From NCBI RefSeq assembly GCF_026151205.1, contig NC_087081.1:17778859-17842858 (forward strand): 64,000 nt of DNA, written 5' to 3'. Below the pieces are notes generated by a model. That model worked only from the letters and a program-made list of their open reading frames with translations. It made no database searches and had not been told where the DNA came from. The position numbers and the translations under genes are program-made. Below are positions 1 to 64,000 of this stretch, in pieces. Every line of letters starts with the position of its first letter. Position 1 is the stretch's first letter. This DNA is from Bolinopsis microptera (lineage: Eukaryota > Ctenophora > Tentaculata > Lobata > Bolinopsidae).

Positions 1-730
1 CCTTATCCCTCAAAATTGATGTTTTATAGTTAATACGACCAACAAGCAACATATATTTTGATCCTTCGGTTCTACTCATGACCTAGACAGTTAAGCTGAA
101 CCCGACAGATTGAGGCAATCCTCACCTTAACTGATCAAACTGGTACTAACACAATTTTCAGATATAAATGTTCTTTGCGATACGTTTTATTGCAGCTTTT
201 GGCAACTTGATGAAGACCAAGTAAACGAAAAAACACAGCGGGGCAACTTTACTTTTTTGGGGACCTTTTTTCCTCACGAACTTCCCGATCCTGTAAACCC
301 CATAACAGGGGGATTTGCCCCCTTAACAAATCGAACAGGGACATTTACAAATTTTCCCAAGGGAAAACCCTGAATTTTTAAAAGGCCAAAAAAACCCAAT
401 GAAAGGGGGGTTTCCCCCAAAAACCCCAAAATTTAAAAATCATACGACAACTGAATTAAAAAGTTTTCTGACGGGGGGCACCCTTTATTCCCCCCCGGAT
501 CCTCCCCGAGCGGCCCCCTTTTAAAAAAGGGGTTTTGGGGTTAAAAAGTCCCTGGGGACACCGATCCGTCCAATCAAAAACAGGAAAATGGGGCAATCTA
601 TCTGGGGTTTACTTTCCTTACTTTATTTTACCCCCCTTTTCACAAAATTTTTTCTCAAACCCCAAAATTTACCGGCAAGGTCCCGTGGGAAAATCGGGGC
701 CCCCGGGGAAACACCTCCCGGGAAATTTAA
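1..730 (+). repeat. left arm of fold-back inverted repeat
   Basis: The first ~270 bases are clean. Read as reverse complement, this arm matches 2950-3736 in order. Shared landmarks include AAAACATCAATTTT, GGTCATGAGT, CCGAAGGATC, TTTATCTGAAAATT, TTCGTGAGGAA, CTGTTCGATT and TTAATTCAGTTG. Colinearity over about 700 bases shows it is one inverted repeat and not chance. It could be a true palindrome, but a fold-back (strand-switch) read is more likely given the degraded quality. Confidence 0.8.
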
Positions 731-801
731 ATAGGGGGATTGTTTACACTTAAAAAACCGTGGGCCCCCTCGGGCCCCCGTTTAAAAAAATTTAAAAAAA
801 A

Positions 802-1121
<320 letters not shown>

Positions 1122-2039
1122 AAAGGGGTTAAAAAAAACCGATCTTATAAGGGGTTGGGCCCCTCCTCCAACGGGTGGATGCCAAACCCTCCCCGTCAAA
1201 AACCGGGGAAAAAACAATTTCTTTAGTTTTTAGCATGTTTTCGGTTTTATTTTTCCCAAATTTGGGGGAAATTTGTATTTTTAAAAAAAATTTACTCTAA
1301 TATGAGGGCGCGATATGAACTGGTGAATGCCAAATGAATTTAACTTTTGGGTTTGAGTTTACCCCCAACCCGGGAACAAAAGGAATAATGCTTTTATCCT
1401 TTAGTGTTTCCTTTTCTTAACTTTGACCTTTTGACAGTAAGTTTTGGGGACAGAATCTAAGGGCACGAACCCCTTCCCCTGGGCAAAACTGAAAAGTTCC
1501 CCGGGGGAGCATATACCCGGAGGAAAAACATGGTTATAAACCCGACAAATTTTTAAGGGAATAGTTTTAAAATGGTTCCAAATTTTTTTTTTCCAGGTTA
1601 GACAAATAAAAATTTCAAAATTTTTCTTTTTTAATTAGTCATTGCCTTTTTAAATATGTAAAATTGAGTCCCTTTTTCACAAAATTTTAAAAAAGATTTT
1701 TGTAACTTTTTAAAAAGGGTGCACTTCCCTCAAGTCCAAAGGAATTCATTTTGGGGAGCGGGGGTTTTTTTATTTTAATTAGATAACACGGGAAATTCAA
1801 AATTTTTGATAAAAACGTTTAACGGGGGGAATAGGGGGGCTGTTGAAATGGGGTTTAAGGGGGGAACCCCCCCCTTTTGTTCTTTTTCCCGCTGCAAATT
1901 TTTTTTCCGGGTCAAAGGGGTTTGAACTTTTTGTAAACCCATTTAAAAATTTCTATTTTGAAAAATTTCTTTTTACAAATTAAAATGGTAATATTTTTAA
2001 GCTGGTTAAACCCTAAAAACCATTTTTTTCCCCGGGGGG

Positions 2040-2093
2040 GTCCGGGGGGGTTTTTTCCCCCGTTTTTTTCCCCCCTCCTCCTCCCCCCCGCCC

Positions 2094-2125
<32 letters not shown>

Positions 2126-2650
2126 CCACCTTTTTATTTCCCCCTCCCCCTCCTCACCCCCCCCTCCTCCCCAGTTTCCCCTCCCTCCCCCCCTTTCCTC
2201 CCAGTCCTTCCCCCCAGTCCTCCCCCCCCCCCCCCCTCCCACCATCCTCCTCCTCCCCCCCCTTTTTTGTTTTTTTGTATCCATGCTACCCTGATTTTCT
2301 AATTTCCCGGGTTAAAAAATTTTAAATGGTATGTAAACGAATGAATTTTAAATTTCCCAAAGTCCCTTAAAAAATAAATATCCCTTTTTGGGGGGGGGTT
2401 TCTCAAAGTGCGAGAACCCCGTCCAAATTTTCCCTTTTTAACAATTCCCTACAAAAAATCACTTTCTTCTAAAGCACGGGGTTGAAAAAAAAACCATTCA
2501 TTGCCCCGGGGTTTAAAAACATAAACAGGCCTTTTTTTTCCCCCCGGCCCCCCCCCCCCAAAAGAAAAGCCCCCCGGCCCCCATCCCCCCCCCCCCCCCC
2601 CAAAAAAAACCCCCGCCCCCCCCCCCCCCCCCCAACCCCGGCCCCCCTAA
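2040..2650. repeat. pyrimidine-rich low-complexity tract
   Basis: Long C and T runs with CCTCC words (densest 2071-2270, again 2535-2650). It forms the interior of the fold-back between the two arms. No gene is visible. Confidence 0.7.
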
Positions 2651-2949
2651 ATTAAAACCCCCCCAACCCCTTTTTTAAAATTATTCCCCTCCGGGCCAAA
2701 AAATTTCAGGGGAAAGACTTACTATTAAACTAAAAAAAAATTAGTTATTTAAAATTTTTTTTTCCCTGAAATGGACGGGTAAACCCACATTTAGTTGGGG
2801 GAGGGGACCCCAAAACACAAACAAGATTTTGGTTTTTTTTTCTTAAAAAAAAAAACCCCAAACCCCCCCGAAACCCCCAAACCCCCCCAACATTTTTAAG
2901 TACGTGGGGGGGATGGGGACGTTTATATAAAATGAAAAAACAATCACAC

Positions 2950-3736
2950 TAAATTTTAAGTTTTATGACGTAATCATTGGGGTGTTTTAAACCCCGGGGC
3001 AATATTTCAGCGCGGACCTTTGCCGGGTCAAAATGTGGTAAAAGATTTAAAAAGTGAAAAAGAGGGGCAAATAAAAGAAAGGAAAAATTTAAACACACGA
3101 TTCGAATTTTGCTCCTTTTTTTCCCGTTTTTTTGATTGGGCGGGTGGGTTCCCAAAAAAATGACAAAACCCCTCTATTACAAAATGGTCCCCTCTTTTGG
3201 GGGGAAACCCCCCCGGAGCAAAACAAGGGGTGCCCCCCTCCCTCAGAAAACATTAATTCAGTTGGCCCGTAGATTGGGTTTTATTGTTGGGGGTTTTGGG
3301 AACCTACCTTCAAATTTTGTTTTTCTTTTGACCTTTTTTTCCTTTTTCTTTTTTCTCGGGGAAAAATTTTGAAATACCTGTTCGATTTTTTTTAAGGGGA
3401 AGATCTCCCCGGGTTTATATGTTACAAAGGAAAACAAATGTTCGTGAGGAACGGGCCACCCAAAAAAAGGGGTTTTCCTTTTCCCTGCTGTGGTTTTTCG
3501 TACTTCCCGGGCTTCACTTTAAGTTGCAAAGCTGCAAAAAAAACTTTTCGCAAAAAACATTTTTATCTGAAAATTTTGTTTGTGGCCATTTTTATCATTT
3601 TGGGGAAAATTGCCCCAATCGGCGGGTTTCAGCTTAAAATTCTAGGTCATGAGTGAACCGAAGGATCCCCAAAAAAATATTTTTTTTTCCTTTTGGTTGT
3701 TATTAAAAATAAAACATCAATTTTGGGGGATAAAGG
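2950..3736 (-). repeat. right arm of fold-back inverted repeat (degraded)
   Basis: This is the inverted, corrupted counterpart of 1-730. Word order is preserved while homopolymers are stretched and many bases altered. The outer end, around 3626-3736, corresponds to positions 104 down to 1. The arm boundary toward the centre is uncertain because both sides dissolve into homopolymers. Confidence 0.78.
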
Positions 3737-4109
3737 GGTGTTTATAGGTTTTTGAAAACCATTTCGAAAATTTTATTTTCGTGCAATTTTAGGTTTAGAA
3801 CCCGTCATAAAATGATTAATAAAAAGGGGCGATTTCCCCCCGGGTTAAATTTTTGGGGGGGGGGGCTTTCGTTCCCCGAAAATTTTAAATTCCGGGTTCC
3901 CAAAGGAGGGAACAAGAAGGGCGTTACAAGTGTTTTCAAAACCCCTATAAAAAACAAAAATTGTTTAAACCAACCCCCCCTCACCTGCCCTTAAAAAATG
4001 TTTCTCAAACCTTAAAAAAAACAACAATTATCCCCTCCCCCAAGCCCCCTTAAAAAAGTTCACAAAATTAAACAACCCCCCCCCCCCCCAAACCCCCCCT
4101 CCCCCCAGA

Positions 4110-4335
4110 AACCCCCCCTAAAATATACCACACAACCGAAGATACAGCCCAAATTTGTTGCCCGTACTAAAAAAACAAACGTAATATCAACCAAAAAAAA
4201 AATCAAAAAGACGTTTAAAACAATTAAAATTTCACGGGCACGTTTCGGTTTAAAAACCCTCGTTACCCATGGGGGATTAGCCAAAAAACATATTTTTTCG
4301 TTTGAAAATTTTCACGGGGCGGTCCCTTTTTAAAT
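4110..4335 (+). repeat. degraded copy of the interspersed repeat at 31470-31660
   Basis: Ordered shared words with 31470-31660 include ACCGAAGATACAGCC, GTACTAAA/GCACTAAA, CGTAATATCAAC, GGGCACG/GTGCACG, AACCCTCGTTACC, CATGG, ATATTTTTCGTTTG and GGGCGGTC. The clean copy lies in GUK1 intron 2; this one is homopolymer-inflated. It shows that the poor-quality zone derives from ordinary genomic DNA of the same organism. Confidence 0.8.
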
Positions 4336-4900
4336 TAAATTTTTTTAAAATAAAATTTTTTGGGGTTAAATAGAGCAATTTTCTGTACTTTTGGGAAAAA
4401 TTTAAAAAATATTTAAAAAAAAAAAAATGATGGGGGCCCAGAAAGGTTTTAAATGCCCAAACGCAACCCTTTTTAAAAATATGACCTTTTTTAAAATCTT
4501 TCGATACGTGGGGCCACACTTAACCAGGATAACCCTTTAAATCAATCAATGCCCCCGAAAGGGGTTGGGGAAAGGCTTATGGACAAACAAAAAAGGGGGG
4601 GCGCAAAAACCCCCAATTTCTCGGTTTTAAAAAAAGGGAAAATCACTTTTCCTATTTTTTCCAAAGTGATCAAACGTTCCCAAAACCCCCCAAACATGCT
4701 CGTTACCCCGCCCAAAAGGCCCCAAAATTGGGGGGGGGTTTTCTCGCACGAAAAAAGCTCCCCCATGAAAATTACTTACTGGGGGGAAAAAAAATCCAAA
4801 TGATTAAGTGCCCAAATCAAAAGTAAACTGCAAAAATCTTTTAAAAAGGGGCCATAAAATCTTTTAAAATTTTTTTAACAAACCCAAATTTTAAATTTTT

Positions 4901-5486
4901 TTGGGAAAGCACTTCAATTATCAAACCAATGTGTCTAGAAACTCTGAAGTTCTTAGCTGAAAGCGTTCTCACTTTATGGTGACAATAGCGAAAAGGAGGG
5001 AGTGGCGTGCCACACCCACTGTAATTAATCAAATTTGACGAAACTTTCAGGAAATCTAAGTTTGACCCATATCTATAATCTCTGAAATTTCTGTGCATTT
5101 CTAAGAAGAGTTACGCGAGTTACTTCTGGGCCACCCTGTATATATATAATGTATATATTATAATGTATATATAATGTTGTCGTAAATATAATGAGACCAA
5201 AATCTTGTCTCATCAATAATTTTAACAGAAATTTGATCCATATAATACTACTACTATAAATCAATAAATAGATCGATCACAAAAAAGGCTAGATCTGTTT
5301 TGATGAATTGTTGGGTATTAACTGCATGACAAATGCATTGTACGAAGTAAACACTAAACAGCAAACAAAGCAGTAATCACAGAAACATGAGACCAGACAA
5401 TGACGTCACACTGGGGCAATTAACATAATCTAAACGATTAAGCATAATTATAAAGTAACATACACTGTCATTAATTAATTAATTAA
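4901..5486. other. clean AT-rich sequence downstream of GUK1
   Basis: This holds an AT microsatellite with TATATAATG words (5135-5180) and otherwise unremarkable sequence. It would contain the GUK1 3' UTR, since the gene runs right to left and stops at 5487. I saw no canonical AATAAA on the minus strand within about 200 bases of the stop, so the polyadenylation site is undefined. Confidence 0.5.
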
Positions 5487-5493
5487 TTAATTA
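5471..5493. repeat. (TTAA)n microsatellite overlapping the GUK1 stop
   Basis: About six TTAA/ATTA units. The GUK1 stop codon TAA (minus strand, 5487-5489) and the last Asn codon lie inside the repeat, so length changes here would alter the 3' UTR, and potentially the final residue, but little else. Confidence 0.85.
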
Positions 5494-5609
5494 GACTCCA
5501 CGAAAGGTTTTAAAGCAGTCTGGAGCTCGCTGTAAGCAGTATCCAGATTGTCGTTTACTATGGTGTAATTGAAGAGGTCAGGGTGTTGAGCTATGTACTC
5601 CATATCTTT
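5487..5609 (-). CDS. GUK1: GUK1 coding exon 5 (C terminus)
   Basis: The acceptor is CTCACTTTCAG just above 5609, phase 0. The exon encodes 40 residues beginning [15 protein letters not shown], then [14 protein letters not shown], ending FVESN and TAA at 5489-5487. The segment matches the conserved guanylate kinase end, where human GUK1 has a GLF...IINDSLDQAY pattern. It reads on directly from exon 4 (…RLSQAK|KDMEY…). Confidence 0.93.
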   Translation of the reverse strand, partial: KDMEYIAQHPDLFNYTIVNDNLDTAYSELQTALKPFVESN

Positions 5610-8600
5610 CTGAAAGTGAGAAAGTTTTATCCATTCTTAGAAATAATCAAGCTTTTTATTATTCAATCCTACATATTGATTAAAATAAATTGTATTGATT
5701 AAATTAACATGATTAAGAGCGAAACATGTTCATTCAAAGGCATGTAAAGAATGTAATGTATATTTTAATGTAATATGTATTGTAATGTGATATGTATTGT
5801 AATGTGATATGTATTGTAATGTGATATGTATTGTAATGTAATGTGTATAATTTTAATGTAATATGTTATATGTATTGTAATGTGATATGTATTGTAATGT
5901 GATATGTATTGTAATGTGATATGTATTGTAATGTAATGTGTATTTTAATGTAATATGTATTGTAATGTGATATGTATTGTAATGTAATGTGTATTGTAAT
6001 GTGATATGTATTGTAATGTGATATGTATTGTAATGTGATATGTATTGTAATGTAATGTGTATAATTTTAATGTAATATGTTATATGTATTGTAATGTGAT
6101 ATGTATTGTAATGTGATATGTATTGTAATGTGATATGTATTGTAATGTAATGTGTATTTTAATGTAATATGTATTGTAATGTAATGTGTATTTTAATGTA
6201 ATGTGTATTTTAATGTAATATGTATTGTAATGTGATATGTATTGTAATGTGATATGTATTGTAATGTAATGTGTATTTTAATGTAATATGTTATATGTAT
6301 TGTAATGTGATATGTATTGTAATGTGATATGTATTGTAATGTGATATGTATTGTAATGTAATGTGTATTTTAATGTAATATGTATTGTAATGTGATATGT
6401 ATTGTAATGTGATATGTATTGTAATATAATACGTTATAATGTGTAAGACAACTTCAAGCCCAGAAAACTTGAATCTAATATGAACCGCTATGAGAGTGAA
6501 GGGTATATGTGGTTGAAGAAGGCTGTCAAGGATGGCTTAATAGCCATAACATCGGCTGATAAGGGCGGTGCGATAATCATTGTCACCCCTCAGATAATCA
6601 AGGATATCACTTCTGCCAAAGTTGAGGACCCTTTGAGATACAGACCTTTGCAAACTGATCCTACTGGATCTTTGAGAGGGAGGTTGTTAGAGCTGTGGTC
6701 ATCTGGTTTGGAGCGGAAGTATGTAAGTGGTGAACAGTCTAAGTGTGTGGTTGGTTTGATTCAGAAGTCTGATCGGGACACTCTTTCACAGAGCACTTCA
6801 GATCTAGTCAAGCCCGATATTCCGTATGGTTACCCATTACTGAAAATTCACAAGCTGACTGAGACTGAAATTAGAGAGAAAAAGATTCCACCCAGTCGAT
6901 TCGTGACTGATCTCTCTAGAGGAGTAACTGCAAGATCAGATAAGTTTGTTGTTTGGAAGTGGTTGGGACCTCTTGCCAGGGATTACTGTATAGATCTTGT
7001 TAAAGATTCAACTGCAGCTCTCATAAAACTCGAGGAATTGGCAGCTTCCGGACAAGTAGTCGATACTTGGATCAGCTTCAGTATTGATATTGTTTCTCTA
7101 TACGATTCTCTGCAACATAGCTTGGTGATGTCAGCCTTAGATGATGCTATGGAGTCGTGTAGACCAGATTGGTCTGAGGAGTTCAGGACTTGGCTGAAGG
7201 GACTGATACAGCTTAGTTTTGATTCGGCAGTCTTGAAGAATGCAGACAACTGGTATGAGGTCGTTAACGGTGTACCCACTGGAGGTATCAATTCAGTGGA
7301 TTGCGGTAACATTGCTTTGTTCTTTGTCCTAAAGAGTCTGGTTTACGACCCGGTTGTTAGACCAGAGGAGCTCAAGAACCTTGATCGGTTTGTGGATGAT
7401 ATTTCGGGCCAAGGTATGTGGAGAGGTTCTATGATTGGTTTTGAAGAATGGGTAGGGTCATTACGCAGTAAGATGGTTGATAACTATGGCTTAGATATTA
7501 CATACGAAGTGAAACCAATCACGGAGTTCACTCAGTTCCTGGACATTCAGTACAAGTTTGTTGGAGGGAGACTCACAACAGATCTGTTTAGGAAACCTAC
7601 TGACGCCAACAGGTATCTAGAATTCTCAAGTTTCCATCCACGACATACCTTCCGGAGTATAGTCTTCTCACAGGCACTTCGATACAGAAGGATAATCAAT
7701 GATGACGTCTTGCTGGATGAGAGATTGGCAGAGCTTCAGTTGTTTTTTGAACGGTCTTCATATCCTACTGATATGGTGAGAGAGGTCATCAGTGATGTCA
7801 GATCGATACCAAGAACTTTACAGTACAAGGCAAAGGATCAGGGTCCCCCTTCTTTCACACCATGGATTGTTACATTCGGTGCGGGCTATGAGGAAACCAA
7901 GGAAAAGGCTAAAGAGGCCAGTAACATCATCTCAAATAGCCGTACATGGAGCAGTGAGAACCCTGAGAGGATCCCTAAACTCCAAGTGGTGACCAGGCGA
8001 GCCCCTAACTTAAAGGACACTTTATTCAAGAGAAAGAAGCTTGCCTTAGGTTCAGAGTCAAGAACAACTGACCCATGCACCAAACCTGGCGAGAAGAAGA
8101 AAGGCAGACCCTGCCAAACTTGTCACCTTGTTAGTGGCAATTCCATGGTCTCCAATAATGGACACTCAGTCAGAACTCAAGGTGGTAACTGTAAGACACG
8201 CAACATTGTGTACGGCGCGACATGCAAACTTTGTACTGTTAATAACGTATACGTGGGAAAAACAGTCACCAGCCTCAGCCAACGTGTGAATGGTCATCGC
8301 AGTAAATATTATGAGATTTTAGAGGCGAGTAGTAAGGGGAATGTTGAGAGCCATAGAGTTTTTGATGACGAGAATGTTTTAGGGGCACATCTTTTTTCAG
8401 TTCATAATTTGAGGGAGAGATCTGTTTTCAATGAAAGTTTCCATTTTGATATTTTGTGTTCTACATCCCCAGATAATATTAGAAAGTCAGAACAGTTTTA
8501 TATTAACAAATTGAAGACACTTTATCCGTTTGGCCTGAACAATGTGAATTCCGTTTCTGGAAGCTAATTTTTCATGGTGTCCCGAATTTTATTTTTAAAT

Positions 8601-11600
8601 CGTCCATTTTTTGTTTATATATGCAGTCTATCAATTTTTGAATTGCGTCTTTTTGATTTAATGAACTACTGCAGACTCCACATAATTATAGTATATGCGA
8701 TTAATTTTGTTCCGATTATAAACTATTCCATTTTTACGAGATGCTAAATTAATTTTTTGAGACTTTACTACATTTTTGATGAGAATTTTTGACATTTTCA
8801 AACTAACCATTGATATTCTCAGATTATGTGACTGATTAAATGCTGAAGATAAAAGAAATATATTCATTTTGCTAAGATTATGTTTGCGTTTCATTGCTCA
8901 ACAGCTGTTCGAAGGATCAAATATAAGATAATACGTTATACGTATGGTAATGTATTATGTAATATGTATTGTAATGTAGAATGTGTTATGTTGTAATGAA
9001 ATTTGTATTGTATCTTTTTGACCGAATAAAGAGCAGATAAATTCGTGACATTGAATATAATTCCTGTACTGCATTGTCAGCAGTACAGTCTTAACCTACT
9101 TGCTATTATATAATTCCTGTACTGCATTGTCAGCAGTACAGGAATTACTGTACTTAACCTACTTGCTATTATAAGCCAATAATTTGACATGGCCACTAAA
9201 AACAGAGAAAATCTATTTTCCTTGTGTTCATCTATTGCCACTTAATGTAGCTGCGTCATATTTTAATGTAAATACACAATTTAACTCGACATTTAAAAGT
9301 TTGCAAATGAATAGAATTTAGTTTGTCGAGTTTTATCAATCACTTAGAACTAGGACCAAGGCAAGAGTACATCGTAAATATATTAAATCGTACATTTTCT
9401 TTAATAGATTAAATACGTACTGTATTATTATATGTAATCAGGCTAAGTAATGTATAACTAGCAGGAACCCGTATAACCCTAAAATGGTGTCAAGACTCAA
9501 GAGACTAAAATAATTATAACCTATTTAATTCGCGTTTTTGACACCACTCGGGGTCCAAATTTGGGGCTCTAAAACTCCTATTTCTTGGCCAATTCTTTAT
9601 TTTTTCATGCTGATTTGGAAGCCATTAAGGCATTTGACCCAGTCAAAAAGGTTTCAGTTGTATATCTTTTACGGTTTTTGTGGAAAGTAGCGTTAAAGTT
9701 GATGCCGTGGTGTCAGTAAAATGGTACGGATATATATCGTCTCGCTTTATTATATAATATAGTAATATAGTAAGATGGTGTAATAAGTTAGTCAATTTAA
9801 CATAATGGTGCAATTAGTAAGTCAATTCAACATACTGGTGCAGTTAGTTAGTCAATTCAACATCAGCTAAATACTAGTTACCATGGTAACTAGTAGCTAC
9901 ATACTAGTTAAGTAGTTACCATGGTAACTAGTACAATAAGCGCAATAAAGACCTGTCAGCTGAACCCGGCTCTAATAAAGTAATAAAAAACAGCATTCCT
10001 TTACACAGAACACGTGATCCATAACAAGGTGTCACAAGTGCGAACTGTAGCCTGTAAACCCCCCCTCCCGTCACAAGGTGTCACAAGGTGTCACATAACC
10101 AAGTTAATGGGTTAAGGAAGGCAAAGATCTCTTAAAATACAGAGTGTGACAACAGAATTTTAAGTGAACTTAAATAATCAGTGTATTCTTAGCATGCTCT
10201 GAATTAATACCATGGTTGTTAAGTAACATTTCAAGTACAACATTTATTTCAGTGAGAGTGCTCAGTGTACTGAAGCCTAGCAACCAGTGTACTGTAGCCT
10301 AGCAACCAGTGTACTGTAGCCTAGCAACCAGTGTACTGTAGCCTAGCAACCAGTGTACTGTAGCCTAGCAACCAGTGTACTGTAGCCTAGCAACCAGTGT
10401 ACTGTAGCCTGTAAACCAGTGTACTGTAGCCTGTAAACCAGTGTACTGTAGCCTAGCAACCAGTGTACTGTAGCCTAGCAACCAGTGTACTGTAGCCTAG
10501 CAACCAGTGTACTGTAGCCTGTAAACCAGTGTACTGTAGCCTAGCAACCAGTGTACTGTAGCCTAGCAACCAGTGTACTGTAGCCTAGCAACCAGTGTAC
10601 TGTAGCCTAGCAACCAGTGTACTGTAGCCTGTAAACCAGTGTACTGTAGCCTGTAAACCAGTGTACTGTAGCCTAGCAACCAGTGTACTGTAGCCTAGCA
10701 ACCAGTGAACTGTAGCCTGTAAACCAGTGTACTGTAGCCTAGCAACCAGTGCACTGTAGCCTGTAAACCAGTGTACTGTAGCCTAGCAACCATTGCACTG
10801 TAGCCTGTAAACCAGGGTACTGTAGCCTAGCAACCAGTGTACTGTAGCCTGTAAACCAGTGTACTGTAGCCTAGCAACCAGTGTACTGTAGCCTAGCAAC
10901 CAGTGTACTGTAGCCTAGCAACCAGTGTACTGTAGCCTGTAAACCAGTGTACTGTAGCCTAGCAACCAGTGTACTGTAGCCTAGCAACCAGTGTACTGTA
11001 GCCTAGCAACCAGTGTACTGTAGCCTGTAAACCAGTGTACTGTAGCCTAGCAACCAGTGCACTGTAGCCTAGCAACCATTGCACTGTAGCCTGTAAACCA
11101 GGGTACTGTAGCCTAGCAACAAGTGTACTGTAGCCTAGCAACCAGTGTACTGTAGCCTGTAAACCAGTGTACTGTAGCCTAGCAACCAGTGTACTGTAGC
11201 CTGTAAACCAGTGTACTGTAGCCTGTAAACCAGTGTACTGTAGCCTAGCAACCAGTGTACTGTAGCCTAGCAACCAGTGTACTGTAGCCTAGCAACCAGT
11301 GTACTGTAGCCTAGCAACCAGTGTACTGTAGCCTGTAAACCAGTGTACTGTAGCCTGTAAACCAGTGTACTGTAGCCTGTAAACCAGTGTACTGTAGCCT
11401 AGCAACCAGTGTACTGTAGCCTAGCAACCAGTGAACTGTAGCCTGTAAACCAGTGTACTGTAGCCTAGCAACCAGTGCACTGTAGCCTGTAAACCAGTGT
11501 ACTGTAGCCTAGCAACCATTGCACTGTAGCCTGTAAACCAGGGTACTGTAGCCTAGCAACCAGTGTACTGTAGCCTGTAAACCAGTGTACTGTAGCCTAG

Positions 11601-14600
11601 CAACCAGTGTACTGTAGCCTAGCAACCAGTGTACTGTAGCCTAGCAACCAGTGTACTGTAGCCTGTAAACCAGTGTACTGTAGCCTAGCAACCAGTGTAC
11701 TGTAGCCTAGCAACCAGTGTACTGTAGCCTAGCAACCAGTGTACTGTAGCCTGTAAACCAGTGTACTGTAGCCTAGCAACCAGTGCACTGTAGCCTAGCA
11801 ACCATTGCACTGTAGCCTGTAAACCAGGGTACTGTAGCCTAGCAACCAGTGTACTGTAGCCTAGCAACCAGTGTACTGTAGCCTGTAAACCAGTGTACTG
11901 TAGCCTAGCAACCAGTGTACTGTAGCCTGTAAACCAGTGTACTGTAGCCTGTAAACCAGTGTACTGTAGCCTAGCAACCAGTGTACTGTAGCCTAGCAAC
12001 CAGTGTACTGTAGCCTGTAAACCAGTGTACTGTAGCCTGTAAACCAGTGTACTGTAGCCTGTAAACCAGTGTACTGTAGCCTAGCAACCAGTGTACTGTA
12101 GCCTAGCAACCAGTGTACTGTAGCCTGTAAACCAGTGTACTGTAGCCTAGCAACCGGTGTACTGTAGCCTGTAAACCAGTGTACTGTAGCCTGTAAACCA
12201 GTGTACTGTAGCCTAGCAACCAGTGTACTGTAGCCTAGCAACCAGTGTACTGTAGCCTAGCAACCAGTGTACTGTAGCCTAGCAACCAGTGTACTGTAGC
12301 CTGTAAACCAGTGTACTGTAGCCTAGCAACCAGTGTACTGTAGCCTAGCAACCAGTGTACTGTAGCCTAGCAACCAGTGTACTGTAGCCTAGCAACCAGT
12401 GTACTGTAGCCTGTAAACCAGTGTACTGTAGCCTGTAAACCAGTGTACTGTAGCCTGTAAACCAGTGTACTGTAGCCTAGCAACCAGTGTACTGTAGCCT
12501 AGCAACCAGGTGTTATTCAGGACTGATAATGTTCTAAAAAAGTTTGGCCGAAGTGTTGGAATTCTGTTATATTCAAAAATCCAAATAATTGTCCTTACTT
12601 TAGCCTGAGAAAGTCTCTTCTCTAAACTGTCCTTGTTCTCTGTGTTTCTGTCTCGTAGTCTCTGTTCCAGTGTTGAGAAGGAAGGGGGTTTAATGTACAC
12701 GAAAACTGGTGACATTTCCACACCTACTTTCTTAACCTGCACAATGAAGGAGGTAGTAGGTACAAATTGTCCTGACACTTGTTGCATTTTGCTAGCTCAC
12801 AAAATTTGTTTATACTTACATTTTGATATAAAGGTCCTTTCTTAAGGGGGCAGGGGGGAGGGTCTTCATGGAAATATTCTCAAAATCACACCTAAGGAGC
12901 ATGTCACTGGGGCGAGATCGGTTCTTTTTTGAAGCGCTGAGCTTTGACCGGCGATAATTTCGGCTAGGAGTATATATAATATATATATATTTTCTATGGG
13001 ACCAAAAGCATCTGATAGATATCACTCCTATCCCTCTATCAGAAACAACTGAAAAGTCGATTTTGAGAATATTTCCACCCCCTTAAAACTGACAATACAC
13101 AGATTCCACTGCAAAAACAGAGCTATCCTTAATTATTATTATTATATTACATCTCTTGTACAAGGCAATGTTGCCAGATCTTCAAAATGATCCTCAAATG
13201 TTTTTAGTTTTACAGAATCTTGAATCACCTGTTCAATCTTTCAAATTTAAAAGTAGAAATAAAATAAAATCCACTTGTTACTTTCTTCACCAGTACAATT
13301 TGCTTCTCATCAGGGACAAGTAAGTAAGTAGTAAGTAAGACACACATAACAAGTAAGTAAGGATCAGGGAGTATGACACACATAACAAGTAAGTAAGGAT
13401 CAGGGAGTATGACACACATAACAAGTAAGTAAGGATCAGGGAGTATGACACACATAACAAGTAAGTAAGGATCAGGGAGTATGACACACATAACAAGTAA
13501 GTAAGGATCAGGGAGAATGACACACATAACAAGTAAGTAAGGATCAGGGAGTATGACACACATAACAAGTAAGTAAGGATCAGGGAGTATGACACACATA
13601 ACAAGTAAGTAAGGATCAGGGAGTATGACACACATAACAAGTAAGTAAGGATCAGGGAGAATGACACACATAACAAGTAAGTAAGGATCAGGGAGTATGA
13701 CACACATAACAAGTAAGTAAGGATCAGGGAGTATGACACACATAACAAGTAAGTAAGGATCAGGGAGTATGACACACATAACAAGTAAGTAAGGATCAGG
13801 GAGTATGACACACATAACAAGTAAGTAAGGATCAGGGAGTATGACACACATAACAAGTAAGTAAGGATCAGGGAGTATGACACACATAACAAGTAAGTAA
13901 GGATCAGGGAGTATGACACACATAACAAGTAAGTAAGGATCAGGGAGTATGACACACATAACAAGTAAGTAAGGATCAGGGAGTATGACACACATAACAA
14001 GTAAGTAAGGATCAGGGAGTATGACACACATAACAAGTAAGTAAGGATCAGGGAGTATGACACACATAACAAGTAAGTAAGGATCAGGGAGTATGACACA
14101 CATAACAAGTAAGTAAGGATCAGGGAGTATGACACACATAACAAGTAAGTAAGGATCAGGGAGTATGACACACATAACAAGTAAGTAAGGATCAGGGAGT
14201 ATGACACACATAACAAGTAAGTAAGGATCAGGGAGTATGACACACATAACAAGTAAGTAAGGATCAGGGAGTATGACACACATAACAAGTAAGTAAGGAT
14301 CAGGGAGTATGACACACATAACAAGTAAGTAAGGATCAGGGAGTATGACACACATAACAAGTAAGTAAGGATCAGGGAGTATGACACACATAACAAGTAA
14401 GTAAGGATCAGGGAGTATGACACACATAACAAGTAAGTAAGGATCAGGGAGAATGACACACATAACAAGTAAGTAAGGATCAGGGAGTATGACACACATA
14501 ACAAGTAAGTAAGGATCAGGGAGTATGACACACATAACAAGTAAGTAAGGATCAGGGAGTATGACACACATAACAAGTAAGTAAGGATCAGGGAGTATGA

Positions 14601-17600
14601 CACACATAACAAGTAAGTAAGGATCAGGGAGTATGACACACATAACAAGTAAGTAAGGATCAGGGAGTATGACACACATAACAAGTAAGTAAGGATCAGG
14701 GAGTATGACACACATAACAAGTAAGTAAGGATCAGGGAGTATGACACACATAACAAGTAAGTAAGGATCAGGGAGTATGACACACATAACAAGTAAGTAA
14801 GGATCAGGGAGTATGACACACATAACAAGTAAGTAAGGATCAGGGAGTATGACACACATAACAAGTAAGTAAGGGATCAGGGAGTATGACACACATAACA
14901 ATAAGTAGGGATCTAGGGAGTATGAAACCACATAACAAGTAAGTAAGGATCAGGGAGTATGACACACATAACAAGTAAGTAAGGATCAGGGAGTATGACA
15001 CACATAACAAGTAAGTAAGGATCAGGGAGTATGACACACATAACAAGTAAGTAAGGATCAGGGAGTATGACACACATAACAAGTAAGTAAGGATCAGGGA
15101 GTATGACACACATAACAAGTAAGTAAGGATCAGGGAGTATGACACACATAACAAGTAAGTAAGGATCAGGGAGTATGACACACATAACAAGTAAGTAAGG
15201 ATCAGGGAGTATGACACACATAACAAGTAAGTAAGGATCAGGGAGAATGACACACATAACAAGTAAGTAAGGATCAGGGAGTATGACACACATAACAAGT
15301 AAGTAAGGATCAGGGAGTATGACACACATAACAAGTAAGTAAGGATCAGGGAGTATGACACACATAACAAGTAAGTAAGGATCAGGGAGTATGACACACA
15401 TAACAAGTAAGTAAGGATCAGGGAGAATGACACACATAACAAGTAAGTAAGGATCAGGGAGTATGACACACATAACAAGTAAGTAAGGATCAGGGAGTAT
15501 GACACACATAACAAGTAAGTAAGGATCAGGGAGTATGACACACATAACAAGTAAGTAAGGATCAGGGAGTATGACACACATAACAAGTAAGTAAGGATCA
15601 GGGAGTATGACACACATAACAAGTAAGTAAGGATCAGGGAGTATGACACACATAACAAGTAAGTAAGGATCAGGGAGTATGACACACATAACAAGTAAGT
15701 AAGGATCAGGGAGTATGACACACATAACAAGTAAGTAAGGATCAGGGAGTATGACACACATAACAAGTAAGTAAGGATCAGGGAGTATGACACACATAAC
15801 AAGTAAGTAAGGATCAGGGAGTATGACACACATAACAAGTAAGTAAGGATCAGGGAGTATGACACACATAACAAGTAAGTAAGGATCAGGGAGTATGACA
15901 CACATAACAAGTAAGTAAGGATCAGGGAGTATGACACACATAACAAGTAAGTAAGGATCAGGGAGTATGACACACATAACAAGTAAGTAAGGATCAGGGA
16001 GTATGACACACATAACAAGTAAGTAAGGATCAGGGAGTATGACACACATAACAAGTAAGTAAGGATCAGGGAGTATGACACACATAACAAGTAAGTAAGG
16101 ATCAGGGAGTATGACACACATAACAAGTAAGTAAGGATCAGGGAGTATGACACACATAACAAGTAAGTAAGGATCAGGGAGTATGACACACATAACAAGT
16201 AAGTAAGGATCAGGGAGTATGACACACATAACAAGTAAGTAAGGATCAGGGAGTATGACACACATAACAAGTAAGTAAGGATCAGGGAGTATGACACACA
16301 TAACAAGTAAGTAAGGATCAGGGAGTATGACACACATAACAAGTAAGTAAGGATCAGGGAGTATGACACACATAACAAGTAAGTAAGGATCAGGGAGTAT
16401 GACACACATAACAAGTAAGTAAGGATCAGGGAGTATGACACACATAACAAGTAAGTAAGGATCAGGGAGTATGACACACATAACAAGTAAGTAAGGATCA
16501 GGGAGTATGACACACATAACAAGTAAGTAAGGATCAGGGAGTATGACACACATAACAAGTAAGTAAGGATCAGGGAGTATGACACACATAACAAGTAAGT
16601 AAGGATCAGGGAGTATGACACACATAACAAGTAAGTAAGGATCAGGGAGTATGACACACATAACAAGTAAGTAAGGATCAGGGAGTATGACACACATAAC
16701 AAGTAAGTAAGGATCAGGGAGTATGACACACATAACAAGTAAGTAAGGATCAGGGAGTATGACACACATAACAAGTAAGTAAGGATCAGGGAGTATGACA
16801 CACATAACAAGTAAGTAAGGATCAGGGAGTATGACACACATAACAAGTAAGTAAGGATCAGGGAGTATGACACACATAACAAGTAAGTAAGGATCAGGGA
16901 GTATGACACACATAACAAGTAAGTAAGGATCAGGGAGTATGACACACATAACAAGTAAGTAAGGATCAGGGAGTATGACACACATAACAAGTAAGTAAGG
17001 ATCAGGGAGTATGACACACATAACAAGTAAGTAAGGATCAGGGAGTATGACACACATAACAAGTAAGTAAGGATCAGGGAGTATGACACACATAACAAGT
17101 AAGTAAGGATCAGGGAGTATGACACACATAACAAGTAAGTAAGGATCAGGGAGTATGACACACATAACAAGTAAGTAAGGGATCAGGGAGTATGACACAC
17201 ATAACAAGTAAGTAAGGATCAGGGAGTATGACACACATAACAAGTAAGTAAGGATCAGGGAGTATGACACACATAACAAGTAAGTAAGGATCAGGGAGTA
17301 TGACACACATAACAAGTAAGTAGGGATCAGGGAGTATGACACACATAACAAGTAAGTAAGGATCAGGGAGTATGACACACATAACAAGTAAGTAAGGATC
17401 AGGGAGTATGACACACATAACAAGTAAGTAAGGATCAGGGAGTATGACACACATAACAAGTAAGTAGGGATCAGGGAGTATGACACACATAACAAGTAAG
17501 TAAGGATCAGGGAGTATGACACACATAACAAGTAAGTAAGGATCAGGGAGAATGACACACATAACAAGTAAGTAAGGATCAGGGAGTATGACACACATAA

Positions 17601-20600
17601 CAAGTAAGTAGGGATCAGGGAGTATGACACACATAACAAGTAAGTAAGGATCAGGGAGAATGACACACATAACAAGTAAGTAAGGATCAGGGAGTATGAC
17701 ACACATAACAAGTAAGTAAGGATCAGGGAGAATGACACACATAACAAGTAAGTAGGGATCAGGGAGTATGACACACATAACAAGTAAGTAGGGATCAGGG
17801 AGTATGACACACATAACAAGTAAGTAAGGATCAGGGAGTATGACACACATAACAAGTAAGTAAGGATCAGGGAGTATGACACACATAACAAGTAAGTAAG
17901 GATCAGGGAGTATGACACACATAACAAGTAAGTAAGGATCAGGGAGAATGACACACATAACAAGTAAGTAAGGATCAGGGAGTATGACACACATAACAAG
18001 TAAGTAAGGATCAGGGAGTATGACACACATAACAAGTAAGTAAGGATCAGGGAGTATGACACACATAACAAGTAAGTAAGGATCAGGGAGTATGACACAC
18101 ATAACAAGTAAGTAAGGATCAGGGAGTATGACACACATAACAAGTAAGTAAGGATCAGGGAGTATGACACACATAACAAGTAAGTAAGGATCAGGGAGTA
18201 TGACACACATAACAAGTAAGTAAGGATCAGGGAGTATGACACACATAACAAGTAAGTAAGGATCAGGGAGTATGACACACATAACAAGTAAGTAAGGATC
18301 AGGGAGTATGACACACATAACAAGTAAGTAAGGATCAGGGAGAATGACACACATAACAAGTAAGTAAGGATCAGGGAGTATGACACACATAACAAGTAAG
18401 TAAGGATCAGGGAGTATGACACACATAACAAGTAAGTAAGGATCAGGGAGTATGACACACATAACAAGTAAGTAAGGATCAGGGAGTATGACACACATAA
18501 CAAGTAAGTAAGGATCAGGGAGTATGACACACATAACAAGTAAGTAAGGATCAGGGAGTATGACACACATAACAAGTAAGTAAGGATCAGGGAGTATGAC
18601 ACACATAACAAGTAAGTAAGGATCAGGGAGTATGACACACATAACAAGTAAGTAAGGATCAGGGAGTATGACACACATAACAAGTAAGTAAGGATCAGGG
18701 AGTATGACACACATAACAAGTAAGTAAGGATCAGGGAGTATGACACACATAACAAGTAAGTAAGGATCAGGGAGTATGACACACATAACAAGTAAGTAAG
18801 GATCAGGGAGTATGACACACATAACAAGTAAGTAAGGATCAGGGAGTATGACACACATAACAAGTAAGTAAGGATCAGGGAGTATGACACACATAACAAG
18901 TAAGTAAGGATCAGGGAGTATGACACACATAACAAGTAAGTAAGGATCAGGGAGTATGACACACATAACAAGTAAGTAAGGATCAGGGAGTATGACACAC
19001 ATAACAAGTAAGTAAGGATCAGGGAGTATGACACACATAACAAGTAAGTAAGGATCAGGGAGTATGACACACATAACAAGTAAGTAAGGATCAGGGAGTA
19101 TGACACACATAACAAGTAAGTAAGGATCAGGGAGTATGACACACATAACAAGTAAGTAAGGATCAGGGAGTATGACACACATAACAAGTAAGTAAGGATC
19201 AGGGAGTATGACACACATAACAAGTAAGTAAGGATCAGGGAGTATGACACACATAACAAGTAAGTAAGGATCAGGGAGTATGACACACATAACAAGTAAG
19301 TAAGGATCAGGGAGTATGACACACATAACAAGTAAGTAAGGATCAGGGAGTATGACACACATAACAAGTAAGTAAGGATCAGGGAGTATGACACACATAA
19401 CAAGTAAGTAAGGATCAGGGAGTATGACACACATAACAAGTAAGTAAGGATCAGGGAGTATGACACACATAACAAGTAAGTAAGGATCAGGGAGTATGAC
19501 ACACATAACAAGTAAGTAAGGATCAGGGAGTATGACACACATAACAAGTAAGTAAGGATCAGGGAGTATGACACACATAACAAGTAAGTAAGGATCAGGG
19601 AGTATGACACACATAACAAGTAAGTAAGGATCAGGGAGTATGACACACATAACAAGTAAGTAAGGATCAGGGAGTATGACACACATAACAAGTAAGTAAG
19701 GATCAGGGAGTATGACACACATAACAAGTAAGTAAGGATCAGGGAGTATGACACACATAACAAGTAAGTAAGGATCAGGGAGTATGACACACATAACAAG
19801 TAAGTAAGGATCAGGGAGTATGACACACATAACAAGTAAGTAAGGATCAGGGAGTATGACACACATAACAAGTAAGTAAGGATCAGGGAGTATGACACAC
19901 ATAACAAGTAAGTAAGGATCAGGGAGTATGACACACATAACAAGTAAGTAAGGATCAGGGAGTATGACACACATAACAAGTAAGTAAGGATCAGGGAGAA
20001 TGACACACATAACAAGTAAGTAAGGATCAGGGAGTATGACACACATAACAAGTAAGTAAGGATCAGGGAGTATGACACACATAACAAGTAAGTAAGGATC
20101 AGGGAGTATGACACACATAACAAGTAAGTAAGGATCAGGGAGTATGACACACATAACAAGTAAGTAAGGATCAGGGAGTATGACACACATAACAAGTAAG
20201 TAAGGATCAGGGAGAATGACACACATAACAAGTAAGTAAGGATCAGGGAGTATGACACACATAACAAGTAAGTAAGGATCAGGGAGAATGACACACATAA
20301 CAAGTAAGTAAGGATCAGGGAGTATGACACACATAACAAGTAAGTAAGGATCAGGGAGTATGACACACATAACAAGTAAGTAAGGATCAGGGAGTATGAC
20401 ACACATAACAAGTAAGTAAGGATCAGGGAGTATGACACACATAACAAGTAAGTAAGGATCAGGGAGTATGACACACATAACAAGTAAGTAAGGATCAGGG
20501 AGTATGACACACATAACAAGTAAGTAAGGATCAGGGAGTATGACACACATAACAAGTAAGTAAGGATCAGGGAGTATGACACACATAACAAGTAAGTAAG

Positions 20601-23600
20601 GATCAGGGAGTATGACACACATAACAAGTAAGTAAGGATCAGGGAGTATGACACACATAACAAGTAAGTAAGGATCAGGGAGTATGACACACATAACAAG
20701 TAAGTAAGGATCAGGGAGTATGACACACATAACAAGTAAGTAAGGATCAGGGAGTATGACACACATAACAAGTAAGTAAGGATCAGGGAGTATGACACAC
20801 ATAACAAGTAAGTAAGGATCAGGGAGTATGACACACATAACAAGTAAGTAAGGATCAGGGAGTATGACACACATAACAAGTAAGTAAGGATCAGGGAGTA
20901 TGACACACATAACAAGTAAGTAAGGATCAGGGAGTATGACACACATAACAAGTAAGTAAGGATCAGGGAGTATGACACACATAACAAGTAAGTAAGGATC
21001 AGGGAGTATGACACACATAACAAGTAAGTAAGGATCAGGGAGTATGACACACATAACAAGTAAGTAAGGATCAGGGAGTATGACACACATAACAAGTAAG
21101 TAAGGATCAGGGAGTATGACACACATAACAAGTAAGTAAGGATCAGGGAGTATGACACACATAACAAGTAAGTAAGGATCAGGGAGTATGACACACATAA
21201 CAAGTAAGTAAGGATCAGGGAGTATGACACACATAACAAGTAAGTAAGGATCAGGGAGTATGACACACATAACAAGTAAGTAAGGATCAGGGAGTATGAC
21301 ACACATAACAAGTAAGTAAGGATCAGGGAGTATGACACACATAACAAGTAAGTAAGGATCAGGGAGTATGACACACATAACAAGTAAGTAAGGATCAGGG
21401 AGTATGACACACATAACAAGTAAGTAAGGATCAGGGAGTATGACACACATAACAAGTAAGTAAGGATCAGGGAGTATGACACACATAACAAGTAAGTAAG
21501 GATCAGGGAGTATGACACACATAACAAGTAAGTAAGGATCAGGGAGTATGACACACATAACAAGTAAGTAAGGATCAGGGAGTATGACACACATAACAAG
21601 TAAGTAAGGATCAGGGAGTATGACACACATAACAAGTAAGTAAGGATCAGGGAGTATGACACACATAACAAGTAAGTAAGGATCAGGGAGTATGACACAC
21701 ATAACAAGTAAGTAAGGATCAGGGAGTATGACACACATAACAAGTAAGTAAGGATCAGGGAGTATGACACACATAACAAGTAAGTAAGGATCAGGGAGTA
21801 TGACACACATAACAAGTAAGTAAGGATCAGGGAGTATGACACACATAACAAGTAAGTAAGGATCAGGGAGTATGACACACATAACAAGTAAGTAAGGATC
21901 AGGGAGTATGACACACATAACAAGTAAGTAAGGATCAGGGAGTATGACACACATAACAAGTAAGTAAGGATCAGGGAGTATGACACACATAACAAGTAAG
22001 TAAGGATCAGGGAGTATGACACACATAACAAGTAAGTAAGGATCAGGGAGTATGACACACATAACAAGTAAGTAAGGATCAGGGAGTATGACACACATAA
22101 CAAGTAAGTAAGGATCAGGGAGTATGACACACATAACAAGTAAGTAAGGATCAGGGAGTATGACACACATAACAAGTAAGTAAGGATCAGGGAGTATGAC
22201 ACACATAACAAGTAAGTAAGGATCAGGGAGTATGACACACATAACAAGTAAGTAAGGATCAGGGAGTATGACACACATAACAAGTAAGTAAGGATCAGGG
22301 AGTATGACACACATAACAAGTAAGTAAGGATCAGGGAGTATGACACACATAACAAGTAAGTAAGGATCAGGGAGTATGACACACATAACAAGTAAGTAAG
22401 GATCAGGGAGTATGACACACATAACAAGTAAGTAAGGATCAGGGAGTATGACACACATAACAAGTAAGTAAGGATCAGGGAGTATGACACACATAACAAG
22501 TAAGTAAGGATCAGGGAGTATGACACACATAACAAGTAAGTAAGGATCAGGGAGTATGACACACATAACAAGTAAGTAAGGATCAGGGAGTATGACACAC
22601 ATAACAAGTAAGTAAGGATCAGGGAGTATGACACACATAACAAGTAAGTAAGGATCAGGGAGTATGACACACATAACAAGTAAGTAAGGATCAGGGAGTA
22701 TGACACACATAACAAGTAAGTAAGGATCAGGGAGTATGACACACATAACAAGTAAGTAAGGATCAGGGAGTATGACACACATAACAAGTAAGTAAGGATC
22801 AGGGAGTATGACACACATAACAAGTAAGTAAGGATCAGGGAGTATGACACACATAACAAGTAAGTAAGGATCAGGGAGTATGACACACATAACAAGTAAG
22901 TAAGGATCAGGGAGTATGACACACATAACAAGTAAGTAAGGATCAGGGAGTATGACACACATAACAAGTAAGTAAGGATCAGGGAGTATGACACACATAA
23001 CAAGTAAGTAAGGATCAGGGAGTATGACACACATAACAAGTAAGTAAGGATCAGGGAGTATGACACACATAACAAGTAAGTAAGGATCAGGGAGTATGAC
23101 ACACATAACAAGTAAGTAAGGATCAGGGAGTATGACACACATAACAAGTAAGTAAGGATCAGGGAGTATGACACACATAACAAGTAAGTAAGGATCAGGG
23201 AGTATGACACACATAACAAGTAAGTAAGGATCAGGGAGTATGACACACATAACAAGTAAGTAAGGATCAGGGAGTATGACACACATAACAAGTAAGTAAG
23301 GATCAGGGAGTATGACACACATAACAAGTAAGTAAGGATCAGGGAGTATGACACACATAACAAGTAAGTAAGGATCAGGGAGTATGACACACATAACAAG
23401 TAAGTAAGGATCAGGGAGTATGACACACATAACAAGTAAGTAAGGATCAGGGAGTATGACACACATAACAAGTAAGTAAGGATCAGGGAGTATGACACAC
23501 ATAACAAGTAAGTAAGGATCAGGGAGTATGACACACATAACAAGTAAGTAAGGATCAGGGAGTATGACACACATAACAAGTAAGTAAGGATCAGGGAGTA

Positions 23601-26600
23601 TGACACACATAACAAGTAAGTAAGGATCAGGGAGTATGACACACATAACAAGTAAGTAAGGATCAGGGAGTATGACACACATAACAAGTAAGTAAGGATC
23701 AGGGAGTATGACACACATAACAAGTAAGTAAGGATCAGGGAGTATGACACACATAACAAGTAAGTAAGGATCAGGGAGTATGACACACATAACAAGTAAG
23801 TAAGGATCAGGGAGTATGACACACATAACAAGTAAGTAAGGATCAGGGAGTATGACACACATAACAAGTAAGTAAGGATCAGGGAGTATGACACACATAA
23901 CAAGTAAGTAAGGATCAGGGAGTATGACACACATAACAAGTAAGTAAGGATCAGGGAGTATGACACACATAACAAGTAAGTAAGGATCAGGGAGTATGAC
24001 ACACATAACAAGTAAGTAAGGATCAGGGAGTATGACACACATAACAAGTAAGTAAGGATCAGGGAGTATGACACACATAACAAGTAAGTAAGGATCAGGG
24101 AGTATGACACACATAACAAGTAAGTAAGGATCAGGGAGTATGACACACATAACAAGTAAGTAAGGATCAGGGAGTATGACACACATAACAAGTAAGTAAG
24201 GATCAGGGAGTATGACACACATAACAAGTAAGTAAGGATCAGGGAGTATGACACACATAACAAGTAAGTAAGGATCAGGGAGTATGACACACATAACAAG
24301 TAAGTAAGGATCAGGGAGTATGACACACATAACAAGTAAGTAAGGATCAGGGAGTATGACACACATAACAAGTAAGTAAGGATCAGGGAGTATGACACAC
24401 ATAACAAGTAAGTAAGGATCAGGGAGTATGACACACATAACAAGTAAGTAAGGATCAGGGAGTATGACACACATAACAAGTAAGTAAGGATCAGGGAGTA
24501 TGACACACATAACAAGTAAGTAAGGATCAGGGAGTATGACACACATAACAAGTAAGTAAGGATCAGGGAGTATGACACACATAACAAGTAAGTAAGGATC
24601 AGGGAGTATGACACACATAACAAGTAAGTAAGGATCAGGGAGTATGACACACATAACAAGTAAGTAAGGATCAGGGAGTATGACACACATAACAAGTAAG
24701 TAAGGATCAGGGAGTATGACACACATAACAAGTAAGTAAGGATCAGGGAGTATGACACACATAACAAGTAAGTAAGGATCAGGGAGTATGACACACATAA
24801 CAAGTAAGTAAGGATCAGGGAGTATGACACACATAACAAGTAAGTAAGGATCAGGGAGTATGACACACATAACAAGTAAGTAAGGATCAGGGAGTATGAC
24901 ACACATAACAAGTAAGTAAGGATCAGGGAGTATGACACACATAACAAGTAAGTAAGGATCAGGGAGTATGACACACATAACAAGTAAGTAAGGATCAGGG
25001 AGTATGACACACATAACAAGTAAGTAAGGATCAGGGAGTATGACACACATAACAAGTAAGTAAGGATCAGGGAGTATGACACACATAACAAGTAAGTAAG
25101 GATCAGGGAGTATGACACACATAACAAGTAAGTAAGGATCAGGGAGTATGACACACATAACAAGTAAGTAAGGATCAGGGAGTATGACACACATAACAAG
25201 TAAGTAAGGATCAGGGAGTATGACACACATAACAAGTAAGTAAGGATCAGGGAGTATGACACACATAACAAGTAAGTAAGGATCAGGGAGTATGACACAC
25301 ATAACAAGTAAGTAAGGATCAGGGAGTATGACACACATAACAAGTAAGTAAGGATCAGGGAGTATGACACACATAACAAGTAAGTAAGGATCAGGGAGTA
25401 TGACACACATAACAAGTAAGTAAGGATCAGGGAGTATGACACACATAACAAGTAAGTAAGGATCAGGGAGTATGACACACATAACAAGTAAGTAAGGATC
25501 AGGGAGTATGACACACATAACAAGTAAGTAAGGATCAGGGAGTATGACACACATAACAAGTAAGTAAGGATCAGGGAGTATGACACACATAACAAGTAAG
25601 TAAGGATCAGGGAGTATGACACACATAACAAGTAAGTAAGGATCAGGGAGTATGACACACATAACAAGTAAGTAAGGATCAGGGAGTATGACACACATAA
25701 CAAGTAAGTAAGGATCAGGGAGTATGACACACATAACAAGTAAGTAAGGATCAGGGAGTATGACACACATAACAAGTAAGTAAGGATCAGGGAGTATGAC
25801 ACACATAACAAGTAAGTAAGGATCAGGGAGTATGACACACATAACAAGTAAGTAAGGATCAGGGAGAATGACACACATAACAAGTAAGTAAGGATCAGGG
25901 AGTATGACACACATAACAAGTAAGTAAGGATCAGGGAGTATGACACACATAACAAGTAAGTAAGGATCAGGGAGTATGACACACATAACAAGTAAGTAAG
26001 GATCAGGGAGTATGACACACATAACAAGTAAGTAAGGATCAGGGAGTATGACACACATAACAAGTAAGTAAGGATCAGGGAGTATGACACACATAACAAG
26101 TAAGTAAGGATCAGGGAGTATGACACACATAACAAGTAAGTAAGGATCAGGGAGTATGACACACATAACAAGTAAGTAAGGATCAGGGAGTATGACACAC
26201 ATAACAAGTAAGTAAGGATCAGGGAGTATGACACACATAACAAGTAAGTAAGGATCAGGGAGTATGACACACATAACAAGTAAGTAAGGATCAGGGAGTA
26301 TGACACACATAACAAGTAAGTAAAGATCAGGGAGTATGACACACATAACTAAGTAAGTAAGGATCAGGGAGTATGACACACATAACAAGTAAGTAAGGAT
26401 CAGGGAGAATGACACACATAACTCCGGCATGCGCAGGGATTATATTTCAATTTTTACCGCAACGCACGGAAAAATTGATTATTCTTACCCGGAGGTGTTT
26501 ATAATGAAATCATACTACAATACTTAGGGAAACAGCTTAATGAGGGTATCAAAGTTGGTCTCCCAGCATTTTCTTGTGATTTAAAACCACTAATTAACTC

Positions 26601-27461
26601 TATAACTCCACTTTTGACCTATTTGGCGGCCATTTATTAATTCCATAATTGCACCGGTATTTGGTAGATTTTTTTCCAGGGGGTGCGATTACAAAACTAA
26701 TTGCACTGTTTTGAGAGTGACCGAAATCTTATTAGGTACGATTACTAAACTAATTGCAATGCATATTCCCTGAAAGATGCTGTAAATCATGCCTCAGGCA
26801 GATGCTTAGACTAAGAGAGCACCTCGTAAAATGAGGACCCAACTCAAACCGAGTATTTTACTACTGTGAGGTGCTGATTCAAGTATTGACTTGAATCAAC
26901 TACCTGAGGTAGTTTAGCGACCGTTAGTGCAATGGTCGCTAAAACTAAATTTTCGGGCATAAATTTAAATTTATAGTTTAGGACAACATCTTTCCTTGTG
27001 TTTGGAATAAGTCAAGCCTTACATTGCATTAACGCAACACAGTATGAGGCAGGGCAGATTTCTCACGGTGTCGGGGGCTAATCTCCTTATCAGTGTGTCA
27101 CGTGACAATTATTCCTCGAAACCAGTAATACGGGGTGTCACGTGATAGTAATTCGTCGAAATGGTAGGTCCACGTGACCTCTGCGTACGAGTCACCAGAA
27201 CGAATCATCTTCAAGCATACACGGCGTGTGCCAACGTATTTAGTGCTCTGAGACCCTGAGGCGTTGTGCGACCCGCTGTTCAGCTGTTGTCTCTTTATTT
27301 TGAAAGTTGATTGTTTGCTGCCGTGTTTGGTGTAGTTCACTAGTTTAGTAGATCCACAATGTTGCTAGGCTTTGATTTTACATTTTAATATTATAATTCA
27401 CCGTCTTTTGCCACTTCTTAATTTTAATTTTATCTCATGCATCTATTTTATATTCGAACCA

Positions 27462-27493
<32 letters not shown>

Positions 27494-28430
27494 TTTAATT
27501 AAAAAAAAAAAAACCATTACCTTCTTATTTATAGTTCTTCGGCCTTTTTTATATTTATCAGATTTTACGAGCCTTTTTTTAAGAGATAAGGTTTTTGGGA
27601 GATAAGGCACTTCTGAAATTGTCACCGAGGATTAGTCGAGATTTGGTGCTCTTCTTGATTTATTAGTTTTCTATCGTTACGAGAGCGTTTTATTTAGTAC
27701 AATTCACCAAGTCTAAGACTTGTTTAAATACAGACTCCATCAGCCTTCTACCTTTCTTGTTTATAAACAGACTGAGCCATCACATCGGGAATTACAGCTC
27801 ACTGGAGTTCACTGTCAGCGCTTCGTACAGCCACTATAACCGTCGCGAGTTACAGACTTCTCATCTCCTCGTTTATCGGGAGTTTAAATATTAAGATCGT
27901 ATCTTGTTTTAGACAGGTACACCTGCACCCGTAGCTTGTTTCAGACAGTCACCTTTATTTGTTAACTCCTCGTTTATCAAGAGCAGCCAGTAGGTTTTAG
28001 ACCTTGTTTGATACAGGTTCATTTTAGCTCTAGTAGTAGTACTAGTAGTGTTATTTCCTCGTTCATCGGGAGTTGTCACTAATTTATCAGCGCATATCTC
28101 GATTCTCGTTTCAAACAGATACATCGTTCCTTACTCCTCGTTTATCGGGAGCCGCGTACGTAAATTGTTAGAAGTAGTTTGTTTGCAACAACTACTTACT
28201 ACAGTCGCCCTAGGCTTTGGCCAGTCAAGCTCCGGTTGCCGTATTATAGCCGTTTTCCAATTTTACACCAGTTGGGTGGTACAATAACATTTGATAGTTG
28301 CATGGAAATGTATTTTAATGCAATTGCATTTGATTGGCATTGTATTATACACATCATGAAACGGATCGTTTGCCCGCCAATTCAATAGCTTTCAATAGGG
28401 GGTCGTTCACATATTACGTAATCAGCCGAT

Positions 28431-28466
<36 letters not shown>

Positions 28467-31400
28467 TCAAAATGATTGCTCTACTGCAATTTCGACACAA
28501 TAGCTATGTGTAAAACTTATTACGGAGAGGGGTAACAATGTTCCAAAAAATGAATTCGTAATATGTGAACGACCCGTAATATGTGAACGATCCATAGTTT
28601 GAAATAATGATACATTTTGATATTTTAATTGCAAGTGTGCCATATCCTAAGTCATAACGTCAATGTAATAATATTATGTAATTGAATTCTAGTATTTGCT
28701 AGCTTGTTTTAAATTTTAAGTTAATCGTCATACTCACAGGATGTCTAATAGAAATGTCAGAAGATTCAAGCAACAAATACCGGACGAGGATGAACTCGAA
28801 GATAAAAACATTTATCGGAGACAATGCCGTGATACACAATATTACAATTAATTTTAATTGAATTGTGGTATTACGGCATTGTTTCCTAGTAATTATATTT
28901 TATTAATTTTAAATCCAATTGTTGTTAAGATATTTGAAACTGATTTAAAATTGTTTATGCAAACGTTTTTAGATATATGAAACATTAATCTACTTTTGAA
29001 ACTTGTTTATATAATGACTGTTTCATTTGTTTGTAATCAAAATATCAGCTGCTCAGCCTTTCAAAACAGTGCGATTAGTTTTAATCGCAATCGCATTGTT
29101 TTGAGAGCAACTTATAACAACAAAGTTATATAAATCAGAGGCGTGGAGTTATACGTGAATCTAACTGCATGTATAATACGATTACACCAGTTATTGCACT
29201 CGGCTGCGCCTCGTGAAATAACTGCAATAATCGAACTCGGCTTCGCCTCGTGCGATTATTGTATCAATTTCCACTCGGCTGCGCCTCGTGCAATTAATAG
29301 TGTAATCGCATTATACGCAGTTAGATTAGCGTATATAACACCATTACATTGGAAGTTTCACTTGCTACCGGTAAATATACTAGTGAATATAGGTACACTT
29401 GCTAAATATAAACCTACATTAATAATGACGATATGTGCTGCATCTGATAAAGTGGGTAAGCAACCCTCACTAAAATTATGTCTAAAATTGTGTCGTATTT
29501 TGAAATTGTGTAAGTGTGATGAGGTTCCCATACAGTAATTATTACTAATTATACAGTAATTATTACTAATTATACAGTAATTATTACTAATTACAGTAAT
29601 TATTACTAATTACAATAATCATTACTAATTACAATAATTATTACTAATTATACAGTAATTATTACTAATTATACAGTAATTATTACTAATTATACAGTAA
29701 TTATTACTAATTATACAGTAATTATTATTAATTATACAGTAATTATTACTAATTATACAGCAATTATTACTAATTATACAGTAATCATCACCTGAAGTAC
29801 GCCCTGAAGCTCAATGTCAAGTATACATATTTGACCCTTATCACACACATTGGTAACAGCTAGTTTGCTTGTTCCATACAGATTACTACCAAACTCCGCA
29901 TGCTCTAGAAACGCTCCATCTTCAATTAGCTGCTGCATCTGAGATATGAACTGAATGAGACACATATTAATATGTTCAATTAGCTGCTGCATCTGAGATA
30001 TGAACTGAATGAGACACATATTAATATGTTCAATTAGCTGCTGCATCTGAGATATGAACTGAATGAGACACATATTAATATGTTCAATTAGCTGCTGCAT
30101 CTGAGATATGAACTGAATGAGACACATATTAATATGTTCAATTAGCTGCTGCATCTGAGATATGAACTGAATGAGACACATATTAATATGTTCAATTAGC
30201 TGCTGCATCTGAGATATGAACTGAATGAGACACATATTAATATGTTCTGGGTGACAGTAACTAGGACACTTACGACTAACTATTTCAGAACGTTTTAATA
30301 GTTTCAACACTACTATATATTATAACTAGAAAACCCGTGGTCACAGGGAGGAAGCTAATAGTATTTTTTGTTAGTAACAGTGTTTAGTTGTTAATTATTG
30401 TAATATATCAGTAACAGGGTTTAGTTGTTACTTATTGTAATAGATCAGTAGCAGGGTTTAGTTGTTATTTATTGTAATAGATCAGTAGCAGGGTTTAGTT
30501 GTTACTTATTGTAATAGATCAGTAGCAGGGTTTAGTTGTAATTTATTGTAATAGATCAGTAGCAGGGTTTAGTTGTTACTTATTGTAATAGATCAGTAGC
30601 AGGGTTTAGTTGTTACTTATTGAATATATCAGATATGAACTGAATGAGACACATATTAATATGTTCAATTAGCTGCTGCATCTGAGATATGAACTGAATG
30701 AGACACATATTAATATGTTCAATTAGCTGCTGCATCTGAGATATGAACTGAATGAGACACATACCCCCCCCCCCCCCCAACATATTAATATGTTCTGGGT
30801 AACAGTAACTAGGAGACTTACGACTAACTATTTCAGAACGTTTTAATAGTTTTAACACTACTATATATTATAACTAGAAAACCCGTGGTCACAGGGAGGA
30901 AGCTAATAGTATTTTTTGTTAGTAACAGGGTTTAGTTGTTAATTATTGTAATATATCAGTAACAGCCAACAGGGTTTAGTTGTTACTTATTGTAATAGAT
31001 CAGTAGCAGGGTTTAGTTGTTATTTATTGTAATAGATCAGTAGCAGGGTTTAGTTGTTACTTATTGTAATAGATCAGTAGCAGGGTTTAGTTGTAATTTA
31101 TTGTAATAGATCAGTAGCAGGGTTTAGTTGTTACTTATTGAATATATCAGATATGAACTGAATGAGACACATATTAATATGTTCAATTAGCTGCTGCATC
31201 TGAGATATGAACTGAATGAGACACATATTAATATGTTCAATTAGCTGCTGCATCTGAGATATGAACTGAATGAGACACATACCCCCCCCCCCCCAACATA
31301 TTAATATGTTCTGGGTAACAGTAACTAGGAGACTTACGACTAACTATTTCAGAACGTTTTAATAGTTTCAACACTACTATATATTATAACTAGAAAACCC

Positions 31401-32973
31401 GTGGTCACAGGGAGGAAGCTAATAGTATTTTTTGTTAGTAAGTTTAAATCGCGTAAAAAAATATCCTAAACAAACCGAAGATACAGCCGATTAAAATGTT
31501 GCTCGCACTAAACACAACGTAATATCAACAAAACCGATAAAAAATGCCGTTTTAACAATCTTTGCACGTGCACGTGCGTGTAACAACCCTCGTTACCATG
31601 GTTACTACGCAAGTTCATATTTTTCGTTTGTTTTGCACGTGGGCGGTCGTACAGACAAAAAGAATTCTCTGAATTATAGTAGAGATAACACTACTATTAT
31701 ATAACAAATAATTTGAGTAAATGGCATTCAACATGGCCGCTGGATTAGTGATGACGAAACTATAGTTAAAAGGCTGCGAAGAGGGTGACGAATTGGAATT
31801 TATTTATTGTTTTTTCTGAATCTGGTGTAGTATCATTGCTTCATTGGCTTTATTGAAATGATGAATGGCCCAAACATATTTCAGAACGGTGATAATAATT
31901 TAGTTCAGAAGACCAGCACTAAGGAGCTTATTGTAATAGATCAGTAACAGGGTTTAGTTGTTACTTATTGTAATATATCAGTAGCAGAGTTTAGTTGCTA
32001 CTTATTGTAATAGATCAGTAGCAGGGTTTAGTTGTTACTTATTGTAATATATCAGTAGCAAATAAGCAATCAGTAGCAGGGTTTAGTTGCTACTTATTGT
32101 AATATATCAGTAGCAGGGTTTAATTGTTACTTATTGTAATATATCAGTAACAGGGTTTAGTTGTTACTTATTGTAATAGATCAGTAGCAGAGTTTAGTTG
32201 CTACTTATTGTAATAGATCAGTAGCAGAGTTTAGTTGTTACTTATTGTAATATATCAGTAGCAAATAAGCAATCAGTAGCAGGGTTTAGTTGCTACTTAT
32301 TGTAATATATCAGTAGCAGGGTTTAATTGTTACTTATTGTAATATATCAGTAACAGGGTTAAGTTGTTAATTATTGTAATAGATCAGTAGCAGGGTACAG
32401 TTGTTACTTATTGTAATAGATCAGTAGCAGGGTACAGTTGTTACTTATTGTAATAGATCAGTAGCAGGGTTTAGTTGTTACTTATTGTAATAGATCAGTA
32501 GCAGGGTTTAGTTGTTAGTTATTGTAATAGATCAGTAGCAGGGTTTAGTTGTTACTTATTGTAATAGATCAGTAACAGGGTTTAGTTGTTAATTATTGTA
32601 ATATATCAGTAACAGGGTTTAGTTGTTACTTATTGTAATAGATCAGTGCAGTAGCAGGGTTTAGTTGTTACTTATTGTAATAGATCAGTAGCAGGGTTTA
32701 GTTGTTATTTATTGTAATAGATCAGTAGCAGGGTTTAGTTGTTACTTATTGTAATAGATCAGTAGCAGGGTTTAGTTGTAATTTATTGTAATAGATCAGT
32801 AGCAGGGTTTAGTTGTTACTTATTGAATATATCAGTAGCAGGGTTTAGTTGTTATTTATTTTAATAGATCAGTAGCAGGGTTCAGTTGTTACTTATTGTA
32901 ATAGATCAGTAGCAGGGTTTAGTTGTTACTTAATACTTATTGTAATAGATCAGTAGCAGGGTTAAGTTGTTAT

Positions 32974-33008
<35 letters not shown>

Positions 33009-36000
33009 AGCCCAAAAAACCCAAAAAAAACCAATCCCAGTATGACCTTTTTCAGGGTAGGAGTTGGGTTTTTTTGGGTTTTTTACAAATTTTTCATTTA
33101 ACTATTATATATATACGGAATCATGAAAGAATGTAGATGCATGTAATAGGTAAATGTCGAACTTAACACCAAATATACACATTCAAGAATGAAAACATGA
33201 TATAGCAACAGTTTTTGAAGGAAATAAAATCATGTAGGAACCTAGCAAAATAATTATCAGTACAACATCACTGCTGTGGTTCATCACTACAACATCACAA
33301 TAGATAAAATCGCTTACATGTCACTCGAAAGTAGTATTTTATTCACTGATGTGCTCAGAAGAAGTTGGCCAATCAGATATGATTTCAGCCATATGTAATG
33401 CTCACCTTGATGCACAAGGCAAATTGAGTTAGTAGGGACGCAACTCACTGATGACCCCAACCCTGACCGCAACCGGTACGAGAGGAATAAAGCCTTTCCT
33501 CTCACCTTCACGATCTCTGTTTCCGTTTTCCTTATCTTCCTCTTAACATGAATCCATGCTCTATCTCCAACTGAAAGAATCTTGCAGTTACCATCAGCTG
33601 CATGATCACATGTGATATTAAGTGATATCTTCGCTTGTTTATGGCCCTGGAATCGCTTAAATATTGACTGGGATGGCATTCGATCTCGCCCTCCATTGAG
33701 GCAAACCTCAACAGCCGTATCATGATGCAGAGCATCACCATACACAGTTACTATGTTCGCCCATTCATCTAATGAGTCAATATCCTCCACATCCTCTTCT
33801 TCGTCATCTGTTTCCGCTTCATCACTCTCTGTTACGTCAGAAGATGGTTGAAAGGCCTCTCCTTCAAAGCTACAGTGTTCTTGAAGGAGTTCTCTACCCC
33901 TTGAGACTCCCTTCTTCATAGCTTGTTTTCAACCTTGAGATTGAAGTATCTTTACCTCTATATAGTTTATCTGCTTTCGGATGCGGTATAACAAGCTTGT
34001 TGCGAGAGTGGGCAACTGTTTCAGGGATCAAACTTTTGCCGAGTGCATCAAGCTCGAGGGAACGGTTTGATTTGCCCATGCCAACCAACACATCCTTAGA
34101 ACACAGATTAGTTTTAATGCCAGCATGGAGGCCTATGCGCAGGAAAGCATAAAGTTGCTCGAAGGCATCGGATGTAAACAGCCAGGGTATAAAGTGTTGG
34201 TCACTGTTGTCAGCTGTTACACTGAGGATGTACAGCATCAGATTCTCGACTGCAATAATCGCATCATCAAACGTTTGACAAGTAGGCATGTGCTTTGACC
34301 TGCCCTTGAGCTTCGTCATAGCTTCTTTCCATGATAAGAGAACAGTTCTTACAACCGTCATGTTAAACACCCTATCCTCGGGGCACATAGACTTATCGTA
34401 AAAAGCGCACAGCATCAGGTAGATTAGTTCCAACCAAAGACCTGTACCATGAAAACCCTGATCATAAAAACTTTCATAGTGAAATACTATGTCAGAAACG
34501 GCACTGGGATCTTGTTTATCAGTTAGCAGTATTGCACTCTTAGGGACCTTTTCTTGAAAAAGTTGGTTCTTCTTAAATATTTCAAAAATAAGGTCCCATC
34601 GCACAACATACTTATAGCGCTCCTCAAATATGACCTTTGATGGGTCACAAAAGAGCACTAACCTGGTAGTCAGGCATTTCATATTATTTCGCATCTTCTT
34701 TATTGCATGGGGAACGTCCTGCATCGGCAACTGCTTTAATTTAATTCCTAGTCCATAAACAAAGGGAAACTCTATCAGAGTTCCTTTACTGAGCCAATCC
34801 AGTATTGTTGACATTAGTTCGTTTGTGCTGTAACCGCTGAAGCTTTCTCAGCCGAGAGTCACCATCACCCACGACTCACGAGGCTCGATATTTTGACCCC
34901 GACACCGGCAGCTAGGGAGGTTACTGTATCGTGGATTGTTTGCAGCTCCTCACTTCCCATCTTGGTTCCAACTGGGTACGTACCGAGGCAATTATTAAAA
35001 GACCGTATACACAGCGGAACTAGGATAAGCGACGAAACTTGTGTAGCAGATGTAAGAAGTCCCGTTCGCTGAAGATCAGGGACTGATTCTAACCCGTTGA
35101 TTACCTTTCCCTGTAGAACGAGGGTGTCCTCACTGTCTGCTTGTCTTTCCAGATTAATCTCGGTTTCCTCGTTTATCAAGTGATCTTTCGACACTCCCAG
35201 TCTCCACGTAGTTTAACCAGTGAGGGGCCATTGCTTTTATCATCTTTGCACTTTTTGCACCGCAACACATCGATGTTGCCACATTTGGCACATTTCCACT
35301 TACTTCGTGCATTCATATGGATTATATCTCGATGAACTAGACATCCTGTTTGCTATCGTGATAACATACTATTGATATAAACACACTTATATAAACTATC
35401 TATTAAGTTAAGACATGAGAACAACACGTAGGTAAGACTCAGTGGGAAATAATTCACATTCAATACAACAAATGAAATGGCTAGAATTTTGTTTAAATTT
35501 TGTTTAAAAAACCCAAAAAAACCCTAAAAAACCCAATCCCAGTATTACCTTTTCTTGGGTAGGAGTTGGGTTTTTTTGGGCTACACCCCCCCCCCCCCCT
35601 TATTTATTGTAATAGATCAGTAGCAGGGTTTAGTTGTTACCTATTGCAACATCCTGTGCAACTCATTTACACCTCAACTATAGAAGGGAATAGTAGCACC
35701 TACCTTAGACCTCTGAGAGAAGTGATAATGTACAGTATAGGGAATAGTAGCACCTACCTTAGACCTCTGAGAGAAGTGATAATGTACCCCGTCTTGCTCT
35801 CCCTGTCGGGGAGACCGTGTGGTGTGAGACACCGAGAAACCAAACCTGCCAAATGTAATTATCAATTATAGGCCACAATCTTTTTGCATCCTAGTACAGA
35901 ACTTTAAGGAAACATATTGCCTTCTTAGCCGATTTTGGTGATATAATTTTTTAATTTTTCATCTCTTCAAGCCTCAATATGAACAGTGAAACTCGATGCA

Positions 36001-39000
36001 CGGTGGCTCACAGTGGGCCAGAATAGGGGGGCAGGCTATATTAGACATGTTAGTACCATCCAAATATGTCTGCAAGGTGTTCTATAGACTGCTTTGGCCC
36101 AAAAAAACGATCTAAACCAATTTCAAGACCCTACTTAACACAAAAACTGAGAAAATTGGGGAATTTTGAATTATGCTCCTTGAATTTTTAGCCCCAAAAT
36201 TCCCAAAAATTCAAAATTCCTTACATAAGCCACAAAACCAGTTTTGAGATGCTTTACTTGTAGCTGAACGCTTACAGGACTTGTATTTAAAATTTCATCA
36301 AGGTTGAACAAAAGATGGCAGAGTTATTACAAAAATATGTATGCCCATATTTGGGCACAAGCCCCAAATAACATAGTTTTAGCCAATAAATTGGTAAAAA
36401 ATCGGCATTTAAAAAAAATGCCCAAGGATGCCCACCACAATTTTTTTATATGTTGTAGGGAATCCTCTAAGCTTTCAAATGGTACCAAGGAATAGGCCGG
36501 CAAAGGCCGGCAATTTAACTATTTTTGGGCTGGAAGCGACTGAAGATGACCTTCAGTTATGCAAGCAATCCAAGCAGAAAATGCTACGTGCACACATTCT
36601 TGACAGTCATAAGTGTACCTCTACATTAACCGAAACTACTGACAAACTTATCTCTCTAACTCAAATTTTTTCGAGATCGTCCACTGATGCGATGACCGGC
36701 CTCCAGAACACTGTTAGTGAAGCACAGTCCCTTGTCCAGTCTCTACGTGACCATTCTGCTCACCCTCCTACTCAACCTACAACCACCCTCCCCGAAATAC
36801 CTGCACCACCAACACCGGTCCAGACTGTGGAACAGCCCTTCTCCAAGCTCGAAACTGGTGACCAGCTGCAGAGGTTTGACTTTAAGAGATTGGACTCTGA
36901 ATTAACCTATGATAAAGTTTTCTCGAATAGAAAGGTTGCATATTTTGGCGATGCTCCTTACAAGTATTTAGGAGGGTACCACAGGGCAAAGCAATTAGAC
37001 CCTGAGACGTACCTTGCTGAAATACTTGTAGCAGTTGATGATGTGTGCAAGACCAACAACATCAACTATAAGGATTTCAATAGCTGCATGATCACCAAAT
37101 ATGAATCACACGTCTCGTGTATACCTCCTCATTCCGATGATGAATCGTGTATAGTACCCGACAGCACTATACTTACCATTTCCCTGGGGGGTAAAAGGGA
37201 TTTAGTTTTTCGTAGACGTCCTCCAGGCGAGTATCGCGATGAAACCGTGACAGTTCAACACGGCGACTGTTACACTATGACGCGAAAATCGCAGGACCTT
37301 TTTGACCATGCTGTTCCTCCGCAAACTCAGGCGGATTTTGAAGGTCCTCGAATCAGCTTAACCTTTAGACAGTTGGCCTCGGCACATTCCAGAAAATCTA
37401 GCAGCCATCAGCTGCGACCTCTACCCCATCATAAAGTGAACCAGACCAAACGAGTGCTGATACTGTCTGACAGCAAAAACTGTAATTTTGACTGTTCTCA
37501 ATTTCGTTCACCTGTCATAGCGTTCCGGGAAAACTTATTTTTCCTCCGCGACTTAAAGGAACACCGGGAATCGATTCAACAAGCCGACATTGTACTCATA
37601 AGTGCTGGCATAAACGATATCCAGAAAAACAGAGCGAGTGCCGTCCTGCTGCATAATCACATCAGAAGTTTCATAGAACAGTTCCCGCGCACTATGTTCT
37701 TATTCGATGCAGTCAGTCCACTATCGATACATGCTGACCGATTCAACACCCACAACGACATTATCCAGTACCTTAATGAACTCATGTTTAAGTGCTCCCT
37801 TCACCATGACAACTTCAGACTCTTCGACAACTCAAGTTTTAGTCTCGCTCACCTCGCTCGTGACGGTCTACATCTTAACTATATTGGACAGAGTGTATTA
37901 TCAGATTGCTGGGTAAACTGTGTGCTCATTGGACTGGGGTTCAGGCGTGGACCCCTACCTCTACGTGAGCACTTTAAACGTATGATATCTTATCCAATCC
38001 CTGGCCACTTTGGCACCTGAGCACGACGTATTTTATATCTTAATGTAAAATTATCATGACAAAAATATCGAATCCTGAACAACTTTCCAGACTCGCGCTG
38101 AGTCGCAAACAATTTCACTAATCAAACAAACGTAACTTATTTGAACAAACTCTTACCATATTTTTAAAATTTTCCGTCATTTCAAATCAAAATTAGAAAC
38201 TTAAATCAAATTCAAACTCAAGCACAAAGCACATAATACAACCAACTACTTAAACGAACTTTTCCCTTATCCAGATTCCCTACCTTCTCACCTTATCTAT
38301 CACACCTTATCAGCAAAACGCGAAATAAACCCTGCTTGATAATAGTCCACGTCCCTACATCATAACAATCATTTCATATTATCTAATTCCTAACCTCATG
38401 CCGTACTCAGACAACGACGACGCAATATTTACACGATATCTACACAGATATTTACACAGTACTCATTATACATACATCACACATTACTGTACATTTGACT
38501 CTGTACATTTGACTGATCTGTACATTTGACTCTGTACATTTGACTCTGAACATTCGACACATACATTACTGTACATGGAAATTAGGCTCATGCACGGTGA
38601 GCTGCTGCCATCAAGTAATAGAAGAGAAGTTAAAGGTCAATCATAAAGGTAAAGGTGAAGTTTACTTAATTACTGTAGATAAGTCACGGTACTTTCTACA
38701 CACAGGACTGAAAGTCTTCGTTAGAAGTATCTGACTAGGTCACGTTATTGTTATCATATTTTGTATAAATAGTAAGTCTATACTCTCTTAAATATATCAT
38801 AATATAACTATAATACTAACGAATATAATACATTATCTCATAGTTCTATGAACGAATCTCAGCGTTGCAACAAATGTAATACACGTATTCCTAAAGCACG
38901 TTCGTTCCTAATTTGCAGTCACTGCGACAAAATAAAACATATGAAATGCATGAAGTTATCTAAGTCTGAGGCAAAAATAATTGTAGATTCTGGCTCTGCC

Positions 39001-42000
39001 TGGATATGTTATGACTGTATCTCCAGCGCCTTACCAGTAAATGCATGCCCCTCGGCAAAGCCACCGAGACAAGGGCCCGTCATAGGTCCTAAATTTAAAG
39101 TTCAATGCACATGCTGTAATGGCTGGATTTACTCCCCCGCCAACCTGAAAACCTGCCACTGGTGCGAATCTAAAGTACATACCAAATGTCACTCCGACTT
39201 ATTAGGATGCAGAAATTGCTGTGAAAATATGATCCCGGGATACTATGTACATTGCTATCAGCTATACTCATTACATACACATACTCACACCGGCGTAATC
39301 CACAATCCCTACGATCGCTATCAGTTGATTAACGAAATAGGAAATACAATTGACCAAGATCAGGAACTCGAATATTGGAATGAGATTTCTGATATTTTAG
39401 TTAGCTGCAATTACATGGAGCCGACAAATGTAAGTTCGTCAGGACCATGTGATCTTAAGATATTTACCTTAAACATACGGGGACTTCTTAAAAACGTAGA
39501 CAAATTAAGAGAAGATATATTCACGTACTCGAAGTATGATGTCCTTTGTTTTAACGAGACTAATCTCTTGCAGGATAAGCTTCCTAATGGTATTAATGAC
39601 CTAGTGCTTGAGGGATTTTATGAACCACTGTTACGAGATCCAATACGTAGTTCTGGTCGTGGTGGGGGTTTAGCAATTTATATCAATACGCGCGTATGCG
39701 AGTCTGAAAATATTGAAAAATTCTTTCCCCAAAACTTTGATGTGACAGACAAGAGTGGTGAATTCATGTTGGTAAAACTCCATAACTGCAAAGGCTTTAA
39801 CAAAACAAAGATAATCGTCAATATATATCGGTCACCAGCATCAAAAAATCCTGATAATTTTAACAAACTCATAGACTCCCTATTACACGGCATGGAAAGG
39901 CACTCGAGAAAACATACTATATTAGTCGGTGATTTCAATGTAGATCTTACACATTATGATACTGACAAACATTGTCAAAATTTGATTGAAACTATGACTA
40001 AATACGGTTTCTTTCAGCTAGTCTCACGTCCCACACGTATCACTGATCACAGTGCCACTCTTATAGATCATGTTTACAGCAATAACGTACAACACACACA
40101 CAGCTGCAATGTTATTACTGTTGACCTGTCTGATCATCTAGCCACTCTTGTTACTATCTCACTTGGGCAATACAGCCACATTGCAGGGAGTAGAAACAAA
40201 CGACACAGAGTCGACCATGGAATGAATATTGAAAAACGTATGTTTAACGAGTCGAACAACCTTAAATTTATAGAATTAATTGGATCCGAAATGTGGGAGG
40301 AAGTCACACGTGAAAATTGTGCTGATGAACAATATAACAAATTTATTGAAATATACGGTCAGCATTATGATGAGGCATACCCAGTGAAAACCAATCATGT
40401 GCGCCGCAAATTTGAAAGGCAGGACCCCAAACCTTTTATGCTACCCTGGCTTGAAATTGCATGTGCTCGTAAAAACAAATTATTCCATGCCAAAATAGTG
40501 GACCCAACGGAGGAAAACTACAAGGCTTACAAAAAGCATAAGGCATTCTGCGACAAGCACGTCAATAAGGCAAAAGACAAATACTACAAAACACAATTTG
40601 ATAAGTATAAAGATTGTTCAAAGAAACAATGGCAGCTGATCAACACTCTACTTGGCAGAAAATCTAAATCTCATAACAAAATTAAACTCCAAAACGCCGA
40701 CGGAAATATTATAAATAGTGACAGTGATGTAGCTGAGCACTTTAACTCTTACTTCTCCAACATTGCCACAAAAATCAAAGATGCGATCAGCGCGCGTACT
40801 GTATTCGATCCAGGGGGTTTTAAACATTACCTTAGCAGCCCAGCTTCGCAGTCTATGTTCGTAAGACCAACTACCGAAAGTGAAGTTGAACAAATTATTA
40901 GCAAGCTTAAGAATAAATCCACTCAAGACACTAAAATTGAACCCCTAAAAATTGTAAAAGACTGCCCCTCCTTCTGTAAAGTCTTGTCCATAATCATTAA
41001 CACATCATTTAGTCAAGGTATCTTCCCATCATCTCTCAAAATAGCTAAAGTTATACCAATTCACAAAGGAGGCAGCAAATCCGACGCCACTAACTATCGA
41101 CCCATATCTTTGCTGTGCACCTTTTCCAAATTGTATGAAAAACTTATGCATAATAGAGTAATGGACTTCCTTGACAAGAAAGGCTCGCTCTTTGAAGGGC
41201 AATATGGCTTCCGGCCAGGCCGATCCTGTGAGCATGCTCTTTTGGATGCTCAACACACGATTCTGAATTCCCTTGCCAAAAAGGAAGTTGCTCTATTACT
41301 CCTAGTCGACTTTAGTAAAGCTTTTGACGTTTTGTCTCATGATGTATTGATTGACAAACTCCAGCACTATGGAATCCGTGGGCAAGCTTTGCAATGGTTT
41401 AAATCCTACCTGAGCACACGTCAGCAATACGTATGTTTGAATGGTATTAAATCAGCTCTTAAACCTATTACATACGGAGTTCCACAGGGCAGTATTATGG
41501 GACCTTTGTTATTCCTAATCTACATCAATGATATGCCAAATATCAACAGTATGATAAAGTTTATACTCTACGCTGATGATGCGAACATCATAATAAAAGG
41601 CAAAAATGCAAACGATGTTATACAAAAATTCAACCAATTCTCCCACGAGTTTGTACGCTGGGTTGACTGTAATGGACTTGCACTTAATCTAAAAAAGACC
41701 TGCTATATGCTTTTCGGTGTTAGAAATACTGATAATACTCCAAATATTCATATTGCAGACACACAATTAGAACGTAAAAGGGAAGCACGGTTCCTTGGCG
41801 TTATAATGGATGATAAACTAACATGGTCTAAGCATATAGCAGCTGTTAGATCAAAAATGATGCGGTATGTAGGAATTATGTATAAAATAAAACGTCACCT
41901 ATCGATTCAAATAAGGCTACAGATATATCAAAGTTTTGTTCAATCGCATTTAAACTTCTGTTCAATTGTATGGGGGTTTGCAGCAAAAAATCACATTGAA

Positions 42001-45000
42001 TCACTCTTCTCACGACAAAAACAGGGTATCAGGGCAGTAATGCCAGGTCACATTAATTACTTTTACAAAGACGGTCGACTGCCAGAACACACAAAACAAT
42101 TTTTCAATAACAATGGTATACTCACGGTGCACAGTGTTATTGTAAAAAACACACTAATTCTCATGCACCGAATCAAACATTTCCGCAGCTCAGTCCCTCA
42201 ACAAATCTGTATGACTATCCCAGAAAATGCACCCACTGCAAACTCAGATCACGTGACTGCAGCATCCTGGTTAGCCGAGTACAACACCACACATTTCAGA
42301 TCTTCGATGTTCTTCAAAGGACCTTTACTCTCAATTTATGCTGTAAATGCAAATGTAAGCACCCTACCCACACTTTTTTCCATAAACCTTTTTAAATCGG
42401 CTACAAAACGCATGCTCTTGAACCTGCAGAGTGAAAATGACGATGACACGTGGCCCAGTTTCTTATTACATAATATTCCAGGTCTAAGAAGGTCACAACG
42501 TGTCTGAAAGTTACTGGACACAACGGTCATTATATCAGTTTAGTGAATTAGTTAATTAGTTAATTAGTAAATCAGTTATTAGTCATATGGTTATTATTAA
42601 GTACTATATATTATATGATATTACAAAAATAAACTATGAATATATATTTACACACAAAAAAAACCAGAACAAACTGATCACAGACTAGCGGCAACTAATA
42701 TTAATGGATAAGCCACACATCCTAAATTCCGGGTCCATATTTACACTGCCACATTCCCCACTATCACTATTTTCCTATCAGCACAAACCGTAATTAATTG
42801 ATTTCAACAATCACAAACACTACATATCCAAACGAATGGCATAACATAGCAATATCTACGATATCCTAAATCAGTCCCTAACAAACTTAGCGCGAGTCTG
42901 AAAGGCTGTTGGAAGCACAGAGTGCTCCATATTTTGTTTTTATCAATAAACCTTTTTTTTTTTCATTTTCTTTTTTTTATAAATTTATTAACTGCGTGCA
43001 AATTTGTGTTTCAGATTTGATCTATTTATGATATATATTTATGATTATGTAAAAAAAAAAAAAGGCCAAAAATTTGCCTAAAAATGGGGCAAAAATTCAG
43101 GCTCATGTCAAAAATCAGCTATATTAGATAGCCTATTAAGGTTTTTTCCAATAAATGAAGGTTTGAGAGTTGTTTGAAGATATAAAAGGAGTCAATTTAC
43201 TTTAAATAATCTTATTTAAGGAACAGACATAGAGTAAGAGCTATTTTTCACTGCCAAAAAGAAACAAAATCAATTTTTGAAAAATCGCAAATTTCGCGGC
43301 CGCGTAGCGGTTAAACCATATGGAATTTTTAATTTCGGTTTTTTGCATTCTGTAGGGGACCAGTTTTCCTATCAGATTATTTAAAATACATCCTAAACTA
43401 ACAAACTCATTTTTGGACCTAATATAGCCTGGTGGCCCACTGTGTGGCTTTTGACCTGTTTCTGCACTTTCCGCATTTGGAATTTATTGGCTATCTGACT
43501 AATATCAATATGGACACTGAAAACGCGAATTTTGCCTCATTGGGAAATTTTCGAGAGCATGCAAAGTGTTTTCTAGACCAGGCTTTTACCTCAGGCTGGC
43601 TACGACACTGCCTATTATAACACACATAATGCCGGCACGCACAGGGATTATATTTCAATTTTTCCGGCGACGCGCAGGAAAATTTGATAATAATTTCGTA
43701 ATGAAAATAAGTATGGTATCAGCTTTTTTGAAATAAATTTTACAGAATCGTAATCAGCTTGATAAGACGAATCTTTTAGTACCAAGTAGGTGCTTTTAGA
43801 AGAGAAATTGTCTTAAATAATTTTCTAGCTCCCTTGTATAAATTTGTTACTAATTTTTTTACAAATTTTGTGTCTTCAAGTATTATAAATTTGGTACTAA
43901 AAGATTCGTCTTACCAATCTGATTACGATTCTGTAAAAATTATTTCAGAAAAGCTGATACTTTTTGAGTAATAGGTATTTTAAGCCTTAAATCTGCCATT
44001 TTTGGCCTTTTTTACGATGAATTTTACTAAGTCGTTTGAGGCCACATTTCATAGCTTAAAACTCAAATCTGAGAGCCATCCTACTTCAAAAAGTTGTATA
44101 TGATCATCAGCTACACTCACAAGAATTTTTGAAGCGATATCTGCTGACCCGGGTGATTGGTGAAATGTACAACTTTAGAAGTAGAAGTAAATTTCAATTT
44201 TTCTTATTTCGACCTTGTTTGGTCTGTAACTTCGTCATTTATTGTTCAATTATATAATCCTTTTAATGGCTTCTTGTACGGATTGTAAGTAATGTTCAGT
44301 AAAAAATCAGCCAAAAAACGTTTCGAATGATTGAAAGATCAGTATTACAGTGACAGACTTCTCAAAATTTCCAAAACTTTCGAAAAAGAAAATATTTATT
44401 TTTTCGAAAGTGAGTGCTCTCAAAAATAATTTTTAATGTATCAAATCTTATTGGTTTTATGTATAATTATACTTTCTTAATATGAAGTTAACAACAGGGC
44501 CACGGCATAAAAGCTTTTGGTGTATGTCCCCTTAAGGGGAGATACACCAAAAACGTTTTTGGTGTATCTCCCCTTAAGCGTGCCAGCGTTTTGTGTTATA
44601 AAGTTATAAACCCCTCCGGGTTAGAATAAGATTCTGATAATCCCGGCTCCCGCTAGATAAATTCTGATAATCCCGGCTCCTGCTGTTAGTTTTTTCCCGC
44701 TGAATAAATAACCCCGGCAACAACAACAAACAACAACAGATTATATTATTTTAGTTAGTATGGACATGAATGTTACGATTGCAGTCTATTTATTTATTAC
44801 AATATAATATTATTATATTGTAATAAATAAACCGGTTTCAAAGCCCTTAAGGGTGGCCCTCGGGTCTTTAAAACAAAACAAAAGTAGAGATCGTTACAGT
44901 AATCTAAACATGACACGACTAGACTGTGAACGATGATCTTAATCTGTTTGGGACTTGATAGAAATCTGATTTTTCTGATATGACGTAATGTATGAAACAT

Positions 45001-45311
45001 TTCTTCTTGAGATTTAGATGAGTAAGTACAAATTTTGTGTCCAAGTTTGATCCTACTTTAAATGGGTGTTTATTGATTTATTTTTAATTGAGCATTGTGT
45101 TTTACATTATAAGCTATATAGAACTTACAATTAGTAGGTTAGTGGTAATCTTGAAGTACCTTGTGTTACATTTAAAAACTCACCTTTCAGGGTAGGACTC
45201 AAACAGTTTGTTGAGAAGAGTACTCTTCCCACACCCAGAAGGTCCGGTGATCACAATGAGATATTTAGAGGGAGCACATGCTGCTGCACCCATTGTTTTT
45301 CTTGCTAACAT
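5487..45311 (-). CDS. GUK1: guanylate kinase, five coding exons across 40 kb
   Basis: Guanylate kinase converts GMP (or dGMP) and ATP to GDP and ADP; it is a cytosolic enzyme of purine nucleotide salvage and synthesis. Five minus-strand exons (45311-45184, 35845-35758, 29938-29792, 12736-12599, 5609-5487) join in phase to 207 residues plus stop, close to the roughly 200 usual for the family. All junctions are GT/AG. Visible residues are the P-loop GPSGCGKS (23-30), [10 protein letters not shown] with Arg53 and Arg56 for GMP, Tyr65, Glu84, Tyr93-Gly-Thr-Ser96, Asp113 in LDIELQGV, lid arginines in RLRDRNTE (147-151) and IVNDNLD near the C terminus. Colinearity with animal and yeast enzymes holds across every junction. 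Introns are 9.3, 5.8, 17.1 and 7.0 kb and packed with repeats. Met7 is an alternative start. The coordinates given are the gene span, not continuous coding sequence. Confidence 0.93.
5735..6425. repeat. 17-bp AT-rich minisatellite
   Basis: Units of GATATGTATTGTAATGT and shorter variants (AATGTGTATTTTAATGTA), about 40 copies. It lies in GUK1 intron 4, about 125 bases from exon 5. The same repeat type resumes at 8941-9000 on the far side of the Penelope-like element, showing that the element inserted into the array. Confidence 0.9.
6439..8927 (+). mobile_element. Penelope-like retroelement insertion
   Basis: The insertion is flanked by an exact 13-bp direct repeat ATAATACGTTATA at 6426-6438 and 8928-8940, read as a target-site duplication. 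It encodes one long RT plus GIY-YIG ORF. The ORF is preceded by an in-frame stop only 30 bases upstream of its ATG, and its protein is shorter at the N terminus than full Penelope-like proteins, so the copy is probably 5' truncated. It sits in GUK1 intron 4 in the orientation opposite to the gene. Confidence 0.85.
6480..8567 (+). CDS. Penelope-like reverse transcriptase with GIY-YIG endonuclease
   Basis: The 695-residue ORF has no internal stop. RT landmarks include [10 protein letters not shown] (25-34), motif [12 protein letters not shown] with Asp203, [14 protein letters not shown] (motif B), motif C FVDD with Asp306-Asp307, then FLDIQYKF and [12 protein letters not shown] followed by [20 protein letters not shown], a pattern typical of Penelope-like elements. 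The C-terminal part has [10 protein letters not shown] and, from about residue 573, [11 protein letters not shown]…[17 protein letters not shown], a GIY-YIG nuclease. The family copies RNA at a nick made by its own nuclease. Both catalytic domains look intact, but the N-terminal region appears missing, so activity is doubtful. Confidence 0.92.
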   Translation: MNRYESEGYMWLKKAVKDGLIAITSADKGGAIIIVTPQIIKDITSAKVEDPLRYRPLQTDPTGSLRGRLLELWSSGLERKYVSGEQSKCVVGLIQKSDRDTLSQSTSDLVKPDIPYGYPLLKIHKLTETEIREKKIPPSRFVTDLSRGVTARSDKFVVWKWLGPLARDYCIDLVKDSTAALIKLEELAASGQVVDTWISFSIDIVSLYDSLQHSLVMSALDDAMESCRPDWSEEFRTWLKGLIQLSFDSAVLKNADNWYEVVNGVPTGGINSVDCGNIALFFVLKSLVYDPVVRPEELKNLDRFVDDISGQGMWRGSMIGFEEWVGSLRSKMVDNYGLDITYEVKPITEFTQFLDIQYKFVGGRLTTDLFRKPTDANRYLEFSSFHPRHTFRSIVFSQALRYRRIINDDVLLDERLAELQLFFERSSYPTDMVREVISDVRSIPRTLQYKAKDQGPPSFTPWIVTFGAGYEETKEKAKEASNIISNSRTWSSENPERIPKLQVVTRRAPNLKDTLFKRKKLALGSESRTTDPCTKPGEKKKGRPCQTCHLVSGNSMVSNNGHSVRTQGGNCKTRNIVYGATCKLCTVNNVYVGKTVTSLSQRVNGHRSKYYEILEASSKGNVESHRVFDDENVLGAHLFSVHNLRERSVFNESFHFDILCSTSPDNIRKSEQFYINKLKTLYPFGLNNVNSVSGS
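9057..9172. repeat. tandem duplicate, each copy with a hairpin
   Basis: Two consecutive copies, each with stem CTGTACTGC and GCAGTACAG around loop ATTGTCA (9064-9088, 9118-9142), followed by CTTAACCTACTTGCTATTAT. The second stem is longer because AATTC precedes it and GAATT follows it. Confidence 0.8.
9870..9933. repeat. two palindromes centred on CCATGG
   Basis: A perfect 22-bp palindrome (ACTAGTTACC then its mirror) is followed within 40 bases by a second copy with the same core TAGTTACCATGGTAACTA. No protein-coding context. Confidence 0.8.
10263..12509. repeat. 22-bp minisatellite, about 102 copies, with 726-bp higher-order repeat
   Basis: The unit is CAGTGTACTGTAGCCT plus AGCAAC or GTAAAC, so two main unit types alternate irregularly. 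Rare marker variants (GTGAACTG, GTGCACTG, CATTGCACTG, CAGGGTACTG) recur in the same order 726 bases later (for example 10701 and 11427), showing a 33-unit segment was duplicated inside the array. Short open frames on the minus strand are by-products. The array ends about 90 bases from exon 4, just inside intron 4. Confidence 0.95.
12599..12736 (-). CDS. GUK1: GUK1 coding exon 4
   Basis: The acceptor is CCTTCATTGTGCAG before 12736; the donor AAA|GTAAGG follows 12599. It has 46 codons, phase 0 at both ends, [19 protein letters not shown] then [13 protein letters not shown] and [11 protein letters not shown]. This is the strand and lid segment of guanylate kinase (yeast has FLFIAPPS…KRLEGRGTETEES), including the arginines that close over the phosphates. 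The open frame runs past the donor into intron sequence, which is not coding. Confidence 0.93.
12846..13082. mobile_element. MITE with TTAA target duplication
   Basis: TTAA at 12842-12845 and 13083-13086 flank a 237-bp segment whose ends are inverted: GGGGG…GGAAATATTCTCAAAATC on the left, GATTTTGAGAATATTTCC…CCCCC on the right. No ORF. TTAA targets are typical of piggyBac and Kolobok superfamilies; the superfamily is not assigned. It lies in GUK1 intron 3. Confidence 0.85.
13318..26422. repeat. 36-bp satellite array, about 364 copies (13.1 kb)
   Basis: The unit contains GGATCAGGGAGTATGACAC then ACATAACAAGTAAGTAA. Because 36 is a multiple of three, minus-strand frames stay open for thousands of codons, but the product is a 12-residue repeat ([12 protein letters not shown]) and there is no reason to call it a gene. 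The commonest variant is GTATG to GAATG; GTAGGGATC variants cluster at 17300-17810. Irregular units occur at 14871-14935, 17180 and 26320-26350. From about 20300 to 25860 roughly 150 units appear identical. It fills most of GUK1 intron 3. Confidence 0.97.
26423..26480 (+). repeat. interspersed repeat copy, also at 43629-43700
   Basis: CCGGCATGCGCAGGGATT then ATATTTCAATTTTT, followed by an ACGC…GGAAAAAT block, matches 43629-43700 with few changes. It begins exactly where the 36-bp array stops. Family unknown. Confidence 0.8.
26481..27769. other. intron 3 sequence, hairpin-rich, no exon seen
   Basis: It includes the hairpin chain at 26818-26943, two TCACGTGA-containing repeats (27095-27155) and a T-rich tract (27460-27515). 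A block at 26690-26765 shares AACTAATTGCACTGTTTTG-like words with 29070-29105. No conserved coding sequence is visible. Confidence 0.5.
26818..26943. repeat. chain of four consecutive hairpins
   Basis: In order: AGCACCTCGTAAAAT against ATTTTAC…GAGGTGCT (26818-26875); GATTCAAGT-ATTG-ACTTGAATC (26876-26897); ACTACCT-G-AGGTAGT (26899-26913); TTTAGCGACC…GGTCGCTAAA (26913-26943). The stems abut almost without spacers. It may be part of a MITE or a structured transcript; unclassified. Confidence 0.75.
27770..28165. repeat. degenerate ~90-bp tandem repeats with CTCCTCGTTTATCGGGAG
   Basis: Four copies of the motif (near 27867, 27965, 28052 and 28136), each preceded at similar distance by a CTTGTTTCAGACAG-like word. 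The motif itself can fold (CTCC…GGAG). Spurious short frames cross it. Confidence 0.7.
28398..28592. mobile_element. MITE with GTCGTTCACATATTACG inverted ends and internal poly-G
   Basis: The left end GGTCGTTCACATATTACG is mirrored by CGTAATATGTGAACGACC at the right, and a second partial right end (CGTAATATGTGAACGATCC) follows immediately. A 34-base G run lies at 28431-28464. ATAG flanks both sides and may be a target duplication. No ORF. Confidence 0.8.
28593..29147. other. AT-rich intron 3 sequence with one long hairpin
   Basis: It holds an imperfect hairpin at 28821-28882 (ACAATGCCGT…ACGGCATTGT, ~60 nt). No exon recognised. Confidence 0.5.
29148..29339. mobile_element. three-armed cruciform element with CTCGGC-type loops
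   Basis: The outer arms GTTATACGTGAATCTAACTG… (29148-29186) and …CAGTTAGATTAGCGTATATAAC (29300-29339) are inverted. Between them lie three sub-hairpins, each containing ACTCGGCTGCGCCTCGTG or ACTCGGCTTCGCCTCGTG (29190-29222, 29226-29260, 29265-29296). The layout looks like a fold-back or MITE-type element. The open frame crossing it is not a gene. Confidence 0.78.
29530..29787. repeat. 21-bp AT minisatellite touching the exon 3 donor
   Basis: About twelve copies of CAGTAATTATTACTAATTAT(A). The last unit ends about 4 bases from the GUK1 exon 3 donor (29792|29791), so the start of intron 3, read on the minus strand, is the repeat itself. Confidence 0.9.
29792..29938 (-). CDS. GUK1: GUK1 coding exon 3
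   Basis: The acceptor is TTCATATCTCAG before 29938; the donor CAG|GTGATG follows 29792. It has 49 codons, phase 0: [16 protein letters not shown], then [12 protein letters not shown] and [13 protein letters not shown]. These match the guanylate kinase GMP-binding segment (family pattern GDFIEHAEF…NLYGTSK…DVDLQGV). The acceptor lies inside a 54-bp tandem repeat, so five further in-frame acceptors lie upstream. Confidence 0.93.
29923..30246 (-). repeat. 54-bp tandem repeat (six copies) carrying the exon 3 acceptor
   Basis: Copies start at 29923, 29977, 30031, 30085, 30139 and 30193. On the minus strand each reads ATGCAGCAGCTAATTGA then AT-rich sequence and …TTCATATCTCAG, so each contains a usable-looking acceptor at 29938 + 54k. 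Translated, each unit is [18 protein letters not shown] (18 residues) with no stop, so using a more distal acceptor inserts multiples of 18 residues without changing frame. Confidence 0.92.
30247..31440 (-). repeat. higher-order duplication of acceptor repeat plus adjoining intron
   Basis: The block (54-bp units, then TTCTGGGT-AACAGTAACTAGG, then CTAGAAAACCCGTGGTCAC, then 37-bp units) recurs about every 0.5 kb: landmarks at 30247, 30793 and 31299, and junction TTGAATATATCAG at 30620 and 31138. Copies two and three contain poly-C runs of ~15-18 inside a 54-bp unit. These are decoy acceptors within intron 2. Confidence 0.85.
30376..32975. repeat. 37-bp minisatellite arrays of intron 2
   Basis: The unit AATAGATCAGTAGCAGGG then TTTAGTTGTTACTTATTGT occurs in blocks at 30376-30625, 30925-31140, 31930-32975 and a remnant at 35600-35645. 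The block at 31930-32975 and the remnant at 35600 were one array before a transposon inserted between them. The interval 31441-31929 is a non-array spacer, described separately. Confidence 0.92.
31441..31929. repeat. interspersed repeat between minisatellite blocks
   Basis: Clean counterpart of the degraded copy at 4110-4335. It contains CACGTGCACGTGCG and GTTACCATGGTTAC. No ORF; family unknown. Confidence 0.65.
33314..33919 (-). pseudogene. transposon ORF, C-terminal segment
   Basis: A 201-codon open frame inside the TIR transposon. It has an acidic stretch ([22 protein letters not shown]) and then [32 protein letters not shown]. It overlaps the preceding ORF (33894-34814) by 26 bases in another frame, which suggests one protein broken by a frameshift. 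I do not recognise the family. Confidence 0.5.
33894..34814 (-). pseudogene. transposase-like ORF, central segment
   Basis: A 306-codon open frame starting [17 protein letters not shown] notable segment is [19 protein letters not shown] followed by [21 protein letters not shown], which resembles the C-terminal region of transposase-like proteins seen in invertebrate repeats, but I cannot name the superfamily. It lies between the TIRs and is flanked by other-frame fragments, so the copy is probably frameshifted and inactive. Confidence 0.5.
34865..35194 (-). pseudogene. transposon ORF, upstream segment
   Basis: A 109-codon open frame ([21 protein letters not shown]…) without a good ATG. It continues, in a shifted frame, from the small zinc-finger ORF at 35176-35316, so the two may once have been continuous. 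No domain recognised. Confidence 0.4.
35176..35316 (-). pseudogene. short zinc-ribbon-like ORF at transposon 5' end
   Basis: 46 codons from ATG at 35316: [18 protein letters not shown], then RCKKCKDDK…DWECRKIT and TGA. CxxC…CxxC spacing suggests a small zinc-binding module, probably the N terminus of the transposon protein. Too short to be sure. Confidence 0.45.
35704..35757 (-). promoter_or_regulatory. GUK1: in-frame alternative donor extension of GUK1 exon 2
   Basis: A 54-bp tandem duplication (copies starting 35685 and 35739) includes the end of exon 2 and its donor. The second donor AAG|GTAGGT lies at 35704, exactly 54 bases beyond the first. Using it would add 18 residues ([18 protein letters not shown]) in frame after Lys72. 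Confidence 0.8.
35758..35845 (-). CDS. GUK1: GUK1 coding exon 2
   Basis: The acceptor is ACATTTGGCAG before 35845; the donor TCTAAG|GTAGGT follows 35758. It is 88 bases, completing the split Arg43 codon from exon 1 and ending in phase 0. It encodes [18 protein letters not shown] then [12 protein letters not shown], matching the family GMP-binding motif [13 protein letters not shown]. Confidence 0.94.
35846..36008. other. intron 1 sequence next to exon 2
   Basis: Unremarkable AT-rich intron. It ends at the TGGCT target duplication (36004-36008). Confidence 0.5.
36428..38020 (+). CDS. LINE ORF1: AlkB-like dioxygenase plus SGNH-hydrolase-like domain
   Basis: 530 codons (the true start may be the later ATG near 36479). 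Residues ~150-318 look like an AlkB-family 2OG-Fe(II) dioxygenase: HSDD (His235, Asp237), FDHAVPP (His294) and RISLTFR (Arg308, Arg314), which fit the iron triad and 2-oxoglutarate motif. Residues ~340-500 look like an SGNH/GDSL-type esterase: ILSDSKN (Ser347), SAGINDI (Asn396) and DGLHLN (Asp479, His482). Esterase domains are known in ORF1 of CR1-like LINEs; AlkB domains repair alkylated nucleic acid. It lies 0.8 kb upstream of ORF2 on the same strand. The role in retrotransposition is inferred only. Confidence 0.82.
   Translation: MPTTIFLYVVGNPLSFQMVPRNRPAKAGNLTIFGLEATEDDLQLCKQSKQKMLRAHILDSHKCTSTLTETTDKLISLTQIFSRSSTDAMTGLQNTVSEAQSLVQSLRDHSAHPPTQPTTTLPEIPAPPTPVQTVEQPFSKLETGDQLQRFDFKRLDSELTYDKVFSNRKVAYFGDAPYKYLGGYHRAKQLDPETYLAEILVAVDDVCKTNNINYKDFNSCMITKYESHVSCIPPHSDDESCIVPDSTILTISLGGKRDLVFRRRPPGEYRDETVTVQHGDCYTMTRKSQDLFDHAVPPQTQADFEGPRISLTFRQLASAHSRKSSSHQLRPLPHHKVNQTKRVLILSDSKNCNFDCSQFRSPVIAFRENLFFLRDLKEHRESIQQADIVLISAGINDIQKNRASAVLLHNHIRSFIEQFPRTMFLFDAVSPLSIHADRFNTHNDIIQYLNELMFKCSLHHDNFRLFDNSSFSLAHLARDGLHLNYIGQSVLSDCWVNCVLIGLGFRRGPLPLREHFKRMISYPIPGHFGT
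38021..38847. other. LINE inter-ORF spacer
   Basis: AT-rich spacer between ORF1 and ORF2. It contains about five TGTACATTTGACTC-type tandem units at 38478-38552. No conserved ORF. Confidence 0.6.
38848..42507 (+). CDS. LINE ORF2: PHD finger, APE endonuclease, reverse transcriptase
   Basis: The ORF is an uninterrupted 1219 codons. The N terminus is a full PHD-type zinc finger (Cys7, Cys10, Cys23, Cys26, His31, Cys34, Cys54, Cys57 with Trp52), followed by a second Cys-rich module (~88-130). The AP-type endonuclease has TLNIRG, NETN, GDFNVD (Asp362) and LSDH (His430). RT motifs include [34 protein letters not shown] and YADD (Asp910-Asp911), then a C-terminal region [13 protein letters not shown]…[10 protein letters not shown] typical of CR1/L2-group LINEs. 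Target-primed reverse transcription is the expected mechanism. All visible catalytic motifs are intact, so the copy may be young. Confidence 0.93.
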   Translation: MNESQRCNKCNTRIPKARSFLICSHCDKIKHMKCMKLSKSEAKIIVDSGSAWICYDCISSALPVNACPSAKPPRQGPVIGPKFKVQCTCCNGWIYSPANLKTCHWCESKVHTKCHSDLLGCRNCCENMIPGYYVHCYQLYSLHTHTHTGVIHNPYDRYQLINEIGNTIDQDQELEYWNEISDILVSCNYMEPTNVSSSGPCDLKIFTLNIRGLLKNVDKLREDIFTYSKYDVLCFNETNLLQDKLPNGINDLVLEGFYEPLLRDPIRSSGRGGGLAIYINTRVCESENIEKFFPQNFDVTDKSGEFMLVKLHNCKGFNKTKIIVNIYRSPASKNPDNFNKLIDSLLHGMERHSRKHTILVGDFNVDLTHYDTDKHCQNLIETMTKYGFFQLVSRPTRITDHSATLIDHVYSNNVQHTHSCNVITVDLSDHLATLVTISLGQYSHIAGSRNKRHRVDHGMNIEKRMFNESNNLKFIELIGSEMWEEVTRENCADEQYNKFIEIYGQHYDEAYPVKTNHVRRKFERQDPKPFMLPWLEIACARKNKLFHAKIVDPTEENYKAYKKHKAFCDKHVNKAKDKYYKTQFDKYKDCSKKQWQLINTLLGRKSKSHNKIKLQNADGNIINSDSDVAEHFNSYFSNIATKIKDAISARTVFDPGGFKHYLSSPASQSMFVRPTTESEVEQIISKLKNKSTQDTKIEPLKIVKDCPSFCKVLSIIINTSFSQGIFPSSLKIAKVIPIHKGGSKSDATNYRPISLLCTFSKLYEKLMHNRVMDFLDKKGSLFEGQYGFRPGRSCEHALLDAQHTILNSLAKKEVALLLLVDFSKAFDVLSHDVLIDKLQHYGIRGQALQWFKSYLSTRQQYVCLNGIKSALKPITYGVPQGSIMGPLLFLIYINDMPNINSMIKFILYADDANIIIKGKNANDVIQKFNQFSHEFVRWVDCNGLALNLKKTCYMLFGVRNTDNTPNIHIADTQLERKREARFLGVIMDDKLTWSKHIAAVRSKMMRYVGIMYKIKRHLSIQIRLQIYQSFVQSHLNFCSIVWGFAAKNHIESLFSRQKQGIRAVMPGHINYFYKDGRLPEHTKQFFNNNGILTVHSVIVKNTLILMHRIKHFRSSVPQQICMTIPENAPTANSDHVTAASWLAEYNTTHFRSSMFFKGPLLSIYAVNANVSTLPTLFSINLFKSATKRMLLNLQSENDDDTWPSFLLHNIPGLRRSQRV
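42508..43444. other. LINE 3' region and right part of the CACAGTG element
   Basis: The LINE 3' UTR ends near 42946-42985 (AATAAA followed by T-rich tracts). From about 43020 the sequence belongs to the CACAGTG element, whose terminal ~400 bases are shared in inverted orientation with 63742-64000 (for example ATGCAAAAAACCG and TTTTTCACTG). Confidence 0.6.
43716..43960. repeat. 70-bp inverted repeat with ~105-base loop
   Basis: The left arm (43716-43785) ends TTTTAGTACCAA; the right arm (43891-43960) starts TTGGTACTAAAA. Both contain ACAGAATCGTAATCAG or its complement. Probably a fold-back MITE. Confidence 0.82.
44515..44578. repeat. GGTGTATCTCCCCTTAAG palindrome cluster
   Basis: TTTTGGTGTATGTCCCC meets its near-perfect mirror at CTTAAG, and a third half-copy (TTTTTGGTGTATCTCCCC) follows at once. 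The core CCCCTTAAGGGG could be joined TTAA-type transposon ends. Confidence 0.7.
44835..45060 (-). pseudogene. LINE RT C-terminal fragment
   Basis: The minus-strand frame reads [17 protein letters not shown] then [20 protein letters not shown], the pattern seen after the RT domain in L2/CR1-like LINEs (FHLRNI…VHAF…LDYCN). It then breaks down and ends at an AT palindrome. A short dead copy. Confidence 0.72.
45184..45311 (-). CDS. GUK1: GUK1 coding exon 1 (start and P-loop)
   Basis: ATG at 45311 is preceded by an in-frame TAA two codons upstream, fixing this as the earliest start unless a 5' exon is spliced in at a nearby AG. 42 codons plus two bases: [20 protein letters not shown], then [22 protein letters not shown]. 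The P-loop GPSGCGKS binds ATP. The donor GAAAG|GTGAG follows 45184. The start at Met7 would give an N terminus closer to the family norm. Confidence 0.92.
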
Positions 45312-45924
45312 TTCTTAGCTCTTGGTAAGAGGGACAGTTATTGTATAGAATACCAAACATACAGTCTTATGATCTATGGAAATATTTTGCTGCATAATAC
45401 AATCCCAGAGTAAGTCCTCTGAATTGAATTGAAAAGTTCCTCCTGGCAAGCCAGGAAGGTGCGCCCCAAATAAGCATAGATGAAGGGGCCTCTGGGGGTC
45501 TCGGTCTGTGCAATCTAAAGAACTGTAAACTGGACTAGCGGGCTGGACAGCCTCAATAAAGGGGTGACCCAGGTTCAAGAAAACAACAAATTTCAAGAAA
45601 ACAACAAATTTTTATTTAAATCAATTATAGCAACAATTTGAAAAACTTTAAAGTTCTTCTATTACCATGGAATATACTACGGGTATGGTGACTTGGGCTA
45701 TTGAGTTGTTAAGTAGATTAAGATCAGGTTGTCAGATATTTGATAAATCCGCTCTGTGACGTCACTTAATTATTATCAAAACAAATTGAATAACATTCTG
45801 TTATCATGGGAAAAATGTTTAATGGAGCGCGCTAATTGATTATGTGCCTTTTGTAGGATGGGCACATGACTCGTGTAGTTGATGTTTAACTGTGGTCACT
45901 GGTCATGTGTCTGTGCGTGCGTGA
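45312..45924. other. region upstream of GUK1, promoter not recognised
   Basis: Expected to contain the GUK1 5' UTR and promoter (reading right to left). I see a short direct repeat TTTCAAGAAAACAACAAA (45572-45610) but no clear TATA box or initiator. The open frame 45315-45596 shows no conserved features. Confidence 0.4.
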
Positions 45925-46765
45925 CCAGAGAATAAAAAAACCGAAGAACCACAACTTATTCTGCCTTTACTTAAGGAATATGCCACAGATGAGAGAGATA
46001 TCCTTGAACTCCCTGTTCGATGTGGAGGCCTAGGTATCATCAATCCTGTCAGGATAGCATCTCGTGAATATACATACAGTGGCACTCACTAAAGATCTTG
46101 TGAGTTTAATCAACCAACAAGACCAGGGTATCACCAAGCTGGATATGGGCAAGATGAAAGAAAAGAAAGAAGAATTGAGGAAACAGAAAGAAGAGTTTCT
46201 ATCCCAAAAGTTCAAGATGCTTTATAATTGTGTCAGATCATCTTCTTAAAAACCACGTAACCAAGCAAGAGAGAAGGGAGCTTCAACATGGCTTTCAGCA
46301 TTACCTCTAAAGGACCTAAAAAATGTTCTAAACAAGCAAGAGTTCCAAGACAGCATACGCCTACGCTATGGTTGGAAGTTCCAATGAGTGCCCTCTAAAT
46401 GTGCCTGCGGAAATGTGAACAGTGTCTAGCACGCCCTTGATTGTAAATTAGGTGGATACGTTTCCATGTGCCACAATGCCATATGAGACGCTGCAGCTTT
46501 CTTCCTTCAAGAAGCAAAGTGTAATGATGTAAGGATCTAGAACGTGCACTCCTGCCTGTCCAACAAACTTCATTCTCCAGGAAGACCAACACCCAGGATG
46601 AAGCCCGTCTTGATGTAGCAGCTGTTGGACTGTATGCACCATTTGAAAGAACATTATTTGACATCAGGGTAACTCATCCTAATTGTGACTCAAATACGTT
46701 TAAGCCACTGGATAAAATTTACAGTGCACATGAGAAAGAGAAGAAATATCTATTATATGAGTAGG
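45925..46765 (+). pseudogene. decayed retroelement ORF, 3' part
   Basis: Pieces in shifting frames read LELPVRCGGLGIINPVRIAS, LRYGWK, CACGNVNS-HALDCKLGGY and EARLDVAAVGLYAPFERTLF followed by DIRVTHPN…HEKEKK. The order RCGGLGI…CxCG…H…C..GG…DIRVTHPN…EKEKK recurs in retroelement-derived proteins of invertebrate genomes. Several stops and frameshifts break it, so it is not a functional gene. Confidence 0.65.
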
Positions 46766-47215
46766 GTGAGAATCCCTGCCACGTTTTTGGTCAGTTTCGC
46801 CGGGGCTCATGTCTTTCCTTGAGGGAGCATGAATGTCTACAGAAAAACTAACAAATCCTAGCGAAGTCCAATCCGAACCACATCTTCCATCAGAGGTTGT
46901 GCTGGGTCAGCTGGTTACTGAACGGATTGGCCTGGAGAAAGGCATAGTCCTGTTATTCTCAAGTTAACCATAGAGGGGGTCAGGCGCTGTTCGCTCACAG
47001 CTGGTTCTTGAAGCCAACACCCTCAGCCCCACAGAAGTGGGAGCACTGTCGGTGGTGGCTCACCCAGATAACGGACAGTGTCTCTCCTTCTTTCTTCTTG
47101 GAATTGCATTGGCTACCGATGAGTAATCCGTTGGAGTAAAGTCTGCCGGTGTCCTGGGTGTGATGGATCTGAGTTAGATGGCAGGTTGTGGAGGTGGTAA
47201 TCGTTTCTTCCTAAT

Positions 47216-47242
47216 GCCCTGGTAGTCTTGTACTACCAGGGC
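47216..47242 (+). other. perfect hairpin in LINE 5' region
   Basis: GCCCTGGTAGT-CTTGT-ACTACCAGGGC, an 11-bp perfect stem 310 bases upstream of ORF1. It may be a structured 5' UTR element; function unknown. Confidence 0.65.
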
Positions 47243-47551
47243 TCCTGCGGTCTGGTACGAGGTTAGTTTTATTGTTAGAGATCTAGTGATGTTTGAAATT
47301 TATTAACTCCTTTTAGCTACTTCTCCTTTAGATAAGTATTGCATTCTCTTTTTTCTGCTATACAGTTCTTTACAACACCTCTGTTCATTATAATTCAAAT
47401 TTTTTTCACTCTGAACTATAAATCTCTGGCCTATTAACTGTTTCAGATCCAGATTGCTAGGGTTTACAACGGTGCCACTGAAACATCCTGCTGTTGATCT
47501 CTTATCCGGATCACCCAGTCTCCTCCCGATCCTCCCACACTTCACAACAAG

Positions 47552-48604
47552 ATGCCAACACTGCCCGCCAACTTCCTCGCCTTACTGCAAAACTCATCTC
47601 TTGAAGTAAAGCAACACATGCATACCCTACTTACTCAGAGTATCCTGGACAGTCTGAAAGAGAAAAAGCTTGCTTCTAAAATAGAACGTATAGATGAAAA
47701 GAAGAAGGAAAAGAAAACGAAGAAGGAAACTACTGTTCAAAATGTCTCGTATAGCCCACATGCGCTCGTAGAGCACGTTCCAGTCCTCCCTGGAATGGAT
47801 GAAAATCTATTCAAGAAAATCACAGAAGAATTAGATTTAATGAATCTTGAAGGCAAATCTAAAAAAGTCCACACCCTATGGCTAAGCCCTTCATCAGAAG
47901 ACTACTGCTTTGGTAACATAGTTAACAAGCCACATCCCATCAACAACTTCCCTAGCATCTTTAAGTTGATGGGACTTATTAATGACCTCCCCTCCACCAC
48001 CAACAACATGGATGCTTGCCTTGTTACTAGGTACGACACTCAGCAAGCTAAGTTAAGCCTCCATAAAGACGATGAAGACCTAATAATATCACAGTCCAGC
48101 TCCATTTGCACTTACTCAATAGGGGCTCCACGGTCACTTGAGTTTGTGCTCGATACAACCCAAGTAGAACAACGCACAACTAGGGCCTCTAGGTCAAGGT
48201 CAGCCCAAGAGTTGATTAACGCAGACTTCACCCTTCCTGCCACCAATGGCACACTGAACATCATGAAGCCTGGTGCACAGCAAGTCATGAGGCACAGGAT
48301 TGCCCCAGGAGTTGCACCTTCTGACAATGAAATTTGTTGGAGGTATAGTCTCTCCTTCAGAAAGTTAACCACACCTTCCTCTTCCCCTTCATCTCCTATA
48401 CATCCCTCTCCAAAACTGTTTTACCTTGATGTTTTTTGGGCTTTCTTAGACCGCTATGGATACAGAAACGAGAGATTATTTCCTAAATGTGACAATAGGG
48501 GCTTTTATGATATTCATCCCAGTCCCAAGGCTGGGATGCCAGTGTTGGCAAAGTTCTATCTCAGAATCATACACTCAAAGTGGTTTAATCCATTGGGATA
48601 CTGA
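47552..48604 (+). CDS. LINE ORF1 with AlkB-like dioxygenase domain
   Basis: 350 codons. A lysine-rich N-terminal stretch (EKKKEKKTKKE, ~49-60) may bind RNA. Residues ~105-272 fit an AlkB fold: LHKDDED (His171, Asp173), VMRHRIAPG (His248) and RYSLSFR (Arg264, Arg270). No SGNH domain is visible, unlike the ORF1 at 36428. It is followed by a 0.6-kb spacer and ORF2 on the same strand. The shared domain in two different LINEs suggests it is a regular part of this LINE group rather than a random capture. Confidence 0.78.
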   Translation: MPTLPANFLALLQNSSLEVKQHMHTLLTQSILDSLKEKKLASKIERIDEKKKEKKTKKETTVQNVSYSPHALVEHVPVLPGMDENLFKKITEELDLMNLEGKSKKVHTLWLSPSSEDYCFGNIVNKPHPINNFPSIFKLMGLINDLPSTTNNMDACLVTRYDTQQAKLSLHKDDEDLIISQSSSICTYSIGAPRSLEFVLDTTQVEQRTTRASRSRSAQELINADFTLPATNGTLNIMKPGAQQVMRHRIAPGVAPSDNEICWRYSLSFRKLTTPSSSPSSPIHPSPKLFYLDVFWAFLDRYGYRNERLFPKCDNRGFYDIHPSPKAGMPVLAKFYLRIIHSKWFNPLGY

Positions 48605-49199
48605 TGTGGTAATTCAATTCAATATTTAAATTTTTCATTGTCTGCATCAGTATCCTATTGGATCTGATCATTTGGATGTTATTTATATGTATTCAAACGA
48701 AGTGATAGCATAATGTATGTTACTTCATATTATAGCACAATACCTAACAAAACACAACGGCGAGACACAATTCTGTTAATAATATACTTTAAAGTTCCAT
48801 GGGAATATCGGCTCAACAACACCGTGTTGCAACTGGTATGTTTTCTAGGTATGTTATCATCAGGAAAAGTAATAGAGGTAACGGGGAAAATTTGTTGTCC
48901 TGTCTTCTGTCTCGTCATATGTTATGTGCTCTATTGGGTATATTTTATTTTTATGTTATTTTGTATATATTTTCTTTGACTATCGATGCTAATATACTCC
49001 CTGGTGCTCCCCTACAACCTAAAATACACTCTGTACCATGTTTGAGGTCATCCATAAATCTTTACTTTATGGTAATATTTTGTACCATTTTTCTCAGACA
49101 CTTTAAACTTGTGTATAGGGGGGAGGGGGCATTGGGACAGCCTTAGCTGCAATTTCTGTAAAATTGCTATCTACCTCAAAAACCGAACTGTCACCTACC
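48605..49199 (+). other. LINE inter-ORF spacer with hydrophobic short frames
   Basis: Overlapping short frames here (48713-48979, 48799-49146) are hydrophobic and T-rich but unconserved in any way I can see. Treated as spacer. Confidence 0.5.
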
Positions 49200-51412
49200 A
49201 TGTCACCGAAACAGACTGTTAAGTTACTTTTCAATATAACCAGCAGCTGGCTTGGGGTCATGTCTAGGTGTGGTCTGGTTTTTCTATCTCTCCTTAATAT
49301 TTCCCTGATAGTAATTTGTAATTGTTCCTTACTGAACCCTGGACCAAATTTATCCGTTGTTTACAATAATGTCCATGGTTTCCTAAATACACGCGATTTA
49401 GCATCAGGAACACCACCACTAAATATGACCAAGATACATGAATTCCATGGTTATATCTACAAACATAAGCCTCACATCATTATTCTAAACGAGACATGGC
49501 TGAAAAATTCCATTCTCAGTAATGAGGTGCTCCCTGACAAATACAAAGTATTTAGGCTTGACCGATCCTTAAGATCGCATCCAGTGGATGCAACCCAGCC
49601 CAAGAAATTCAGAAAAAACGGTGGTGGTGTTCTGATTGCCCATAGAACAGACATTGATATCTCGAGTCTAAAGTTCTCTAAAGTAAGTGTTCAAGCTGAA
49701 TTATTATCCATCATAATTAAGACTCAGTGTGGAAGAAACTTTTGTATATCAACATTTTATAGAGTAGGAACGCTTGGATTAGAGAATTTTGAATCTTTCA
49801 AGAAACATTTTGTTACTTTAGCATCTGCCAGAAAATTGCAAAGGCACATTCTGGTAGGTGACTTTAATTTGGCTTCGATTTCCTGGCCAGATGGTCAGTC
49901 ATCTTGCCAGCTACATTCTAGCTTTGTAAATTTTCTCACTGATGACCTCGGACATACACAACTTATTAGCTCCCCTACTCACAAGTCAGGCAACACCTTA
50001 GATCTTGTGTTCACTAACATTCAAAACCTTATTAAGAATGTTAAAGTTTTAGATCAAAACGAAATGTGTATGTCCGACCACTTTTGTATCACATTTGACA
50101 TTGATATTAAGACCAAGTATATTAAGCAGCCTAAAAGAAAGATCTTCAATTATAGTAAAGGTAATTTTAGGGGCCTGAATTCTGAGTTATTTAGCATCGA
50201 TTGGGATAGTATATTTGAGTGTAATGATCCTTATCTTGCCTGGAGTCGATTCAGAGGAGTTCTCGGTGCAGCCTGTGACCGATGGATCCCTAAAAAGACC
50301 ATTAAGTCTCAGTTCCAGCCCCCATGGTATGACTCCGAATGTGATCGTCTCCTACGAAATAAGGAGAAATGGAGAATAAGGCATAAGGGGAGCAACTCTG
50401 AGTCTCATAAACAAAAGTTTCGTGCATTTCGCACAAAATTTAAAAATTTGATGGACGAAAGAATGAGACTCAGTGTTGAGGATGACTCCGATGATGCTCT
50501 TATCTCCAAGAAATTCTGGACCTACGTTAAATCTAAATCAAAGTCAACCAGGATCCCTGAAACTGTCAAATATCACAATCGCTTTCGAAACAATCCATCT
50601 GATCAAGCTGCCCTTTTTAACGAATATTTTTATGAGCAGTTTTCTCAAGAGAGCGATTATGGCATTGACATAGATTTTCGTGATGATTGTTTTTCAAGTC
50701 TTGTGTTTAGTAGAGAAGATGTTCTGTTGATTCTTAAAAAGTTAAATCCTAACAAGGCCCCTGGCCCTGATGGGATTCATGGGAGAGTCCTCAAAAACTG
50801 TGCCCAAAGCCTTGCATACCCACTTAGTGTTTTATTTAACCTGTCTTTCTCGAGCGGATGCATACCCCCTGATTGGAAGCTGGCACTTGTAGTACCAGTG
50901 CACAAAAAGGGCGATAAGTCTTCGGTTGAGAACTACAGGCCTATCTCGTTAACATCTCTTGTAATGAAAGTCTTTGAAAGGTGCATAAAGACTGCATTAT
51001 ACGCTGCATGTTCTGATCTGTTGGATGACCGACAACACGGTTTCGTTAATGAACGTTCATGCACAACCCAAATGATACCTTTCACGGACAATCTTGCACT
51101 TGCATTGAATAACAGGTCCAGGACTGATATAATATATTTTGATTTTGCGAAAGCTTTTGATAGCGTTTCGCATGACCTCATTTTAAGTAAATTGAAGAAT
51201 ATTTTTAATGTCGATGGACTAATGCTTAAATTTATTAAGTCCTATCTTGAGGGGCGACAACAACAAGTAGTGATAGGAGGCCAAACGTCTTCTTCTCTAC
51301 CAGTTCGGTCTGGTGTCCCTCAAGGTTCTATACTTGGCCCTTTATTGTTTGTAATATTTATAAATGACATGTTCTCCTGTGTCTCTGAAGGCACCAATAT
51401 CGCCCTTTATGC
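49200..51412 (+). pseudogene. outer LINE ORF2, 5' portion (endonuclease and most of RT)
   Basis: ATG at 49200 (MSPKQTVKLL). A hydrophobic segment is followed by CSLLNPGPN, resembling the NPGP end of 2A-like sequences. The endonuclease follows: NETW, GDFNLASISW, MSDHF. RT motifs are APGPDGIHGRVLK, NYRPISLTS, FDFAKAFDSVSHD and SGVPQGSILGPLLF. The frame is cut after IALYA, where the catalytic aspartates should follow. The aspartates and the rest lie at 62419-63310; removing the insert restores a continuous frame of 1035 codons including the stop (2213 + 892 bases). Confidence 0.9.
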
Positions 51413-51520
51413 CCTTTATCGTAACGCGCACGTTTTGTTTTGTTACAATTCCACCGCTCTTCAATAGTTCCAGAAAGTTCCAGAACAAAGATCACCTTCA
51501 AACACAACGTGCAAGACCCG

Positions 51521-51719
51521 GGCCCGGTGGTACCTGGGGCTTGCCCCCAGGTCCCATTCCTTCCTGAAAACCACCTGGGCCTCTTATCAGAGAGTAAGTC
51601 CCCACTTTCTTACTTTTCCCAACTCCTTTATTCCTCCTTCCCTACGTATCCCTAACCAGGCTCGGTGGTACCGCCCGTAAGGGCGGTCCTACTCTCCTCT
51701 CCTAAAAGCCACCCGAGTC
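51521..51719 (+). other. two related hairpin structures in inner LINE 5' region
   Basis: Unit 1 (51521-51581): outer GGCCCGGTGGT pairs with ACCACCTGGGCC, enclosing ACCTGGGG-CTTGC-CCCCAGGT. Unit 2 (51659-51719): outer GGCTCGGTGGT with AGCCACCCGAGTC, enclosing ACCGCCC-GTAA-GGGCGGT. The inner stems differ in sequence but keep pairing, which suggests selection on structure. Confidence 0.65.
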
Positions 51720-52422
51720 TGGCTCACCAGTGTAAGCTTCCCCCATCATTTAACCCCCCTGCTGTTGAACCACTATCACTACTACAAACCTGCGATCCCA
51801 GTGCCAGTAAAATTCCTTGTTCTTTGTTTCACAAACTAACCACACTTTCCAACTCTCCGAGGACAAGTGAAGCTGGAAACACAACAACATGTGAAAAGCT
51901 AATCTACAGCAACAGCAGCAAGGAGACTACAGCAAGGAGAAAGGGGACACAAGATAATGAGCAGCTGAGTCCTTGCAAAATGACCATGAGTAAGGCGGAA
52001 GTTTCGAGATCATTTTATGCTCTTGTTACACTCCACATTTTCCACACACATGTGTGCAGTGCTTTATGTGTAATATTTTACACTGAGTTATCCGCCTGTG
52101 TGTACACGTTCTATTTTGCTATTTACATAATATGTGCTGCTAACAAAATTACCAACATCATGATGTGTCTAGCTTACTGCTTAGAAAAAGCAAATCTTAA
52201 AGTAAGCTCTGACACTGGTAAAAACGTTCCGCGGCGCAGGCCAGAACAGCTGGCCTCTCGCACCCTGAGCTCCGAAATGGTAGCCTGTGCTAACCACCTC
52301 TCAACAAGCGGGGAATTTAGCAATACTTACCCTGCTAAATTAACCGCTATTTCCGGGAGAGCAGATGCTGCTCAGCAGCAGCAGCCTTATACATTACACA
52401 CTATGTATAATATCGGATATAC
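51720..52422 (+). other. inner LINE 5' leader
   Basis: An open frame without an ATG (51665-52474) crosses it and contains a hydrophobic stretch around 52020-52180, but I see no domain. Small hairpins occur at 52234-52252 (AGGCCAG…CTGGCCT) and 52316-52345. Probably untranslated leader; an extra short ORF cannot be excluded. Confidence 0.4.
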
Positions 52423-53925
52423 ATGCTATGTGAGAAGTGTGCGGCACGCTATCTCCCCATCATCAGAAACTTGAACCCAACTTCTGAGCGCGATGCAACC
52501 AGTATGTCACGTGACATGCAAATCAACACCGATACCAACACGTCACGTGATATGCTAACTAATCGCGCTATCTGCAGTTCAACTGTCTGTGTAAACCAGT
52601 GCAGATACGTAATATCAGTTCGCGAACACAATCAGTCGCACTGCTACCTACTAGTCTGTCCGAAACCGAATACTCATTTGTCAAGAGATTGTCCTTTCTT
52701 GCCTGTATTGCGTCCTCATTTGCTTTTGACCGCTCTTTCGCCAAACAACGTCAAAACATGTATACACCACTACTCGCATGTGTGTGTTGTACCAATACCT
52801 GACACAGAGTCAGAGTTTCACACGACAGCTGCTAGCCGGGAGCAATCACTAACCCAATATCCCTCGACATCCCTGTCAGATTCAGAGAGGACCTCTAAAG
52901 GCGATGATGACAAGTCCTCCTCTTCATCCGGCAGCCAAGCTTCGAAATCTACGTCTAATGACAGAACCAATCGTGCTACAGCACGAGTTGGCCTTGTTAG
53001 AAAGTCAAACCCAGGAAGCTCCCAATCAAACAATGATGATGACGAAGACGGCGAGGACGGTGAGGAGCGAAGCAAAACGAAGATCCTCAGTAGATGTGAA
53101 TCAGACTCCGAACCGATCAACCCACCGTTGTGTGTGAGTCCGATCCCCCCAACAGGGAAAGTCGAAATGCTGGACAAGACCATTTTAGGAAGAATATCGC
53201 AACAGTTATTTGAAACTCTGGGAAATCTGTCCTTATTCGGCAACCACTCAATCAGCTCGGATTTAGATTTAGACGATACAATCGATCTTAGCGTGAGTAT
53301 ATCCCTAGGTAAAGGAGGTGATCTCGTTATAACCCCGAAACCCAGAAGCAAGCCACCCAGACCACTGCCAACGATCGAGATTACCCCCGTCAAGAAACAA
53401 AACGACCCGAATACAGACGGTGAATACTATACAGGAACAGGAAAACCAACGATTACTCCTGTTCTTTTACACAGCCCTAAACATGAACACTTGCTCTCAC
53501 CTCGTTCACGAACTCTTCAAATTCGTTCAAGGAGCAAGTCTGTAGGGAGTATCTTTCAACATGAGCAACCTTCTGCGATTTTGAAAAGGAAGCTCAGAGC
53601 ACAGACTGAGTATGAGTTTGCAAGTGACACGCCCGTTAAAAGACGGTACCTCTCTGAATCCGCAGCTGACTCACAGGACCTCTTTGAGTCACCCCGCAAA
53701 CTCGAGTGTATCAGAATTGACGACGAAGGGTACCATGACTGCTCTCCAGGTAGGAACACGCTGATCCATATTAAACAAGATTTCCTTAAAGATGATGAGA
53801 TCGTCACGCCAGTCAATCTTGTCGCTGCGAAAATGCTCTCAATGAGAAATACCAATCAACCAGATTATTCGCGTCTGAAGTACACCTCCTTGAGCAACAA
53901 GCCCACAGCAAATGCATCAGCTTAA
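52423..53925 (+). CDS. inner LINE ORF1, N-terminal disordered part
   Basis: 500 codons from ATG. Rich in Ser, Asp, Glu and Arg (SSSSSGSQASKSTSNDRTNR, NNDDDEDGEDGEERS), with little predicted order and no recognised domain. It overlaps the next frame (open from 53799) by 127 bases, and the second frame has no ATG until 54204. The two are probably one ORF1 separated by a -1 frameshift, mutational or programmed. I found no canonical slippery heptamer in the overlap. Confidence 0.55.
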   Translation: MLCEKCAARYLPIIRNLNPTSERDATSMSRDMQINTDTNTSRDMLTNRAICSSTVCVNQCRYVISVREHNQSHCYLLVCPKPNTHLSRDCPFLPVLRPHLLLTALSPNNVKTCIHHYSHVCVVPIPDTESEFHTTAASREQSLTQYPSTSLSDSERTSKGDDDKSSSSSGSQASKSTSNDRTNRATARVGLVRKSNPGSSQSNNDDDEDGEDGEERSKTKILSRCESDSEPINPPLCVSPIPPTGKVEMLDKTILGRISQQLFETLGNLSLFGNHSISSDLDLDDTIDLSVSISLGKGGDLVITPKPRSKPPRPLPTIEITPVKKQNDPNTDGEYYTGTGKPTITPVLLHSPKHEHLLSPRSRTLQIRSRSKSVGSIFQHEQPSAILKRKLRAQTEYEFASDTPVKRRYLSESAADSQDLFESPRKLECIRIDDEGYHDCSPGRNTLIHIKQDFLKDDEIVTPVNLVAAKMLSMRNTNQPDYSRLKYTSLSNKPTANASA

Positions 53926-56738
53926 CCTGGAACCTGTCAGACATAGAGGCTATTGAAAATGATGATAAGGCAGATATTCTGTCAAAATTGCTGGTTAAAC
54001 TCAATCGTCATTACCACGACACAAACCTGGAATCGCCCTCCACTGCCTTTAACTCGCTCAGAGTTACTAGTCTACTTGGAAGGAGCGACAAGGTTCCTAT
54101 CACACTACAGGGAGACGAAGAAGTCACTGATGCACTAGTGTTACTCCATTTAGGCCGAGAGCGTGCAGTTAACATCATACCAAAGAGATTCAACAACGAC
54201 CTGATGGATGTCTTTGACCTATGCCTAGGCAACCTTACAGCCTTATCCGTCCTAGAAAAGACCAGAAGGGATATGAGCATTAGCCTGGCTATAGAAAAAC
54301 CCCTCGAGGATGAACTAGATTTTCACTTACTAGTACAACTGCAACGCAAACGACACAGGACGCCAATTGTTCTCCAACCAGCTCCCGAAAACACCCACTG
54401 TAGTCCCCTAACTGACGCAGTACAAGGGATAACTGGTTTAGCAAGCAACGTCCCCGCCCCTGAACAACTTCATTGTGAGGGTGACAACGGAAGTCTGCCC
54501 GACTCACAAGTTAAACAAGACGACACCACCATTGTTGAAAAACAACTGCGATTTTTCTCGAGAGATACCTGCGACAAGATTCTTAACAGTGCCTCGTCTA
54601 AGAATCTCAACAAGTGGATAGACCTTTGTGGCCTAACCAGTCAGAAAACAAACGAGCGAAGTCAAACTGCAATTAAAGCGTTTTTTATCCTTGTGATTGA
54701 CAACAAATACAGCACGTACCCGTCAGCACCTCTCATAACTAGTCTGGTCGAGAAAATGGCAGTTGATTCGCTAGATCGAGAACTCAAAAGGTTTGAAATA
54801 AACTTCAACCCGCAAACTCCTGTTGACAATAAAAAGAAACTGCTGCGTGACCACGTCAACACTATTGGGCGCGAAGCTAGAAAGGCAAATCCTCCAGATC
54901 TCATTAACTCTGAGACTGACTCTGAGTCAATATCTTCTGAACTCAGCAATGCCTCTAGCAGAAAGGGCTACAAAAGCTGTAACTCGAACAACAGCTCCAG
55001 TAACAGTGCACAGGGCAAGACGCAGAATACAGAAAAGAAAGTAAAGATCAAAGTTAAGAAGACGAGGAAAGCAAGACAGATCTTAACCCCCGGCAAAATT
55101 AAGGTCCCTTGCAGCACCCACGAATCGATAGAAAACTCAATACGACTCCTTGAGCAGAACTTACTAGAATTCCAAGAAAATCTAGCAAACCAAGATTCAG
55201 TTCTGTCCTCCTTAGCCAGTCAACTCAACTCCAGCGCCCCACTAACCAGCTCGAAATCTCTAGCCACGCTGGTCAACAAAAACAAAACAATATTTGATAC
55301 CCTAAATATTCAGCAAAACTCTATCGACAATATCATGGACAGAATGATAGAAGGAGAAAAAGAACGGAAACGTATCCAAGACCAAGCTCACAGAGCAACG
55401 GCAGAAAAGGTTTTTCGATCCAAGACCCTTGAACTTGAAAAACAGATAGCTGATTCAGCCAAGGAGGTTAACTACTTAAAAAGCGAGCTCGCAAGAATGA
55501 AAAACAACGAGCCGAACCAATTCAATGAGATACGCATAATACAGGCTAGACACAGCGAAGAACTCAGCAAACTCAAATCCGATATCATGGGGATGAAGAG
55601 TGTACCCGGAAGTCATTCGAACGGGGTCAATTATCCCAACCAATATGATGGAGTCGACGAAAAATGTGCGATCCTAAGTCATTTGGAAAGTTTCAATAGA
55701 CGCGCTACGAATAATTTAGGAGACAAGATTCTCCAAGGACAACGAGAAGGGTTTGAACTTATCAGCCGAGAGATTACAGCGTGTTTCAAAGATCTGCCTA
55801 AAATCAACACAGCAGGTCAAGAAGGTAACATCCAGTCTGCTAACAAACCTCGCGCTAATAGTTTTGAACCGAAACACCAAAACGATGCCGCCAACAAAAC
55901 CCCCGAGGACCCCCTTACAAGACCAAACGACAAAAAACGCACGGCACCACACAAAGGAAAGAAAGAGAATATGCCGAGTCAAAAGGCTGAAGACCCAGTC
56001 ACCTTTTTGTCCGAGGGAACCACTAAAAGCACGACAACTGCTGGTGCCAATAAACAAAGCAAAAATAACAGTGATGGCACCCCTGTTAACCGTGAAACGT
56101 ACCGTCGTGACAACTTCAATCCTCAACATTGGCACACCCGGAAATGTGTAGTCATTCACGACGCACACTTCAATACCTTCGACGAATCAAGATTCACGAA
56201 ACGTTTTGATGTCAAGAGGATAGAATATGATACTGCCGTATCAGTTAGCAGGGACCAAAACTTAGTCAAAAAAGTCTCAGAAATCAACCCTGAAGCCATT
56301 TATATCCATCTAGGGCAACTTGATGTTCTGATGAATACGCCAGGAAACACGATACTAGATGGTATGAAGAAAATCTTGGATGACCTAACAAAAGCAACCT
56401 CAGCAAAGATATGTGTTTCGCAGATTATTCCACTCCCCGGCTATCCACAAGTCAGCAGTACCATAAGACAGATAAACTCTGAACTAAGCGAATACGTCAA
56501 ATCCAAGAATAATGCTAGCCTAGACATAAAAATATGCACGCAAAACAATGACAATCTCGGAGGATTCATCCAGCGCAGCGTAGGACCACACGGAGTCTTG
56601 TTGGGTCTCGATGAACGAGGGGCTCGGAAATTGTGGCTTCATCTCCGTGACGGGCTATTTAGATCTCTCGACATTGAGCTATCAAGAGGGACTAAAAACT
56701 CAATCAAACCTCAACAGAAGAAAAACCATAATGGATAG
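53799..56738 (+). CDS. inner LINE ORF1, coiled-coil and SGNH-like part
   Basis: Open from 53799 to TAG at 56738; first ATG at 54204. The centre has a basic stretch (KKVKIKVKKTRKARQ) and long coiled-coil segments (SIRLLEQNLLEFQENL; KVFRSKTLELEKQIADSAKE). The C-terminal ~200 residues (CVVIHDAHFNTFDESRF … IYIHLGQLDVL … VLLGLDERGARKL) resemble the SGNH-type domain of CR1-like ORF1 proteins with altered catalytic residues. The stop overlaps the ORF2 start (ATGGATAG), a layout common in LINEs that reinitiate translation. Confidence 0.7.
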   Translation, partial: DRHASQSCRCENALNEKYQSTRLFASEVHLLEQQAHSKCISLTWNLSDIEAIENDDKADILSKLLVKLNRHYHDTNLESPSTAFNSLRVTSLLGRSDKVPITLQGDEEVTDALVLLHLGRERAVNIIPKRFNNDLMDVFDLCLGNLTALSVLEKTRRDMSISLAIEKPLEDELDFHLLVQLQRKRHRTPIVLQPAPENTHCSPLTDAVQGITGLASNVPAPEQLHCEGDNGSLPDSQVKQDDTTIVEKQLRFFSRDTCDKILNSASSKNLNKWIDLCGLTSQKTNERSQTAIKAFFILVIDNKYSTYPSAPLITSLVEKMAVDSLDRELKRFEINFNPQTPVDNKKKLLRDHVNTIGREARKANPPDLINSETDSESISSELSNASSRKGYKSCNSNNSSSNSAQGKTQNTEKKVKIKVKKTRKARQILTPGKIKVPCSTHESIENSIRLLEQNLLEFQENLANQDSVLSSLASQLNSSAPLTSSKSLATLVNKNKTIFDTLNIQQNSIDNIMDRMIEGEKERKRIQDQAHRATAEKVFRSKTLELEKQIADSAKEVNYLKSELARMKNNEPNQFNEIRIIQARHSEELSKLKSDIMGMKSVPGSHSNGVNYPNQYDGVDEKCAILSHLESFNRRATNNLGDKILQGQREGFELISREITACFKDLPKINTAGQEGNIQSANKPRANSFEPKHQNDAANKTPEDPLTRPNDKKRTAPHKGKKENMPSQKAEDPVTFLSEGTTKSTTTAGANKQSKNNSDGTPVNRETYRRDNFNPQHWHTRKCVVIHDAHFNTFDESRFTKRFDVKRIEYDTAVSVSRDQNLVKKVSEINPEAIYIHLGQLDVLMNTPGNTILDGMKKILDDLTKATSAKICVSQIIPLPGYPQVSSTIRQINSELSEYVKSKNNASLDIKICTQNNDNLGGFIQRSVGPHGVLLGLDERGARKLWLHLRDGLFRSLDIELSRGTKNSIKPQQKKNHNG

Positions 56739-58796
56739 TCCCAAAACAACTGATGTCCTGATCAGATTGCCTTCCCACAACAGAGAGACATTGAAAATCC
56801 TTTCGTGGAACATACACGATGCTTCAAACGGGAAAGAAGGCAGGAAAATTGATGATACTGAATTTGCTGCCATCGTCACTTCTTGTCCCATTTTCTGTCT
56901 TCAGGAAACCAAGAGTAAAATATTTGTTCCAGACTACAAATGTTTTAATGCTAACAGACCAAACAGTCGCTCAGGAGGACTTTGCATTGGTGTCCACAGG
57001 TCTATTGCCAAGGATATCAAAGAAATAACATCCAATTGTAGTGACATCCAATCAGTAAGGATAAAACTAGGAAGTGAGAGTGCTGTCGATGAACTAATTA
57101 TCATAAACTTATACGACTCCCCTGAGCACTCTTCCTACAAGAAGAGATTGAAATCAAGCAAAAGTACATCCGATGACGATGCTTCAACTCTAGACAACTT
57201 ACTTGACTTCACCATGAATAGTATTCAAAACGGTAGGAAGGTGATACTAGCAGGTGATTTCAATGCAAGGACTGCAACCTTGAACAACACCATCGAGGAA
57301 GATACTGAAGCATTATCTGCTGCAAACCCATTTAGCCAACGCAGCCACCCCTGTCTCAATGATCGTTCTAGCAAGGACCAGATGGTTAATCCTAGAGGAA
57401 AGTTACTCCTTGACTTTCTGGCCTGTGCAAATCTAACCATCCTAAACGGCAGCGTACTTGGCGATTCCTTAGGGGAATTCACATCGGTGAATTATGGCGG
57501 AGCTAGCGTTGTAGACTATGTTGCTGTAGGAGCTGACATAAAAGCGATCGTTAAGAGTTTTAGAGTCCTTGATTTGAACAAATTCTCCGATCACAAACCC
57601 TCTGTCACAACACTTAGCCTGAGACACAACATAACCCTTTCAGAAGAAATACTTCGTGACCTCGAGGACGCGCCCAGGAAGTACAAATGGCCATGTGAGG
57701 ATAATGCTGAGCTCAAATTCTTGCTAGCTATGGGTGACCCTAGTATAAAGGAAAAGACAGAAACTCTGGCTACAAGTTCATGCAAAACCCCTCAAGACGT
57801 TCTTAACCTTAACAACCAAATTGTTGAGCTGTATCATCAGGTTGCTGAACAAGTGATGCCCCGAAAAAACGCCTCAAGTCGTCAGAAAGGGCCGAGACAT
57901 AATAAATATGGTAGCACCAAAAAGAAGAGTCGAATAAAGCCAAAAATGGCATGGTTTGACAGTGAATGTATCCGTCTTAAGAGGACACTCAACATCCTAG
58001 CAAAAAAGTATGGAAGATCCCCATTGGACAAGCTCCTCAGGGACTCTTATTACGACACTCGGCGACAATATAGAAAGATGATCAGACATAAGCGATCAGA
58101 ATTCTTTGAGAAGCTTTGCAAGGACATAGAAACAGGGAACAACATCTGCTGGAAATCCTTCAAAGCTCTTAAAAATACAAAATCGCCTGCAACCAGTCTT
58201 GATGCCTTCGATATGATCAACTTTTGCAAGTTCTTCAGTGAACTTTACGGCAAAAAGAACATCAAAGACTCTAAGATCGCAGAGCTACAGTCAAAGATGC
58301 AGAAAAACAACATTTGTGACGACCTGACCAAGCTTTTGGATCAAGATATAAAGATGGAAGAGCTGTGTGCTTGCATTAAGGCCACTAAAAAAGGAAAGGC
58401 AGTTTCCGAAGATCTAATTTCTAATGAATTCTTCAAAGCCTCAACACGATCCATGCTCAAAGCAGTCCTCAACCTCTTCAACCACTGCCTAAGCCTATCA
58501 ATTTACCCATGGACTTCATCAGTAGTTACACCACTACACAAAAAAGGTGATATCTATGATCCAAACAACTACAGAGCCATCGCTGTAGCGAGCAATCTCG
58601 GAAAGCTCTTTGCAAGCATATTGCTGAAAAGATTGATATCATTCCGTGATCAATGTGATCCTGATACAGCCAACCAACTAGGTTTCTGTAAAGACGCACA
58701 GACAGCAGACCACATTTTCACACTTTCAACCTGCGTGGAAAAGTATGTCACCAAGAAACGCCAAAGGCTATACACATGCTTTGTCGATTTATTATG
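56731..58796 (+). pseudogene. inner LINE ORF2, first (truncated) copy
   Basis: It starts MDSPKTTDVLIRLPSHNR and overlaps the ORF1 stop by 8 bases. Endonuclease: LSWNIHD, CLQETK, GDFNART, SVVDYVAVG, FSDHK. RT begins (TPLHKKGDIYDPNNYRAIAV) and stops just after YTCFVD, the motif A aspartate, where the sequence jumps to a 58-bp bridge and a stop codon. 57095-58789 is repeated base for base at 58855-60549. Confidence 0.88.
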
Positions 58797-58854
58797 ACCC
58801 AACAGGAAGGCATCTGAAGGAAAGTCATGAGTTCAAACTGGGAGAACAACAGAT
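58790..58854 (+). repeat. bridge copied from 60976-61033
   Basis: 58797-58854 is identical to 60976-61033 (offset 2179), preceded by 7 filler bases. It joins the end of copy one to the start of copy two. Confidence 0.92.
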
Positions 58855-61800
58855 TAATTATCATAAACTTATACGACTCCCCTGAGCACTCTTCCTACAA
58901 GAAGAGATTGAAATCAAGCAAAAGTACATCCGATGACGATGCTTCAACTCTAGACAACTTACTTGACTTCACCATGAATAGTATTCAAAACGGTAGGAAG
59001 GTGATACTAGCAGGTGATTTCAATGCAAGGACTGCAACCTTGAACAACACCATCGAGGAAGATACTGAAGCATTATCTGCTGCAAACCCATTTAGCCAAC
59101 GCAGCCACCCCTGTCTCAATGATCGTTCTAGCAAGGACCAGATGGTTAATCCTAGAGGAAAGTTACTCCTTGACTTTCTGGCCTGTGCAAATCTAACCAT
59201 CCTAAACGGCAGCGTACTTGGCGATTCCTTAGGGGAATTCACATCGGTGAATTATGGCGGAGCTAGCGTTGTAGACTATGTTGCTGTAGGAGCTGACATA
59301 AAAGCGATCGTTAAGAGTTTTAGAGTCCTTGATTTGAACAAATTCTCCGATCACAAACCCTCTGTCACAACACTTAGCCTGAGACACAACATAACCCTTT
59401 CAGAAGAAATACTTCGTGACCTCGAGGACGCGCCCAGGAAGTACAAATGGCCATGTGAGGATAATGCTGAGCTCAAATTCTTGCTAGCTATGGGTGACCC
59501 TAGTATAAAGGAAAAGACAGAAACTCTGGCTACAAGTTCATGCAAAACCCCTCAAGACGTTCTTAACCTTAACAACCAAATTGTTGAGCTGTATCATCAG
59601 GTTGCTGAACAAGTGATGCCCCGAAAAAACGCCTCAAGTCGTCAGAAAGGGCCGAGACATAATAAATATGGTAGCACCAAAAAGAAGAGTCGAATAAAGC
59701 CAAAAATGGCATGGTTTGACAGTGAATGTATCCGTCTTAAGAGGACACTCAACATCCTAGCAAAAAAGTATGGAAGATCCCCATTGGACAAGCTCCTCAG
59801 GGACTCTTATTACGACACTCGGCGACAATATAGAAAGATGATCAGACATAAGCGATCAGAATTCTTTGAGAAGCTTTGCAAGGACATAGAAACAGGGAAC
59901 AACATCTGCTGGAAATCCTTCAAAGCTCTTAAAAATACAAAATCGCCTGCAACCAGTCTTGATGCCTTCGATATGATCAACTTTTGCAAGTTCTTCAGTG
60001 AACTTTACGGCAAAAAGAACATCAAAGACTCTAAGATCGCAGAGCTACAGTCAAAGATGCAGAAAAACAACATTTGTGACGACCTGACCAAGCTTTTGGA
60101 TCAAGATATAAAGATGGAAGAGCTGTGTGCTTGCATTAAGGCCACTAAAAAAGGAAAGGCAGTTTCCGAAGATCTAATTTCTAATGAATTCTTCAAAGCC
60201 TCAACACGATCCATGCTCAAAGCAGTCCTCAACCTCTTCAACCACTGCCTAAGCCTATCAATTTACCCATGGACTTCATCAGTAGTTACACCACTACACA
60301 AAAAAGGTGATATCTATGATCCAAACAACTACAGAGCCATCGCTGTAGCGAGCAATCTCGGAAAGCTCTTTGCAAGCATATTGCTGAAAAGATTGATATC
60401 ATTCCGTGATCAATGTGATCCTGATACAGCCAACCAACTAGGTTTCTGTAAAGACGCACAGACAGCAGACCACATTTTCACACTTTCAACCTGCGTGGAA
60501 AAGTATGTCACCAAGAAACGCCAAAGGCTATACACATGCTTTGTCGATTATGCCAAAGCGTTTGATTCCATCTGTCGTGAGGCACTCCTATACAAGTTGT
60601 GGAAAATGGGTATTCAAGGGAGATTCTTTGAGTGCATTAAGTTCATGTACTCAAACTCCTCAGCCAAAGTGAAGCTACTAGACAAGCTGTCACAGAAGAT
60701 CGACATATTATGTGGTACCGAGCAAGGACACCCCATGTCCCCTGAACTGTTTAAATGCTTTGTCCACCAGCTTTCACATGATCTCAACAACATCGAAGGA
60801 GTGAAAGTCCCTGTCCTAAATGATACAGATATAACTCATCTGCTATGGGCAGACGACCTTGTCCTTCTAGCCCTCAACAAACACAGTCTTCAACAAATGC
60901 TTGATGTCCTAAACAATTACTGCTCAGAATGGGGCCTGACAGTAAACATTGGAAAAACTTCAGTCCTTGTGTTTAACCCAACAGGAAGGCATCTGAAGGA
61001 AAGTCATGAGTTCAAACTGGGAGAACAACAGATCCCCTCCGGGAGAGAGTACTGTTACCTTGGCATTACATTTACTCTGAGCGGATCACTTAAGCTAACA
61101 CAACAAAAGCTGAGGCAAAAAGCATTAAGAAGTTATTTCTCTTTGAAAAGCTACATTGATACCCGCCACATCAGGAAATCTATACTGTTCAAGCTACATG
61201 ATACACTTATTGTACCTGTGGTGTCGTATGGTTGCCAAGTGTGGCTGCCAAGCACAGCTCTGTTCCGCAACTTCCCCACAAACACGAGCACCACACCAGA
61301 AACAGGAAACGTGTGTACACTCATTGCCAGGGACCCTCTAGAGAACTTTCATTTGTCTCTTTTGAAATGGACCTTAGGGGTGAGGAAGTCAACATCCAAT
61401 GCTGCGATATGGGGTGACACAGGCAGGCATCCACTAGGCATCACGCTATCAAAGCAAGTGTTTAACTACAAAGAAAGACTTGAACAAATGGTTGTAGACG
61501 GTCGTGACTGCTTTGCTAGACACGCTTTCGAAGAGCAGGCGACCCTAAACCTGAGCTGGTTCTCCACTCTCGAGCAGATGCAAGAAACCATCGAGGCATC
61601 AGAGAGAAACCAAGGATTAAGACCAAGCCAGATTAGAAAGAGTTTGCAAAAGTGGTTTATAAACTCATGGGAAACAGAAAGGACATCTAACAGAAAACTA
61701 TCATTCTACAACTTAGTGAAGAGAAAGTTTGCTCAAGAGACGTATCTAGCCCTTGATCTTAAACCTAACTGCTCAAAGAAGATCGCGCAATTCAGAAGCA

Positions 61801-62141
61801 GCTCCCACCGCTTTAACGTTGAAACTGGTCGCTACGGCAAAAAGCGGTTTAACATAAAACATCGGGCCTGCAGACATTGCTGCTCAAATGACGATGACTT
61901 GTTAGATCTTCTCTATGAGCTACCAGGGGCCTATCCAGTGATAGAAGATGAGCATCACATCCTCTACGAATGCCCCCTATACGAAGACCTACGCAAAAAC
62001 CTGCATCAACGAACGAGGGACCTGTTAGTAATGAGAGAAGAACCGGGAGAAATCTTCGACGACTCAACAACTATTAGAGACATTGGACGGTTTTTAAATA
62101 AGGTCGATGAACGGAGGTTCCCGAAGAAAAATACTGAATGA
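58827..62141 (+). CDS. inner LINE ORF2, second copy with complete RT
   Basis: The formal ATG (58827) lies in the bridge, so the first nine residues are not native. From 58855 the sequence repeats the endonuclease (missing its first ~120 residues) and continues through the whole RT: CFVDYAKAFDSI, GTEQGHPMSPELF, LLWADDLVLLA, then the C-terminal zinc-binding motif RACRHCCSND…DEHHILYECPLY. Skipping the duplication (56731-57094 plus 58855-62141) gives a continuous 1217-codon frame including the stop, so the parental element had an intact ORF2. Confidence 0.88.
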   Translation: MSSNWENNRLIIINLYDSPEHSSYKKRLKSSKSTSDDDASTLDNLLDFTMNSIQNGRKVILAGDFNARTATLNNTIEEDTEALSAANPFSQRSHPCLNDRSSKDQMVNPRGKLLLDFLACANLTILNGSVLGDSLGEFTSVNYGGASVVDYVAVGADIKAIVKSFRVLDLNKFSDHKPSVTTLSLRHNITLSEEILRDLEDAPRKYKWPCEDNAELKFLLAMGDPSIKEKTETLATSSCKTPQDVLNLNNQIVELYHQVAEQVMPRKNASSRQKGPRHNKYGSTKKKSRIKPKMAWFDSECIRLKRTLNILAKKYGRSPLDKLLRDSYYDTRRQYRKMIRHKRSEFFEKLCKDIETGNNICWKSFKALKNTKSPATSLDAFDMINFCKFFSELYGKKNIKDSKIAELQSKMQKNNICDDLTKLLDQDIKMEELCACIKATKKGKAVSEDLISNEFFKASTRSMLKAVLNLFNHCLSLSIYPWTSSVVTPLHKKGDIYDPNNYRAIAVASNLGKLFASILLKRLISFRDQCDPDTANQLGFCKDAQTADHIFTLSTCVEKYVTKKRQRLYTCFVDYAKAFDSICREALLYKLWKMGIQGRFFECIKFMYSNSSAKVKLLDKLSQKIDILCGTEQGHPMSPELFKCFVHQLSHDLNNIEGVKVPVLNDTDITHLLWADDLVLLALNKHSLQQMLDVLNNYCSEWGLTVNIGKTSVLVFNPTGRHLKESHEFKLGEQQIPSGREYCYLGITFTLSGSLKLTQQKLRQKALRSYFSLKSYIDTRHIRKSILFKLHDTLIVPVVSYGCQVWLPSTALFRNFPTNTSTTPETGNVCTLIARDPLENFHLSLLKWTLGVRKSTSNAAIWGDTGRHPLGITLSKQVFNYKERLEQMVVDGRDCFARHAFEEQATLNLSWFSTLEQMQETIEASERNQGLRPSQIRKSLQKWFINSWETERTSNRKLSFYNLVKRKFAQETYLALDLKPNCSKKIAQFRSSSHRFNVETGRYGKKRFNIKHRACRHCCSNDDDLLDLLYELPGAYPVIEDEHHILYECPLYEDLRKNLHQRTRDLLVMREEPGEIFDDSTTIRDIGRFLNKVDERRFPKKNTE

Positions 62142-62418
62142 ATGTCGTGTTTTGTATATTTTGATAAGTGTGTGGACATTGTATGATACTTTCTTTGTCA
62201 TTGTTGAGTGCTCTTGGCTGAGTTTTTTCTGCATACGACTGTGCTATCTGTGCTTTATTCTTTTACATGGCTATCTACTTTTACCACCTTGTTTGGTTAT
62301 TTGTTACATTGGGGTAGTTTTGAATATTAAACCTTCTATTCCTATATTGGTCAGACACGGCATCTGCCGTTTGACCCAATTTTGTTTAATTCCTGTTTAA
62401 TTCCTGTTTAATTCCTGC
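62142..62418 (+). other. inner LINE 3' UTR with terminal hairpin and repeat tail
   Basis: A near-perfect hairpin (62346-62380, ATTGG…ACGGCA-TC-TGCCGT…CCCAAT) is followed directly by three TTTAATTCCTG units to 62418. A 3' stem-loop plus short tandem tail is the RT recognition signal in L2/CR1-type LINEs such as UnaL2. Confidence 0.8.
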
Positions 62419-63310
62419 AGATGACACTAAAATTTGGAGGGAGATTCTTGGTTATCCTGACCATCACATAATCCAAAATGACATCAATAGATTATATGAT
62501 TGGTCAGTGAGAAATCGAATGAAGTTCCACCCACAAAAGTGCAAAGCCCTCTCTGTGTCCCTGCAAAGAAACGTGCTGGATAACTTGCCATTCAATGCCT
62601 TCTTTTATAAACTTTCTGGAAGTGATATTGACTTTGTGCCCTCTCAGTCAGATTTAGGAGTCGCAATAAACTCCAGGTTTAATTGGGGTGCACAATGTAA
62701 AGCGCTTGTTTCCAAAGCTACCTCTAGACTTGGACTACTTAAGAGAACATGTCATTTCACTACTGATAAAAGGCAGAAAAGATCCTTCTATTTATCGTTA
62801 ATTAGGTCTATATTTGAACATTGCTCTGTCATATGGTCCCCTCAATCTGCAACTCATCTTCAACAGTTTGTTGCTATCCAAAAGAGGGCTATTAAATGGA
62901 TCAATGGTGAACCTTACTCCAGTTATAATGACGATAAACTTGCTACAGAGCAAAAGAAACTAAATATTCTCCCTGTTAAACAGAAGTTTATTTATAACGA
63001 TCTTATGACCTTCTATAAAATAGTAAATAGCATAATTCCAGTTTCGCTCCCTACATATATAGTCCTATGCCGTCCAGAGGGCACCCGATACACTAGGCAC
63101 AATGCTCAAATAATTGATATGTCGGATACTTCAACTTACATGAGTACCACTGTGCCCTGCTCGGATGCCTTCCGAAATAGCTTTTTTCATAGATCTATGC
63201 TGAAATGGAATAGTCTACCAGTATGTATCCGGCAGTCAGAGCGGATTTCTACTTTTAAGGCCAAACTGATCAAGTACCTCTGGGCTGCCGATACAGTCTG
63301 GCCAGATTAG
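62419..63310 (+). pseudogene. outer LINE ORF2, 3' portion
   Basis: It begins with the RT catalytic DDTKIWREILGY and runs through MKFHPQKCKALSVSL, SDLGVAINSRFNWGAQCK and RSIFEHCSVIWSPQ to TAG at 63310, the expected C-terminal region of CR1/L2-group LINEs. It is separated from its 5' half by the 11-kb insertion and cannot be translated as a complete protein here. Confidence 0.88.
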
Positions 63311-63741
63311 CTCATCAGTCTTATGAGTCTCAGAAATTTGTTTTTGTTGGTTACAATTCTGTCCGTCCAATTTCCTATCTGCTTGTCCCTTCTTTTTACT
63401 TTATCAGTTGTGACGGAATTGTAATGAACAAAATCCTTATAATTATTTATGATATGTTTGATTTCTTGTTAATGTTTGTCATTCAAATTTGGTAGACGGC
63501 CCCAACGTTAATGTGGCTCTTGCTATGTGTTGGTTCAGCCGAATTAATTATTATATAATCAAGTTTATTTTTCTCGTTAGTTGTCATCCGGCCAAACATT
63601 AAGCAACTTATATTGCAGTACCATTTATCATTTAGTATATCAAAATATGTCATTGTAATTTTGCATGGCTGAAATGTAACGCTTGATTTATATATATAAT
63701 GATTAATTGAATTTTCAAATAAAAAAAAAAAATTGTTGCTG
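63311..63741 (+). other. outer LINE 3' UTR and A-rich tail
   Basis: Non-coding, AT-rich. It ends AATAAAAAAAAAAAA near 63718-63732, a likely polyadenylated tail, followed by TTGTTGCTG and the CACAGTG terminus. Confidence 0.65.
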
Positions 63742-64000
63742 CACAGTGGGCTACCATGCTAGCATAGGCCTAAAATCGACTTTCTTAAATTTCTTTGAAA
63801 ATAAGCTTTCCTTATTGTAAAACGCTAGCCCGATTTCATGCAAAAAACCGTAATTAAAAACTTTGCAAGATGCCAAAATGGCGTCGCGTGAAAAAATAGC
63901 ATTTTTCACTGTCAAGAAATTTTGCCTTTTTTAGCCAAAAATTGCCTAATATTTATTATTTTGGGCTAAAATGCTTGATCAAGGCAGTTTTTAATAATTG
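63742..64000. mobile_element. terminus of another CACAGTG element, runs off the window
   Basis: It starts CACAGTGGGCTACCATGC. It shares ordered blocks with the inverted right end of the 36009-43444 element (CACAGTGGGC, ATGCAAAAAACCG, ATTAAAAA, TTTTTCACTG). No ORF in the visible part. Confidence 0.7.

Follow-up and report, generated by a model that had tools for sequence, protein, structure and literature searches.

The 64,000-nucleotide stretch of Bolinopsis microptera DNA that we have analysed (the window) contains two non-LTR retrotransposons (LINEs), E1 and E2, whose first open reading frame (ORF1) combines an AlkB-type dioxygenase domain with an SGNH-like domain and is followed by a second frame (ORF2) for an endonuclease (EN) and a reverse transcriptase (RT), the LINE class of both resting on Pfam matches to RVT_1 and EN. 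This anatomy, including purifying selection on both the AlkB and the SGNH domains, is practically certain. Selection on both domains in many copies suggests that the element carries an enzyme of its own for cleaning or unmarking nucleic acid.

Results

Architecture of the elements. The features of the window are collected in Table 1. As expected for the LINE ORF1 that had been recognized from the sequence-only reading, E1 has downstream an ORF2 that matches RVT_1 (6.8e-35), Exo_endo_phos (1.2e-12) and, below threshold, PHD (1.4e-4), and that is found in 10 whole-length, stop-free copies, the window's included, at 99-100% identity. The ORF1 reading frame proposed in that reading was borne out except for its start, bases 36428-36530 being flank rather than element: all seven of the other copies compared (L034-L040) align only from 36531, a boundary set with blastn pieces of more than 150 bases, and 10 near-identical E1 copies match the window ORF1 from residue 30 onward. 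Helices are predicted at residues 39-57, 62-80 and 86-110, possibly forming a coiled coil (ten-residue pLDDT means of 47-77). Comparison of shared words in the flanks gave nothing convincing, among the matches listed, for the 5' and 3' ends or a target-site duplication. Inverted DNA-transposon ends around E1, suspected by eye, were not confirmed.

Table 1. Features of E1 and E2 in the window.
Feature	Position	Strand	Basis or remark
E1 ORF1 (helical N-terminus, AlkB, SGNH-like)	36428..38020	+	530 aa, as read in window
E1 5' end, this copy (5' truncation)	36531	+	alignments of other copies
E1 ORF1 helical N-terminal region, residues 39-110	36542..36757	+	predicted structure
E1 AlkB-type 2OG-Fe(II) dioxygenase domain, residues 168-316	36929..37375	+	Pfam, phmmer, profiles, model
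E1 HxD motif, His235 and Asp237 (Fe ligands)	37130..37138	+	
E1 His294, third Fe ligand	37307..37309	+	
E1 RxxxxxR motif, Arg308 and Arg314	37349..37369	+	
E1 SGNH/GDSL-like domain: Ser349 (SDSK), Asn396 (GIND), Asp479/His482 (DGLH)	37451..37957	+	
E1 ORF2: PHD-like finger, endonuclease, reverse transcriptase	38848..42507	+	Pfam
PHD-like zinc finger, N-terminus of E1 ORF2	38866..39018	+	below Pfam cut-off
E2 5' region and ORF1 (ORF1 = 47552-48604)	47106..48604	+	shares homology with further copies from at least 47106
E2 ORF1 AlkB domain (HKDDE ... H ... RYSLSFR)	47858..48367	+	no Pfam match of its own
E2 deletion point, window copy	48411..48413	+	comparison with 8 copies
E2 ORF2 first part, endonuclease and RT	49164..51467	+	cut by later E3 insertion
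E2 ORF2 C-terminal part beyond E3 insertion	62507..63310	+	probable assignment to E2

The E2 copy of the window lacks ∼460 bases at its deletion point and with them most of the SGNH domain, all of which is present in 8 of the 8 E2 copies compared. Its ORF1 has a predicted helix region at residues 17-55, and the probable AlkB identity of the domain that follows comes from its relatives and an E2-type profile. Residues 983-1160 of E1 ORF2 match 62654-63202. In E3, a third LINE within the window, the SGNH-like part is degenerate by eye; AlkB was not seen in the ORFs of E3, so that the domain is not needed by every LINE here.

The linkage of ORF1 to ORF2 extends beyond the window. With 40 of 81 ORF1 matches listed, an ORF1 match lies no more than 3 kb upstream on the same strand for 25 of 38 ORF2 matches, the other 13 having none upstream; EN/RT lies downstream of ORF1 in four of four divergent families. 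AlkB, SGNH and ORF2 identities co-vary, with Spearman coefficients of 0.76 and 0.79 over 15 non-independent pairs.

The AlkB domain. His235, Asp237, His294, Arg308 and Arg314 are all found where the sequence-only reading had placed them, and the Pfam match of E1 ORF1 to PF13532 (E=3e-19, residues 174-314, 70.4 bits against a gathering cut-off of 31.2) rules out a chance motif as the source of the AlkB signal. Conservation is likewise as had been predicted: all 14 representatives, the most distant at ∼24% identity, keep the HxD...H iron triad and the RxxxxxR motif of 2OG binding. Six of eight AlkB-bearing proteins (L034, L071, L075, L076, L077 and L083) pass the PF13532 cut-off; of the other two, L042 has no Pfam AlkB match and L082 a sub-threshold match to PF03171 only (0.028).

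Human ALKBH2 matches E1 ORF1 at 3.8e-9 (phmmer), ranking above ALKBH3 in this single-sequence search. When PDB chains are searched with a profile of nine E1-type LINE AlkBs (A9) the order is ALKBH3 (4.6e-22), ALKBH2 (1.9e-17), and a profile of four E2-type LINE AlkBs (A10) again puts ALKBH3 (2.2e-10) before ALKBH2. Going by best matches alone, the LINE AlkBs are probably of the ALKBH2/3 type. The ALKBH2/3 likeness does not fix the substrate, as the AlkB of an orchid Ty3/gypsy element is reported to act on m6A (PMC9289625).

Structure prediction for residues 141-320 of E1 gives a mostly beta core that helices flank (pLDDT means of 81-96 over ten residues) and for the E2 domain also a mainly beta core (mostly 70-94), the input alignments of both models having included phage AlkBs, 17 of them for E1. 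A double-stranded beta-helix is probable from the match in sequence to AlkB homologues of solved structure. Of the phage-invariant positions that lie outside the selection motif of the phage rows, E1 keeps 10 of 10, as compared with 20 of 111 positions elsewhere, and E2 keeps 8 of 10; these rows are a biased sample (17 of 26 loci, all chosen by the motif [GQ][PA]R[IL][SN]LTFR, which fixes 6 of the 16 invariant positions). In a tree of LINE and phage rows, with no cellular AlkB, the LINE AlkBs all group together against the phage rows with support of 0.92.

The SGNH-like domain. E1 ORF1 carries the motifs SDSK (347-350), GIND (394-397) and DGLH (479-482) on which an SGNH-type hydrolase had been proposed, and these stand; its match to Pfam Lipase_GDSL_2 (PF13472; 2.3e-4, 22.2 bits) is below the gathering cut-off of 32.9, and the block II Gly is missing. 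That cut-off is exceeded by relatives L042 (39.5 bits), L082 (45.6) and L083 (53.3), the last a single 502-aa ORF1 that is above both the AlkB and the SGNH Pfam cut-offs, and is not reached by L034, L071, L075 and L077, nor by L076, which has only a PF00657 match (0.026). Among the 14 representatives the block I Ser and the block III Asn are invariant, and the block V His is present in all 13 that are readable (the L081 sequence is short). The block II Gly is present in 4 of 4 E2-type and absent in 10 of 10 E1-type representatives, for which reason we call the E1 domain SGNH-like only. Three residues before the block V His there is an Asp in 6 of the 13 readable representatives (E1, B, D, E, F and G) and an Asn in I, J, J2, M and E2d, while E2 and E2c have an Asp two residues before it. 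Because the E1 type lacks the block II Gly and so few representatives keep the Asp, its domain may bind rather than cleave. L080 has a dead version. The E2-type SGNH profile matches lysophospholipase L1 (3.3e-9) and the ORF1 esterase of zebrafish ZfL2-1 (4c1b, 3.7e-4).

Spread and selection. At least 10 near-identical open E1 copies (99-100%) lie on seven contigs of the 265-Mb genome, which also holds 19 open E2 copies and diverged ORF1 families with 56%, ∼48% and ∼30% identity to E1. Even LINEs with no more than 26-30% identity between their ORF2s share the AlkB-SGNH pair, and the genome has at least 151 AlkB-family matches (150 of 587 candidates scored, with element membership mostly unassigned). 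The notion of a possibly single novel fusion therefore understated the spread, given a second, deeply diverged LINE within the window and many families in the genome. The proposed dN/dS comparison gave values of 0.06 (AlkB), 0.07 (SGNH) and 0.35 (N-terminus) over 8 E1 copies and of 0.18, 0.15 and 0.31 over 19 E2 copies, establishing purifying selection in two families, with the reservation that copies were picked for whole open frames, a choice that favours low values. The two domains also occur in reversed order in very long frames, of which one (L092) was examined; these frames could be part of a different class of mobile element.

In other collections, there were no relatives in viral_contigs for P0001, E1 ORF2, the E1 AlkB domain or the two-row alignment A2, and none in genome_contigs for A2. 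With the RT alignment A4 a single locus came up in either collection: L005, an intron-type RT by eye, and L032, a LINE from the MAG of a mussel symbiont, in which no AlkB ORF was seen among ORFs of at least 120 aa. AlkB relatives without a LINE are present in 16 of 50,697 phage records and, in IMG/VR, in 26 of 34 candidate stretches.

Discussion

Proposed function and alternatives. ALKBH2 and ALKBH3 act on 1-meA and 3-meC. By analogy, the AlkB domain of an ORF1 protein that, like those of other LINEs, would coat the RNA of its element could oxidatively remove methyl groups from the Watson-Crick face (N1-methyladenine, N3-methylcytosine) of that RNA or, alternatively, of the single-stranded DNA of target-primed reverse transcription. 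Reverse transcriptase is stopped by such lesions, so that the domain would serve to repair the template; methylated nucleosides are described as interfering with reverse transcription, and AlkB is used against them in RNA sequencing (PMC8053708). Through its SGNH domain the particle would reach lipid membranes, a role that has been proposed for the ZfL2-1 ORF1 esterase. We consider the chances evenly balanced that AlkB serves repair of the RT template, on element RNA or single-stranded DNA, with SGNH as the membrane part. Only tentatively do we put forward the wider proposal of an ORF1 protein with built-in template repair, its RNP-bound AlkB freeing the RNA or single-stranded DNA of the element from RT-blocking methyl lesions or from methyl marks placed by the host, and of the AlkB-SGNH pair as an old mobile module of this genome.

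An unlikely alternative is that AlkB erases m6A, so that m6A readers or silencing by the host would miss the element RNA, a role suggested for the orchid Ty3/gypsy element, whose AlkB is reported to have m6A demethylase activity in vitro (PMC9289625). ALKBH5 and FTO are matched at ∼0.002 by a mixed profile in which 17 phage AlkBs outnumber 2 LINE rows; with E limits of 0.01 for A9 and 1 for A10, the LINE-only profiles match ALKBH3 and ALKBH2 but neither ALKBH5 nor FTO, and we have therefore dropped m6A as the first choice. Moreover, L1 retrotransposition is reported to be suppressed by the eraser ALKBH5 and helped by the writer METTL3 (PMC7873242), so that an eraser need not help a LINE. We also think it unlikely that the substrate is DNA, with the domain repairing 3-methylcytosine or 1-methyladenine, whether at the target site or in newly made cDNA, or removing a silencing mark. 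LINE copying has a single-stranded DNA intermediate; E1 alone matches the DNA repair enzyme ALKBH2 best, and in the LINE profiles ALKBH2 comes second; and 3-meC is reported to be made by DNMTs and repaired by ALKBH2 (PMC8857917). ALKBH3 nevertheless outranks ALKBH2 in both LINE profiles. On double-stranded DNA ALKBH2 uses a hairpin, which has no evident counterpart here, ALKBH2 positions 1-42 being unaligned in the LINE profile alignment, although an unaligned stretch is weak evidence.

That both domains are non-catalytic, serving as nucleic-acid and lipid binding folds of the ORF1 particle, fits the E1-type SGNH blocks, with their missing Gly and infrequent Asp, and the dead versions in L080 and, by eye, E3. 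Such a role is nonetheless improbable in view of the five AlkB catalytic residues kept in every representative and the phage-invariant positions that E1 retains outside the selection motif. Capture of a host AlkB in a single copy, or an assembly fusion, could be entertained while the observation rested on one window; with ten further open E1 copies on seven contigs, the open E2 copies, many diverged families and purifying selection, an artefact of this kind is scarcely credible and we regard it as ruled out.

Relation to known systems. AlkB in Ty3/gypsy elements and esterase ORF1s in LINEs are already known, and our literature search found, among the matches listed, no AlkB in a LINE ORF1, in agreement with the sequence-only reading, which knew of no described LINE with the AlkB-SGNH pair. 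AlkB in retroelements may be mentioned in a 2016 review of eukaryotic adenine methylation. E1 and E2 resemble the type IV (esterase) ORF1s of CR1, L2 and RTEX, such as ZfL2-1, in having a helical N-terminus, an SGNH domain and an EN-RT ORF2 downstream (PMC3905857, PMC4120745), and differ in the AlkB domain lying between the helical part and SGNH and, for the E1 type, in the absent block II Gly. The transposon-specific His described for ZfL2-1 (H191, the GxND Asn being N195; PMC3905857) is not kept in the 14 representatives, which have Ser (13) or Cys (1) four residues before that Asn.

The Phalaenopsis orchid Ty3/gypsy elements are also retroelements with an AlkB-type dioxygenase, there described as an ALKBH5-like protein with m6A activity in a separate extra ORF of a plant LTR element (PMC9289625), whereas here the domain is ALKBH3/2-like, is fused to an SGNH-like domain in a LINE ORF1 and occurs in many families. 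In plant positive-strand RNA viruses, compared with the LINEs by description rather than by sequence, AlkB again belongs to a selfish RNA-based element and is thought to repair RNA methylation damage (PMC2714080). SGNH/GDSL domains are common among retroelements, LTR and Penelope elements of bdelloid rotifers being reported to carry a GDSL ORF3 (PMC5408684); the word AlkB is absent from the text of that paper. The closest solved relatives of the LINE domain, ALKBH3 and ALKBH2, have the Fe/2OG residues in common with it and are cellular enzymes. We know of no SGNH partner for either.

Many near-identical, selected copies of an AlkB ORF1 in a LINE that amplified recently make it possible to test in what way methylation of RNA or DNA restrains retrotransposons and whether these reply with their own enzymes. 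The number of AlkB-family matches in the genome may point to a long-running conflict over nucleic-acid methylation in this animal.

The AlkB-SGNH ORF1 of E1

The sequence-only reading had proposed that ORF1 of E1, a LINE in the window, fuses an AlkB-like dioxygenase to an SGNH-type esterase, and the motif residues on which it relied, including the Fe/2OG residues His235, Asp237, His294, Arg308 and Arg314, are present at exactly the positions claimed. By Pfam, residues 174-314 match PF13532 (2OG-FeII_Oxy_2) above cut-off (3e-19) and residues 384-488 match Lipase_GDSL_2 below it (2.3e-4); ORF2 scores 6.8e-35 for reverse transcriptase (RT), 1.2e-12 for endonuclease (EN) and 1.4e-4, below cut-off, for the PHD-like finger. 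The best solved relatives of ORF1 in a single-sequence search are ALKBH2 (3.8e-9) and ALKBH3 (6.9e-8). AlphaFold2, given two LINE and 17 phage sequences as its alignment, predicts residues 141-320 with ten-residue pLDDT means of 81-96 (overall pTM 0.46), and the order of strands and helices in the model is judged compatible with an AlkB core; the SGNH part, for which there were hardly any aligned rows, is poorly modelled (28-78). By eye, an inverted CACAGTGGGCCA-like end is common to both E1 flanks (36000-36420 and 42960-43450), which would fit E1 being nested inside a DNA transposon; a comparison of the flanks did not confirm this.

LINE features in the window and very long AlkB frames elsewhere in the genome
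Feature	Position	Strand	Remarks
E1 ORF1	36428-38020	+	530 aa; AlkB, then SGNH-like domain
E1 ORF2	38848-42507	+	downstream of ORF1; PHD-like finger, endonuclease, reverse transcriptase
E2 ORF1	47552-48604	+	350 aa; AlkB by BLASTP/profile comparison
E2 ORF2, first part	49164-51467	+	EN-RT; 3' of E2 ORF1
E3, third LINE	52423-62141		inserted within E2 ORF2
E2 ORF2, C-terminal RT part	62507-63310	+	past E3
Very long AlkB frame (2225-3388 aa), locus L092	2883-8000 of G000:C10:16871500-16879500		PF13532 match
Other very long AlkB frames (2225-3388 aa)	C3:14441692, C12:8338315, C12:2469580, C9:15868177, C9:11092850		PF13532 match

A second AlkB LINE

No Pfam family matches ORF1 of the window copy of E2 at E≤1; in BLASTP this ORF1 matches the E1 AlkB at 1e-8 with 26% identity (E for a single comparison). 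With relatives added, the AlkB profiles of the two groups of ORF1 families, E1-type and E2-type, match with 99.1% probability (E=3.9e-19, again for a single comparison); a search with the E2-type profile hits ALKBH3 (2.2e-10). E2 residues 101-270 are modelled with pLDDT means of 70-94, one insert at 55 excepted (pTM 0.59). We take the downstream RT part as the continuation of E2 ORF2 across the E3 insertion; E1 and E2 ORF2s are 26-30% identical, varying with the alignment. The E2-type ORF2 begins with a hydrophobic N-terminus (49164-49340) that runs to an NPGP motif, as in two divergent relatives (L086, L087), with no PHD finger such as E1-type ORF2 has; this stretch might serve as a signal or for 2A-like skipping. 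In E3, ORF1 (53988-56738) ends in a part that is SGNH-like by eye, with the GDS serine replaced (DAH), and has a weak OSK domain match (0.036); within its ORF2 a stretch is duplicated at 99.6% identity (57088-58788), which may be an assembly error.

Copies and families across the genome

The genome searched comprises 264.65 Mb in 232 contigs, the window being G000:C10:17778859-17842858. E1 ORF1 has at least 81 matches (81 of 804 candidates scored, window copy included); among those listed are 10 further copies that are 99-100% identical over residues 30-530, with open frames of 537-543 aa, the rest being fragments and families with identities of about 56-60%, 47-53% and 28-32%, and internal stops occur in 4 of the 81 rows. 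Because all seven further E1 copies fetched (L034-L040) align to the window from 36531 onward only (blastn pieces >150 bases), the window copy is 5'-truncated. For E2 ORF1 there are 117 matches. Residues 1-288 recur at 22 places outside the window at 91-98%, and at 19 of these the frame is open over 521-526 aa. Residues 287-350 give matches of their own, lying further on; about 460 bases at 48411/48413, coding for most of an SGNH domain, are absent from the window copy and present in all eight copies compared. E1 ORF2 has at least 38 matches (38 of 6985 candidates scored). With 40 of the 81 ORF1 rows used, a same-strand ORF1 match lies within 3 kb upstream of 25 of them and 13 have none, and an EN/RT ORF2 follows in each of the four divergent families whose downstream DNA was fetched (L084-L087).

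In a Pfam scan of nine ORF1 and related proteins, the survey for the fusion yielded a frame above both cut-offs, the 502-aa L083, a 40% relative of E2 (PF13532 5.4e-17, PF13472 6.1e-14). Five (L034, L071, L075, L076, L077) are above the PF13532 cut-off and not that of PF13472; the reverse is true of L082 and of L042, a full E2 copy with Lipase_GDSL_2 at 1.1e-9, above cut-off, and no PF13532 match. The SGNH-only L080 reaches neither.

The iron and 2OG residues (His, Asp, His, Arg, Arg), among them the triad whose conservation in the copies the sequence-only reading had proposed checking, are kept in 14/14 representatives of the two groups, two of which (J, J2) are near twins. Positions invariant in the 17 phage AlkBs, 6 of the 16 being fixed by the way the phage rows were picked, are kept at 16/16 in E1 and 12/16 in E2; less conserved columns agree at 20/111 and 18/111. 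The SGNH Ser and GxND Asn are found in 14/14 and the His in all 13 readable representatives (L081 was fetched short). Since the block-II Gly is present in 4/4 E2-type and 0/10 E1-type representatives, and an Asp three residues ahead of the His in only 6/13, neither SGNH type is canonical throughout. The two SGNH profiles match each other (95.3%, E=2.1e-8, single comparison). Matches of the E2-type profile include lysophospholipase L1 (3.3e-9) and 4c1b, a crystal structure of the zebrafish ZfL2-1 ORF1 esterase (3.7e-4); those of the E1-type profile are a PAF-acetylhydrolase-like protein (0.001) and, at 0.004, an acetyltransferase of the OatA type, with unrelated proteins from about 0.3.

Nei-Gojobori dN/dS was pooled over pairs of whole open frames. 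Eight E1 loci, window copy included, give 0.06 for AlkB, 0.07 for SGNH and 0.35 for the N-terminus; 19 of the 30 E2 loci L041-L070 (L041, the window copy, L048, L052, L059 and L064-L070 dropped) give 0.18, 0.15 and 0.31, with 0.28 for the linker. Low values are favoured by the choice of open frames and the shared ancestry of pairs, the contrast between regions being the safer result.

AlkB and SGNH outside these LINEs

PF13532 has at least 151 matches in the genome (150 of 587 candidates scored), which may include LINE ORF1s, host genes and other elements. All those listed are above cut-off; many lie in frames 550-850 aa long, and the very long frames of the table account for six. A 1706-aa stretch of L092, the sole long frame read, has in order SGNH (5.9e-6, below cut-off), AlkB (3.3e-21, above) and DUF6570 (0.0059, weak, below), the last typical of Helitron-like helicases, so that the AlkB-SGNH pair may also be carried by another class of mobile element. 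L080 (G000:C1:18538900-18541900) is a helicase-like 972-aa frame with UvrD/ResIII-type matches below cut-off; its C-terminal end is an E1-type SGNH domain with Asn and His replaced, with no AlkB match, and C8:8269542-8270123 matched the E1 ORF1 search in the same way.

Elsewhere in the window, a short tandem repeat of ~13 kb (13225-26430) is open in several - strand frames (up to 3809 aa); by eye these are repeat and not a gene. A 695-aa ORF (6480-8567) resembles, by eye, a Penelope-type RT that carries a GIY-YIG part at its C-terminus; it had no Pfam hit.

Possible functions and origin

AlkB profiles built from LINE sequences, leaving out the phage rows, place ALKBH3 first and ALKBH2 second, with ALKBH8 far behind (2.7e-5). 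ALKBH2 and ALKBH3 take methyl groups off the Watson-Crick face, where such groups block reverse transcriptase, and the ORF1 protein would sit on the element RNA, the template that its own RT must read through. For these reasons our first choice is template repair, in which the ORF1p AlkB would clear RT-blocking methyl groups, a reading to which we give an even chance. Erasure of m6A, ranked second, appears unlikely, with ALKBH5 and FTO not among the reported matches of the same profiles. DNA as the substrate ranks third and is also improbable, and we doubt still more strongly the fourth reading, that there is no catalysis. Alongside template repair by the AlkB, the SGNH part might, by analogy, serve RNP assembly on membranes, which passages of PMC3905857 propose for the ZfL2-1 esterase; the E1-type SGNH, in which the block-II Gly is absent, may bind without cleaving.

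Type IV (esterase) ORF1s of CR1, L2 and RTEX LINEs are described in parts of PMC4120745 and PMC3905857, SGNH domains common to bdelloid retroelements in part of PMC5408684, and a retroelement AlkB active in vitro, from orchid Ty3/gypsy elements, in parts of PMC9289625 (also PMC12786077). For an AlkB domain in a LINE ORF1, the open-access literature (subscription journals and Repbase lying outside it) gave no precedent among the matches listed. Across six families (15 non-independent pairs) AlkB and SGNH identities track ORF2 identity (Spearman 0.76 and 0.79), and thus the AlkB-SGNH ORF1 seems to have long accompanied these ORF2s and not to have been captured recently.
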